A stretch of 64,000 nt of DNA, taken from NCBI RefSeq assembly GCF_000189635.1, contig NW_002476270.1:248001-312000 (forward strand). The letters are read 5' to 3'. The position numbers and the translations under genes were made by a program. The notes below the pieces were generated by a model. The model searched no databases. It was not told the origin of the DNA and was given only the letters and a program-made list of their open reading frames with translations. Each line of letters begins with the position of its first letter. Position 1 is the first letter of the stretch. The stretch comes from Tetrahymena thermophila SB210 (taxonomy: Eukaryota > Ciliophora > Oligohymenophorea > Hymenostomatida > Tetrahymenidae). This document shows, piece after piece, positions 1-64,000 of the stretch.

Positions 1-1528
1 TTTAAGGTGATACATTTTGAGTAATATTTTCAGTTTCTATAGAGCTAGAGTGATGGAGTTTCTTAACTCTCTTGATATAATTAATTCTAGCCACTTGTTA
101 CTATCTTATAGGTTCTAAAATTTGTATGAAATTTTTTAATTTGGATGCTTAGGTGAAAGTAATACTAAGGATTTTCACTATGTCATGCAACTAAAGATCT
201 TCATTAATAATGGTAAATAAAATAAAACCATCTATTTGATATTTTTCTAATATTTCTTCTATATCTGAAAATTATTTGAATTTATTTACTATACTCAGTA
301 ATTCATTTTTTTCCCATTAAATTAGCTGCTTATCATCAAAAAATTTGCAAATTTTCTAGGCTTCTTCTTATATTTTTTATTTCATTTATTCATCCATTTT
401 GTGAGCATGACTTACTTTTGTTTATCTCTTACTGTGGCTGTTTTCATTTTTGTTTTTGGGTCCATCAAGGGAATCTCTCTTTTTTCTGCTTTTATCCACG
501 CTCTTTCTTTTTATGTTTTTAGAAGATCCGTTAACTTCATCATCTTTAGAATTATTGGCTAAATTAACATCTGTGCATTAATCAGAACTTTTTTTTTTCA
601 TTTCTATTTAAGGATTAGAGGTTTAAGAGCAGTCATCTTAAAACTCAGAAGGATTGCATTTTTAGGACTATATTTATCTATTTATTATACTAGACTATTT
701 TTATAAAGTTTGAGAGTTAGTACACTCAATTTAACTGTTCACATTCTAAATGGATTATTCTTGTAATTAATGGTTTTGACTTTGAAGAATTTCTATTTTT
801 TCTTAACTTTAACTATTTTACAATTTAAGGTACTCAATATCATCTTCCTTAAAACTTCTACCATGGCTAGTATTTATAATATTATCTTTTTGTTCTAAAT
901 GTAAACTTTACTTTCGTTAAGTCTAACTAATTGATTTTTGTGAGCTGCAGTGTGTTTTTGTTTCTTACTCTTTATGAAATTGTTCATTTTAATCTTAGTT
1001 GCTTCTATCTTAATTTAATTTTATATTTTGCATACTTTTTAATTCGCTTTAGGCATAAGAAGGTTATAAATTATTTTGATTGTTCTCTTAAATCTACTTT
1101 TTTAAAGCAAGACACTATTATTCATCTTCTTCTCCGCTTTATCTATTTTGGTGATTAATTTCCTCTTCTTATTCATCATCGCTTTCATTATCTTCTTCAT
1201 CTCCTTCTATTGAATCATCTTCGAATTCATCTTCTCTCTCTTCTGGAATGTTTGTATTTTACTTGGTTGTAATCAACTAATCTTGTATAATTATATTTAA
1301 AATTTTGGTGAGTTATTAGTTAACAGGCCTTTGTTCAAGTTACAACTAATTTAAGCTCAAAGCTCCAATCGAAATAGTAATATTTTTTTCATCTTTGACA
1401 TGCTGCAGATTATCAAAAGAATTATTTTAAGGACCTTAAGAAGCAATAGATTAATTTGACTAAGGTTAATTTTCTTCTAATTAGATGGTGTATTCAATAA
1501 TTAATAGCAGCCATTTGTTAAACAACAT
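1..1528 (-). CDS. SAM-domain coiled-coil protein, 3' end cut by window edge
   Basis: The minus-strand frame is open from about 1528 down to base 1 with no TGA, using TAA/TAG as Gln, so the C-terminus lies outside the window. Order of parts: a possible start Met at 1526-1528; a polar stretch; an acidic block at about 1165-1255 (EDEFEDDSIEGDEEDNESDDE); a Gln-rich coiled-coil stretch at about 690-840 (EYLKLQNSQSQEKIEILQ); a basic stretch at about 430-540; then a helical region at about 105-330 containing YQIDGFILFTIINEDLQLHD followed by ILSITFTQASKLKNFIQIL. The last part has the pattern of a sterile alpha motif (ID-G--L--L-EDL, then a final K-K helix). SAM domains mediate protein-protein contacts; partner and process are unknown here. 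The start is uncertain: a splice acceptor-like TTCTTAG at about 1574 could add an upstream exon. Coding status is firm from frame continuity; the SAM call is by eye. Confidence 0.6.
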
Positions 1529-1848
1529 CCTTTACAGTACTTAATTTTTGAAAGATAAAACCTAAGAATAAATAATATCTATTGTATAATGATCAAATAA
1601 ATCTAAAAACTTTATAAGAGTTAAGTTCTTTTGTTGAAATTACTCAGCTGCAAATCTAATATTTGCAAAGAATAAAAATTATTGGGTTTAAAACTTATCC
1701 CATGTAAGAGGATTCTACTTAAATTTTTATTTAAATTGTTAGAAAATCAAGCTTTTTTCATTATACTTCATTTGCTTTCTTCAAAAAAAATATTTTTATT
1801 TCAAGCAAGTAACTAACTTCAAAAACTTTCTTTAAATATCCTTCCTTC

Positions 1849-1894
1849 TCTATCTATCTATCTATCTATCTATCTATTTATCAATCTATCTATT
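1849..1894. repeat. (TCTA)n microsatellite
   Basis: About seven near-perfect TCTA units are followed by a degenerate tail (TTTATCAATCTATC). Noncoding; probably length-variable. Confidence 0.9.
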
Positions 1895-2042
1895 ATTTAT
1901 TTTAAGCTTACTAAATAACTTTATTTAATATACTGATTTCTAAAATTTTGTATTTTTTGATTTAATTGAAATTTATTAATTGAATTATTCTATTTTTCTA
2001 AAGAGGCTATTATCATTTTTTGCAATCCAAAAATGCATAAAT

Positions 2043-2117
2043 ATACATACATACATACATACATACATACATACATACATACATACATACATACATACAT
2101 ACATTCAGACATACATA
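2043..2117. repeat. (ATAC)n microsatellite
   Basis: A run of about 15 perfect ATAC/ACAT units is followed by one broken unit (ATTCAGAC). Translated, it gives a meaningless His-Thr-Tyr-Ile repeat, so it should not be called a gene. Confidence 0.9.
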
Positions 2118-3765
2118 TTTCCAGCAGTTTTTCTAACACAAACTAAATCAATAATATTTATATTCAATACAATCTTTTAAATAATAATTGTAATCAACCA
2201 GGAATGTTAAATTTTATAATTTTTAAAAGTAATAAAATTTTCTTCAAAGTAATTTATTACAAACTTCTTTAGAAAGCAATTAATTTTCATCCTATTTATT
2301 TTCTACAAGTTTTTTTTATAAAAACTTCTAAAATATGTTGAAAATGTCAAAATTTATATTATATTTAGATAGATTATATTTGTAATTATTCTTAAATAAG
2401 GTTCTATTAAAAAAAGGTAAGTATTTAAAAGTAGTTATTAATAAAATTTAAACAAATAAAATTTAATCTAAATCTAATTTAATAAAATTAACTATTTATT
2501 ACATTTTGATATTTCTGTTAGTTAAGTGATTCAAAAATTTTAACCAAAAAATAAATTAATTAATAAAAATAAGAATGTAGTGAAAACAAAACTAATCCAT
2601 CAAATTATATTTATCATTTTTATTTACCCAAATCAATAAAATAAACTTACAACTTTTATTTTACATCTTTCTATTAATGTTAAATACTCTAAATATTTTT
2701 TAAGTATTTTTAATTACAATATTTAGAATAAATAAAATTTGTCAATTAATTAATTAATTTTGTAGAAGATTAAACATATATTAATTTGGATTTAGAAAAT
2801 CTCCATAAAACAACAGAAATTTAGTGAGTTATTTTGATAAATAGTGAAATTCTCTATTATTTAACTTCTATTCGAAAACATATTTTTAAAAGGCATTTTA
2901 ATTTGTAAAGTTTAATTTAAATAAATAAAATACTCATTAGGAATTTTTAAAATTTGAAAAAAAAATCAAAGAAAAATAATTTGATAAAACTTTAAATTGA
3001 TTTTTAATTTATAAATTATGAATAAAAATAATAATTATATTAGCTTATTAAATACTTCATTTTAATAATTTAATTATTCTTTAAATTGAATAAATAACCT
3101 TTAATTATATTTAAAATTTAAGTAAAAAGTAGGGTTTATAAATAAATTATTATATTCTATTTTTATTTTTTATTTATTAAAAAAAATTTTTTTTCTTAAT
3201 ATTTTTTCTTTTTGTTAAAAAGTACAAAAATATTTTTAATCTTTTTGAAATTAAAATGTTATTATTTTATTTATTACTTTTTAAAATAATCTTTTAAAGA
3301 TTAATTAACAAAATAAAAAAAAAATCATAGATTTTATAAAAAATTAATGGATTTGTCATTTAAAATATTTACGCCAAAATATAAATTATTTTTGAAATAC
3401 TTATTGAAAATAGATCGTTATGAATTCAAAAATTTTAACATAGAAATTTGTATTTTTATTTAAAAATGTTATTGACGATGCTTTCTTTTTGTTTTTTAAT
3501 TTTTTTATTTGTTTGTTTGTTTGATGGATATAAATAAACAAATAGGAGTGTTTGTTTTTAAAAAATAAACAAAGACTGAAATCAATCAATATTATTTGAA
3601 TTAAATTTCAATTTTCTTTTTACCCATTTGAATTGTGATTACAAAAAGCTAATAGTATCTTAAATCAAAAGAAAAACAACAAATTAAACTTAAATAATAA
3701 CAGGTACTTACTTCCATTCAATAAATAAAAGGATTTCCATAGTTTTTCTTTAGCAAAAAAATTTA

Positions 3766-6700
3766 ATGATAAATATCAATCGATTCTTGCAAAAGTCTTA
3801 TGAGCTTTAGCAAAAATAGTATGAGTTAGAAGTATAAAATTCAAAGATAAAACATGAAAAATCATCTAACTCATCTCATAGTCAGTATATCAGCCAAGAA
3901 TAAACTTTATAATAAGATTAGTTATACTAGAGCTAACCAGGTATTCAAAATAGAGTCGCCTATTCCTTTCCGTTAAAAATAAATTAAGTTTAGCAAACTG
4001 AATAGTCTGTTTTTGACTAAAATATTTAAAATAATTATTGTTCTTCATAAATTTAGAATTCAGGTACAAATATGATGGCATCATGTGCTTAATTTACTTT
4101 TAGAAATTAAAATGGCTCATAGAAAAAAATTTAAAGCCCAGCTCTTCAGTCGCCTATCCCTCCTTCTACTTAATCATTCAGTGATAATACAATTTAAAAC
4201 AATATTATAATGAATAATCTTATGACTCAAAACTCACTTAACTTTAATAAAGAGAAAAAGCAAAACTATTAAACTCTACCACATGCCTTTTAAAATATTT
4301 CAAACATTCATTATGAAGAGATAGAACATGAAGATAATAATTATACTCCTATTTCATACAATATTAGCAGTAATTTAAAATGGGATTATACGATATCAAA
4401 AACTTCTTAGCTTTAAGCTTCTTCAATTTAAAGTTAATGCTTAGTAGATGAAAGTGCTTTTAGCAAGTAATAAATAAATAAGCCTCTTCTTACTGAAATT
4501 CCTCATTATCCAATGATGGAAAAAGCTAATTTAGAATATAACTGCAACCGTTTGAGTGAAATTCCCATTCAAAATCAGGACTAATCATTTGAATCTAAGT
4601 TCTTAATAAATTCTCCTTAGCTGCCTATAAGTGGTTGCTTTTCACCATCAAAAATTAGTGACTTATCCTGTCTAAAAATAGAAAATTTTAATCCGCAATA
4701 TATTGAAAACAATGTTTTAGTAACAAATCAATGGGAGAATAATCCTTAATCTACTAATTTAACCATGAATAGCATAATTAATGGAGGAGTATTAAATTTT
4801 CATATCAATTTAAACAGCAATAACAATAACAAGTAGTAGATTGAACCAAATAATCGCTATAACAACGTTGAATAAAGCTGTCACGAATAAGATTTATTTG
4901 AATAAATACCTATGGATAATATAACAAGCCAAGTAGTAAAAAATTTCGAATCTATGGAGTCATCTATCAGCTATAATCACTCAGCATCAATCGTTTCGGA
5001 TGCTTTATAAGAGAATCAGTAAAAAAATACATCTCTCAAACAAGAATTAGAAAATATTATAAATTCTACTAGAGAAAATACAAACTAAATTCCTCTTAAT
5101 ACAGAGTGCAATAATGGTAATCGATTACCTGCAGAGTTTAAAAATTAAGATTCTTAGCCACATAAAAGTGAATTAAATTATTTTTAATAGTAAAATTCAC
5201 ACTTTATTTCATCTCATGCTTCATCGAATTCTTAATTACAAGATTAAAAGAATTTACTAACATTTAAATCAGATATAAAAGAAGGTTTAGCTGATAATGG
5301 AAATAATGATCATTAAATTAGTGAATTCGATAAAGAAAATCAAGAAATTAATTATAACTATGAACCTAAGAGCAACAGAAATTATTAAGTATCTGTGAGT
5401 ACAGCGAGTTCTTCAGACTAATTTACTCATAGATAGAAGTAAGACACTCTAAGGAAGCTTCTGTCTCCTCAGGGTCACTAAGAGCTGATGAGCTAATTCC
5501 TTGGATCCAGTTAAACATTAAGCCACTTTGAAAATAATAAATAGTAATTGATTCCAACAGATGAATTCTTTTAAAAATCTAGATAGTAGCTTGATTCAAC
5601 AAGAAATAACCCTAATAATATTTTAAACATATTAAACAGATCAAGAGATATGTCACCAGTATAGCAAATTATAATTTATCTATAAAATATTTTATTTTTA
5701 TTTTTAATTAAAAGATTAATCAAAACTCCTCAGGAAGTAAAAGAATAGGAGGTAATTAGAGCATGGTAAATTTATAGAACTTGATATCAAGCACAAGAAA
5801 TACCTAAACGAAATAAATTAATTTAAATTATTTGGCTTCTAATAATACATAACTTTCAGATAAGAAGCAAAAAATTCCTAAGTTATCTATTAATATAAGC
5901 TAGGCTGACTTGAAAAATTCCTAGACAGAATTTGGAAAGGCTTCTGTTTCTCCAAATAGATTATTTCAGAGCTAAAGTACTAAAAATATTCTAAGTTCTA
6001 GTAGGAGTGGAAGTAATCTAAGAGGAGCAAAACAAGGAACAGATGGTGAGGATTTTAAACTATTTTAGATAAGTAATACAACCAGAAACAAATGTATTTC
6101 AATTAATATTGCATAAATTAGTAATTATGTCACTTAGTAAGCAGCCACAACTACTAATAGCAGCATAGGAAACAAAACCCCATAACTATTTAAAAGATTA
6201 AACAATAAATCTATGAGTAATGCCACATCTACAACCACTTAACAGATTGCAAACCCAACAAAGACCAATAATTCTATCTCACCAACAAGAAAATTGTAAA
6301 TATAAATAAGCTAAATTATCTCACCAACTCATCATAAAAATACAAGCCTATCTCCCAACTAAAATAATTAATTTGTCTCTTTAAATAAATAAAACACTAT
6401 GAATAAATAAAAAACTCCTAAAAACTCTGAGAATAATCAAAATACTAATATATAAAATTCAGCAGCAAGTCCTTAAAGAGACATTTTAAAATAATATTAG
6501 TTAATTTATAAACCAGAAAAGAAGCTAAGCAGTATAAATAGCAATAGTAGTGCCGCTCAAATGAGAAGAAGTAACACATAGAGATATCTATTAAATAATA
6601 GCAATAACAATTAAAACTCATGTCTCAATATTAGTAAAAATAATAATAATTAATCATCTTTCCTCAATAAATCAAATGAACTTATAAAAAAGGTAATTTA

Positions 6701-7302
6701 ATTACTTATTTTAAATTAGCTAAACTTTATATTATATAAAATAATTTAGAATTTTTAGGTTATCTAATCTAAGAATTAAGCAATTAAAAATTTGAATGCA
6801 GTGTAGTCAAAAGATTTTAAGCTTGAAAAATTTTACAAGACAGTAAATTTTTAATTTATTTATTACAACAAATAATTTTAAACAAATTTAAAAGAATTAA
6901 AAGTAGGTTGACAATATCCCTAAAAAATCAGGACTGAGTTAAATGATTAGTGATAGAAATCAACACAAGTCAATTAATTTGAACTAATTAGCTTTAAATA
7001 ACAATTCAAGTACAAATATAAAAAATACTAGTAACTTTAATATTCCTCACTTAAATAATGATGAAAATGAATAAAGAGTGCATGAAAAATTGTTAGAAGA
7101 AAATTGTTAACAATTAAAATTTTCAGGAATATAAATAAACACATAATAAAAAGTTATTTCAAATAATATCTTAACAACTCCAAACAGTTAAAGCTAGAAA
7201 CAAATTCTCTAAAAATGCTTACATAGCATGGTATAAATCTACTGCAACATATGCAATAGAAAATCTAGAAATAATATTTAATAATTATTATCAAAAAGAT
7301 GA
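3766..7302 (+). CDS. Ser/Gln/Asn-rich low-complexity protein, 1,120 aa
   Basis: Four exons fit one frame: 3766-5658, 5715-6692, 6759-6842 and 6895-7302. They sum to 3,363 bases, a whole number of codons, and all three introns are AT-rich GT...AG. The start at 3766 is the first Met after an in-frame TGA at 3577; the stop is TGA at 7300. The product is dominated by Ser, Asn, Gln and Lys, with Asn and Gln clusters (for example SNNNNKQQIEPNN-type runs near 4810-4850) and scattered SP/TP dipeptides such as TPKNSENNQN. Most Gln codons are TAA/TAG. I see no folded domain except possibly around residues 150-210, where composition is more ordered (HYEEIEHEDNNY, NLKWDYTI). It has no signal peptide or membrane segment. 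Function is unknown; the composition suggests a disordered, possibly phosphorylated scaffold or regulator. The gene at 52831 is similar in composition, but I could not show homology. Confidence 0.75.
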
Positions 7303-7719
7303 TTTTGCATTTAATTTTCATTCATTTTTATATTCATTTATTAATTTTTTATAACTTTTGGATTTAATTGATTGTTTGTTTGTTTGTTTATCTAACTAAG
7401 TTAATTTTATTTATCTATTTGAAATATCAAATTTAGATTAATAAATTAATAATTTTTATTAAAAAATATTATGGTTAATTTGTATGGATTTCAAATAAAA
7501 AAACATACTTACCATAAAATAAAAATGTGAGTTAAATTTCACCTTAGCATCGAACCATTGTTTAAGAAATTATTAGACATTGTATAATAAGATATTTATG
7601 CAATATTATATGTTAGCCTAAGATTTACTTTTATGTATATCTTTATAAAATTGATAAACAAAAAAATACAAAAAATTAAAAAAAGTAAATAACATAAAAA
7701 ATTAAAGAATAAGTTTACA
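7303..7719. other. Intergenic spacer between tandem plus-strand genes
   Basis: 417 bases, strongly AT-rich, with a short TTTG repeat near 7373-7390. It should hold the 3' end signal of the upstream gene and the promoter of the methyltransferase. No RNA gene or recognisable motif. Confidence 0.5.
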
Positions 7720-8553
7720 ATGTCCAAATCAATCACTTAAGTAGAAGCTTTTTGGGATAATTATTCAGATGAGTACACAACCTATGACCACGGGGCTAAC
7801 GTATTTTATCTATCTTTACTAAATATGCTAAAGATTGAAAAGAGAAATTCCATTCTTGAGGTAGGAGCAGGTGCTGGTTTCTTATATTCACATACTTTAA
7901 ATCGCAAAAAACCTGAAGCAAAATACACTGCCACTGATGTATCAGTAAAGATGCTGTATTAAATGTGCAAAAGATTAAAAATTGAAGGTGATTTGACTAA
8001 TGGATTATATAATGAGAAGTACAATTTAGCAATTGAAAAGGTTAATGGAGAGACATTACCTTACTCGGATGGCACTTTTGATTGTTATATTGCAAACTTA
8101 TGTTTGTAACTTACCCCTGATCCTTAAAAAATGTTAAATGAATCTTATAGAGTTCTTTAAAAGGGAGGTGTTGTAGGATTTACAGTTTGGGGAGAATAAG
8201 ATAAATCAATATGGTCAATTATTCCTGGTATACTAAAATAATTTGACATATAAATGGATGAAGGAACAACCCACTTCTAGTTAAATGATAGAAGTAAATT
8301 GATAAAGATGTTGGAAGATACAGGATTTACCAATGTAATTACTTGGTATTAATTTTCTCCCTATAGCTTTATCAATGATGAGGATATTGAAACATTTTTG
8401 AATTTATCATATAATGTCTCCATCCTCAACTTAGCTGGAGATAAAAAAGAAGAAGTGAAGCAGAAGGTTGTTGAAAAGTTTAGAGACATTTTCTTTGTTT
8501 AGAAATAAGCTGTTGGACATGGTGGCTTACTTATAATTGGAACAAAAAATTGA
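7720..8553 (+). CDS. Class I SAM-dependent methyltransferase, 277 aa
   Basis: A single uninterrupted exon from ATG 7720 to TGA 8551, followed directly by a second in-frame TGA. The fold is recognisable: motif I (the SAM-binding glycine loop) is SILEVGAGAGFLY at about residues 46-58; the acidic strand-2 region is KYTATDVSVKML at about 69-80; the motif II/post-II region has TLPYSDGTFDCYIANLCLQL at about 108-127; motif III is ESYRVLQKGGVVGFTVWG at about 137-154. This order is typical of the Methyltransf_11/UbiE-like superfamily, which moves a methyl group from S-adenosylmethionine to a small molecule or protein. The substrate cannot be told from sequence. No targeting peptide or membrane segment is visible, so it is probably cytosolic. 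Lack of introns is unusual beside its multi-exon neighbours but not unique in this window. It converges with the exportin-like gene, 210 bases away. Confidence 0.85.
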
Positions 8554-8763
8554 TGAATTAAAAAATCAAAATTGTATTTTTATATTAAAATTAAAAAGTT
8601 TGTTGATTCTGTATTTTTTAATAAAACAATGATTTTAAATGTATTTTATTCAATTAAAATTCAAATATTAATAAATGTAATAAACAACTTAAAAATATTT
8701 ATAACTCATTTTGTTATCATAAATTTATTAAAATTAAAATAGGCCTCCTTATTTTTACTAATT

Positions 8764-11700
8764 TCAGTAATTGTATTCAAGCTACCCACCAATTTAACTA
8801 GCTTCATTTCCTCCTTGGTTGATGGATTTAATTATAAGTTTGAAATTATTTTGAAATTTATCTTAGTTAATTGGATCAATTTTTAAGGTAATGTCCTTCA
8901 GCAAGCTATTTAATGGTTCTTAAATTATGTTGATATCTTGTTAATTCATAACTTGTGATTCAATATATTATTTTCTTACTTATTCGAATATCTATTTTTT
9001 TATAAATAATTTTGTTTTATTAATAAAAATTATTAAAGTCATTTATTTACGTTTGGCATAAATACTATAAAGGCAAAAAGCGCATTAGATATTTTGACGA
9101 ATATCTTACTATTTACATAGCTGAATGATATATTAAACAAAAAGGCTATGTATTCATTAAAAATCTAATAACCATTAGTAATAAGAGATTTGACACCTCT
9201 TTCGACCTCCTCAGTCATCTTAAAATTAATTTCTTCAACACAGAAGCTGCAGAGATTTTATATTACTTGTGATACATTTTGAATTAATGGATCATCATGT
9301 ATAGTGCTGAAATTTCCATATTTAAAGTTTTCTTAAGTAATCTTTTCCATAAATCTTTTAGAAATCAAGAATAAGTTAATAGCATACCTTTCATCATTAA
9401 AACAGTATACAGTTTCTTGGAATTATTCAGATATAATTAATATATTTTAAATAAAGACTTGTGTTAATTTTGGATACTAAAATACTTCTTCAAAAAGCAA
9501 AAATTTTAAATCCAAATTAACTTTTAAGTAATCTATAAATGTAGAGTCTCCATAAAGTTGAAAGACTGAAAAGTTTATTAGCTTGCTAGTAAGAAATTTA
9601 TTTAAAACTCTCCAATATATCATCACAAGTTTAATTTTATCATTATTTTAATTTTTGTTGGTTACATTCTGGAAGTATTCCATTAAAAGTTTACCATACT
9701 TATTTAAAAAATCAGAAAAATCCTTGAACATTTGATATCCAAAATTTTAATTTGTCAGAATACTAATTCTTTGAGTCTTGTTGTCAATAACATTTAATAA
9801 AAGCTTTAAAGCTGGTACCATTAATTCCATATCCAAACCATAAGAAAGCAGTTGGTCAGAATAAATAAACTTATATAAATGATACCTAGAATTTATTTTT
9901 TTATTTTTAAGTTTAAAAGCTTAAAAAACAAAAAATTTTTACGTTTTCTTCAAAAAGACCTTGTAAATTGCTCCTAAATCTATATGCTTAGCTAATCCAG
10001 TTGCATCATAAAAGAAACGGATCATGTCAGCCTATAGTAATCAAAGCTTAAAGGATAAATTTATTTAAATTTAATTTACTTTAGTGCAATTTTATGGGTT
10101 GAAACAAATTCTTCTTATAATACCATCAGTAGCTTCGATGTAATTATCTAAGGGATCATCCATGTATGCAAACGCAATTAGTTCATAAATTTTTGTTCTA
10201 CTTTTAAAACTATCTTATGATAGTTACCTTCCTACAGATTCCTTCATAATAAGATTAGAAAGCTGTAAAATTAATGGCATTTTCTTAAATACACCTCTTG
10301 AAAGATTGTGCTTGAGCCTTTCAATTAATTAAATTTACATATTAATAAAGATTTAAGTATATCTTAATAAAAAATTACCTAAGAAAGATAAAATTTATAA
10401 CATGGAGAGAATACTCGAATACATTTTTGCTAGTAGTTTGTACATTCTACTCTAACTTGCTCACCATCATCTATGTCAACTAAGCAAATTCGTTCACATT
10501 CAAATATTTTTATACGTATGTAAAGTACTAATTTTATTAGATTGATTGTTGTGAATAAATATTATAATTATTTATAAGGAATCTTATATTTTCTTCTTAT
10601 TAAATAGGAATAACTACCTTGGCGCTAGTAGAAGTTGTATCAAATGTTTTAGCATCATCTGTATCCATATCTTCAGTTAAATATTTGTTAAGCAAAAATG
10701 AATGAAATTAATAAAAAAATTTACTTCCTAATGTTTTAATAATATACTCTTCCATAAAATAAAGTATTGATAATTCAGTTAGTTCGTTTTAAATTAAAGG
10801 GAGCTATTAGAAAATTTAAATAAGGTTAAAAATAAATTTAATTAACATTAATAATATTACCTAAGCCTGAGGGTAATTGATTTAACTTTCAATTATCTTG
10901 AAGAAAATAGCGATCATTTTCCCCATATATTCAAATACTTAAACAGACTGCTAAATATAAGAATTAGATTTTTCAATTCCAACTGAAGATACTAGAATTA
11001 ATTAATTGACAAGGCCTAAACACAAACATATCTTGTCTATTTTTATATTTTTACATTTTAATTTTAATAGCTTACTTTTAATTTTATTTTACGATTTGAG
11101 CTTTGCATTTATGCATTATCTATATTTCCTCTATTTTACAAACAAATAAAATATTCTTCAGCACACTTTTCAAACAAATGAGCAACAATTTAGAACGAAG
11201 GTTCAAGGTCGTTATTTCCAATATAATAAATGTTTTCAAAGAAATTTCTCATTGCCTTCTTAAATTTTTTAAATCCTATTTTTTTTATTTTTTTTAACTT
11301 TTAATCTTTTTCACTATAAATCATCCTTACTTAAAAAGTTTGCATCTTCAAAAAAAGAAACTTGTTAAAGACATCTTTCAGTGAAAGTTTATATTAGCTA
11401 TTTAAAAAAAATTTAAATAACATTTTTTAATTTTAATTTTAATATTACTACAGTAGAAGTAAATTTATTAATAGGATTAGTAATAGATTTAGGAATTTTA
11501 ATGCTGATAGATAACCTAACTATTTTTCTCCATAAATTCATTAACTTTGGAATGACTTCATCTTTAACCTTTTATAATTTTAATTTCAACTTTGTGTATT
11601 TTTCCAACAACTTACATTAAATTGAGTACGATTAATGACATATAAGGAAAATTATTGCATGATATTAATCCATTCTTCACCTTGTTTTTCAATTTTTCTT

Positions 11701-13433
11701 AATTTCTTCAAACTAAAATTATTCTTAAATTTTATCATCACTTTATTTGATATTTTTAATTAAATTTATTTTACCATCATTCTATTGCAATAATCTATGA
11801 TTTCGAGATTTAAATCTTCATCAAGAACTTTAATAGATCTTATAATTTCTGTTATTCCTTCACAACAAAATAAGATAAATCCCTTCTTTTTTTCTTTATC
11901 TTCAAACTCTGAATGAGTTATCCTGCAAGAAACAATTTTGCTCAAGCATCTAAGTAACTAAAAAAATTGATTATAATTAGAACATAAATCTCATTTAAAC
12001 AATTACATTTAGGCCAACATGTGAATTTACTGTGATCAGCAACTTAGTTGTGTAAAACAATCTCTTTAGTAAATCGAAGTTCACTAATATTTTAACAATT
12101 TTTTCAGGGAACTAGACGCATATTTATAAAAAATATATCAGTAAATTTATAGGAAAGAATTCACAATCAAAGTAGATTTGCTATAATCAAATAATTTAAC
12201 TAAAGAATGATTACCTAAATTAATTAGTTATCTTAGTAATCTTAATCTGTCTCAAAATCATAGTATGAGATATTAAAGTTAAAGGAAAGGATTTATAAAA
12301 AGAGTCCTACATATTTTTCAAAAATTTTTGAAGGGTTGTTAGGTTAAGCTGCTACTATTTCTAATAATTAATACAGCTTTGAAGCTACTTGCTAACTTAT
12401 TGGAACTAAACCTGATGTTTAAAAGCTTAGTATTATTCTTCTATACATAATGTATCCCATATTTGTGCTAAAATTAGAGATATTTTAGATAATGAAATCT
12501 ACTATTAAGATACCGAAATCCTCTTTCTTTTTTGTTTTAAGTATTTAAATTAACGTAAAAAATAAGTGGATGATTAATATTGTCTTAAATTGAATATATA
12601 GATAACAAAAAATTCTTCTATTTGCTATCTTACAAACTGTTTAAATAACTGTATGTTTAAAGTAACTTACATTGATAAGAATCTATACAACATATTCTAC
12701 AAGTTCTGTAGAGTAATCAAACGAGTTATCTCCCCAAAGAGCCTTAAAGATTACTGCAATAACATGACACACGGATTTATATGTATGTAATTAATATTTT
12801 TTGTCTTAGTTTAGAGTTAAAAATTTCATGAAAAATCCAAATAGCTCCAAATAGGCTACAGTATCTGAGGACATTCTTTCATCAGAATTTGCTAAACTTG
12901 AACCTACATCCATGTAATTTGATATATTTCCTCTATTTAAATGATGAGAAGACGCTTCTTTTGTATTAATAAATGTTCTATTATCACTACTAATTATCTT
13001 TTAGAGTAGCTCGCATGCCACAAAAATTGAATTCTCTTATTTTGTTTAAATAAGGATTTCAAAAAATTTATACATATTCCTCCAATCAAGTAAAAATTAA
13101 TCTATTTTTTGCTCCTCCGCTTGCTTATCCTAAGATTTAAGATAATTAAAATTTTAAAAATGTTAACTTCTAAAGCTTAAAAATATATCTCGTTAAAATG
13201 AGTAATAAATTTCACTGATAAATTGATTTATTGTGGGCTTTTGAAAAATATGTGCTTACTTATATTTTTTAAGAGTTCAATATTACGTCGCATGACCAAT
13301 TGAAATTATCGATATCTGTTTAGACTATTTGGCTATAATGATGAGTATTAAATATGCTCATAACTATATTCTACATAGGATTTGGCTACTAAGCATTACT
13401 GCCATTGATACTAATTTCTGAATTCATCATCAT
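8764..13433 (-). CDS. Karyopherin, exportin-7/RanBP16-like
   Basis: A minus-strand multi-exon gene starting at Met 13433 (MMMNSEISINGSNAQQ) and ending at TGA 8764-8766, with roughly 15 short AT introns. The N-terminal part contains AEEQKIDQFLLDW then SIFVACELLQKII, the layout of the importin-beta N-terminal region (a helix with AE, then F-A---L---I). A middle exon has LTELSILYFMEEYIIKTLG. Near the C-terminus, YGNFSTIHDDPLIQNV resembles the human XPO7 segment remembered as VNFGVFRLYGDDALDNAL, and the final INQDKFQNNFKLIIKSIN resembles the XPO7 tail (RDRFTQNLSAFRREVN). Exportins of this family are all-helical HEAT-repeat carriers that bind RanGTP and move cargo through nuclear pores. The family call rests on these matches and the all-helical composition; exportin-4 is the main alternative. 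Exon borders were only partly traced, so the whole span is given as one gene. Confidence 0.65.
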
Positions 13434-14194
13434 CTCCCCTTTTACTAGATTATCTAACTTTAAACTTATGTGCCTCGTTTTATTATATTTTTTAAAAGAT
13501 TATCAAATATTTGTTTTTTTGCTGGCTTTTGCGCCTTTAATATTTGATTAGTTTTTATTACAATATATTTGATTTTATTAAAAAGAAATATAGTAGTAGA
13601 CTCCCTATTTCATTCATTAATATATACAAATATGCATAAGTACATACATAAAAAATTCATCAAAATCAAAAAGAGATTAAAATAGCATATAAAGATATAA
13701 TTTTTCAATTAACATTTTTACTAAGTTAATAAAATAAGAGTATCTTAAATATTCTTATCAATATTTTTTATTTATTTATTATCAAAATAAAGACTGCGTC
13801 TAAAAATTTTGATATGTACTTTTTCTGAACAGTCAGAGTGTCGTAGCATACATTTTCTAATACCTAAAATATATATTTTTTTATTCAGTTATGTGCATAA
13901 AGGCATTTTTTCAGAATTTTTTGTTAACTGATGAGAAAAATTCTTGTTGAAGTATCATTTTTTTTGATGTATGAATTAGCTTTAAAAAAGTATGGAAGAA
14001 TCAGAACGTAAAAATTCCTTTTATAAAATTGATCAATTAAAAATAATTTTTTCCCATTAAAAAATATAGGTTTAATATTTTTTTAAATAAATAATAAAAG
14101 TATTTTTTTATTTAATAAATTTATTTATTGTTAATAATTTTTTAATACAAAAATAGTAGTTTTAATATAAATTTATATATTATTTGCTAATAAT
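13434..14194. other. Intergenic spacer between tandem minus-strand genes
   Basis: About 760 bases of AT-rich DNA between the start of the exportin-like gene and the end of the IPGYxG-motif gene. No supportable gene or RNA. It should include the promoter of the exportin-like gene at its left end. Confidence 0.5.
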
Positions 14195-15425
14195 TCAAAG
14201 TTTAAGAGATGAAACTGTTGAAAAGCAATGTTCTCTGAGAAAACCTCTTTGATTAACTGGAGCCTTAGGTTGATGACCAGCATATCCAGGAATTTTAGTA
14301 TGACTATATTTCAAAATAATTTAAAAACTAAAAAAATAAAATTTTATAATTTTACTAATTATCCACTATGGTTGCTCTAGATTTATCAATTCTTGAATTT
14401 AAAGCTGCAGCATGTTCAAGTGATTTACCAACAGTTCTTGCTGCAGGAATAAAACCAGTATAGTTAGGAATATGGAAAGTAGATTTAGTAGTACCCATTC
14501 TAATTTTAAATTTTAATTAAAAATAATTTTTTTTGTTAAAATTTACTTTAAAGGATCTTCGTGTTTATTAATTATTTCATTGCCATATTCATTCAATTTA
14601 TCAGTTGGCTTTGTGCCAAATTCTCCAAAGGTAGTTTTATATTCAGTAGGCCCTATTTTACTAAAATAAATAATTACATTTTGTAATTTAACTCTATTTT
14701 AAAAAGTTTCATTTTATTATAAAAATAAACTTTTATGAAGATTTGACTTTTTAATTATAAAATTAAAAGTAAAACTATACCTATCAACTTAGTGGGGCTT
14801 AAGATGATAGGACCATTCTGGTCTTGAAGCTTTACTATAGGAGTAAGGATCTTTAATATTAGCATTATAATTTGATTTCCAATGCTCTACACCTGTTTTC
14901 AATTTAGAAGTTTCATTATTAGGATCAAAGGTTTAATCCTTTCTATCACTGCCATATGAAAGAACACTCTTTCCAGTAGCTTAAAGTTGATATTAAGTCT
15001 AAAGTCCCTTCTTAACATGTGTATGGTTTTAATAATCTTTAGGCTATACTGCATTTGATACATCTACTTTATATACTGTTTTGTAATGTTGATGATTTTC
15101 GTACATAGAAGCGTCATCACGAGTTCTTTGTGCTAATTTTTAAAAATATTTAATGAATCAGTTTTGCTTATTGAAAATATTAATATTTTTTGACTATAAT
15201 AATTATAACAGCCATTTATTTATTTCGTCACTATGTATAAAATCAAGATTATTTCAGCAATATTGTAATTTTTTTTATCTATCATTTTATTTTATTTTTA
15301 AATAAAAAAGTACTTTATTCCCAAACATCGTTAGGAGAGAGAACTTATCTTCCTGGCTTTAGAGAGGGATATGGTTTATCACCATATGAAGAAAATCCTT
15401 AATATCCTGAAACTTTTGAAATCAT
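14195..15425 (-). CDS. Microtubule-inner-protein-like protein with IPGYxG motifs
   Basis: Minus-strand gene; start Met 15425 (MISKVSGYQGFSSYGDKPYP), stop TGA at 14195-14197, several introns. Exon 1 joins exon 2 through GTACTT...TTAG with a phase that preserves the frame (VWEQ then TQRTRDDASMYE). The protein carries related short motifs: VSGYQGF at the N-terminus, HIPNYTGFIPAAR near 14430-14490, and KIPGYAGHQPKAP near 14250-14300. Between them are Tyr/His/Lys-rich stretches (ENHQHYKTVYKVDV, SRPEWSYHLKPHQVDR). Short I-P-x-Y-x-G-x-x-P motifs of this kind are known in the FAM166/CIMIP2-type ciliary proteins that line the inside of doublet microtubules. The product has no membrane segment or signal peptide. 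It lies head-to-head with the axonemal dynein heavy chain gene, which fits a ciliary role. A specific orthologue is not claimed. Confidence 0.65.
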
Positions 15426-16511
15426 AATATTTGAAATTTGCAAAGACTATTAAAAAAAAAATATATTTTTTGTTTTCTTTGGGTTTTGCTATATAAATAA
15501 ATATTGCTCGTTATCAAATTTAGGATTTCTCTTATTCACACAAAAGTAAATTAATTAATTAAAAAGCAAACAATTAAAAAGATAGTGATTGAATAAGAAA
15601 CAAATAACTTTTACAAAAATAATTAATCTAAATTTTTTCAGTTTAATCCAATCATTAAATCAAGAACAGTTTTAATATTTCAAAAAAAATAAATATGATA
15701 TTTTAATTTAATTTAAACATTTTCTGTATTATTTATTTATCTATTAAAGACCACTTAAATAAGTTTTGAAAATATTTTTATAAAGAAAATAAAAAAAAAA
15801 TAACTGCTTTTTATGCTTGATGAAAACTAAATGTTTGAATTATGTAAGATATTTATAAAATTGATTATACACTTATTCATTCTATTTTGCAAGTTGATTT
15901 AATTTTATAAATCAAAATTTAAAATAGAAACTGCTATAAATTTTACTGTTTTGACAATTAAAATAAGTGAAATATCAATTAAATTTACTGTATATTGTAA
16001 ATTTACATGAAGAATTTATTAATTATTTATTTATAACTCTCTCTTTCTTTTTCTTTGCTATTTAATTTATTCCAGTTCTTAATTAAAAAAATGTCATTTA
16101 TTTATATATTGATGATGCTGGCAAATAACATGATTTTTGATTTAAATTATGAATGAAATACAAAGTAAGAGGAAAAGAATAATAAAGGAAAATTATTAAA
16201 AGAAATCATTAACATAATCAAAAGGATTGATATTGTTTTTAAACAATAAAAAAGAAAACTTAAATTAATTTATATAATAAATACATAAAAATACAACATA
16301 TCTGGAGAGATATTAATTAATTAGCATAGCAAATAAATAGCTTATCTGTCCATTTTTTGTGTGTTATTACTGAAAAAAAAAAATAGAAAAGCGACTTGAA
16401 GTTCTAATAAGCATATACTATTGATACATATATTTTACAGGTGAACATCAAACCAAATAAAGCCAGGTTGTTGAGAAATTTAAAAAGCTATTTAAATAAT
16501 AATTAATAGAT
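15426..16511. promoter_or_regulatory. Divergent spacer between two ciliary genes
   Basis: 1.09 kb between the start codons of the motif-repeat protein (minus) and the dynein heavy chain (plus). Entirely AT-rich; I see no gene. A candidate 5' UTR intron acceptor (ATATATTTTACAG) ends at 16440, about 70 bases before the dynein start. It must hold both promoters and could coordinate them, but no known site is recognised. Confidence 0.45.
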
Positions 16512-19500
16512 ATGAATAGGAAATAATTGTTTGGTGACGAAAATCCAGATGATGATAAGCGTATATCTAGTGGAGATTAACCAGTATAAAACATTAAAAT
16601 CATTACTAAGACTTAGTCGTAAGGTGGTTTTGGAATTAATAATTTAGCTGGACGTCTTTACGATAAAGGCTTTAATTTAAAGACAATGCCATCAGTAAAG
16701 CGTGATGCTAATTCATACTAAGACAAAGTTTTGACAGCAAATTTAACTAATTTATAAAATCGTAAAACCAAATTAGTGCCACTGATTTATCAACCTTAAT
16801 CTGTAGTTTTGCACAATGGTAAAAGAGTTCATGCAGTGGTTATGCCAGGAGGATAGCTAGAGTAGGATGGATTTAATCAATCATAAATGGGGACAACAAG
16901 CTATGGCGGCAGTGGAGCATTAACTTAGTTTGGATCTACATAATAGCCTAATTTCTTCCGTTAAACAGCAAAATCCACATTTAATGGCTAATTTAAGCTT
17001 AATTTTGGATAATAAAATGATGATGGCGCCCCTTAATCTAGAGGAATGTAAATTTAAAGCGCATAAAAGAGTTTAAGAGGTGAATCTCAGCCTCCTTTGG
17101 AAAATGAAATTCAACCTTTAAATAAATCAAGAACTGATAATATGGACTTTAAAAATTTTATGTATAAAACCCATGAGCTATTTCCTTAAAATCCTTTAGA
17201 AAGTGGTCAAAAAGTTTAGATAAGCCAGAGTTAAAATAAATTACCTCCAATTGACCGTTCTTAGCTAGGATCAGCATAGCAATAAAATAATAATAATATA
17301 AATCTTGGCTCGACATAAGTAGGATTTAAAGGAAGCTTCATGGAAGCTGATAAGGCTTTTTTAAAAATTAATGGTTTTTCAGATGTTGAAATGGATAGAA
17401 CAAAAAGACTTGTTGGAAGGATTTCTGGAAAATAAAATATAGACTAAAGGTATAGAAATACAATGGGCCAAACAGGAGGATTCGGCTCATTTAAAAAAAA
17501 AAAGACAGACGAAGAAGAACTTGATTAAAATTAGCAGCATCCTCTTCCTGATTACAAAGGAGAATTTACTGTAGTATAGAGTGAAGAATAATAGAATTAA
17601 TTAGGTGCAAACTTTGAAAAAAAAGGAAGAAATCCTAAATTAGATCTTTATATTGAGCTTATTTTAAAAAATGTAGTTCATGTTCACGAATTTTAGTATT
17701 TGATACGTGACGATAAAGATAAAGATGATGATGATCCTTACAATCTTATTGTTGCTGACTATAAAGATATAAAAGCTAAAGAAAAAGCTGGCACTCTTAA
17801 GGAATTTTACACGATTTCAAAAAAAGGTCTTACTCATTACATCAATGGCAAACCAGTTGAATTTATAGGTCTTGCAGTGTGGATGAAGGTATGAACTAAT
17901 CATTTTAATTAATTACAAAAATATTTTCTTTCAAAAATTTTCCAAAGAGATCAAACTAATTTTAGATTTAAATAGACGCTGTTAAAAGTATTAATTATGA
18001 AATTAAATAATTGATCAGTTTCATTTCTGATAAAATTGATAATTAGATTGATATAGAAAAATAAAATTCAAAATAATTCAAAGAATTTAAGTAAGCAATC
18101 AAATGAGCAAGTCAATAATCAAGCATCTAAATGATTAAAAACTTTAAAATAAAATAAAATAATTTAAATTAATATATTTTTATTAAATTACAGGAAAGAG
18201 AACATTATGATCAAATTAAAAGTTTAAAATTCTTTACTAAATTTAGAAAATGGAAAACTTTAAAAATGTGGAGAAAAAATGTTATTAAGCACAAAACTGC
18301 TACTTGCGCCAAGGCTTTAAACGAAAAGCTATTTATCCTAAATAAAACATTCCGTGATACTATTCTTTAATTCCGTTCAAATACTTATGATATGATGGAA
18401 TCTTAGCGTTTTATTAGCGTAGATAACAATTCATACACAGGAGCTGATTCTACTTACACTTTAGATGAGTTTAAAAATTTGTAGGAGTAAACCAGAAAGA
18501 AAATAACAGATAAAATTTAAGAATATTCTAAGAAATGCAGAACTATTGTAAAAAGTGGCTTCGACGAATCTCTTAATGAGCTTAGAAGAAACGTCTACAT
18601 GGCAAACAATGAAGAAGATTATCAAAATTCAAGAAAATAAAATTAAAATTTCTTTAGGTAATCTTTTTACATAATAAAATATTTCAATTTTTACTATTTA
18701 ATTTTTTATTAGACTTAAAGAATCTGCCTATGAGAATCTCGGCTTTTCAGATAATATGAATTACGAATAAAGATCTGAGCTTAGAAAAGTTTGTACTAAA
18801 TTCTTACGTTTTTCTTATTTAGTTGACTTCTTGGCTATGGAATCATTAAGCAACATATTTAAGTACAGTGTTGCAGAACTTGAAAATAAGCTAACATGTT
18901 TGGTTGATGAGGATTTCTTCTATGAATAATAGAAGCTCAAAAATAATTAAAATATGAATAACGATCCTCTCTTTTTAGTTGAAATTAATCCTGGTTTTGA
19001 ACCAATACCTGATGATGCTACTGTTATCGAACCTATTAAAGAATTTATGCCTAAACCTTTTGGTGAAGATACTGAAAAGTAATTTAATATACTCCACCAT
19101 GTCAGACTTAAAGAACCAAAGAAAAAGACTGAAGAATAAAAAGCTGCTGATGCTGCAAAAAAAAAACCTAAAAAATAGAATGAAGATGGTGAAGATGAAG
19201 AGGAAGAAGAAGATGATGAAGATGAAGAAGGTGTTGTTCCAGATGAAAATAGGACATATAATCGTAAAATTGTTCCTACTATAACTGAAAAATGGATTAG
19301 AATATCTCCTGACAGAGAAACTATTATTTCAGACATATTACGTTGTATTGCAGAAGGTACAAACTCAATTTAGGCTTTTGAAAGATGGAGTAGACATGAC
19401 GATATGACTATGTATAATAATAAAAATAGAATTCTTTATTTTAAAAATTTTATTTAATAGTTATGTTAGCGTTTTAGAAGAGTGGGATGATATGGTTGGA

Positions 19501-22500
19501 GATGATTGGGAGCATCCAGATACCAATTACTTAAATCCTTAAGATTGGATTGATGGAGGATCACCTTAAGATAAATTTTAAAAGACATTTAGAGAGCTCA
19601 TTTCTAGTGCTTTTTCAAGATGTGATTCATTCATTAAAGATTCATTCCATAAATATCTTATTGAATATTGGGAAAATGAATAAATTGATTTAAATATTTT
19701 CCGTAATGAAAAACTTTTAAATCCTGGTGAGTCTTTTAACTGGACTTTAAGGAAACTTACAGATCAAAAGGAAGTTTATGAAAAAGAATTTCCTGATCAA
19801 AAAGATTTAGGTCTACTTAGATTGGACTTCAAAACCCTAAGAAAGAAAATTATAAATTTCCCTAATGAAATAATTAAAAAATTCTCTCTTTTCATGCCAG
19901 AGATGATTAGATTAAGAAATATCGAAGTCAAAGATTGGTAAATAGCATGATTTAAATTTTTATAATTATAATTAAATTTTTTAAATATCAAGGATGAATA
20001 ATGCAACAAACTTATTCAAAGGAGGTGGAGCAAACATTGATGAATTCGTAAAGAGAAGCAATAACCTTAAGATAGTTTAAAGATAACTACCTAAATATAA
20101 ATAAAAGTTTAGCGATATATAACATATTAGAAACATTATTATTGAAAATAAATTTGATATGAAAAAAGAAGATGTATCTGCTATTATAGACACACAAAAT
20201 GTTTAAAAAAGATTAGAATAAACTATTCTAAGTGCTGAAGAACTTGCTGAGAGAAATATAGAAAAGTAAATTTTTGATATTGTTTACAAATATTTATATT
20301 AAATAAATAAATAACTAGTTATATCCGTGATGTTAAAGAAGATTTAATCCCTAAATTAATCAAAGAAGTAGGTGAGTTAGATTCTCAAATATAAAATAAG
20401 AAATATCTCAGCGAGGAATTAGATATTAATGTAGCCATTAAAGAGTTAGAAGGCTTGTACAATGATGCTAAAAAGCTTGAAGATAACAGTAAATTATACA
20501 ATCATTATGAACATACCCTCGGATTACCTATAAGCAGATTCGAAGATCTGGAAATGCTCCTATAGGATGCTAACCTACGTTATTTAATGTGGAAGTCTTT
20601 AAAGGAATGGAAGGAGTTAATTTCAGGATGGGTTGATGGTAAGTTTAAAGATATTAACACTGAAGAAATTAAAAATAAGGCTGAATATTATAGTAAGATA
20701 GTTGCTCGTTGTGACAAAAAGCTCCCTTAAAATGCCATTCTTACTGAACTTAAAAAATTGGTTACTGATTTCCGTAATACTATGCCTATTGTCTTAGCAT
20801 TACGTAACGAAAACTTAAAGGATTATCATTGGAGAGACATCAAGAAAATTATTGGTGAATTTGAGATAAATGATGAATTCACTTTAAAGAAATTGATTGA
20901 TATGAAAGTTGTAGATTTCATGGAAGAAATTTAAGAAATTTCAATTCAAGCAACTTAAGAAGCTTCTTTAGAAAAATAGTTCCAAGAAATTAGCGAAAAA
21001 TGGAACAAATAAGAATTTACTTTAGCTCCTTACAAGCATCACTAACCTCGTACAAAGGACGCTTATGTACTTGATTAACTTGATGAGCTCTTTGCTGCTA
21101 TAGATGAATATTTGGCTAACTTGAACAATATCCTAGGTTCTCGTTATCTTAAAAAAATTCGTGAGGAAGTTGAGAAGTTCTAGAAAAACGTGCTTTATAG
21201 TTAAGAATGTATTGATGATATGCTTGCAGTTTAAAAGAACTGGATTTATTTAGAAAATATTTTTTCTTCTAACGAAATTAAAAGTAAACTTAGAGAAGAA
21301 ACTTAATAATTTGAAGGTGTAGATAAATTCTTCAAAAACTAAATGTCTAAAGCAAATAAAGGTCAAGGAAAGCTAATTCATAAATTTATAATTTAACCTA
21401 GCAAATCAACTGCTGCTGCTGCTCCTCAACCAGCAGAAGCTTAAAAAGATTAAAAGGAAGGAGATAAAAAGGAAGTGAAAACTCAAAAAAATGATACTTT
21501 GAGCTAATGGCGTAAGCACAAAGATACTCTTAATAGTATTCAAAAAGCATTAGACGACTATCTTGAAGATAAGCGTGGTGAATTCCCTCGTTTCTATTTC
21601 TTAAGTAATGATGAACTTATTGAAATTTTAGCTAAGGCTGGTGATATCGAGGCTATTTAGCGTAACTTAAAGAAATGCTTTGATGGCATCCATCGTTTAA
21701 ATATTGATTCCAACAATTCTATAAAGGGTATGATTTCTCCAGAAGGCGAGACAATAGAGTAAATAAAAATTAACATAATATTTTCTTTAATAGTATTTTA
21801 ATTAATTTTAGGTTTAACAAATTCTTTACTGCTAAGGGAGAAGTAGAAAAGTGGTTATTATAAGTCTAAGAATAAATGAGAGAAAGTCTTAAGAAAGCAA
21901 TTAAAAAAGGAAAACAAGATATTGATAAAGATAACAAAGAAAGAAAGGATTGGGTATTATAACATCCCGCTTAAGTTGTGGCTACCGTTTCTAACATTAT
22001 GTGGACTCAAAGCACAGAAATTTTTATTTAGTAACAAGGTGATGCTGATGCTGATAATCCCTTAGAGAATTGGTACAAGATAAACATTTAATAACTATAA
22101 GAATTAACTGCTCTTATCACACAAGGCCTTGATCCATTAAAACACAAATCTATAGTTGCTCTTATTACTTAGGATGTTCATGCAAGAGATATAGTTTACA
22201 AATTATGGGAAGAAGGAACTTGTTCAGTAAATGATTTTGAATGGTAAAAACAATTACGTTATTACTATTATGAAGAGCCTGAAAATGAAGTATAAGTAAA
22301 GCAAGTAAATGCAAAGATTAAGTACGGAAATGAATATCTTGGTGCAACTACAAGATTAGTTATTACTCCTCTGACTGATAGATGTTGGATTACAATTACA
22401 GGTGCTCTCAACATTAAGCTTGGTGCAGCTCCCGCAGGTCCAGCAGGTACTGGAAAGACAGAGTCAACAAAAGATTTAGCTAAAGCTCTAGGTGTATTTT

Positions 22501-25500
22501 GTGTTGTCTTTAACTGTTCTGATTAAATTGAATATTAAATGATGGGTAGATTATTCTCAGGTTTAGCTTAATAAGGTGCTTGGGCATGTTTAGATGAATT
22601 CAATCGTATTGATATTGAAGTCTTGTCAGTTATTGCTCAATAACTTCTAACTATTCGTCAGGCATTAATGAAAGGAATCAAGGATGATGAAAAATTCTTG
22701 TTTGTTGACAGAATGATCCCTCTTAAAGGTATTTTTTTTATTTATTATTGATTATTTTAATAACTATTTGTATGATAAATAGCTGATGGATATGGTGTTT
22801 TTATCACAATGAATCCTGGTTATGCTGGACGTACTGAATTACCTGACAATCTTAAGATTCTTTTCAGACCTGTAAGTATGATGATTCCTGATTATAGATT
22901 AATTGCTGAAATTATGCTTTTTGCAGAAGGTTTTGTAAATGCAAATCCTTTATCAAAGAAAATGGTTTAATTGTACACTCTTTCATCATAACAACTTTCT
23001 CAGTAAGACCATTATGATTTCGGTATGAGAGCTGTCAAGTCAGTACTTGTTATGGCAGGTGCCTTAAAGAGAGCCTAGCCAGACTTAAAAGAAGATGTTG
23101 TGCTTATTAGAGCTATGAGAGACTCGAACGTACCTAAATTCTTAAAAGATGATTTACCTCTATTTTCTGCTCTTATCTAAGATCTTTTCCCCAACGAATA
23201 AATTCCAGATCCAGATTATGGTGAGCTTCCACAATAAATTGATCAATCGTTTGAACGCTTAAACTATTAAAAAGTAGAAGAATTAAAGCATAAAGTTATT
23301 TAACTTTTCGAAACATTCAACGTACGTTTTGGAGTTATGCTTGTTGGTGCTACCACTTCTGGTAAAAATAAAATCATACTCTTTTAAATTTTTTAGTAAA
23401 AATAATCAAATATTTAAAATAGGAAAAACTGCATGTTTTAGAACTTTAGCTGATTCTATGTCTCAATTAAGAAAGAGAGGATCAAAGGATAATAGATTCT
23501 AAGAAGTAAAAACCCATATATTAAATCCTAAATGCATTACAATGGGTGAGTTATATGGTCAAGTCAATCCCAATACATAAGAATGGCAAGATGGATTAGC
23601 TTCTTAAATCATGAGAGAAGCAGCTTCAGATGAAACTGAACTTCGCTAATGGGTAGTATTTGATGGACCTGTTGATGCCCTTTGGATTGAAAACATGAAT
23701 ACTGTGCTTGATGATAATATGATGTTATGTCTTGCTAATGGTCAAAGAATTAAACTTAGGACATAAATGCGTATGCTTTTCGAAGTTTAAGACTTGAGGG
23801 TTGCTTCACCAGCTACAGTCTCTCGTTGCGGTATGGTCTACTTAATGTAAAAAATACATTTTAAATTTAATAAGATAAATTAGTAAAATTTTTTTTTTCA
23901 AGGTATGAAAACTTAGGATGGAGACCTTTTGTTTAGTCTTGGATAGAAAAGAAATTTACAACAAAATTAGATTTAAATGACTAAGTAGAAGTAGAGGAGG
24001 TTCTTAGCAAAGAATTAAGAACTCACTTATATACTCTTTTCGATGAGAAGGTTGATTTCTTTATAGATCATATTAGAAAGATGAAAGAACCAATTGCAAC
24101 TTGCGACCTTTAATTGGTTAACTCACTTTGTAATTTGATTGAGTGTTTCATAAGCGAAGAATATGGATTTAAGAAAAATGAAAGACCAGATTTCAAAAAA
24201 AGATATCTTGATCATGCCTTTGCTTTTGCTTTTATCTGGAGTATGTGTTCTACAGTCAATGAATTAAACTATGATAAAGTAAATTTGAATAAATAAAAAA
24301 AACATTATAAACCGTTTTTAATAAGTTATTAATTAATTTCATATTTAAACATAAAAGTTGGACATTTTAATTAGAGATAAATTCCCTCTTTGTATTTTCC
24401 CTAATTAAGGAACTGTTTATTCTTTCTTCTTAGACGTAGGTTCCTAACAACATAATGATTTAACATTTAGACATTGGAATGATAAAACACCTGAGTTTGT
24501 TTATGATAAAGAAATTCCTTACTTTAACTTGCTAGTGCCTACTCTAGACACTGTTCGTTATAGTTTCTTTACAGAATGGCTACTTTCATTTAAAAAGCAT
24601 ATGTATTTAACAGGTATGAGTGGTACTGGTAAATCAGTTATTCTATCCACAATATTGACATAGATTTCAGAAACAAGAAACGTTGATCATTTCAGTCTAA
24701 TTTTCTCAGCTTAAACATCTTCTAAAGTTACATAATTGACAATTGAAGGTAATTTGATAATTCTTTTTGATATTGATAAAAATTTAAAATCGAAAATTAG
24801 GAAAATTGGAAAAAATTAAAAAAACATTATTGGGTGCCAAACCTAATAGAAAGACTGCTGTATTTATTGATGATATTAATATGCCTTCTGTTGAAGAGTA
24901 TGGAGCATAACCTCCTATTGAATTATTAAGATTCTTGGTAGATAAAGGTGGATTATATGATAGAAAAGAAAGATTCTGGAAGGATATTTAAGATACCATT
25001 CTTTGTATCTGCTCTGCCCCTCCAGGTGGTGGTAGAAGTATGTTAACTCCTCGTTTCACAAGACACTTTAATTTATTGTGTGTACCATAACCTACAAGAG
25101 ATATTCTTTTTAAAATATTTGAGTCATTACTAACAGGTTTCTTCAATACAGGTTTCCCAGATACTGTAAAAAGAATGGCTGATGCTATTGTAAATGGTAC
25201 CATAGATGTGTATCAAACAATCGCAATAGAGCTAAAAGCAAAACCTTCTAAATTCCATTATACATTTAATCTTCGTGATGTCTCTAAAGTTTTCTAGGTA
25301 TGATAAAACTTTTTAAATCTTTAAGTAAATTTAAAATATTTTTAAAAGGGTATTATGATGACTACGCCATATGGTGGTGTTAGAGATGAAAATAGTGCAA
25401 CAAAACTATGGATACATGAAGTACAAAGAGTCTTCCATGATAGACTTATTAATGATGAAGATAGAGATTGGTTCTATGAATATATTATGCAATTGCTCGG

Positions 25501-28500
25501 AAGGCATTTTAAATCTCGTTTGTAGAAATCTGAAATATTTGGTTCTCAACAAATTGTTTTTAGTGATATACTTCGTCTGGATTTAGAAAGGAAGGAATAT
25601 GAAGATGTAACAGATAAAATGTAAAAAGTAATTAGGGTGCTTGATGATAAGTAGGATGAATATAATTCATCAACCACTAATAATAAAATGAATTTAGTTT
25701 TCTTTGATGCTTGCATTTACCATATCTTAAGAATCCTTAGAGTATTACGTTCTCCAAGAGGTAATGCAATGTTAATAGGTGTTGGAGGTAGTGGTAAATA
25801 ATCACTAACTAAGCTTGCTACATTCATGCTTGAGTATAAACTTTCACTTCTAGAAATTACTAAGGGATTTGATTCTGAAAAATTCAGAGACTTTATAAAA
25901 GAATTGATGAAAGACTCCGGAGGTGCTCAAGGCAAAGGAACCACATTTATATTTACTGATAATCAAATTGTTTATGAATCTTTCTTAGAAGATATTAACA
26001 ATATTTTGAACTCTGGTGAAGTTCCTAACTTATGGTAGCAAGAAGATAAAGATGCTTTGATTTCTGATGTTAGAGAAATCAATAAAAAGTTAAGAAGAGC
26101 AGAAGATCCTGATACAATTTACAAAGTATTTATTATTTATTTTTTCATGTTTTATTAATTTTTAAAAATAACAAACTTAGACTTTTGTTGAAAGAGTGAG
26201 AAACAACCTCCACATAGTTTTATGTATGAGTCCTGTAGGAGATGCATTAAGAGTAAGGCATAGAAAATTCCCATCACTTGTAGATTGTTGTGCCCTAGAT
26301 TGGTTTTCTCCTTGGCCTAGTGAAGCTCTGATTAGTGTTGCTACATCAATATTATCTAATGATTAAAATTTCCCAACTCCTAACACAATTACTAAAGAAG
26401 AATTAATAGAATAAGTAGCATTTATGTGCAAAGAAGTCCACATTTAAGCAAGTAAGTAAGCAGAAGTTTTTGAATAATAATTAAAGAGAAAAGTATATTA
26501 CACACCTAAATCTTATCTTGATCTTATCAAGCTTTACCAAAAGGCTCTCTCAGACAAAAGAGCTGAATTTATCACTAATCAGAGTCGTCTATCTTCCGGT
26601 CTTACAAAGTTAGAATAAGCAAATAAATCAGTAGCTTAACTCTAAATTGATCTCACAGAATTGAAGCCTTAGTTGGAAGAAAAAACTATTTAGGTTAATG
26701 AAAAACTCAGGGAAGTAGAAAAGGATTCAAATATTGCTGCAGAAAAAGAAGCTGTGGTCTAAGAAGAAGCAGAAAAAGTTCAAAAGCAAGCTGATCGTAT
26801 TTAGTTAATCTCAGATGAAGCTCAAGCTGAGTTAAACAAAGTTATGCCTGAACTTGAAGCAGCAATGTAAGCTGTATAAAACCTTGATAAATCTGCATTA
26901 AGCACCCTCAGAGGTATGGCTAATCCTCCACAATAAGCCACCATTACCTTCGAAGCAGTTGCTGCATTGATGGGGTAAAAAAAATATCATTTTTTTAATT
27001 AATTTAAACATTTTATTAAATAAAAAATAAGTGAAAAGAAAACTGATTGGGCTTCAGTTAAGTAAATATTCTTGATGGATGTTCCTAAATTCATAGATAA
27101 AATGATTGGTTTTGACAAAGATAACATCTCAGAAGATAGGCTTAAAAAGTTAAATAAGGTATTGGCTAAGCCAGAATTTAATTTAGAAGATATCAAGAAA
27201 AATTTGAGCTATGCTCATGGTCTTGCATCTTTCTGTTTAGCTATGAAAGTTTATGCTGATGTAAATTCTAAAGTAAAACCTAAAAAAATAGAAGTAGCTA
27301 GATTAAACAATGAACTGAATGCAGTTAAATCAGAGTTATATGAAAAAGAATCAGAACTCAAAAAAGTCAAAGATAATGTATAAAGACTCTAAATGGAAAC
27401 CTAAATGATGGTTAAATAAAGAGAAGAGCTTGAAACTAATAAAGAATTAACTGAGTAGAGATTAGATAGAGCCTAAAAACTTATATAGTTAACAGCTGAC
27501 GAATAAAAAAGATGGGAAAAAACAGTTGTAAGATTAGGAGGAGAAATAGAAAATTTGTTTGGAGATGTTTTCCTTTCAACAGCTTAAATTTCATATAATG
27601 GTCCTTTCACAGGTAAGATATTTTTAAAATTAATTTTTTCATATTTTATATTAAAAAATGTTTAAATATGAAGGTGTATACAGAAAAGAGCTGAATACAA
27701 ATTGGTTAACAATGATTCGTGAAAAGAATATCCCAACCTCTGAATAATACAATTTAATTAAAACTCTTGGTGATCCTATGTTACTAAGAGAGTGGGTTAT
27801 TTAAGGTCTTCCTAGTGATTAGGTATCATAGGAGAATTCTATTTTCGCTGTTAAGGGTTTCAGATGGCCTCTACTTATTGATCCTTAACTTTAGGTAATT
27901 TTTATTGTATGAATTTTAATTAAAATAATATTTTATATTTACTGTTAAGGCAAATAAATGGATTAAAAATATGGAAAAACAAAATAAACTATCAATCTTT
28001 AAATTTTCCACTCCTAAATTCTTAGATATCGTTAAGCTTCAAGTTGAAAACGGTTACCCTATTTTAATTGAAGATGTCGATTCAGCTATAGATCCTTCAA
28101 TTGATTCAGTAGTTAACAAAGAATTTTCAGAAGTTGATGGTAGATTATAATTAAAATTAGGAGGAAAAGATATTAATTACCACAAAGACTTTGCTTTGTA
28201 CATGACTACTAAAAAACCTAACCCATAATACTTACCAGAAATATTTATCAAAGTTAATGTGATTAATTTCACCGCTACATTTGAAGGTCTAGAAGATTAA
28301 CTTCTTGCTGATGTAGTTAAAAATGAAAAGCCAGAAGTAGAACATTAAAGAGATGAAAATGTCCTTAAGCTTGCAACATTCCAAAAGCAAATTATTTAAT
28401 CTGAAAAAGAGATTCTTCGTCTGCTTGCAGAAGCTAAAGCTGAAAAGATATTAGATGATGTGAATTTAATTAAAACATTGTAGAATGCAAAAGAAATGGC

Positions 28501-31465
28501 AGAAGAAATCAATCAATAAATTGCAAAATCAATGGAAATTGAAAAGAGCATTGATGCTACTAGAAGCTCATATAAAAGTGTTTCAATTAGAGGTTCTATT
28601 CTCTTCTTCGTAATCAAAGATCTCTCTTTGATTGACCCTATGTATTAATACTCACTTCAATATATCAGTAAGCTCTTCAATTAGGCTATGTAATCCTCGG
28701 AATAATCAGATGATTTTGAATAAAGATTAAAAATACTTATTGAAAACATTACAAAAACAATATATACAAATGTAACTAGAGGTCTTTTCGAAAAAGATAA
28801 GCTAATTTTCTCTTTCTTGATTGCCACATCTATAAATAAGCATGCTAATATACTAAATGAAGATATCTGGAGAATTCTCTTAAGAGGTGCAGGCTTGTTT
28901 GATAAGTCAAAGTAACCACCTAATCCAGATAAGGTTATGATTCAACCCCTTTCTTGGGATTTAGCATATTCTCTTGAATTAGACTTCCCTGATTAGTTCA
29001 AGGGTTTCACTAAGCACATTTCTTAAAAGCTATCCCTTTGGAAGGAATATCAAACAAGTGAAGATCCCCTCTCTAAAAAATTACCTGAAGAATGGCATAC
29101 AAAAGTAAATATTTGAAAATTACAAATTTAAGTATCTAATTATTTTTAATTAATAAAAGCTTGATGAGTTTGAAAAAATTGTTGTATTGAAGATCTTTAG
29201 ACCTGAAAAAATTATGTTTGCAATCAGTAATTATGTTTAATATTATCTGGGTAAATTCTATGTTGAATAACCTAGTGTTACTATGGAAAGAATTCATGCT
29301 GATTCAGATATTTCAACTCCAATTATCTTTGTCCTCTCTTAAGGAGCAGATCCAACAACTTCAATTTTGAGCTTTGCTCAGTAGAGAGAAATGAATGAAA
29401 AGCTTAAGATTATTTCTTTGGGTTAAGGTTAAGGTAAAAAAGCCAGTATTCTAATAGAAGAAGCTAAGAGAGAAGGCAATTGGATATGTCTTTTGAACTG
29501 TCATCTTGCACGTACTTGGATGCCTGACCTTGAACTTATTATTGAAAGAATACCTGAATCTGAAAATGTAAGTAGCGACTTCCGTATCTTTTTAACTTCT
29601 ATGCCAGCAAGTTACTTCCCTGTATCAGTTTTGCAAAATGGTATCAAGATCACAACAGAGCCTCCTAGAGGTAAATTAAAATTGGAAATACTTTTTTGTA
29701 TTTGATAACATTTTTTTTTTAATTTTAAAAGGATTTAAAGCTAATTTAAAAAGAAGTTGGGATAATCTTACAGATGAGTTCCTTAATGATTGTACAAAAG
29801 CTGATGTTTTCCATAAATTAACTTGGGGTTTAACATTTTTCCATGCAATTATTTAAGAAAGACGTAAGTTTGGTCCTCTTGGTTGGAATATTCGTTATGA
29901 ATTCAATGATTCTGACTTAGAAACTTCGACAACTGTCATGAGAAAACTTCTAGATGAATAAGAATCAATTCCATGGGACGCACTTCTCTTCGTAACAGGA
30001 GAAATCAATTATGGTGGTCGTGTAACAGATGATTGGGATAGACGTTGCTTGGCAACAATTTTAAAGAAATTCTATGTCAAAGAAGCATTAGAAGGCACTT
30101 ATTAGTAATTTACTTAGATATATTTATATTTAAAATACATTTTTTAATCTTTAATATTTTTAAAGATTCTCTGATTCTCCAGTCTACAAAATTCCAAGGA
30201 TAGGAAATATTGAACAGTACAGAGCATATATTGAAAGCTTGCCTTTAAATGAAGATCCTTCTGTTTTTGGTATGAATGAAAATGCCAATATAGCTTATCA
30301 AGGATAAGAATCTACAAAAATGATTGAAACTATTCTATCTATTTAACCAAGAATGACATCTGCTTCTGCAGGTAAAACTCCAGATTAAATCGTCCTTGAC
30401 TTGAAGAAAAGTCTGGAAGAATAAACTCCTTAACTTCTTAATAAGGACGATGGAAATAAAGAATTGTTTGAGAAGGATGAAAATGACTTAATTCCTTCTC
30501 TTTCTACAGTTTTATTATAAGAAATGACTAAATTTAATTTATTAATTTCCACTGTGAATAGAACTTTAGCAGATTTAGGAAAGGCTATAGATGGTGACAT
30601 AGTTATGTCATCAGATCTAGATTAAACTTATAATTCTTTATTAAATAACCAAGTACCTAAGTAGTGGGAAAAAGTCTCATATCCCTCCTTAAAGCCTTTA
30701 GCATCATGGATTATTGATTTACGTGAAAGAGTTTAGTTTATGGCTAAGTGGCTAAAAGAAAGTACTCCATTCTGCTATTGGATCTCAGGTTTCTTCTTCC
30801 CCTAAGGTAATTAATTGTTTATGATTTTTTCATATAATTTAAATTTTAATCCTAAAATTTAACAAATTATAGGTTTCTTAACTGGTGTCTTATAGACTTA
30901 TGCAAGAAGCCATAAAATTCCTATTGATGAATTATAATTTAGCTTTAGAATATTAGATTTTGATAAAGAACAAGTCACAACAAAACCAACAGTAATTTAG
31001 TAAAGATCTAAAATTTGAATTAACTAATTAATTAATAATATTTAGGATGGTGTAAATATTTATGGTTTGTACTTAGAAGGAGCTTAGTGGGATAGAAGAA
31101 GAAAGACCATATTAGATGCTGCTCCAGTAAATTAAATTATAAATTATAATATGTACTAATTTTTAAATATAACTATAGAATCAAACAAGCTGCTTCATGC
31201 CTGTAATATTATTTAATCCAACAAAACAGTATTAAGAAAAAGCAGAAAATTATGCGTAAGTAGATTTTTTTTAAACTTTAAATTTTAATTATTCCTTTAT
31301 ATAAATAGCTGCCCTGTTTATAAAACCTCAGTTAGAGCTGGTGTTCTTTCAACAACTGGTTAGTCAACAAATTATGTACTTACTGTAGACGTTCCTTCTA
31401 TTGATTAAAATCCAGATTTCTGGGTTCTAAGAGGAGCTGCTTTACTTTGCTAATTAAATCAATGA
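16512..31465 (+). CDS. Axonemal dynein heavy chain, complete
   Basis: One gene of more than 20 exons, start Met 16512 ([17 protein letters not shown]), stop TGA 31463; product about 4,500 aa. Order: a Gly/Gln/Ser-rich tail, exon 1 giving 459 aa; linker region with [16 protein letters not shown] near 18225; an acidic insert ([14 protein letters not shown], near 19190-19230); AAA1 with P-loop [10 protein letters not shown] near 22440 and Walker [17 protein letters not shown]2 GATTSGKT, split by an intron at 23359; AAA3 TGMSGTGKS near 24612 with [11 protein letters not shown]4 GVGGSGKQSLTK near 25780; the coiled-coil stalk and microtubule-binding tip (26450-27590); AAA5; AAA6; and the C-terminal cap ending [12 protein letters not shown]. 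Dyneins use ATP at AAA1 to walk along microtubules and bend cilia. AAA1, AAA3 and AAA4 have good P-loops, as in ciliary dyneins. The linker motif suggests a single-headed inner-arm type (DNAH6-like); the subclass is inferred, the family is certain. Confidence 0.95.
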
Positions 31466-31929
31466 TTTAAGATAATCTAAAAAAAATAAAATCATTTAAA
31501 TAAATAAATAAATTTTAATTTTATAAAAAATAACTATTTTAATTTTTGTTTAGTTTTATTCGACTCAAGTGTATATTTACTTTTTGCTTTTTATATTTTC
31601 AAATGAAGCAATTAGAGATAAATAATATCAAATATCTAATCACTACTAATTTTATAAATTTATAAATACATAAAAATTTTCTATTTTAAAATTATAAAAA
31701 TAAACCTTCTATTAATTTGCATATATTTAATTAACAAAAGATAATCAATCAATCAATTGATTATTATAAATAAATTATTGGAAACTAAATTTTTACCTCT
31801 TCTTTTTAAATTATTTGATAATTGATAAAGATAGCAATAAGCTAAATCTTTAAAAAGTAGCAACAAGTAAACTTTTGATAAGAAATTTTGTAAAATAATA
31901 AATATAAAAAAAAGTTTTTTTATAAAAAA
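31466..31929. other. Intergenic spacer, dynein to HP1-like gene
   Basis: 464 bases of AT-rich DNA between two tandem plus-strand genes. No gene or RNA recognised; includes TCAATCAATCAATTGATT, a short imperfect palindrome at about 31745-31762. Confidence 0.5.
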
Positions 31930-34900
31930 ATGAGTAGCAACAAAAAAATTTAGGTATAAAAGAACAAATAAAAAAAAGTTCTGAAAAAGCTTTCTAACAC
32001 AAAAGAATCTATAACTGTAAGCGAAGACGAAAGCGAGAATGAAAATTATAATTAACAAAGTGAGCCTTTATATGAGGTAGAGGCAATTAGAGGCCATAAA
32101 GGAAATGGTAAGAATAGATTGTATTAAATCAAATGGTTAGGATATCCAGAGAACTAAAATACTTGGGAGCCTCTTGAAAACCTTTAAAATATTTTGAAAA
32201 TGGTAAAATAATATGAGGACTCATTGAAAAATAACTCATTCTCTTCATAATCGTCTTCATCTTAGCAAAAAAAGAAATCTTAAATTCAAGAGCCAAATAC
32301 CTAAATTTAACTAAATAAGAAAAGGAAAGTTTTAGGCAAAATACAAGGTAATAAATAGATTTTAGAATCTGATGAAGAATCCTTAGAAGAAGAGGAAGAA
32401 TAAATTTAATAAATTTCTAGAAAGAATAAAAAGGTAAAATCTGAAAACAATGATTCATCGATAGATGAGATCATTACTTCGCAATCTAAATCAAATGAAT
32501 CCAATAGTTAGAAGAGTAGAAAAAATAATAAAGTAAGTACTAGCCTCATTCGCGATTTTTTAGAACCTAATTAGAGTTTTGATACTCAAAAGAATAGATA
32601 GGAAAAGTAAGCTGTATCTTTTAGCACCCAAGATATCAAAATATAAAGTAATTAAAAAGTTGTAGATAACTAAAAAAGCAATAATAATACTGTTAGCAAT
32701 ATTAGTAACTCTAGTAATGATGTCAGAACAAATAATAGTAAAGTTTTGCCAAGTAAAAATGTTATTCCAGAAAATTAATTTAAAAGTATGTCTAATTTGC
32801 TCTATCCAAATTTTGTTCCTTAAACTCTCTAATAGAGCTCTTTAAGTCTTTTAAGTAAGCTAACAAATGTAGAAAATAACTATGATAAAGAAAAAAATGT
32901 TTAGAGTAGCTCAATTCGCTCTTCGCTTCTGATACCTACTATTCCATAAAATTAAAACTTAAAAAATATAGTTTAGAACTTTAGTTAATAAGATAATTCC
33001 GTAAGATAGGTTAATACAGGTTAAAGACTTTAAAAGTTGATTGAAACTCCTGAATTCGAAACTCAAAACTAATAGCCTGATGCTATCAACCCTAAACTAA
33101 AAAAGTTGAATAATGAAAATTAAAGTTTATTTTTACAGTTAAAAGACGAATTAGAATTATATAAGAAAGATATGCATCGAGAAGATTTAACTGACTCAGA
33201 ATATGATAGTGATGATGATAATAGTGAAGATGATTTAGAAAGTAATATCAAGCAAAAAAGCAAATTAAAAGAAGGTTTAAGAATATTTGAAATACACAAA
33301 GAATTAGAACTTTATAAAGGTTTAGATATTAAAATTGTATAAAATCTTAAAAAGCAAGAAGAATTAAAACTCTATGAAAACATTTACAATGAAGCAAATC
33401 TCATAGAAAATCAATAATAATATTTCTTAGGCTTTAGTGATATCATATAAAATGTAAAATCAATAGACAAAAATTTATTCAGACATAAATTATAATTTGC
33501 TCCATATATTAGCCAAAACACTTTATCTCAATCAAAAAATGATGTTTAAATTTAATAAAATGAAGTTTTAAATCCTATTGACACAGCAAAGGAGTATAAG
33601 TAGTAAAAAGAAAGCATATAAGAATAATTAAATCCTGAAAATTTGTTAAATATTAAATAAATTCCTTAAAAAACTCATTCAAATCCATAAGAATAGCATA
33701 AAAATTTAATTTAAGGATAAGGATCTATTTAGATTTAAGAATAAGTAATATCATTAAGTCAGCAGGCATCAAGTTTAATTAATCAAGAAGAGTCTACTTA
33801 AATTTAAGAAAAAGGAGTTACTGGTTTTAAAGAGAAAGAATCGATTTAAAATTAAGGAGAATAATTAGCCATTCCATGTTTAATTTAATAAGAAAAATAA
33901 TAATCTTTAATCTAAAACGAATTTCCTTTATAAATTTAAGGATAAGTATCTCTTTAAATTTTAGAAAATTTATAAATTTCAATTAATAAATCAATTGAAA
34001 ATTAAGAAAATTAAATAAGCTAAATCTAACAAAAAGAATCCATATAAATTTAAGAAAGAGAATCGCCTTAAATTTAATAAACAGAAAAATCCTCTTTTAT
34101 TTAAGAAAGAAAATCACCATTAATTTAAGAAACCGATTTAGCTGAAATTTAAGTAACATAATCACCTTAAAATTAAGAGATAGACTCACCTTAAAAATCT
34201 AAACATAACTATTATTCAGATGATCTATCAAATTCATTATCTGAAAGAAGTTATAGGAGGAAACCAAGTGATGATATAATTTCCAGAAACTATTAAACAG
34301 ATGAATCAGAGCAGTAAATACTTGTAGAAGATGATTTAGATGAAGATTAAAAAAAGATTTTATTCTAAAATGATACTCTTAATAAGAAAGATACTCCCAA
34401 TTCAAGTAAGAATGATTCCGAAAGTGATAAAGCATAAAATAAAGTAATAGATTCAGAAAAAGAATTAATTTAAGAAGAAACACCCATTTAAATATGCTTT
34501 GAAGGAATAAGTAATGAAAAATAATAAGAAATGAGTTACGAAATAAAAAGAAATAAAAATGTATTTGAAAGTGATTCATTGAGTAGCTCAATTTCAATAG
34601 AGAGTGCATAAAAAATAATAAATTTTAATGTATAGCCAGAAAAAAAATAAGACTTAGAAATGAATTTAGTCTAAACAAAAAATCTGAGTCAAATTGAGCT
34701 CAAATAAAAAACACACTCAAAAGACTCTACAAGGACAGATAGCCACTTAAGTGATAGTTTAAGTGCTACCCCTTGTAAAGATAAATCTAATGATAAACTC
34801 TCAAATATAACTCCAGATTCTTAAAAAATCATGGTCAGCACTAATTTTTTATAATTTAAATTAAGATTTAATTAATTAATTGTACTTTTATTATTTAAAA

Positions 34901-37709
34901 TATAGAATGATAATAAAAATAAGAAATAAGAAAATTCATCAATCAGCTCAATTACTTCAAATTAAGATACAGGTTATATTAATTAATAAATTATATCATA
35001 ATATTAATAGATTTATTTTTCTTTTTAAAGCAAATAATAAAAAAGACAGATTCAAGAAAAATAAAGAGGAAGGTAAGAATTTATATTTTGATTTTATAAT
35101 TTAAATTTATTAATTATATAGAAAAGCATTAGAAATAATAAAAAAGAATTAAAAGAAGTAGAAAAAGAAGTAGTAGCAGCAGCAGTAGCAGCAGTAGTAG
35201 AAGTAGAAGTAGCAGCAGTAGTAGTAGTAACAATAGCAGCAGTGGTGGTAGCAGAAGTAGAAGTCACAGCTCCTCTTCTAGAAAATACAAAAAGTAAACT
35301 TATTTATAATAGTTAGTTTAGAATAACAATTTAAAATATAAAATTAATAGAAATTAAAACAAAAATAAATATCAAAGAAATCAGTAAAATCCTAAATTTT
35401 AATCACTTTCTTCTTCAAAAAGCTAAAGCTATTCATCTTCATCTAACTATTCCCGCTCACCATCATCCTCTTCTTCATCTTCAGAAAGAAAGAATAAAAA
35501 TAGGAAATTTAGCAAATCATCTTACAGCTAAAGTAGAAGTAGTTCAATAGACTAAAGGAAATCAAACATTAGCTCAAGATCATCTCTTTCAAAAGATGAT
35601 GATTTTTTTAAAAAATAAGCAATAAGTTCTTAATCCTCTATAGATCATACTGATCAAAGGTTACTTAACAAAGTAAATTTTAAGATGTAAACTAGCTAAT
35701 TAGATTCAGAGGACTAATCAGTAATAAAAATAAATTAAATTGATCTTCATAATTATCATTTATACTTAAAAATAGATAAAAAAAGACACTAAAAAAGTAG
35801 AAAATGAGTAGAATAAAGGTATAAATTATCATCTTTTTAAATATATTGCTTAGTATTTTATTTATTCATAGGCTTTGATTAATAAACAAAAGTTTCATAA
35901 CCACAATCTGAGCAGCAAAAGCAACAGGTTTTAATTCCTCAAAATTAAAATATTTAAATTAAAGGTACTTACTCATTAAAAAAAAAATATTTTACTTTAT
36001 TTATCATTTTTTTTACAAAAAATATTTACAATAAAATTAATTTATTATTATTTAAATTTATTTATGATTTATTTTTAAATTCATTAATTTTAATATTTAA
36101 AAAAAAAAGATTAATCTCAAATAATAAAATTTAGTTTTTTTCATTAAGTTCTCTTTATTACACCAAAAATTTTTTTTGAAATTAACAATATGAAACTTTT
36201 TTTATTTTTACGCATTTATTTGAAATTAAATATCTACTTTATATGAATTACAGAACAAAATAAAGAGATACCTGTTTAACCTACTCAACCTAGCTTAACA
36301 TTTGCTAATGATTCTGCGCCTAAGCTTGTAAATCCTTAAATAACAGATATTTAACCTTAGCCTTAAATAAATAATCAAATTTCTTTTAAAACAAATAATT
36401 TTGAACCTAAAACTTTTTTAGCAAGCTAAATACCTTAATCAGTCGTCTTATGTTCTTTATTTTCGCCTATTGGAGATATTTAAACACCTTAGCAATCTGT
36501 TTCAAGTATGACACAATAATCAATAGCTAAAAGTGCAACACCTTTACCTCAAATAGCTAATAAAAATACTGTACCATAAACTATTTCTCTAGTTCCTGCT
36601 TTGTAGCCAAATATGCCATAAAATAAAGATATACCTTCTCAACCGAAAGCAGCGAATACAGTAGTTTAGAATAATAATGTAAATCCACCTTAAGCTAAGT
36701 CTTCTAATCCTGTAGCTCAGTCAATAAGCAACAATTCATAATCACAGACAAAAAAGTAAAATATTCAGTAAGACAAAAAAATAAAAACTGTGAAACCAGA
36801 AAATCCTTTTGGATGTAGGACTATCTATGAAAGTGATGAAGATTCAAGTAGTGACTGTACTGATAGCGAAATGGATGAAGAAATAAATCCAAAGAAGCAA
36901 TAAATTTAAGAAATGTAAATTTCTTATTATTTTTTCTTTTAAATAATTTTTTATTTTATCCAAAAAGGTAATAACAAAATTCAGTAAAAAATACTGTATA
37001 ATAAAAAATTGATAAAAGCTCTAGCGTGAGTGCATTATAAAAATAAGATTCAGTAAATGCTAATGCTATAAAATAAAACACTGAAAAAAATCCAATTGTT
37101 AATGTTTTATAAAAATAAGATTCTGTCTAATCTTAAAATCCTCCTTAAGTTTAAACTCAAATTTTACCTTAAATTAATCTAAAAAATTAAGTTAGTAGTT
37201 AGGATAACTAATTGCAAAATAATAAAAAAATTTTAGAAGATTAAGCTTTGAATTAAAAGTAAAATAGTATCAAAAATAATTAAGAAGAATAAAATTTGAA
37301 CTCAAAGTTAAATAATATTTCTCAAATTCCATAACCTCCAGTCTCAGTATAAGTAACCCAATAAACAGTTATTCAGAATATTGAGAATATAAAAGATCCA
37401 AGAATCAAGAAAAAATATGAATAACAAGAGAAGAAAAATTAAGTTTTTGATTAAAAGCTAAACAGCTTGAAAAACAATATGATTCTTTTTCCAAACATAG
37501 GATCTTTAAAATTTGATGATCCTGAAAGGATTATATCTCATATATATCACAATGGATAATTATTCTTTAAAGTCAGTTGGAAGCCTAGATCAGATAAGAT
37601 ATAGATGCCTCCTACATTCATTGAATACTTTAAATTTAAAGAAATGTATCCAGTCATTTGTGATAAATATATAATTCCAATTTTAAGCTCATAATTAATA
37701 AAATATTGA
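31930..37709 (+). CDS. Giant HP1-like protein: chromodomain plus chromoshadow domain
   Basis: Start Met 31930 (MSSNKKIQVQKNKQKK), stop TGA 37707; product about 1,700 aa. Residues 48-99 are a chromodomain: YEVEAIRGHKG, then LYQIKWLGYPENQNTWEPLE, keeping the aromatic cage positions (Tyr, Trp, and Trp of NTWEP). The last 70 residues form a chromoshadow domain: DDPERIISHIYHNGQLFFKV, then SWKPRSDKIQMPPTF and YPVICDKYIIPIL. HP1 proteins bind methylated H3K9 through the first domain and dimerise through the second. In between are long Ser/Asn/Gln-rich segments, a degenerate IQxQE repeat (33715-34200), an Arg-Ser tract (35140-35290) and a Pro/Gln/Ser-rich part (36250-36800). Introns were traced at roughly 34840-35110, 35797-35871 (unusual donor GTAGAA, needed to skip TGA 35805), 35966-36253 and 36919-36967. 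The downstream exons have no start Met of their own, which supports one gene, but those joins should be confirmed with RNA. Confidence 0.75.
33715..34200 (+). repeat. Degenerate coding repeat, IQxQE units, in HP1-like hinge
   Basis: A unit of about 10-12 residues recurs roughly a dozen times with drift, for example GSIQIQEQ, ESTQIQEK, ESIQNQGE, LQIQGQ, ESIQIQERE, SPQIQQTE, SPLIQETD, SPQNQEID. Many units begin with Ser and hold I-Q/N-Q/E. At DNA level this appears as recurring ATTTAAG/ATTTAA blocks. Confidence 0.6.
35139..35290 (+). repeat. AGC/AGT/AGA triplet tract encoding an Arg-Ser run
   Basis: Tandem AGC, AGT, AGA and AAC codons encode a Ser run broken by Arg, Asn and Gly inside the HP1-like gene. 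It reads as Arg-Ser in the chosen frame and as poly-Gln in another (CAG/TAG), so the splice phase upstream decides which is made. Only the Arg-Ser frame joins the upstream exon NNKKDRFKKNKEE and stays sensible downstream. Confidence 0.65.
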
Positions 37710-38742
37710 GTCGATCATATGTATTTTTAATTAATTTATAATGTTTTTAAATATTTTAATATTACTTAACATTTATTACTATTAGTTTATTTTATTTTTT
37801 TATTTACTAAAAGGTATTATACAACTTAATCTTTAAAAATTTTTTCATTTCTTTATTAAAGCTGATTTTTATTATTGAATAAGATAAGAAAAAAATATAA
37901 TTGCTTTTTAATTAATTAAAACTGAATATTTTTCTTTAGTATTTATTAATTATTTATTGAAAATATAATAAAAATTATATTTACTTAAGAACTATAAGGA
38001 CCAAAATTTCTTTAAAAAAAGACATTATATTAGGGGTCAGATTGAGTCATAAAATTTTGACTTTTATGAAAATATTTTATCTTGACATCACAAGGCTAAT
38101 TAATTTGGTTACTTAAAATTTAATTATTCAAAATTATTAATTGTTAAAATATTTTTTTAAAATTGACTTGTTATAGGAATAAAAAATTAAAATTAAAAAA
38201 TTATAAAAAATATTTGGTTTACTTATTTTATAATTCTAAATTTTTTAAAATAATCAAAAATTTTAATAAATAAATTATGAGAGAATTAATTAATTCAATT
38301 TAAAAATTTTATATTAAATATGATGATAATGAATTAATTAATTCCGTTTAAAAATTGATAATAGAAAGCAAAAATTAAAAATTAGTTTAAATACTTTTAA
38401 ATTATTAATATTTTACCTTAAAATTGATTGAGAAGGACTTTGAAAAGAAATTTCATTTTACCTATTAATAAAAGTGTTTTATTTATTTGATTTTTTTTTT
38501 TTAGATAAATTTCACTAATTGTTTTTAATTAAAAATTATTATCATATTTTTAAATATAAATTTGCTTCATATACTAATGAAATTTAAATAAATTAAAAGA
38601 GTTAAGTGGGGAAAATTAAGAATTATTGAAGAAAAAAGAAAAAAAATAAATTATTTACTAAATTAAAAATCAAACAAATATTTAATATATACCAATGAAT
38701 TTTTATACTCATATCAAATCTAATATTTTATAATTTACTTTA
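37710..38742. other. Convergent intergenic spacer
   Basis: About 1 kb of very AT-rich DNA between the 3' ends of the HP1-like and BRCA2-like genes. I see no gene. ATGAATTAATTAATTC and a similar block (AGAGAATTAATTAATTC) occur about 50 bases apart near 38280-38345. Confidence 0.5.
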
Positions 38743-41511
38743 TCAACATTGAATAAATGTATTGTAAGATGTTTTAAATATAAATTTCTTTTTGTTTACT
38801 TCATAACATTTCAAATGAACATTTAATAATCTTAGAGTTTAGTATTTTTCGAAGCTTAACAGTTTTGTTTTAAAAAATGAATTATGTGTAATTATTTCGC
38901 ATTCACATGGTTATCCATAGTAACTAATTTCTCCTATTATACTGTTATTATTTTAAGAATAGCTCCTATAGGAAATAGATAAGTCAAAATCTAAGGTTTC
39001 TAAATAGTTTAAATTACAGAATTTAGAATAGTCTTCAATGGTTTTGCTTTAAGCGAATGCTTTTACTGCAGATTAATAAAATTATTTGCTTCGTGAAAAA
39101 TCTTACTTAGTCAAGAAGCGCTCTTAATGCATAACATTTTTATATTCAGCTTTCAATGTTATTGTATATCCGCTAAGATAATGATTTTAAATGTCATAAA
39201 AAGTACAATATGCATTTCTAACTCTAATTCTAGTCCCTTCTCTCATTTCTGAGTATGAATTAGAATCAGCAAATTAGATTATCAGCTCAGTTTAAGGTTA
39301 ATTGGAAATAGGTTAAGATTAATCATAAATGAATAAAGAATCACACACTAAGTATTTAGCATAAAAAAAGTCGTTGGAATTAGCTTTATTAATAACTGAG
39401 CTATTAACTGCTTCACAAAAATTAATAGTTTTTTTTTGCTATTTTAAGTGATATTAAACAAGCAGAGGATATTTTTTAAGTATCACTAAATCTAATGTAG
39501 AAATCTGTTCTCCCTTTGGCTTAATTGATGAGAGCGATCTTAAAAAAGGCTTATTAAAATACCCTAATTTAGTTTATTTATTTTTCTCTTTTTAAAATGA
39601 GTTAAAAGGTATTTAAATTAAATGATCGAATTCCCTTATTTCTCCGCAATCTTATTATATTTTTATTTTTTACTAAAAGAGAAATTATAAATTAGATATC
39701 CTAACTTTTGTTTGTGGTTTTATTTTTTTTCTTTAGATTAAATCTTCAAAAAGCTATTAATTAGTCATTTTCAGAGTATTTTTCTTATATCCTATATTTT
39801 TTCCTTTTTATTCATCCTAGCTGCTTAGGCTTAAGCTTTTATGGTGATAAGGTTGCTCTTTAATATTAAGAGATTTATTGATTATAAAATATAGTGAAGA
39901 CCAAGCATCAGTAAACTCTATTACATAATGTCTACTTGTTTCTAGGATTTCTCCTATAAGTAAGATTATTTGGTTGGGGTAATTATAAAACTATTTGATT
40001 TCTATTGAATTTAATTTTAAATTATCTTGAATTTAGGCATATTCCTGTTGAATTTTATTATTTGCAATTTAATCAGTTTATTTCTACTTGTTTTGAATCT
40101 CCAAAAAAGATAAATATTTCTCAAGAAAAGGTTAAAAGTTTAATTTTTTCTACATGTATATTCTTTTCTCAAGATGATAGTACAGAGACTCTATAGAAAG
40201 CTTTTGTTTAAAAGATAATCTCCAAACAAGGAATCTGTAGTAGTTACTAATATCAGTTCGTTTTACAATTTTACTCAAGTGAATTTCTTCTAGTTTTTTG
40301 AAAAATTCTTCTTCTCCAACCATACCATTTTAGCAAAAGCAGCTTAACTTGGATCTTATAGATTAAATTTTTTAATAATAGTTTTATTCTTCATCGTTTT
40401 AGTCACTCTCATAAATTAGTTTTTTTTCTGTTGTCTAACAATCAGCGATTTAGTTAACTGATTTTTATATTTTATGATATTTGCTTTTACTTTTAATGGT
40501 CTATTCATTTTAAACACTCTAAATGGAATCTTAAGACAAATTGTTTGCTAATTCAAAACAAGGTTCACACAGAAATTTATAACTTAAGCATTTTTCTATT
40601 GGAATTGCTTTTTTTATTAATGAGCTTTGTTCAAAGTTGATAGAATCTTTAGATAAAAAAGGGTTTCTTGAAAATTAGTAAGCACTAAATTGCTCTAAAG
40701 TTAATTTATTAATGTCAAAATCTTGTAAGGCTAAATTCCTTTTTAACTAATCATTATTTTTTTTATTTTTAAAAGAAAGTTCAGTATTTCCAAATTCAGG
40801 AGAATGATTCTGAGCTGTGCTAAATTTGCTACTAAATTATAACACAGTAAAATCTGTCTTTTTTGCACTACTTTTTAAAGATTTTTCAAATTTCATTTGT
40901 CCATTTTCAATATTTTGGTTAAGCTAAGCTAGATATTAAGCTGATGAAAAAAATGGATCAATGCTTCTATCTATAGTTTTTATATAATCAGTATTTTGTT
41001 AATCGCTACTCTATTCTTTTACATAATTTTAATGAAGTCTATGATCTAAATTATAAGTATTTTGATTAAGATTAATATTCCTTACAGTCAAAAAGGGATT
41101 CTATTCATCTAAATTGCATGTATTTTTATCATTCGAAATTTTTTGATGAGGATATATTGAATTATTGCTATTCAAATTCCAAGTTCGATTTTTAAAAAGT
41201 TCTTTACTTCCTTAGAAAATGTCTACCTTATTTTATTTTCCACATTTTAAAATTTGACTAAACTCATCATCTTCAGCTGTCCTTTGTAATTATATTTTAC
41301 CTATATCCTTTAGGTCTATTTATTCATACTTCTAAGGAATATCTAAATTGTTTTTTGTAACAAGATTAAGTGTAGAGTTTGTTTACTAGATAATCCCACA
41401 AGAGCCTCCATTTTAATTTTAAGCATCCATTTTAGAGGACAAATTATTAGTTTGCTACCATATAGACTTGTTTGCTTTAGGTTTATCCATGTTTTTGTTG
41501 GAATTGAACAT
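38743..41511 (-). CDS. BRCA2-like recombination mediator, 922 aa, intronless
   Basis: Single exon from Met 41511 (a second Met in frame at 41490) to TGA 38743-38745. The C-terminal half follows the BRCA2 DNA-binding domain: a helical part with DISNYYRFLVWRLSFKQ (about residue 425; human VYNHYRWIIWKLA); OB1 start LLIGEILET, then HYVIEFTDAWSSLYFI (human AIIELTDGWYAVK, about residue 535); KPQTKVRISNLQF (human VGQKIILHGAEL); then TKLGYFNKPFLRSLSSI (human TKLGFFPDPRPFPLPLSSL, about residue 647) and LDLVILKKYPLLVQY (human VDVIIQRAYPIQW). OB2 follows (ELIIQF, MREGTRIRVRNAY). The N-terminal half is low-complexity with two possible BRC-type FxxA sites, FFSSA near residue 186 and FSTA near residue 228. 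BRCA2 loads Rad51 onto single-stranded DNA during recombination. The human comparison is from memory, but four matches in the right order make the family call strong. Divergent with the gene at 42439. Confidence 0.85.
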
Positions 41512-42438
41512 ATTATTTTTAGCTTACTTCGATTTTTAAAATATTTAATTTTATCTGATATATATAAGAATTAAAAAATAGATTTGACAATTAAATGTAA
41601 TTGAATTCTAAATTTTTTAGACTAAAAGTAAGTAGAATATATAAATAATAAACAAAATAAAAATAAATAATTATTCATAAAATTTAAAGTAGCTTTTTAT
41701 TTCTTTTTACAAATATTTTATTAGTAAAATGTTGCATACCTTAGATTAAAATTTGCTATGGGAGCTAGATTCATGAAATTTAATAAACCGCATCCACGAA
41801 TTTACTTACAATTAAAAATTTGTAAGCTAAATAATAATTGAACAAAAAAAATTAATATCTAACGTGTATTAATAATTTGAGTATTTGTGAGTGAAGGAGA
41901 GAAGTATTGATGAATTCAATAAAAAAGATATAATCAAAAAATAACAAAGAAGGTTTCTGATCTTGGTACTGATAAGAAGGATAATGATTTAGCTTGAATC
42001 AAAATTTTATTTGGATATAACAAAAATTAGATAACTAATTAATTAAAGGTGGGGAAATAGAAAAAATAGAAAATAAATAAGAGTAGTCTATAAAAAGTTG
42101 GATCCTACAACTTTTGCAAACAAACAAGATTATTGATCAGAAATAAATTAAAAAGGATATTACAATATTTGAATGTTAAATAGCTAAGAAAATTAACAAA
42201 AGATTAATAAATTTCATTAATTATGGAAGATATCATTTACTAATTGAATTAAGTAATTAAATAATTATAAAGTTTACAAGATCTTTAGATTAAATCTTAT
42301 TCATAAAAACGTACTTTAAATACCTTAAGATTAGGTTGATGATATAATTAATTGATTATAAAAATTATTAAAGCAATTAATATCTTTCTAGCAATAAAAA
42401 GACAAACAAACAAGCAAGCATAATAAAAAAGCAAACAG
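41512..42438. promoter_or_regulatory. Divergent spacer, BRCA2-like gene to 2,294-aa gene
   Basis: About 930 bases between two start codons facing away from each other, so both promoters should lie here. AT-rich throughout, with slightly more G near 41880-41960. No tRNA-like B-box, gene or known site seen. Confidence 0.45.
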
Positions 42439-45400
42439 ATGTCAATTAAAGAAGAACTCTACGAACAGTACTTGTTAAGTGAGTCAAAAGCTGATTTCAT
42501 AAGCAATCTTATTCCTGATTCATATGAACACCTATACTTCTAAGTCTTACATTCTTTGAATACTAAGTCTACTTTAACAGAAGAAGATGTCAAGATCTTG
42601 ACAAAACTTAGAACAAACTATGCTCAAGGTAAGCATGAAAACTATTCTCTTCATAATTTAGACTTCTTAAATCTCCTAAGAGTCCTTGACTCTTAAAAGA
42701 GTACCACAGCTTAGAGAGAATAAGCCCTCAAGGATCTCAAAAACTACTTTAATATCAAATTTAGTGCTATCAAGCCTAATTCAGTATAAGGAAATGAAAT
42801 CCACTAATCAGATATATTGTTAGGAACTTAACTTGAAACTTCTCTTGATCAAAAACTAATCAGCTTCCAAAATTATTTGAATTAAGCCTACACCAGTCAG
42901 CACATTCTAAGTAACATTGTCCCTTAAGCTCTCTACAAACTAGATGTGGAAAGACTGCTTACAGAAGCTAAAAATGAAAAGAATTATGCATAAATACTTG
43001 AAGCTTTTGTTTCTAATGTCCCTTGTCTCCATCAAGTTAAAGATGTCCCCAAAATATACAAGGCTATTTATGATGACTACTAAAAGAGAAAGCTCGTATT
43101 TGACTTTCAGTAAGCTGGCTATGACAGATTGAGTTTATCATAACTCAAAGAATTTGGTACTTTAATGAAAGACGTAGTTTTCGAAACATTTGAATATCAA
43201 CTTGCCTTAATGAAGAAACTTTTCTTTAGAGTACTTGATTATATTCATTAAAAATTTTATAATTTTTTAAATAAATTAATTAAATTCTACATTTACTTTG
43301 CTTATCTTCTATTCAGATAAATAGATATTCATTTTAAAAATTTTATTAGTGAAATTGATTAATTTATTTATTTAGATTATATCTTAGAGATGATATTTGA
43401 TTATCACAATATTAACTTTTATGATTAAATAAAATAGGATGTCAGTAAATTTTTAAATAAATAAAACCTCTCTTTAACATAAGAAGATAAATAAGAGAAG
43501 AAGAAGTAATACACACTTATCTTGACCTGGGTTAAAAGCAACTTACCTAGGAAACTCTAGTACTTGCAAAGACTTTTAGTTTAGGAGCTAGTTTTATTGA
43601 ATTTAGAATTAAAGGATTACAACTAAGAATTATTCTTAGAATTTATCACAAATCCTCCTATTATTATTAAGTAATGAATTTGAATCATAAATTTCTTATT
43701 AAATATTTTTAAATTACTTATAATAGCTAATTCACAAATACTTAAAGAGAAAGATACTAATAAAATATTGTGTAGCCAAATAGAGATTGGAGTTAAATCT
43801 TTTAATTCTCAAGTCTTAATTCTACCTAGTTATTAAGCACAGTAGAAAATTATCTCCTTTTCTTTTATAGAACTGCTGATAGTATTAAACCTTTCGACTC
43901 TATTTTAGAATAGTATTACTTAAATAAGACATTTTACAAATCTAAAATTTTAAGTGGTTAGTAAGAGTATATTACCAAATCAACTTCAGTTTACTCCTAG
44001 TCAGAAATAGAAAGCTTAGTTAACTCAAGATAGATTAATATCCTAGATAGCAACAATAGATATGTTAAGGGTAATGAATAAGTAAAATTGCAAGTTGAGG
44101 TAAAGAACATTTAAAACTTGACAGTGAACATCTTTGAAATAAAAACTGGAAATTATTATATGGAGAAGATGACTTAATTTGATAATACCATTAGCCTTGA
44201 TGGACTTATTCCTTTACATACTACAGAGTATACTTATAAAGAATCTTCTAACTAGTTGGTTTTGAGAGAATTTAACTTGGAGCCTATTTAAAAAGCTGAA
44301 AGAGGTATTTTCATCGTTGAATTCTTTGGTAACTCAATATCTTCTAGAGCTGTCTTTAAAAAAGGTATTTTGTTTTGCGAATTAAAATATTTTAATTTAA
44401 CTTTATTTATTTACTTACTTAGGACTTTTAAATATTGTGTCAATTCCTACAATTGCAGGACACTTGATCACTATTGTTGATGAGTCATAAAATATCTGCA
44501 AACCCACTTAAGAAAGTAAAACTGGTATTTTGAAGGATGGAAGATTCTTTAGCGCAGATGAAAATGGTTAGATCATAATTCCATATGAAAGCACTCAAAG
44601 AACATACTAATTAATATTAACTCATAATGACTTCTCAGAAATAGAATCCTTCGATGTATTAACTGAATATTACAATTTCGAATGTACTTATATGTATAAC
44701 TAGGAATCTTTCTTATAAGGTAATAAATCTAAAGTTATCATCCACCCTACTTTGAGTGTCAACGGCTTACCTGCTGATATGGACATAATAGAAGACTAAC
44801 TTATTAAAGTAAATATAAAAAATCATTAGGATATTCCAACAGCAATTGAGTTTAAAGATTTCAAATTTAGCAACAAAGAAGATATTTAAATAGAAATTCC
44901 TATTCAAAGCATTATCAAATCAATAGAAATAGAGTGCACAGGAGTTATAAATAAAATGGATGGAACTAAATAAAACTTAGTTAGCAATAATAAACTTACA
45001 TTCGAATTGCACCAAGTACCTCAAAACTAGATCTTTAATTTGTACTTAAAGAATACCCATTCTCATGGATATGTTGTTTATGCTCTTGACAAAACTGGAT
45101 AGCCTTTAGAAAAAGTACCTATTGAATTTTAATTGTTCCATAAAAAAATTTATCAAAACTTCACAAGCATGCTTCAAACAGATGCTGAAGGTAAAGCAAT
45201 TCTTGGTTAATTGGATAACATCAACAGCATTACTGCCCAAGTCAAAGACTTTAAAAACTTCCCTGACATCCATTAAAATTGGGTTATAATGCAAAATTAC
45301 AAGACAGAATTACCATCAAATATTACTATTACTGAAGAAGAAACTGTTGAAATTCCTATACCTAGTAATGTTTAATTGAGTCGTGAAAACATTACATTCT

Positions 45401-48400
45401 ACTCTGTGAATTAAGACATTTAGGAATTTGTATATGAAGATCTTTTTGAATAAGTTAAATAAGTAACTGGTTTCTTAAGAATATCTAACTTAAAACAAGG
45501 AGTCTACATCCTTCATATCTTGGAGCTATAATCCTACATCACTATTAATGTTTACAGAGGTAGTTATTGGACTCATAATAAGTCATTCTTAATAACTGAT
45601 AATAAATTCATCTAGGTAACTAGAATTAAATTAATTTACTATATTAACAATTTATTTCAATATAGGTTGATAGATCTAGAGAAAATTTAATCTCAATCAA
45701 AGAAACACTTCTAGTCCCTTAATCTGAAACTGAAGCAGATATTTTAGTTAACCTAAACTTACCTGAAAGTATTAGTGAAGCTTAAAGAAACAAGATTAGA
45801 GTTCATGTTTTCGCCTTTAATTACTTATCAAATGACTAAGATAACTTTGTATAAAGTTTAAGAAATAACAGAATTCACAAGCCTGAAGTTGTTATAAGCA
45901 TCCAATCATAAGCAGCAAGCTTCTTCAACAATAAAAAAATTGGTGATGAAATATGTTATGTCTACAATAGAAAAAATGAACTTAAAAGAATAGGAAACAC
46001 TCTTGAAAAACCTTAAGTTTTACTTAAGAGAACATTTAATAGAGATACATCTTTTGAAAAGGAAAACTTAGAGATAGGTTAAGATTTCTAGAATGTTTCT
46101 GAAGTTTAATAAGAATCAATCAAAAAATCAAAAAAAGATATGAGATATTATGATTGCTCTGGTAGTGAAAGGTATTGTGCTGATATTTAAGTTTGCCCTC
46201 CAGGAGCATGTCATGTTAAGGGAGAAATAGATTCCTTTTTAAATTTCTTGAAGAATGCATGCTTTGTGACTTCAAACCATTAAATCTAACAAGATGGATC
46301 AGTAATTATTCCAGGCTTTTAATGGAAGAATTACTCTAGCATTCAAGTAGTTGTAACAAGTAATAACTTAGCAATTTCTGACATTTTCCCCACTACATCA
46401 TCTGAAACTCCTACATAAGATCTTAGACACGTATCTTCTATGAAGCCAGATTAAGTAAAAATTTTTATTTCTTAATTGATAAAATTATTTCTATAGAATA
46501 TTAAACAAATCTTAATTATATAGTTTTACACTGAAAACTTTAGCTCAGGTAAATTGAATGCCAGTTAAACTTTGTCGATTTCTGCTGATAGCCAAACTGC
46601 AGTTGTTGGAAGTATTCCTGAAATTTTTGAAATCTAAAAATAATTAATGAAAACAGGAAGAAAAACTGATGAATATAACGGAAAGAGTTATAGCACTTGG
46701 TAGTTTTTGAAAGAATGGATAACTTTTACAGATAGATAGAAATTAGATAAGTATAATGAATTCGCATCTCATGAATTAAACCTTTTCCTTTACTTCAAAG
46801 ATAATAATTTCTTTAAAGTAGTGGTAGAGCCTTTCTTAAAAAATAAAATTTAAAAGTCTTTTATTGACTATTTCCTTCTTGGTAATAAAGAAGAATAGCT
46901 TAAATACTCTAATACTGAAAGGGTCAGCGAGTTAAATACCCTTGAATAAGTACTTCTTATCATCACCTTAGTGAAAAATAACTTAAAGTAAAGAGCTGAA
47001 TGTTTAGCTTCATCGATTGAAAATACATAAAAGACATAAACTAAAAACATTGATTTGTAAAAGAGATTATTCCTCACTATCATAGAATCTACAGCAAAAG
47101 ATGAAATAGTTGTTGCTCAGCAAGTATTAATGGAGTGTACAAGCTTTAAATCTATGGCGCAAAAGTCTCGTTGTTATGCAGCAGCACCTATGTAAAAAAT
47201 GTCTCTCAGATCATCAAAAATGGCAGAATAATCAGATTTGTTGGATCTTTAATGTGAAGCAGAAGAAGCTGATGACTACTTTGGCGGAGGAGGCTCAATG
47301 AAGGAGTAACTTATTGAAAAGAGGAAAGAGTTTAAGGAAGGTTATAAAAAGTTAGAAAATACTAAAGAATATATTGAAAGACAATATTATTCAGACAATA
47401 GAGTAAATAATTATCAAAATTTAGTTTAAGTAAACAAATTCTGGAGTGATTTAGCAAGATTTATCGTAAATAATAACGGGATTGAAAATTTTGTAAGTGA
47501 GAATTTTATTTATGGTTTTAATAACCATGTAGAGGCTATCAGTGTCCTATCTCTTATGGATATTGCTCATACATCTAGAGACAATTATGACCTTAATTCT
47601 CTTCCAGGAAGGAAAATTCAAATAGTTTCATAAAAGAATGTCATTTACTTCTCAAAAGAAATTGTTTAATCATCCGATATAACAAAAGTAAATTGAATTT
47701 CTTTATTTATCATTTAAAATAAAATTTCTTAAAAAATTAATTAAAAAAATTAAAAAATAGTTTTCAATTTAATTTTATAATAAAATTATTTTTTAATCTA
47801 AATCTAGGCTAATGTTAGCATAATTTAAACTTTCTTTGATCCTAATGACAGATTCACAACTCTTAAGGATGATCCTACAGTCAAAATTGAAAAAGAAGTA
47901 GAAGAATTTGTGATTAACAAGATTTATGGATGCAAGGTTATCGTCTCTAACATCTCTATAGCTAACTTGAATCTTTCAATACTTACTGAAATTCCTGAAG
48001 GAGCTATTCCAGTAAATAGCTTCGAATATACTAAAAGTATAGACATAACTGTTAACTCTTATCAGACTTACAATAACATTGAATTCTTCTTCTATTTCCC
48101 TAAGGCTGGTACTTTTAATATTTACAGAAGTAACGCCTCCAGAAATGGAATTATTATTGCTCAAGCCAATGAAATTGCTCCAATAATTGTCAAGCAATTC
48201 AATGAAATCAAAAAAATGGAAAATCTTTCTGATATCCTTAATAATGGCTCCAAAGAAGACATACTTTAGTTTGCCAAAACCCAAAACTTGCATGACACAT
48301 AAGCTTTTAACATAAACAAGATACTCTACATAATATAAAGCGACAAGGTAATTAGATATTTTATTTAACCAAAATTTAGATTTTTAAAATGTAATAAAAA

Positions 48401-49885
48401 CTTATAATAATAGCATTTCTTCTTGAGTTTCTTAGAGATTTTAAGAGAATAGGGAGTGTTTAGCAGGAATGTCTGGGAGTATAGTTTATTCCATAACTAC
48501 GAATAGGGTGTTATAGAATTACTCAACAATCAAGAATTTAGAAAGAACAGAATGATTCAAATCTACTAAAATGTCCAATCACACAATTCTGACTTACTCA
48601 GCTATGATAAATTTTAAGTTTTCGAGTATCACCCCCTCCTTACATCTCGTACTCACAGCTTTATGAATTAAAATAAGAGTAAGATCTTGAATGTATAATT
48701 CAAGTAAACATACAATGATTATGTCAACTATCTTGCTCATGTAGCTCAGCCAACTGTAAATAAAATTATTAAAAAAATTATTTTTATTTATTTATTCATG
48801 CCTTTATTAAAAATAAGAGCGCCCATTATCTTATTTTGAGCTATTACTTGATTCTTTAAGAGCGTATAGATGAAGCTTTGTAAGTATTTGGAAAGATCAA
48901 AGAGTCAGATTTAACAAATAACTCAAAGATTTAATATGACTACTTTGCTGCTTACTTAGATATTTACACAGGTGGTCCTAACTTCAAGAGAGCCAGAGAA
49001 ATCAGTTAAGCATATCTCGAATATCCTATTATTTCTTGGAGAAATCTCTTCGTAAATATTCAAAACTAGCTTACTGAGTATGATGGAGAAGTACTTGATG
49101 AGTCTGAAGTTGCAGAAAACACTGATCTTAGCAAGGTAATTTTAAACTTAAGAAAATTTTAATGAATTAATAACAATTAATTTTAAAAGAATTTAAAGAA
49201 TGCCTAAAAAGAACAGTCAATGAACTTTGAAATTCAAGAGAAGAAGTTAATAGTTTACTATTAAAATGCTGAAAGAGCTACTATTAATCTTTATTAACTT
49301 GATATTGAAGTCCTATTTTCTACTTAACCTTTCATGGAAGGAGGAAACAGAAACGAATTTACCTTCATTAAACCCAACCACACAATTAACTTGAATTTCG
49401 AAAAGTTGAGCACCCTTGAAAAGTAAGTAATTGACATTCCAGCTGAATATGCTAATAAAAATCTTTACATTCAACTTGTTTCCACATCTGGATCCTAAAT
49501 TCTTTCTTACTTCTCTTCTTCATTAAAGGTCTAAATGATTGAAAAGTATGGATAAGTAAAAATTCTTGATGAAAAAAATGCCCCCTTACAAAAAGTACTT
49601 TTTTTTAAATTTATAATAAAAAATAAGCATAATTTATTCTATAAATAGGTTTATGTTAAGTGCTTTGCTAAATATAAAGATGATTCAGTATAATTCTTCA
49701 GAGATGGTTATACCGACTTGAGAGGAAGATTTGACTATGCTTTAAGCAGTTCTAGTGATATTAATTAAGTTAAGCAATTTTCTATTTTAATTTCCAGCGA
49801 AGAGCATGGATCAATTATCAAAAAAGCCAACCCTCCCACCCAAACTGGAAGTTTTGAGACTGTAAGCTTACTCAAAAAGAGATGA
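42439..49885 (+). CDS. Large unrecognised protein, 2,294 aa, beta-sandwich plus helical-repeat type
   Basis: Ten exons join in phase: 42439-43670, 43727-44364, 44423-45615, 45666-46454, 46497-47687, 47808-48347, 48414-48755, 48818-49135, 49190-49594 and 49649-49885, totalling 6,885 bases ending in TGA. No signal peptide or membrane segment. Residues 1-400 look helical. The middle has several beta-rich units like Ig-type or macroglobulin folds (ILKDGRFFSADENGQIIIPY; GYVVYALDKTGQPLEKVPIEF with LQTDAEGKAILGQLDN; LKQGVYILHILE). A four-cysteine cluster follows near 46159-46209 (CSGSERYC, then CPPGACH). Near 48820-49080 is a TPR-like helical part (YLILQERIDEALQVFGKI, DYFAAYLDIY). The C-terminus returns to a beta unit with GYTDLRGRFDYAL and LISSEEHGSIIKKANPP. 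No thioester motif is seen, so it is not a classical alpha-2-macroglobulin. Function unknown; gene structure is firm. Confidence 0.8.
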
Positions 49886-52830
49886 TAAAATATATTAAAT
49901 AAATAAAATATTAAGTATATTGAATATATTTCAGTTTTATGTTGTATGAAATATTAAAATTATTTTTTTTTAAAAAAATAACTTCATTTTGATTAACAAT
50001 TTAATTAATTTCTTTGGTATTAAAAAATTAGAAATCCTAAATTATTAATTTAGTATTTTTGCCAATATATTACATTTATCTGTATTTCGGTTATATATTT
50101 ATTTTTTATAGACAATTTAATCTAGATATAGATAGATAAATAAATCAATAGCTAGCTATCTTGGTCTTTTTTTTATCAATTTTTTAATGAAAAAAATAAA
50201 AGAGCTTTGAAATTCTTTTTTCTTTTTAATAGCAAAATAAAGTGGTACTATATTTTAGGGACATTAATAAAAGTAGATAAAAACGCTCAGCTTACAAATG
50301 CATCTGGTTAATTTAGATTTATTTTCTTATCATAAAAAAAAAATATTGTAAAAATTAGAGGAAAATATCCAAAAAATTTTATTTGCAATAAAAATATAAA
50401 TTCAAGCATATAAAAATAAAATAAGGAATGTTAAGTTATTGTATAATTGAATATTTATGAATAAATAATGTTTTTCCTTTAAATGACTATATAGATAGAT
50501 ATAATTATAATCTATTATTTTGTAACTACCGACTATTATAAAAATACGTTAGAATGTAAGTTTGTAATTGAAAATTATAATAATAGTATCAATTAAACAA
50601 TAAAAAGGTGTCTCTATTAAGATTATATACCAATTTATAATCTTAAAATAAATGTATCTAACAGAAAAATATCTTCCATAATTAAAAATTATTCATAGTT
50701 TTTCTTAAAAATCAAGTCAGTATATATTAGCTTATTATAAATTATTTCCTTCATTTCATTTATTTTTAAATTTATCAAAACCTTTTAAAGTGCTTGAATA
50801 ATTGTCTTCCAGTATAATCAGTTCTGCCTTATGTTAATAATTTTATTCCATTCAGTAATTAATTATAAAATTCTATAAATACGCAATTCTAATAAAATAT
50901 AGTGTTGATTAATTTATTTCACAAAGATCAATAGGAAAATTTAATTTAAGGCAATTAAAAACACAATAAAAAGAACTTAGTACTACTATTTTTATCTAGC
51001 AATTTAATTATTTGGTAAGTGTAATGAATAAAATTTTATTTTAGTGCTAGAAAGAAGTTTTCTTATTTCATTTAGAATTCATTTTTATTTGGAATCACTT
51101 TTGCAAATTTCTTTTCCTATTAGCAAGGAAAGGAAATTGAGGTTTTACAGAATGCTTTTTTTGAAAGGAAAATTTGTAAGTATATAACATATATTTGTAC
51201 TTAGATTGTTTCAGAATATCTTTCAAACAAATTTATTTAATTTGAAGTGGTTTTAAGCAAGATACTTTAAAAATTAAAGTCTAACATAGTTACAGATAGG
51301 CTTAAGTATCTACATATACGTTTTATAAAATAAATTTATAAAATTGGAACCTATAAAATAAAACAATCAATTCTAGTGTTTTAAAATAGAAATATAAAGC
51401 TAAAATTTATTTAATAGTCAATTATAAAGAAAGATATATTGCTTATAATTAAAACTTGAGCGTGTAAGATAATTTTAAAAATCCTTTCATAATTAAATAC
51501 AAATTAGCAAATATTTCAGATTGATGGGGAAAAAATAGATCAGTGATTAATTTAGTTTAGACATAAGCCCTTTAAAAAAATTAATATGAGCCACTAAATA
51601 CTTTATTTTGATAACTCTTTTAAACCTTATTTATTTTGTATTGTAAATTGAAAATTATCTAATAATTATGAGCTTATAGATAATAAGCATACATCTGTTT
51701 GAATAAAAAGAATGTGTGTGTACGTGTTTTGAAATTTTATAAATTGAGATTTCTTAAGAATTATAAAATGTTAATTAAAAATAAAAATTAAAAGCTATTA
51801 TTATAAAACTAATTTTAGCAATTGGTTAATTTATATATTAAATATTCTAATTTAAAGCTTCCTATTGTGATTATGATGAAAATATATGATTAAATTTTGT
51901 TTGTTATTTTCTAACATTTCATAAGATTTCTAAATAAAAATATGGAGTATTTCATTTAAATATTTTAAAAAGCAGCATTTTTTGTTTATAATTTAAGAAA
52001 ATTCCTCATAATTAAAGATTTTCCTTCATTAATATAATCAATAAGTACTTCGAATAAAAATAGCAATTTTAAATATTTCTAGTATTTAAATTTTTTTTTT
52101 TAAATAGATTTGGAGGCTTTATTGAGATAAAATAAACCAGACTTATAATTATTCAGACTGATTATAGCAAAAATATTATTCTTAGAAAATAAATTAGAAA
52201 ATTAATTCATTATTTAAATGCATATTTCTAATATAAATATAAAGATTAAACGGCGCTCAGAAGAGATTAGCCATTATTGATTTAAATATAAGCAAAAATA
52301 ATAGATAGCTACTCAAAGAAATTAAAGAAATTTCAGAAACAAATCGCTTATTGAATTTAAATAAGCTCTAAAAATAAATAAACAAATCAAAAAAGAAAGT
52401 AGCTTTTAGTTTATATTATGGAACTACATACAATTAATATGAGATAAAGTGCCTTCACTAAATAAAAATAAGTACGAGGTATTTTATCATGAATAAATCT
52501 TTATTCAAGATAATCAAAAGTATCAAAAAAAAAAAAGGAATCAGCTCAAACTCTAAAAAATCAATGACTGGATTGAACAAAAAAAAGAAAGAGAAGAAAA
52601 AGAAAGTGGAACGAAAATCAATGGGAATTAATTGGGAAATTAGTGTTAAAAAAAACGATGATTATCATATACTTATATAAAGATATAGAGTACGTAAATA
52701 AAAAAAATTAATAAAGTATTTCTAAATAAAGAAAAGCAAAAGAAAGAAGTGAGAGATTACAAAGAAAAAACTAATACATTTCTTTAAAGACTAAGCATTA
52801 ATTAGCAACCATTGTAAAGGGTAAAAAGCA
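49886..52830. other. Large AT-rich spacer
   Basis: 2.9 kb, the longest gap in the window. I tested for coding reads on both strands by looking for long TGA-free frames with balanced codons and found none convincing, apart from the Lys-rich frame at 52489. Contents include GATA-type short repeats near 50117-50152 and 50485-50500 and many poly-A/T runs. Slightly more G/C occurs at 51060-51180 and 52250-52280 (CGGCGCTCAGAAGAG), without a recognisable RNA. Confidence 0.5.
52489..52752 (+). other. Short Lys-rich frame, possibly an upstream ORF
   Basis: ATG 52489 to TGA 52750, 87 codons in the ciliate code, ending 78 bases before the start of the next gene. It is mostly Lys, Ser and Ile (IKSIKKKKGISSNSKKSM, KKKKEKKKKVERKSMGI) with one more balanced patch, INWEISVKKNDDYHILI. 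It may be a small basic protein, a translated leader of the downstream gene, or chance in A-rich DNA. I lean to chance or a leader. Confidence 0.2.
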
Positions 52831-55800
52831 ATGCTCTCTCACAATAGCTCGCAAAATCGTATGAATTCAAATTACTACTAATCTGAAGGCGCAAACGAAA
52901 ATAACCTCTTTAATGGAGCTTCATAAGACTAGTCTTTTCTCTCAAATAATAACAATAATATTATGAGCTGTAATACTAATAATTGTAAACCAGTGAGTAA
53001 AATTCTTGCTCCTTCTCATGGAAAACACAGCTCTTTATATGAAAAAAATCCTGGAAATTTAGTTTAAAATTAAGGGATAATGCGCCTTCCATCAATAGGA
53101 TAGCTTTCAAGTACAAAAGCCCTTGCTATTAATCCTTTATCTCCAAATGAATTCGGTAGCTTATTCGATGCTGAAAATAAATTTATCAATTCATGTTCTT
53201 CTGCATAACAGTATTCAAATTTTTAATATTAATTAACTTTGATTTTAATTCTTAAAGATTAATAAATTTAGAGATAGAAAAAGGAGGTTTTAATTATAAC
53301 TATAATTTTTTATAAGCAATTACTTCTTTAACTACGATGATTGTTTGCTTGCTTTCAAAATAACACTCTCCAAAATTTTAAAGGGGGCCTTCTATAATTA
53401 AAAGTGCCATTTTTAAATATACCTTTTAATTTTATTTTAGCAAATAAAACCAAAGGATTGAAAAATTCAACATATATTCGCACTGTTACCTTATATTTTT
53501 ATTGGCATAACAAAAATTAAGCTCTTTTTTTTTTTCTCTCAAATTTTAAGTCAAAAAACAGTTTTAGATTGTTTAAAAAATCTTCAATATTTACAGATTT
53601 TTAAACTTGTTTCCCAAATTTAAACAAAAAGTCTTATCTTAGTATCTTATTAATCAACAATAAGAATAAAAATAAAATCCTTAAATTTGTTGTTAATAAT
53701 TCTTTTTTCTTTTCTTTTTTAAATTTAAAAATATCAAAGTCATGAAATAAATAAATCAATCAATCAATAAATTACTTCTTTTCTTATTTTATCAAATTTA
53801 AAATTTTCAATCAATCTTTCTTACACTGTTTGCTTTTTACTTTAATTGATTTATAAATCTCTGAATTATCTTAATTAACTTCCTCCTATTTTCAAATGCG
53901 TAATTTAAAAATAGAATTAAATTTTATTATTTTCTTAAGAATTTACTATTTAAAAATATTCAATGGCTGATCTTAATTCTTTTTGATTATAAATAGGAAG
54001 AAGAGGATGATAAGAGTGTAGTCAAAAAATAAATTTCCTTCAGATTTCTTTAACGAAAATTAAGATTAGTTTTAGTAGAATAATGGAAATGAAGAGATTT
54101 CCTTGTAAAGTAATTGTAAATTCTTCTAGTCACCAGATAATAATTTTAACTCGCCTTCATAGCAAAGAATGTCTAACCCATAAATCTAAGTGAATTAGCT
54201 AAAATTATCATAGCATTCTATTTAGAATTCAGAAAATTCCTAAAGCGTAAAATAATTTGATGTCAGTGTCAATTCTTATTCTATCTTGTCTCCTAGATCA
54301 AATGTAGATGATGCAAAAAAAAATAGCGTTTAACTATAGAGTCCATAAAATACTTAATATTTTTAACGTCCATTTATCAGTGCTATGGGAAGTCGCTCTA
54401 TAAAATCATAAAACAATTAAGTACAATAATAAAACACTCCCCTTAGTCAATTAAAGAAAGAATTTTAATTCAATAAAAATAATTTTATCGAGCAATAATA
54501 TGATATGCAACTTTCAAACTAGCAAAACTCTAACAATATAAATTAAACTTCCAAAGGAAGCTCTGCTAAGTAAAATGTAGCTTTGAATAACTAATCTGCT
54601 TCTGGTAGTATTAAAAGACTTATATCTGCTTAACTTCCAAGCCCAATGGTATCTCCCAGTAACACTTTTAGAATGCTCTCTCCTACTGAAAAGCACAATC
54701 GCTTACTTAGTCCTTCTTCTTTATAATAAACATAAAAAATATAAAGCAGACTAATTTTAAAAGCAAATTCTTAATAGGAAAATTCTGAATAAAAGTAAAA
54801 TGACTCTATATAAGAAATTAACATAAATGAAATCAGATCTTGCACGAATGACTTATCTATCCCTAATAGCCCAAAAAACGTCCTTATTAGATAAAATAGT
54901 GAAAAAGTATAAAAGTGCTTAGAAAAAACTAAAAGTGCTAATAGTTCAAACAAAAAGTCTGAAATAAACACTCCAAAATCACAACAAAGTTAAAAAAGTT
55001 TGCTCCATCACCCCATGTCCTAATAGGCTTAAAGACCTAAAATTCCAACTAGCAGCCAGAAAAGAACACCAAATTATGATGTAAAAAGTTCTGCTAATAT
55101 TCACGAGGCAATTAATAAGGGACCTTTGAGCACAAAAAACAATGAAGCTGACAAAAAAAATAAATTATTTTAAGGTTCTTTTAAAGAAAGAAAAGATACT
55201 GAAAGCAGCGAGAACTCAGAGAGTTAAGCAACAAAATTTATAAGCAGAAAACCTGTTGCTGTAAATAAAGCCAAAGGTGGAAGTAACATAGATTTTAGCA
55301 ACTTTAAGGTACCTATTTCTACTATAAACAAAAAAATAAAAGAAATTTCTGTACTACCTAACAATTAAGAGAGATAAGCTGGTAAATCTTAAACTACTAT
55401 AGTCTCATCTTCATCTAAAAACCATAAAGAAGATTAAAACTAAAACAAGCAAGTTCAAAATAGTGAAGTTTAAAAAAAGAAAAAATCTAAAGCTTTATCA
55501 ACAACAAAGCTTTAGTCATTCATTCCTTTAAACTAGCAAGAATCTAGTAGTATAGCAGAAGTTCAAATTGAAGAATAAATAGATGATCATTAGAGTCTTA
55601 ACGCAGAAGAAGAGCACGCTAAAGAAGAATAAACATTTTTTGAAGGTGAAAACTCAGACACAACTAAAAATAGCATATAATAAAATAATACAAATTCATT
55701 GAATAGTCCAAGCCTTTAATACGAAAATCTCTATCTATTTTCGGATAAACAAATACAATCAAGTCAAAATAGTATGGTAGCCTTACCTCCTCCTCAATTA

Positions 55801-56406
55801 AAATAATTTTATTCAGATTGTTGTGATACTTCGAATTTTAACTGTTAAAATACTTTCTCCTTCCCCAATTAAATTAGTGTAAACAATTAAGATACTATCA
55901 ATTTCTAAACTAAGATTGATGGCTATTAATAACACATTAATAATCAAAATTTAAATTAAAATTTTAATAATCAATATAACTAATTTAACGAATTCATTGA
56001 AGAACATCCTATGCAATAAGAAGAGATCAATTCAACAAATAACTATAATAGAACAGCCAATTTCACTGATTATCACAGTGCTTCCTAAAATGAAAATAGC
56101 TAAAATTAACAGAAACTAAAATCTTCATAAAAAGCTTTACCAAAAATTGCACTAAATTTCAAAGAAAGTGAAAAATATAAACCCTTTTTAATCAGAAAAG
56201 TTAGTAGCTAATGTAGTATGAGAGTCAGAGGAAATCTCTCCAGTAATAGTACATGCAGTAATTAAAGTAATAATATGGGTTTTGATTTTATGAAGAACGG
56301 ATCAGGGGGATCAACAACAAATGGAAAAAGCATGATTTCTTCTCCAACACTCCTTGCTTCTAACGAACATATTAATTCTCATGAATTTAGCTTTAGCAAC
56401 TAGTGA
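52831..56406 (+). CDS. Ser/Asn/Gln-rich low-complexity protein, 929 aa
   Basis: Two exons, 52831-53210 and 53997-56406, joined across a 786-base intron (GTATTC...TAAATAG) that restores frame (SSAQ then QKKRMIRVQS); total 2,790 bases, TGA at 56404. Start context AAAAAGCAATG. Composition is Ser, Asn, Gln, Lys and Pro, with repeated SP motifs (SILSPRSN, LPSPMVSPSN, RMLSPTEKHNRLLSPSS) that look like proline-directed kinase sites, an acidic stretch (NAEEEHAKEEQTFFEGE), an Asn/Gln-rich segment near 55900-55990, and a somewhat conserved-looking C-terminal part (PKIALNFKESEKYKPFLIRK; SMRVRGNLSS). No domain, signal peptide or membrane helix. Function unknown; probably disordered and phosphoregulated. 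The first exon alone would stop soon after 53330, which supports the intron. Confidence 0.75.
53211..53996 (+). other. Unusually long intron (786 bases)
   Basis: Bounded by CA|GTATTC and TAAATAG|GAAG; about 10 times the usual intron length here. Very AT-rich, with an ATAAATAAATCAATCAATCAATAAA tract near 53746-53772 and no clear coding exon inside. An internal alternative exon cannot be excluded. Confidence 0.55.
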
Positions 56407-57170
56407 AAAATAAATATTATTATAAAAATGACTAGATTAAAAAATACATAAATACATCTATTATATTAATATAAAGATGAGTAAATTTAAGATATTTTAA
56501 ATACTATACATTAATAATAATAATAAATAATATAAACAAACGAACAAATATAAAAGCCTTCAAAATATAATAATAATAAATAATTTAATTTGATATTATA
56601 GAAAACAGATTTATCTGGAAATAATTGAGCTTATTTATAAACAATTAAATATAATTAAAACTATTACTAAAATGAAATATTTATTTTCTAAAATAATTAT
56701 AAAAATAATAATAACAGGGTCGTCAAAATTATTAACAAATTCTAATGATAATATACTAAAAAAATAAGTATATGCATCTATCCTATTCATCTAATTCACT
56801 TATAAAATAATATATAACTCATTCTAAATTAATTGCATTTTGCTATTCCTTAGTCTATTTATTTTATGTTTAATTCTACATTAAATTATTCTTTAAATTA
56901 TTTAAAGTTTATAGTTAAAATTTTACCTAGAAATATAAAATTTTTATTTAAAAAGTAGTATCTATCATTTTTCTACTCTAACATTCATTTTTATAGTCTG
57001 ATTGTTTCTATTTTTTATTTTAAAATTAAAAAAGATATCAGATACATTCAGAAAAATTCTAATACTTAAAGTGCATTCTATGCATCAATTTTACAAATTG
57101 TATTTATTATTTAACTAATAGATTTAAAGCACTTACAAACCTATCAAAAAGAGAAAAAAAATTATTAAAA
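56407..57170. other. Intergenic spacer
   Basis: About 760 bases between tandem plus-strand genes; AT-rich, with many AATAATA repeats at 56507-56580. No gene or RNA recognised. Confidence 0.5.
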
Positions 57171-58543
57171 ATGTCATTTAATTACTAAAACGATGCCTTT
57201 CATAGTAAAATATATGAAAACTATAAATCAAAACTAGTTGAATAAAAAGCTTAGAATGTATCTTAGTAGTAGGCTTAAAATTTACAAAAGTAGCTTATTG
57301 ATCATTTATCACATTTTTAATATTTAATTTACTTTAGTTGACACAATCTTAAAATATTTAAATGACAGGCGTTCAAAATAATTAGAAGATTTGAAAAAGG
57401 TTTATTCTGTGCAAAAGGTGGAATTATTTTTCGATGCAGGCGAGATAGACAGAAACGAATACCACATAACTTTTTAATCTAAAAAAAATGGCAAATCATA
57501 CAATATTAGATTGTAATACTTATTATTTATTATAAATCTATAAAAGATAAAAATCTCAAATTGAAAAAGCGTTGACTAACTACAAATCATATGTATGTAT
57601 TTTATAAATATAAAAGATAGTTAAGTTATGACTTTCCTCAAAGAAGACCCAAATTTTATTTGGACAATAAATTCTTAGAAGACTATATTGATCCTTAAAC
57701 CTTAGAAATTAAATATTATGATTACTATCCTTGGAATACAGAAGAATCAACCCTCGTAGAGCTTGTTAAGAATATTAATGAAATGATGAATATAAGACCT
57801 GTTAACTTCGGGTAAATATTTTATAAGTTATTATCACATTATTTAATAGAATAAAATTATTGCAATTTCATAAAGAGATGACTATCAAATTATAGCTGAA
57901 TAAATAGCTTTCTAGTTGAAAGAAACTTAAAAATGTAAGGAACTTAATTAGATCACTATGCAAAACCTATTCCCAAAGATAGATGAAAATAAAAGAGAAT
58001 CTGAATACATAAAACTCTCTAAAAATCCAGAAATTATAAATTAACAAATTCAATCGAGTTAAGAATATTGCAAGCTTCTTTAAAATTGTAAAGAGAAGTC
58101 TGATATGGTTTCAACTTTAGCAAGTAAAATTTATTTATATTCAACTTTAAATTAACAAAAACCAACAAAAAAAGCAAGCATAGAGAAAGAATATAGAAAT
58201 TTAGAAGAATTCAAAAAGTAGGTCAATTTAAAATAAGAATAATTTAGTTAGAAACTTTAAGAGTACCTTTATTTACATGGAGAAATTCAAAAATTTCAAG
58301 AAGTAAAAATGATTTAATTTGACGTTGTTTTATCATATTTTTAAAATATAAAAGAGATTTGAAATTTAAGCAGCTATTGCCATTTTAGACTGCGAAATTT
58401 ATAACTTAGAAGATGAAATCAATAAATTAATGTAGGACAGGTTCTAAAATAATTTAAATGAAATTGCAAAAAAATTTAAGTTATTAAAAGAAGAATAAAT
58501 ATATTTGCAATTATTAAAGTAGCAATATATGAAAAGCAATTGA
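57171..58543 (+). CDS. UEV-like plus coiled-coil protein, 336 aa; possible Vps23/TSG101
   Basis: Five exons fit in phase: 57171-57204, 57338-57512, 57626-57811, 57876-58302 and 58355-58543 (1,011 bases). Residues about 45-130 resemble an inactive E2 (UEV) fold: ELFFDAGEIDRNEYHITF, then SYNIRFYDFPQRRPKFYL, a loop, YYPWNTEESTLVELVKNINE. This matches TSG101 in layout (YNIPICLWLLDTYPYNPP, then a W-containing strand and a final helix), and no catalytic Cys is visible. It is followed by Gln/Lys-rich coiled coil (FKKQVNLKQEQFSQKLQEYL) and a helical C-terminus (AIAILDCEIYNLEDEINKLM) that might stand for the steadiness box. TSG101/Vps23 is the ubiquitin-binding subunit of ESCRT-I in endosomal sorting, and total length is close to the family's. 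The match is by eye and weak at the C-terminus; an unrelated RWD/UEV protein is possible. Confidence 0.5.
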
Positions 58544-58568
58544 TTGATTGATTGATTGATTGATTGAT
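58540..58568. repeat. (TGAT)n microsatellite containing the stop codon
   Basis: Seven TGAT units beginning exactly at the stop codon of the UEV-like gene. A TGAT repeat puts TGA in all three frames. Confidence 0.9.
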
Positions 58569-58753
58569 AAATCAATTTCTTAAAAGAAATTTAAACATTT
58601 TTGTAAAAGTAACAAATATTTTTACCAATATGGAAATTAATAATTATACATATTGTCTTAAGTTAATTATATTTACAGTTTTGAGATATAAATTATTAAT
58701 TAATTTGAGTGATATTAATATATTTTGCTGTTTGTATATTTCTTGTTGCTAGT

Positions 58754-61700
58754 TCATTCACTAATTTTATTTTATTACTATATAAAGTCTATTGTTCTAA
58801 TTTAAATAAAATAAAAGTTAATTCGTTTTTATTAAATATTAATAATTAATATTTACTGTTATCCATTAGGAATCCAATTTGTGTTTCGCTTTTACCACTT
58901 TTCAAAAATGTATGCTTCAGTGCTTGTATATTCTTCTTTATTTTTTGTAAGTAGTATAGATATATACTTTAGGTAATCCCATTAATTATGAACATTCTAG
59001 TTTAAAAAAATCTAATTTAAAAATATAATCAGTATTTAAAATATTTACATTTATATGATAATCAAAACCCTTAGGGCATATTTGTGTAATTTGTTTTCTG
59101 TCTAATGTGCAAATTAAGCATATATTTTAAGTATCATTCGTGAAATTTTCATTTTATATTCTTAGTTAGGTAAATGCATCAATAAAGTAAGCTATATATT
59201 GTTAAAATTTTTTATTTATTCAATTTATAAATTAATTAATTACCTGTAAATGTCCAAGTCCATATGAGCGAAACAACACAAAAAATATAGAAAAAGAGGT
59301 AAATATCTTCGTATGTTAAAACATAATTATTATTATACTCTATATTTATTTATTAAAACATTAAAATTAACGAAACTGTTTTTTAAAATTTACTTTCATA
59401 GATTGGCTCATAAATAGGGGAAGAAGATACCAGGCTTCTAAGGGTAGAGTCTAAAAATATGGAAAAACATGATAAAAAATTTTCACACATATTATTGTAT
59501 GCATCATTTAGTGGAGTAACTAAAAAGGAGATCAGAGAAAAAGTATATATCAAAATAAAATAGAGAATAAGTGTTGAAATAATTTTGACTTTCATATTCC
59601 AAACAACCTTGAAAATATTTAATGCATCTGGAAATTAGAAAAAGATATCTAGCAGAAGGATGCAGGCAAAGAAATCGTTAAAAAACAAAGTTAAAAACAA
59701 AACTGGAGTATAAAGCACTACATAAGTGATAGTGTTACTCGAGAACCAGTTTTGTATGTAAATCAAAATTATTTCTGATTTAGACAACTTTAAATTTATG
59801 TTCTGATTTGAGTTTGAAGTTTTTGATTAAAGCTACTGCTATATAATTTATTTTAAATTCTATCCTTTAGATGATTAGAAATGTAAGCTATGCTACTATT
59901 TCTTTTAAATTATTTTATTTTTAATATCGTTATTAACTTTCCATGAATAGAAACTATGTATTTAAAGAATTTGAAAAATTAGCATAAATAAATCGAATCC
60001 AAAAAGAATCAAGATGGTTATTTTCATGAAATTGTCTATGCTTCCTTATCTTATTTTGCTGAAAAAAGCAGACCCTTCAACATCTTAGTATTTAAGAAGG
60101 AGATAGATATTTATTGAAATGCCTAGCAAGAAATTAATTGATCTAAATATTTCAAAATAATTGAAAATAAAAGTAAGAAGTTTGAAGATTTTGCTTTTAA
60201 GAGCCTTATCTTTGAGTGATTAAAGCACATTTAATCTCTGATTGTATTCTTCAGCTTAGTCAAGGAATGATTTAATTTTTGTTTCATATGAAAATCTGTC
60301 AATTTTCTAGTTTACTTCTGACTCAATGATTGAGTTACTAGAATTACAGTGAGGAGTATAAGGATAATATATGACTTAAAGCTCATTTATTTCTTCATTG
60401 AATATTATAATTTTACCAGTGTTTTTTTCAAAAAATGAATAAGCTTCGGCAAAAATTGATATTTCTTTTTCGTGTTAAAGTTCTTTTTCTGTTTTCATTA
60501 GTGTTTTGATACTCTAATCACCCTTTTTGTTAATTAAAATAAGTCTCATTTGCCAGATAAAGTTTTCGATGTATAATTAAAAAAAATTTATTTACTATTA
60601 ACTAATTGGCTTAATTGATCAATGCTTATTGCAAGTTCCTAATGGATTCTTCATGATTTTGTAGAAGAGAAAATATTTTGAATCCATATTTTAGGAATTA
60701 ATGAGAATGAGTAGAATAAACACCTTAATACAAAGTTTTAAATTACTAGAATTAATCTATGAAGCACTGAAAAAGATTTTTATAAGTTAATCTTCTCACA
60801 ATCTATTTCTTTCTCTATTAATTCATATCACTTTCTACTAAGTGTTCAAACATCTGTAACATGTAATTTTTAATCAAATTTAAATTTTATTCTGTGAATG
60901 CATTTTATGTTAGTTCATTCCTTTTATCAAAACCAATAAATCCCAAAAAATACTCTAAATATTTATCTTATTTCCTTTTACCTATAATTTATTCCTATGT
61001 AAGATTTTTCTCAGAATCCCAAAGCTAAGCCATATTTTCTAAAAATGAAGATTGCATAAGTTAGTCCTTGTTTTCAACTAATCTACCTTAAATCATCGAT
61101 TAAAGAACTTTAATTGACAATATTATTTAGTCATTAAAGTATTTAGAGTAGCTAATTTGCTCTAAATCGAAGAAAAATTAAATTCTAAAAATAAATAACA
61201 AAAAAAATTACTTGAAGTCGAAGTGTTAAGGATTGTTGACTTAATTAATTGGTCTAATAGCTTAATATACAAAACCATCAGATCCTAGCTGTTATTGGAA
61301 TTCATTTACTTTCTCCAAAAAATCTAATTTTTTTTAATCTTTAGTGAATAAATTAATTCATTAAAAAATTACTTAGAAAGGAGAAAATTAGTCAATATTC
61401 AAAAGTTAAATAAGTTTGCAAATATGTTCAAAAAGAGAAGTTTAATCTATTCTAAATGAATAATTTGAGTAGTTATTAACCAGATGAAAAATCATTTTCT
61501 TTTTGTTAAGCATGCACTTTGTAGCTACCATTTACTAATAAACAACTTAATAGATAAAATTAATGAAATTTTCAATTTCTGAAATAGAGCTTAAAATTTC
61601 ATAAATGTCATTTCTTACTTCTTTATTTTTGTCCTCTAATAATTTACAGATTAACCTAATTAGAGATTATATTATTTCTTAGTTTCTAAGAGTTGTTTAT

Positions 61701-64000
61701 TTTGTTAAAGAATTTTTCAAAATCTTTTAAAAACACTTGAAATAAATGAAGTTTTGCATTTCTCTTTTTGATTCATCAGGTTGTTTATCAATAATCTCAA
61801 TGACTAAATTGATTATATTTTGAATAGTATATGTTTACAATTGCTAATTATTTAAGTCAAGGTAGAGAAGTGTATGATCTAAATAAGCAAATATTCTCTC
61901 ATAAAAAACTTATAAATCTATAGGTTTTTCAAAATATCCAATATTGACTTGATTCTTATTTTTTTGATTAACCTCAAAGAGTATCATTTTGATGAGATAA
62001 TCGTTTTAATTTAAAACAATATTTTATCTTACATTTTCATTAAATAATATGCTTTAAAAAAGTTTTCTGTATGCTTAAGAGCTCTGTTCTTTTCTTCTTA
62101 AAGACAATAAATTTCTTAAGTAGGGTAAATTTTTACCAATTTCTAAAGAATTAAACTCCATTTCAATCAATATATTGTTTTTTCCAATTAATTTTTAACT
62201 TCCAGTTTTGTAGAATTGCTTAGATAAAGTGCAGAAATCTGCTTCATCAGAAAGATATTTACTTTCATTCCAGTTTTGTTATTTATCTTATTTATAAATG
62301 TAATTTGATAGGAGATACATTTATTTAATTTAATCACCAATTTTATTATATTAGCTCACATTTTAAGAATTTAAATTTGATAGCTAATTCTCTTTCTTTT
62401 AGTTGAATAGGCTTATTATAGAAATTGGTTACCCATTTTATTAAAGTTAAACATTTATTGCTTTAGATTCTTGCTCAAGACTTTGTAGCCTTGACTCCAT
62501 AGCATTATTATTTTATGTTTGTTATTTTTCAGTATTTTAATTTATACTTTTTAGTTCACTAGTATTCTAAATTTCCTCAGCGTTTTTAAGGAAACTGGTG
62601 TTAATTATATTAGATTTTACATCAACTAATTCATTTTTGGAAAAAGATTGCTCTGTTTTTATCAAATTATGAGAATAAAGCGAAGAGGGGTTATTCTTAA
62701 TTACATTCTATCCAATAATACTTTTATTTTTAATCAAACTTACATTTTTAATACTGATAGCATTATCTTTATCTTTCTGTACCTGTTTATCTAAATTTTG
62801 TAAAAAAGCTTCTTTCTCTGTAAAAAAGCTTCCAACTTCAAATATTTTTTAAAATTCAGTAATTTCTTCTTTGAAGTTTTCCTTAATAAGTAATTATTGC
62901 ATTTAGTTAAGCTTTTTAAAGAAAAAATCATAAAATTTTTAACCAAAATTTCCTAATAGTATAAGTTCGATTTTTGGCAATTCCTTTTTATATTTACCGA
63001 TAGATAGTATTAATTAAAGTTATTAAAAATATTATTTACTTCAGGATACCATGAACTTTAAGCTAGATTTGAGAAGACTATGTTAAGATCTGTCATAAAT
63101 GGTACCAGATATTTAAAGATATAGCTCAGAACTCCATAAGGCTCTTCTAGAATACTCTTTTTATTTAATGGCATAATATTCTTAAGATAGTTTAATGTGT
63201 AGGTCTGGAGATAGCATTAGTGTAAATTTGAAAGAGTCTAAGAATTTCTTACTTACTATATAAAATTTTCTACTTCAGAATTCTTTTCATCTTTGTAATT
63301 TTCCAAAAATTTAATTTATTCTCTTAAAAATTTTATAATTGCCTAGTTTCTGATAATGTCTGAAGGATAGTTTTATGTCTTCAACCATAAACTATCAATA
63401 GTCTACATTAGTTCTATTTTTAATATTAACTTCAAAAAATTTTCTTCATTTTATTAATTGTAAAAATCTTCTGAACTAAGAATGCTAAACAGGTATTGTG
63501 TTGAAAAAATCAATTTCATCTAATCATTAAATTTGTCCTTTGTCCTAACATTTGAATAGATAATTCTGGCCGTTCTAAGAGCATAAGCTTGATATAAGTA
63601 AGGGAGCTATTTAAATTTTATTTTATTATAATAAAATAAGTAAAAATTCTTAAAAATAAATAGTAATTTACTCTATCTTTCTGTATCCAATCCATTTCAA
63701 AGCTAAGTTTTTTACTATTTTCTTCTGTTAAATTAAGTTAAATTAAATTTATTGTTTATAATATATTTTAAAAAGTTACTTTGTATTTATTGAATATTTA
63801 GTTTGATAGAATTTAGAATTTTCATTTAATTTTGATCCAATTTTTGTTCTTCATCTTCATTTATTTCTTAATCGTCTTCATCTCTCAAAATAAAATTCTT
63901 CATTCCAAAAAATTTATAAATATTTTCAGTTTAGAATATCTCCTTAAAAATTTAATTGGCAATATTTTCTCTATAAATTCCTTTTTTCAAGAAGAGATTG
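58754..64000 (-). CDS. IP3-receptor/ryanodine-type calcium release channel, 5' end outside window
   Basis: Minus strand, entering at 64000 and ending with TGA 58754-58756. The 60600-64000 part is helical and Lys/Glu/Asn-rich, as in the cytosolic solenoid, with introns. The membrane domain lies at about 59244-60150: KLLTFIFNYFEIFRSINFLL, KITILILFGFDLFMLIFQIL, VVLYTPVLFLTLFFNDFFA, then DALNIFKVVWNMKVKIISTL leading into ILYFILIYTFSLISFLV (human LLNVIKSVTRNGRSIILTAV, VLALILVYLFSIVGYLF). The S6 exon 59244-59339 has YEDIYLFFYIFCVVSLIW; 59049-59191 has AYFIDAFTQLRIQ (human VIIDTFADLRSEK) and CLICTLDR; 58754-58996 has NVHNQWDYLKYI and EEYTSTEAYIF (human HNMWHYLCFI, TEYTGPESYV). These tetrameric channels release Ca2+ from internal stores. 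The C-terminal Cys/His linker is kept (C-x2-C ... H-x4-H). The usual GGGVGD filter is not present. Confidence 0.85.
59404..59448 (-). other. Divergent pore segment of the IP3R-like channel
   Basis: Between the CENFLSCFSIFLDSTLRS pore helix and S6, the family has SGGGVGD after LRS; here LRS is followed by LVSSSPIYEPIYE. No glycine is present in the segment. Confidence 0.7.

Follow-up and report, generated by a model that had tools for sequence, protein, structure and literature searches.

We find that positions 31930-37709 of the analyzed window, a 64,000-nucleotide stretch of the Tetrahymena thermophila SB210 genome, form one continuous gene of 7 or 8 exons with predicted splice sites (Table 1), and that this gene, probably CDL1, encodes an HP1-like protein of giant size, about 1,716 residues, that begins with a chromodomain and ends with a chromoshadow domain (CSD). 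We consider it fairly probable that the protein is a methyl-H3 reader and a scaffold for heterochromatin or DNA-elimination bodies. The first-pass annotation had described a single HP1-like gene of about 1,700 residues with the two domains at opposite ends and with repeat, Arg-Ser and Pro/Gln segments between them. That description holds: the splice model gives 1,740 or 1,716 residues and the coding scores agree with it, profile searches detect both domains, and the 24-nt repeat, the RS block and the P/Q block are all present. The gene itself appears to be already listed and its CSD to be new; what is unusual is the size, a CSD that was unrecognized by the 2017 survey, and the last helix of that CSD, the class itself being known.

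In the standard code, the largest ORF touching 30000-39500 has at most 101 residues, so the ciliate code (table 6) is required; with it, one frame is open over 31888-35091, its first ATG being 31930 and its TGA lying at 35089. Downstream of 35091 there are three more long open stretches with the frame changing between them, and removal of six GT..AG introns (49-289 nt, 85-92% AT) leaves a single ORF of 1,740 aa up to TGA 37707-37709. If the additional in-frame intron candidate within exon 1 is also removed, the gene has 8 exons instead of 7 and the product 1,716 aa. The whole protein has a calculated mass of 196.8 kDa and a pI of 9.03. TGA 35805 is circumvented by two short introns: it sits within exon 4 and is out of frame after the 55-nt intron is excised; with that intron retained, the protein would stop at 1,232 or 1,256 aa without the CSD, and such an isoform is a possible candidate for a switch.

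Table 1. Features of the CDL1 candidate gene and other long open frames of the window
Feature	Position	Strand	Evidence
Exon 1 (ATG 31930; may be split by 34834-34905)	31930-34972	+	open frame; 31930-34833 = 0.45 bits/codon
Chromodomain	32068-32232	+	PF00385 E 1e-14, residues 48-97
Degenerate 8-residue repeats (about SPxIQExx)	34021-34192	+	TRF period 24; overlapping arrays 34021-34086 and 34047-34192
Probable in-frame intron, 72 nt, unusual 5' end GTCAGC	34834-34905	+	GC 0.12; negative vs intergenic in all frames
Intron, 58 nt	34973-35030	+	GT..AG, 91% AT; non-coding score
Exon 2	35031-35072	+	frame restored by flanking introns; coding score leaves frame undecided
Intron, 49 nt, takes out TGA 35089	35073-35121	+	GTAAGA..ATAG, 92% AT
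Exon 3, Ser/Arg-rich (RS) segment	35122-35720	+	composition; serine codons
Intron, 55 nt	35721-35775	+	GTAATA..ATAG, 87% AT
Exon 4	35776-35818	+	splice model; coding score leaves frame undecided
Intron, 53 nt	35819-35871	+	splice model
Exon 5, Gln-rich	35872-35964	+	coding score 0.36 in frame, other two frames negative
Intron, 289 nt	35965-36253	+	88% AT; non-coding score
Exon 6, Pro/Gln-rich, Ser/acidic patch at its end	36254-36914	+	in-frame scores 0.49 and 0.74; composition
Intron, 53 nt	36915-36967	+	splice model
Exon 7, Q/N-rich stretch then CSD; stop TGA 37707-37709	36968-37709	+	in-frame score 0.34
CSD, Tetrahymena type, KVxWKPR motif, divergent last helix	37500-37706	+	leave-one-out HMM i-E 7.3e-9
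Long open frame without Pfam match	2-1780	-
Long open frame without Pfam match	3580-5781	+
Long open frame without Pfam match	12170-13276	-
Long open frame without Pfam match	14198-15157	-
Long open frame without Pfam match	44266-46140	+
Long open frame without Pfam match	45600-47693	+
Long open frame without Pfam match	53971-56403	+
Long open frame without Pfam match	60521-61357	-

The codon usage behind the coding score came from three dynein stretches of the window and from portions of two other ORFs, the Cdl2-like and the Hpl3-like one; intergenic sequence and off-frame sequence served as two references. With the intergenic reference, each of the nine exon pieces of the model scores above zero in its own frame, and the seven introns fall below zero in every frame; with the off-frame reference, slightly positive values (0.02 to 0.13) appear for 5 of the 21 intron values. 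Part of one intron of this gene had been included in the intergenic background, and when seven stretches were rescored with a background lacking that part, both introns among them were still negative. In the short exons 2 and 4, an alternative frame equals or exceeds the modelled one when intergenic sequence is the reference (0.42 vs 0.31 and 0.35 vs 0.33), and none does so with the off-frame reference. For exon 3, frame 1 exceeds the RS frame in two of four blocks (35124-35270 and, slightly, 35421-35570), the RS frame being higher in the other two. Serine in the RS frame is maintained by two unrelated codon sets, with 36 AGY and 33 TCN codons among 199; the corresponding counts are 4 and 0 in one of the remaining frames and 3 and 7 in the last. 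These codons settle exon 3 in favor of the RS frame over frame 1.

The aromatic cage of the chromodomain is complete (Tyr, Trp, Tyr), and its clamp residues are a Leu just before the cage and a Gln 14 residues after it. Its closest PDB chains (41 sequences at E <= 0.001) are those of Arabidopsis LHP1 (8xag, E 2.5e-13; 7vyw, E 1.4e-12), followed by the fly chains RE36324p (4.7e-9), Rhino (6.1e-9) and HP1 (3.4e-8). At the two clamp positions LHP1 has Phe/Gln and Hhp1 Val/Leu, compared with Leu/Gln here. Binding of H3K9me2/3 is a trait of the HP1 family. The Leu/Gln pair differs from the polar pair of HP1 described in the sections of PMC5762428 drawn on in this work, and, with Gln as its second residue, it also departs from Polycomb (Pc/CBX) chromodomains, in which both positions are non-polar. 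Since the cage is complete and the clamp is LHP1-like rather than the polar pair of HP1, this basic, LHP1-like chromodomain would be expected to bind H3K27me3, and perhaps also H3K9me3.

As judged by profile comparison, the C-terminal domain is a homologue of Tetrahymena and animal CSDs. Its Pfam score, 14.5 bits within the exon and 17.2 as a trimmed domain, is below the cut-off of 22.4, and so are the Tetrahymena CSDs accepted in the literature (Hhp1 13.2 bits, Hpl1 15.4 bits, Hpl2 no match). Genome-wide searches covered 101 Mb in 445 contigs; that with PF01393 did not return the window CSD, and its one match, which lies in the Hpl3-like gene, was below threshold (E 0.37). A profile built from six other Tetrahymena CSDs finds the window CSD at E 6.9e-8, compared with 0.09 for the best of 2,000 shuffles and 0.23 for the runner-up among 1,112 frames of the window. 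In a leave-one-out analysis of eight CSDs, picked by eye from translations and searched against 3,182 frames of 13 loci plus the window, seven of the eight were recovered: Hpl2 (2e-11), Hpl3 (2.4e-11), Cdl3 (3.4e-10), Hpl1 (5.3e-9), Cdl1 (7.3e-9) and, more weakly, the C134 gene (8.6e-4) and Hpl6 (1.3e-3). Hhp1 was missed, the top match in its locus (0.058) being its chromodomain. The full eight-CSD profile added one CSD, that of HPL7 (1.6e-8), with the following match only at 0.12. The window CSD and the Hpl3-like CSD are reciprocal best matches genome-wide, self excluded (E 0.003 and 0.004).

Searched against the PDB, a profile built from the first seven of these CSDs returned 11 sequences at E <= 10, six of them of the HP1 family, with the Drosophila HP1 CSD (3p7j, 0.0012) and Rhino (0.036) on top and the remaining five sequences unrelated (E >= 0.66). 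A further profile, from the five proteins reported to lack a CSD (Cdl1, Hpl3, Cdl3, Hpl6 and Hpl7, three of these names being inferred), returned 29 sequences at E <= 10, of which the best 17 are all CBX, HP1 or Rhino (top 0.0019). Two single-sequence AlphaFold models of the C-terminal region, one with 92 residues and one with 72, were of low confidence (pLDDT 46 and 50); they place strands before two helices, a CSD-like order that we do not count as support. A Foldseek search with the 92-residue model gave nothing at E < 0.001, and the 50 of 361 matches listed contain no CSD.

Between the two domains lies a hinge of about 1,550 residues (100 to 1648 in the 1,716-aa model), which is S/N/Q-rich and contains an acidic stretch, the octapeptide repeats, a Ser/Arg block, a Pro/Gln block and a Q/N-rich block; its low complexity was judged from composition. 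The RS block (residues 996-1205 of the same model) is 33% Ser, with a net charge of +32 and 18 RS/SR dipeptides. A short hinge is typical of HP1 without defining it, and the window protein does not fit that pattern. A Q+N content of 0.25 is shared by stretches of the Cdl2-like and the Hpl3-like gene, compared with 0.12-0.13 for dynein, so it is a trait of the class in this genome rather than of the gene. In Pfam at E 0.1, the four long exons of the seven match only Chromo and, weakly, Chromo_shadow; the same search gave no helicase domain of a CHD remodeller, no Polycomb C-terminal Pc box, the protein ending in a CSD instead, and no SR-protein RRM, though an RS block is present. The first-pass annotation had set this giant against the usual HP1 of about 200 residues with a short hinge, and had suggested that such a hinge could drive phase separation or bind RNA; either may be a role of the hinge. 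The protein is less of an exception than that contrast implies, since this genome holds other long chromodomain proteins, among them an Hpl3-like protein with up to about 843 residues between its domains and a Cdl2-like gene with a single open frame of more than 1,300 codons. Of additional note, a 48-nt unit occurs in two copies at 37224-37318, in the Q/N-rich stretch 5' of the CSD.

The window gene is probably T. thermophila CDL1, a name that we assign by charge values rather than by locus tag. Charge ratio and pI of chromodomains were compared with the values in the consulted sections of Wiley and colleagues (2017; PMC5762428), and the outcome depends on the domain boundaries chosen. Over 54 residues, the window chromodomain has a ratio of 0.88 and a pI of 8.22, and published Cdl1, a large protein of the same species with a single chromodomain, has 0.88 and 8.2. 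The values also lie within tolerance of Hpl4 CD1 (0.88, 8.3), Hpl4 being described there as a two-chromodomain protein and its primers finding no match here; at other boundaries they fit Hpl7 CD1, but the HPL7 gene lies elsewhere. In a control among seven chromodomains, each of the three known from primers (Hhp1, Hpl6 and Hpl1) was matched to its correct name; for Hpl6 and Hpl1 other candidates came up too. Primers from the same source, tails removed, matched the loci compared exactly in 10 of 15 cases, which identifies the genome as that of T. thermophila; the four primers for HPL4/HPL5, genes that probably lie outside the loci compared, were unmatched, and the reverse primer for the HHP1 truncation has 2 mismatches, from a strain difference or from primer design. 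The Leu/Gln clamp agrees with the place of Cdl1 in neither of the clamp lists in those sections.

According to the same sections, Cdl1, Cdl2, Cdl3 and Hpl3 are large and have no recognizable CSD, whereas the window protein carries one at its C-terminus. Table 4 of that paper gives Cdl1 a peak at conjugation hour 9 and, from unpublished data cited there, foci in developing macronuclei with a weak macronuclear signal. Taken together, the probable CDL1 identity, the hour 9 peak and the foci make a DNA-elimination context plausible. The connection with DNA elimination raised by the first-pass annotation stands to that extent. Among the papers listed by the literature search, there was no later characterization of Cdl1 or its CSD.

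In the view published in PMC5762428, as far as the consulted sections go, most Tetrahymena HP1-like proteins have no recognizable CSD and CSD function is degrading. We found a CSD in 9 of 11 chromodomain genes, a count that omits L015 and L017 (CHD-like by eye) and HPL4 and HPL5; none was found in the C235 and C251 genes. HPL6, HPL7, the Hpl3-like gene and the Cdl3-like gene thereby show four further CSDs where those sections report none, HPL7 being given there as chromodomain-only. Since the reverse primer published for HPL6 sits at the extreme end of the CSD frame, the published ORF includes the CSD. Other loci compared by charge ratio and pI with the same source were C122 (1.00 and 6.39; Hpl3, 1.00 and 6.4), C251 (2.4 and 4.23 at six boundaries, 3.0 and 4.08 at the default 54 residues; Cdl2, 2.40 and 4.2), C235 (1.1 and 5.77, other boundaries leading to Hpl1; Pdd3 and Pdd1 CD1, 1.10 and 5.8) and C65 (0.70 and 9.02 at 52-54 residues; Cdl3 CD1, 0.70 and 9). 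The C134 gene, which by eye has two chromodomains and a CSD, is probably Pdd1. A CSD that is retained but diverged would change which proteins can join the heterochromatin bodies guiding programmed DNA elimination, and a protein of this kind would offer a natural test of the limit on HP1 hinge length and of the need for CSD dimerization in body assembly.

Animal HP1 proteins (CBX1/3/5, Drosophila HP1) have the identical order, chromodomain then CSD, and a short hinge. Arabidopsis LHP1, which has the nearest chromodomain of known structure, shares the second-clamp Gln and a non-polar first-clamp residue; it is much shorter than the window protein, and the kinship between the two is limited to the two domains. 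As stated in the part of PMC5749160 consulted, RNA is bound by the hinge of LHP1, and nuclear foci depend on this hinge. LHP1 is the closest analogy for the hinge and reader-scaffold mechanism suggested here, and Paramecium Fire1/2 offer another. Within Tetrahymena, Hpl3, Cdl3, Hpl1, Hpl2/Tcd1 and Pdd1 likewise have a chromodomain upstream of a KVxWKPR-type CSD (the C134 gene with a variant of the motif), but at a far shorter inter-domain distance than that of the window protein; Hpl2, Pdd1 and Cdl3 have a second chromodomain, as the sections of PMC5762428 describe them.

Based on these observations, we propose the following mechanism. In the developing macronucleus, the chromodomain would read H3K27me3, perhaps along with H3K9me3, on germline-limited DNA; the hinge, with its Q/N-rich, octapeptide, +32 RS and P/Q segments, could engage in many weak contacts at once, RNA being a possible partner; and the CSD may link the protein to other HP1-like proteins. 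In this way, the protein would help heterochromatin bodies or DNA-elimination bodies to form or stay together. Against this proposal we count the report of no CSD in the consulted sections of PMC5762428, the assignment of the name CDL1 by charge values, the low-confidence AlphaFold models with no CSD among the Foldseek matches listed, the sub-cut-off Pfam score of the CSD and its absence from the genome-wide PF01393 result, and the poor alignment and non-coding score of its last helix.

This last point leads to a possible, if rather doubtful, alternative, in which there is one gene but its C-terminal CSD has decayed or its true last exon lies further downstream. Either this helix is truly unusual or the model of the 3' end is wrong. 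Four residues past the conserved Pro (Ser in Hpl6), the protein has Asp, where all eight other Tetrahymena CSDs have Ile, Val or Met; by ungapped hand alignment, in a region where both alignment and gene end are uncertain, this Asp falls at the position of HP1alpha Ile165, and the mutation I165E abolishes HP1alpha dimers according to the part of PMC4523856 consulted. The leave-one-out CSD match stops before the last helix, and the final 20 codons fall at the 1st percentile of coding blocks, a value like that of non-coding sequence, so the gene end may differ from the model. When 37652 is joined to 38047, the C-terminus becomes DFYENILS, nearer the usual FYE helix. However, among 43 alternative 3' splices the best scores 42.4 bits (36.4 for the unspliced sequence), a level that 6 of 30 shuffled versions of the downstream sequence equal or exceed; a hidden last exon restoring the usual helix was rejected as no better than shuffled sequence. 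Considerably less likely still is a division of the region into a chromodomain gene whose product stops at TGA 35805-35807 (1,232 or 1,256 aa) and a second gene for a P/Q-rich CSD protein from ATG 36508. This TGA is in frame 0 and would be used if the 55-nt intron were retained, and use of the stop at 35805 was what the first-pass annotation had named as evidence against its single gene; the coding scores do not support such use. Both 36254-36507 and the exon at 35872-35964 look coding in the modelled frame, and since the former lies 5' of 36508, the first ATG in its frame, a separate second gene starting there is unlikely. Moreover, the introns restore the frame exactly, and a chromodomain and a CSD in one gene are the pattern of other family members.

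The function of a single gene product can also be read differently. It could be mainly a transcription-linked H3K27me reader resembling Paramecium Fire1/2, its RS block touching RNA-processing factors, and not a structural HP1. The common features are a basic N-terminal chromodomain and a very long disordered tail in a ciliate protein, as the sections of PMC11723920 consulted describe Fire1/2, and the clamp of the window chromodomain is half non-polar. But in Fire1/2 both clamp residues are non-polar and those sections describe no CSD, while Cdl1, in the consulted sections of PMC5762428, is published in foci; we regard this explanation as unlikely. Returning to the reader and scaffold that we prefer, a more specific version of it, which we put forward only tentatively and do not expect to be right in full, is that Cdl1 is a full-length giant HP1 whose CSD, having lost its homodimer surface through the Asp at the Ile165 position, would not pair with itself, so that the protein docks on or caps bodies built by other HP1-like proteins while the hinge serves as the scaffold, the CSD, published as degraded in most Tetrahymena HP1-like proteins, being kept in at least nine of them.

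As for the neighborhood of the gene, none of eight other long open frames of the window matches Pfam at E 0.001 (Table 1), and searches of the window with Rfam at gathering thresholds and for tRNAs gave nothing. For a convergent ORF of 1,140 aa (38743-42165, minus strand), Pfam gave nothing at E 1. A dynein heavy chain gene (26133-27572 and 29942-31015) precedes the CDL1 candidate on the same strand and probably reaches further upstream; it matches PDB dyneins to E 4.8e-80 and Dynein_C of Pfam at E 1.6e-61. Elsewhere in the genome, contig C235 ends near 99535 in a CCCCAA-type repeat that reads as PQ, PN and PT repeats in three frames and that resembles a Tetrahymena telomere; a Pdd3-like chromodomain lies within about 1 kb of this repeat.
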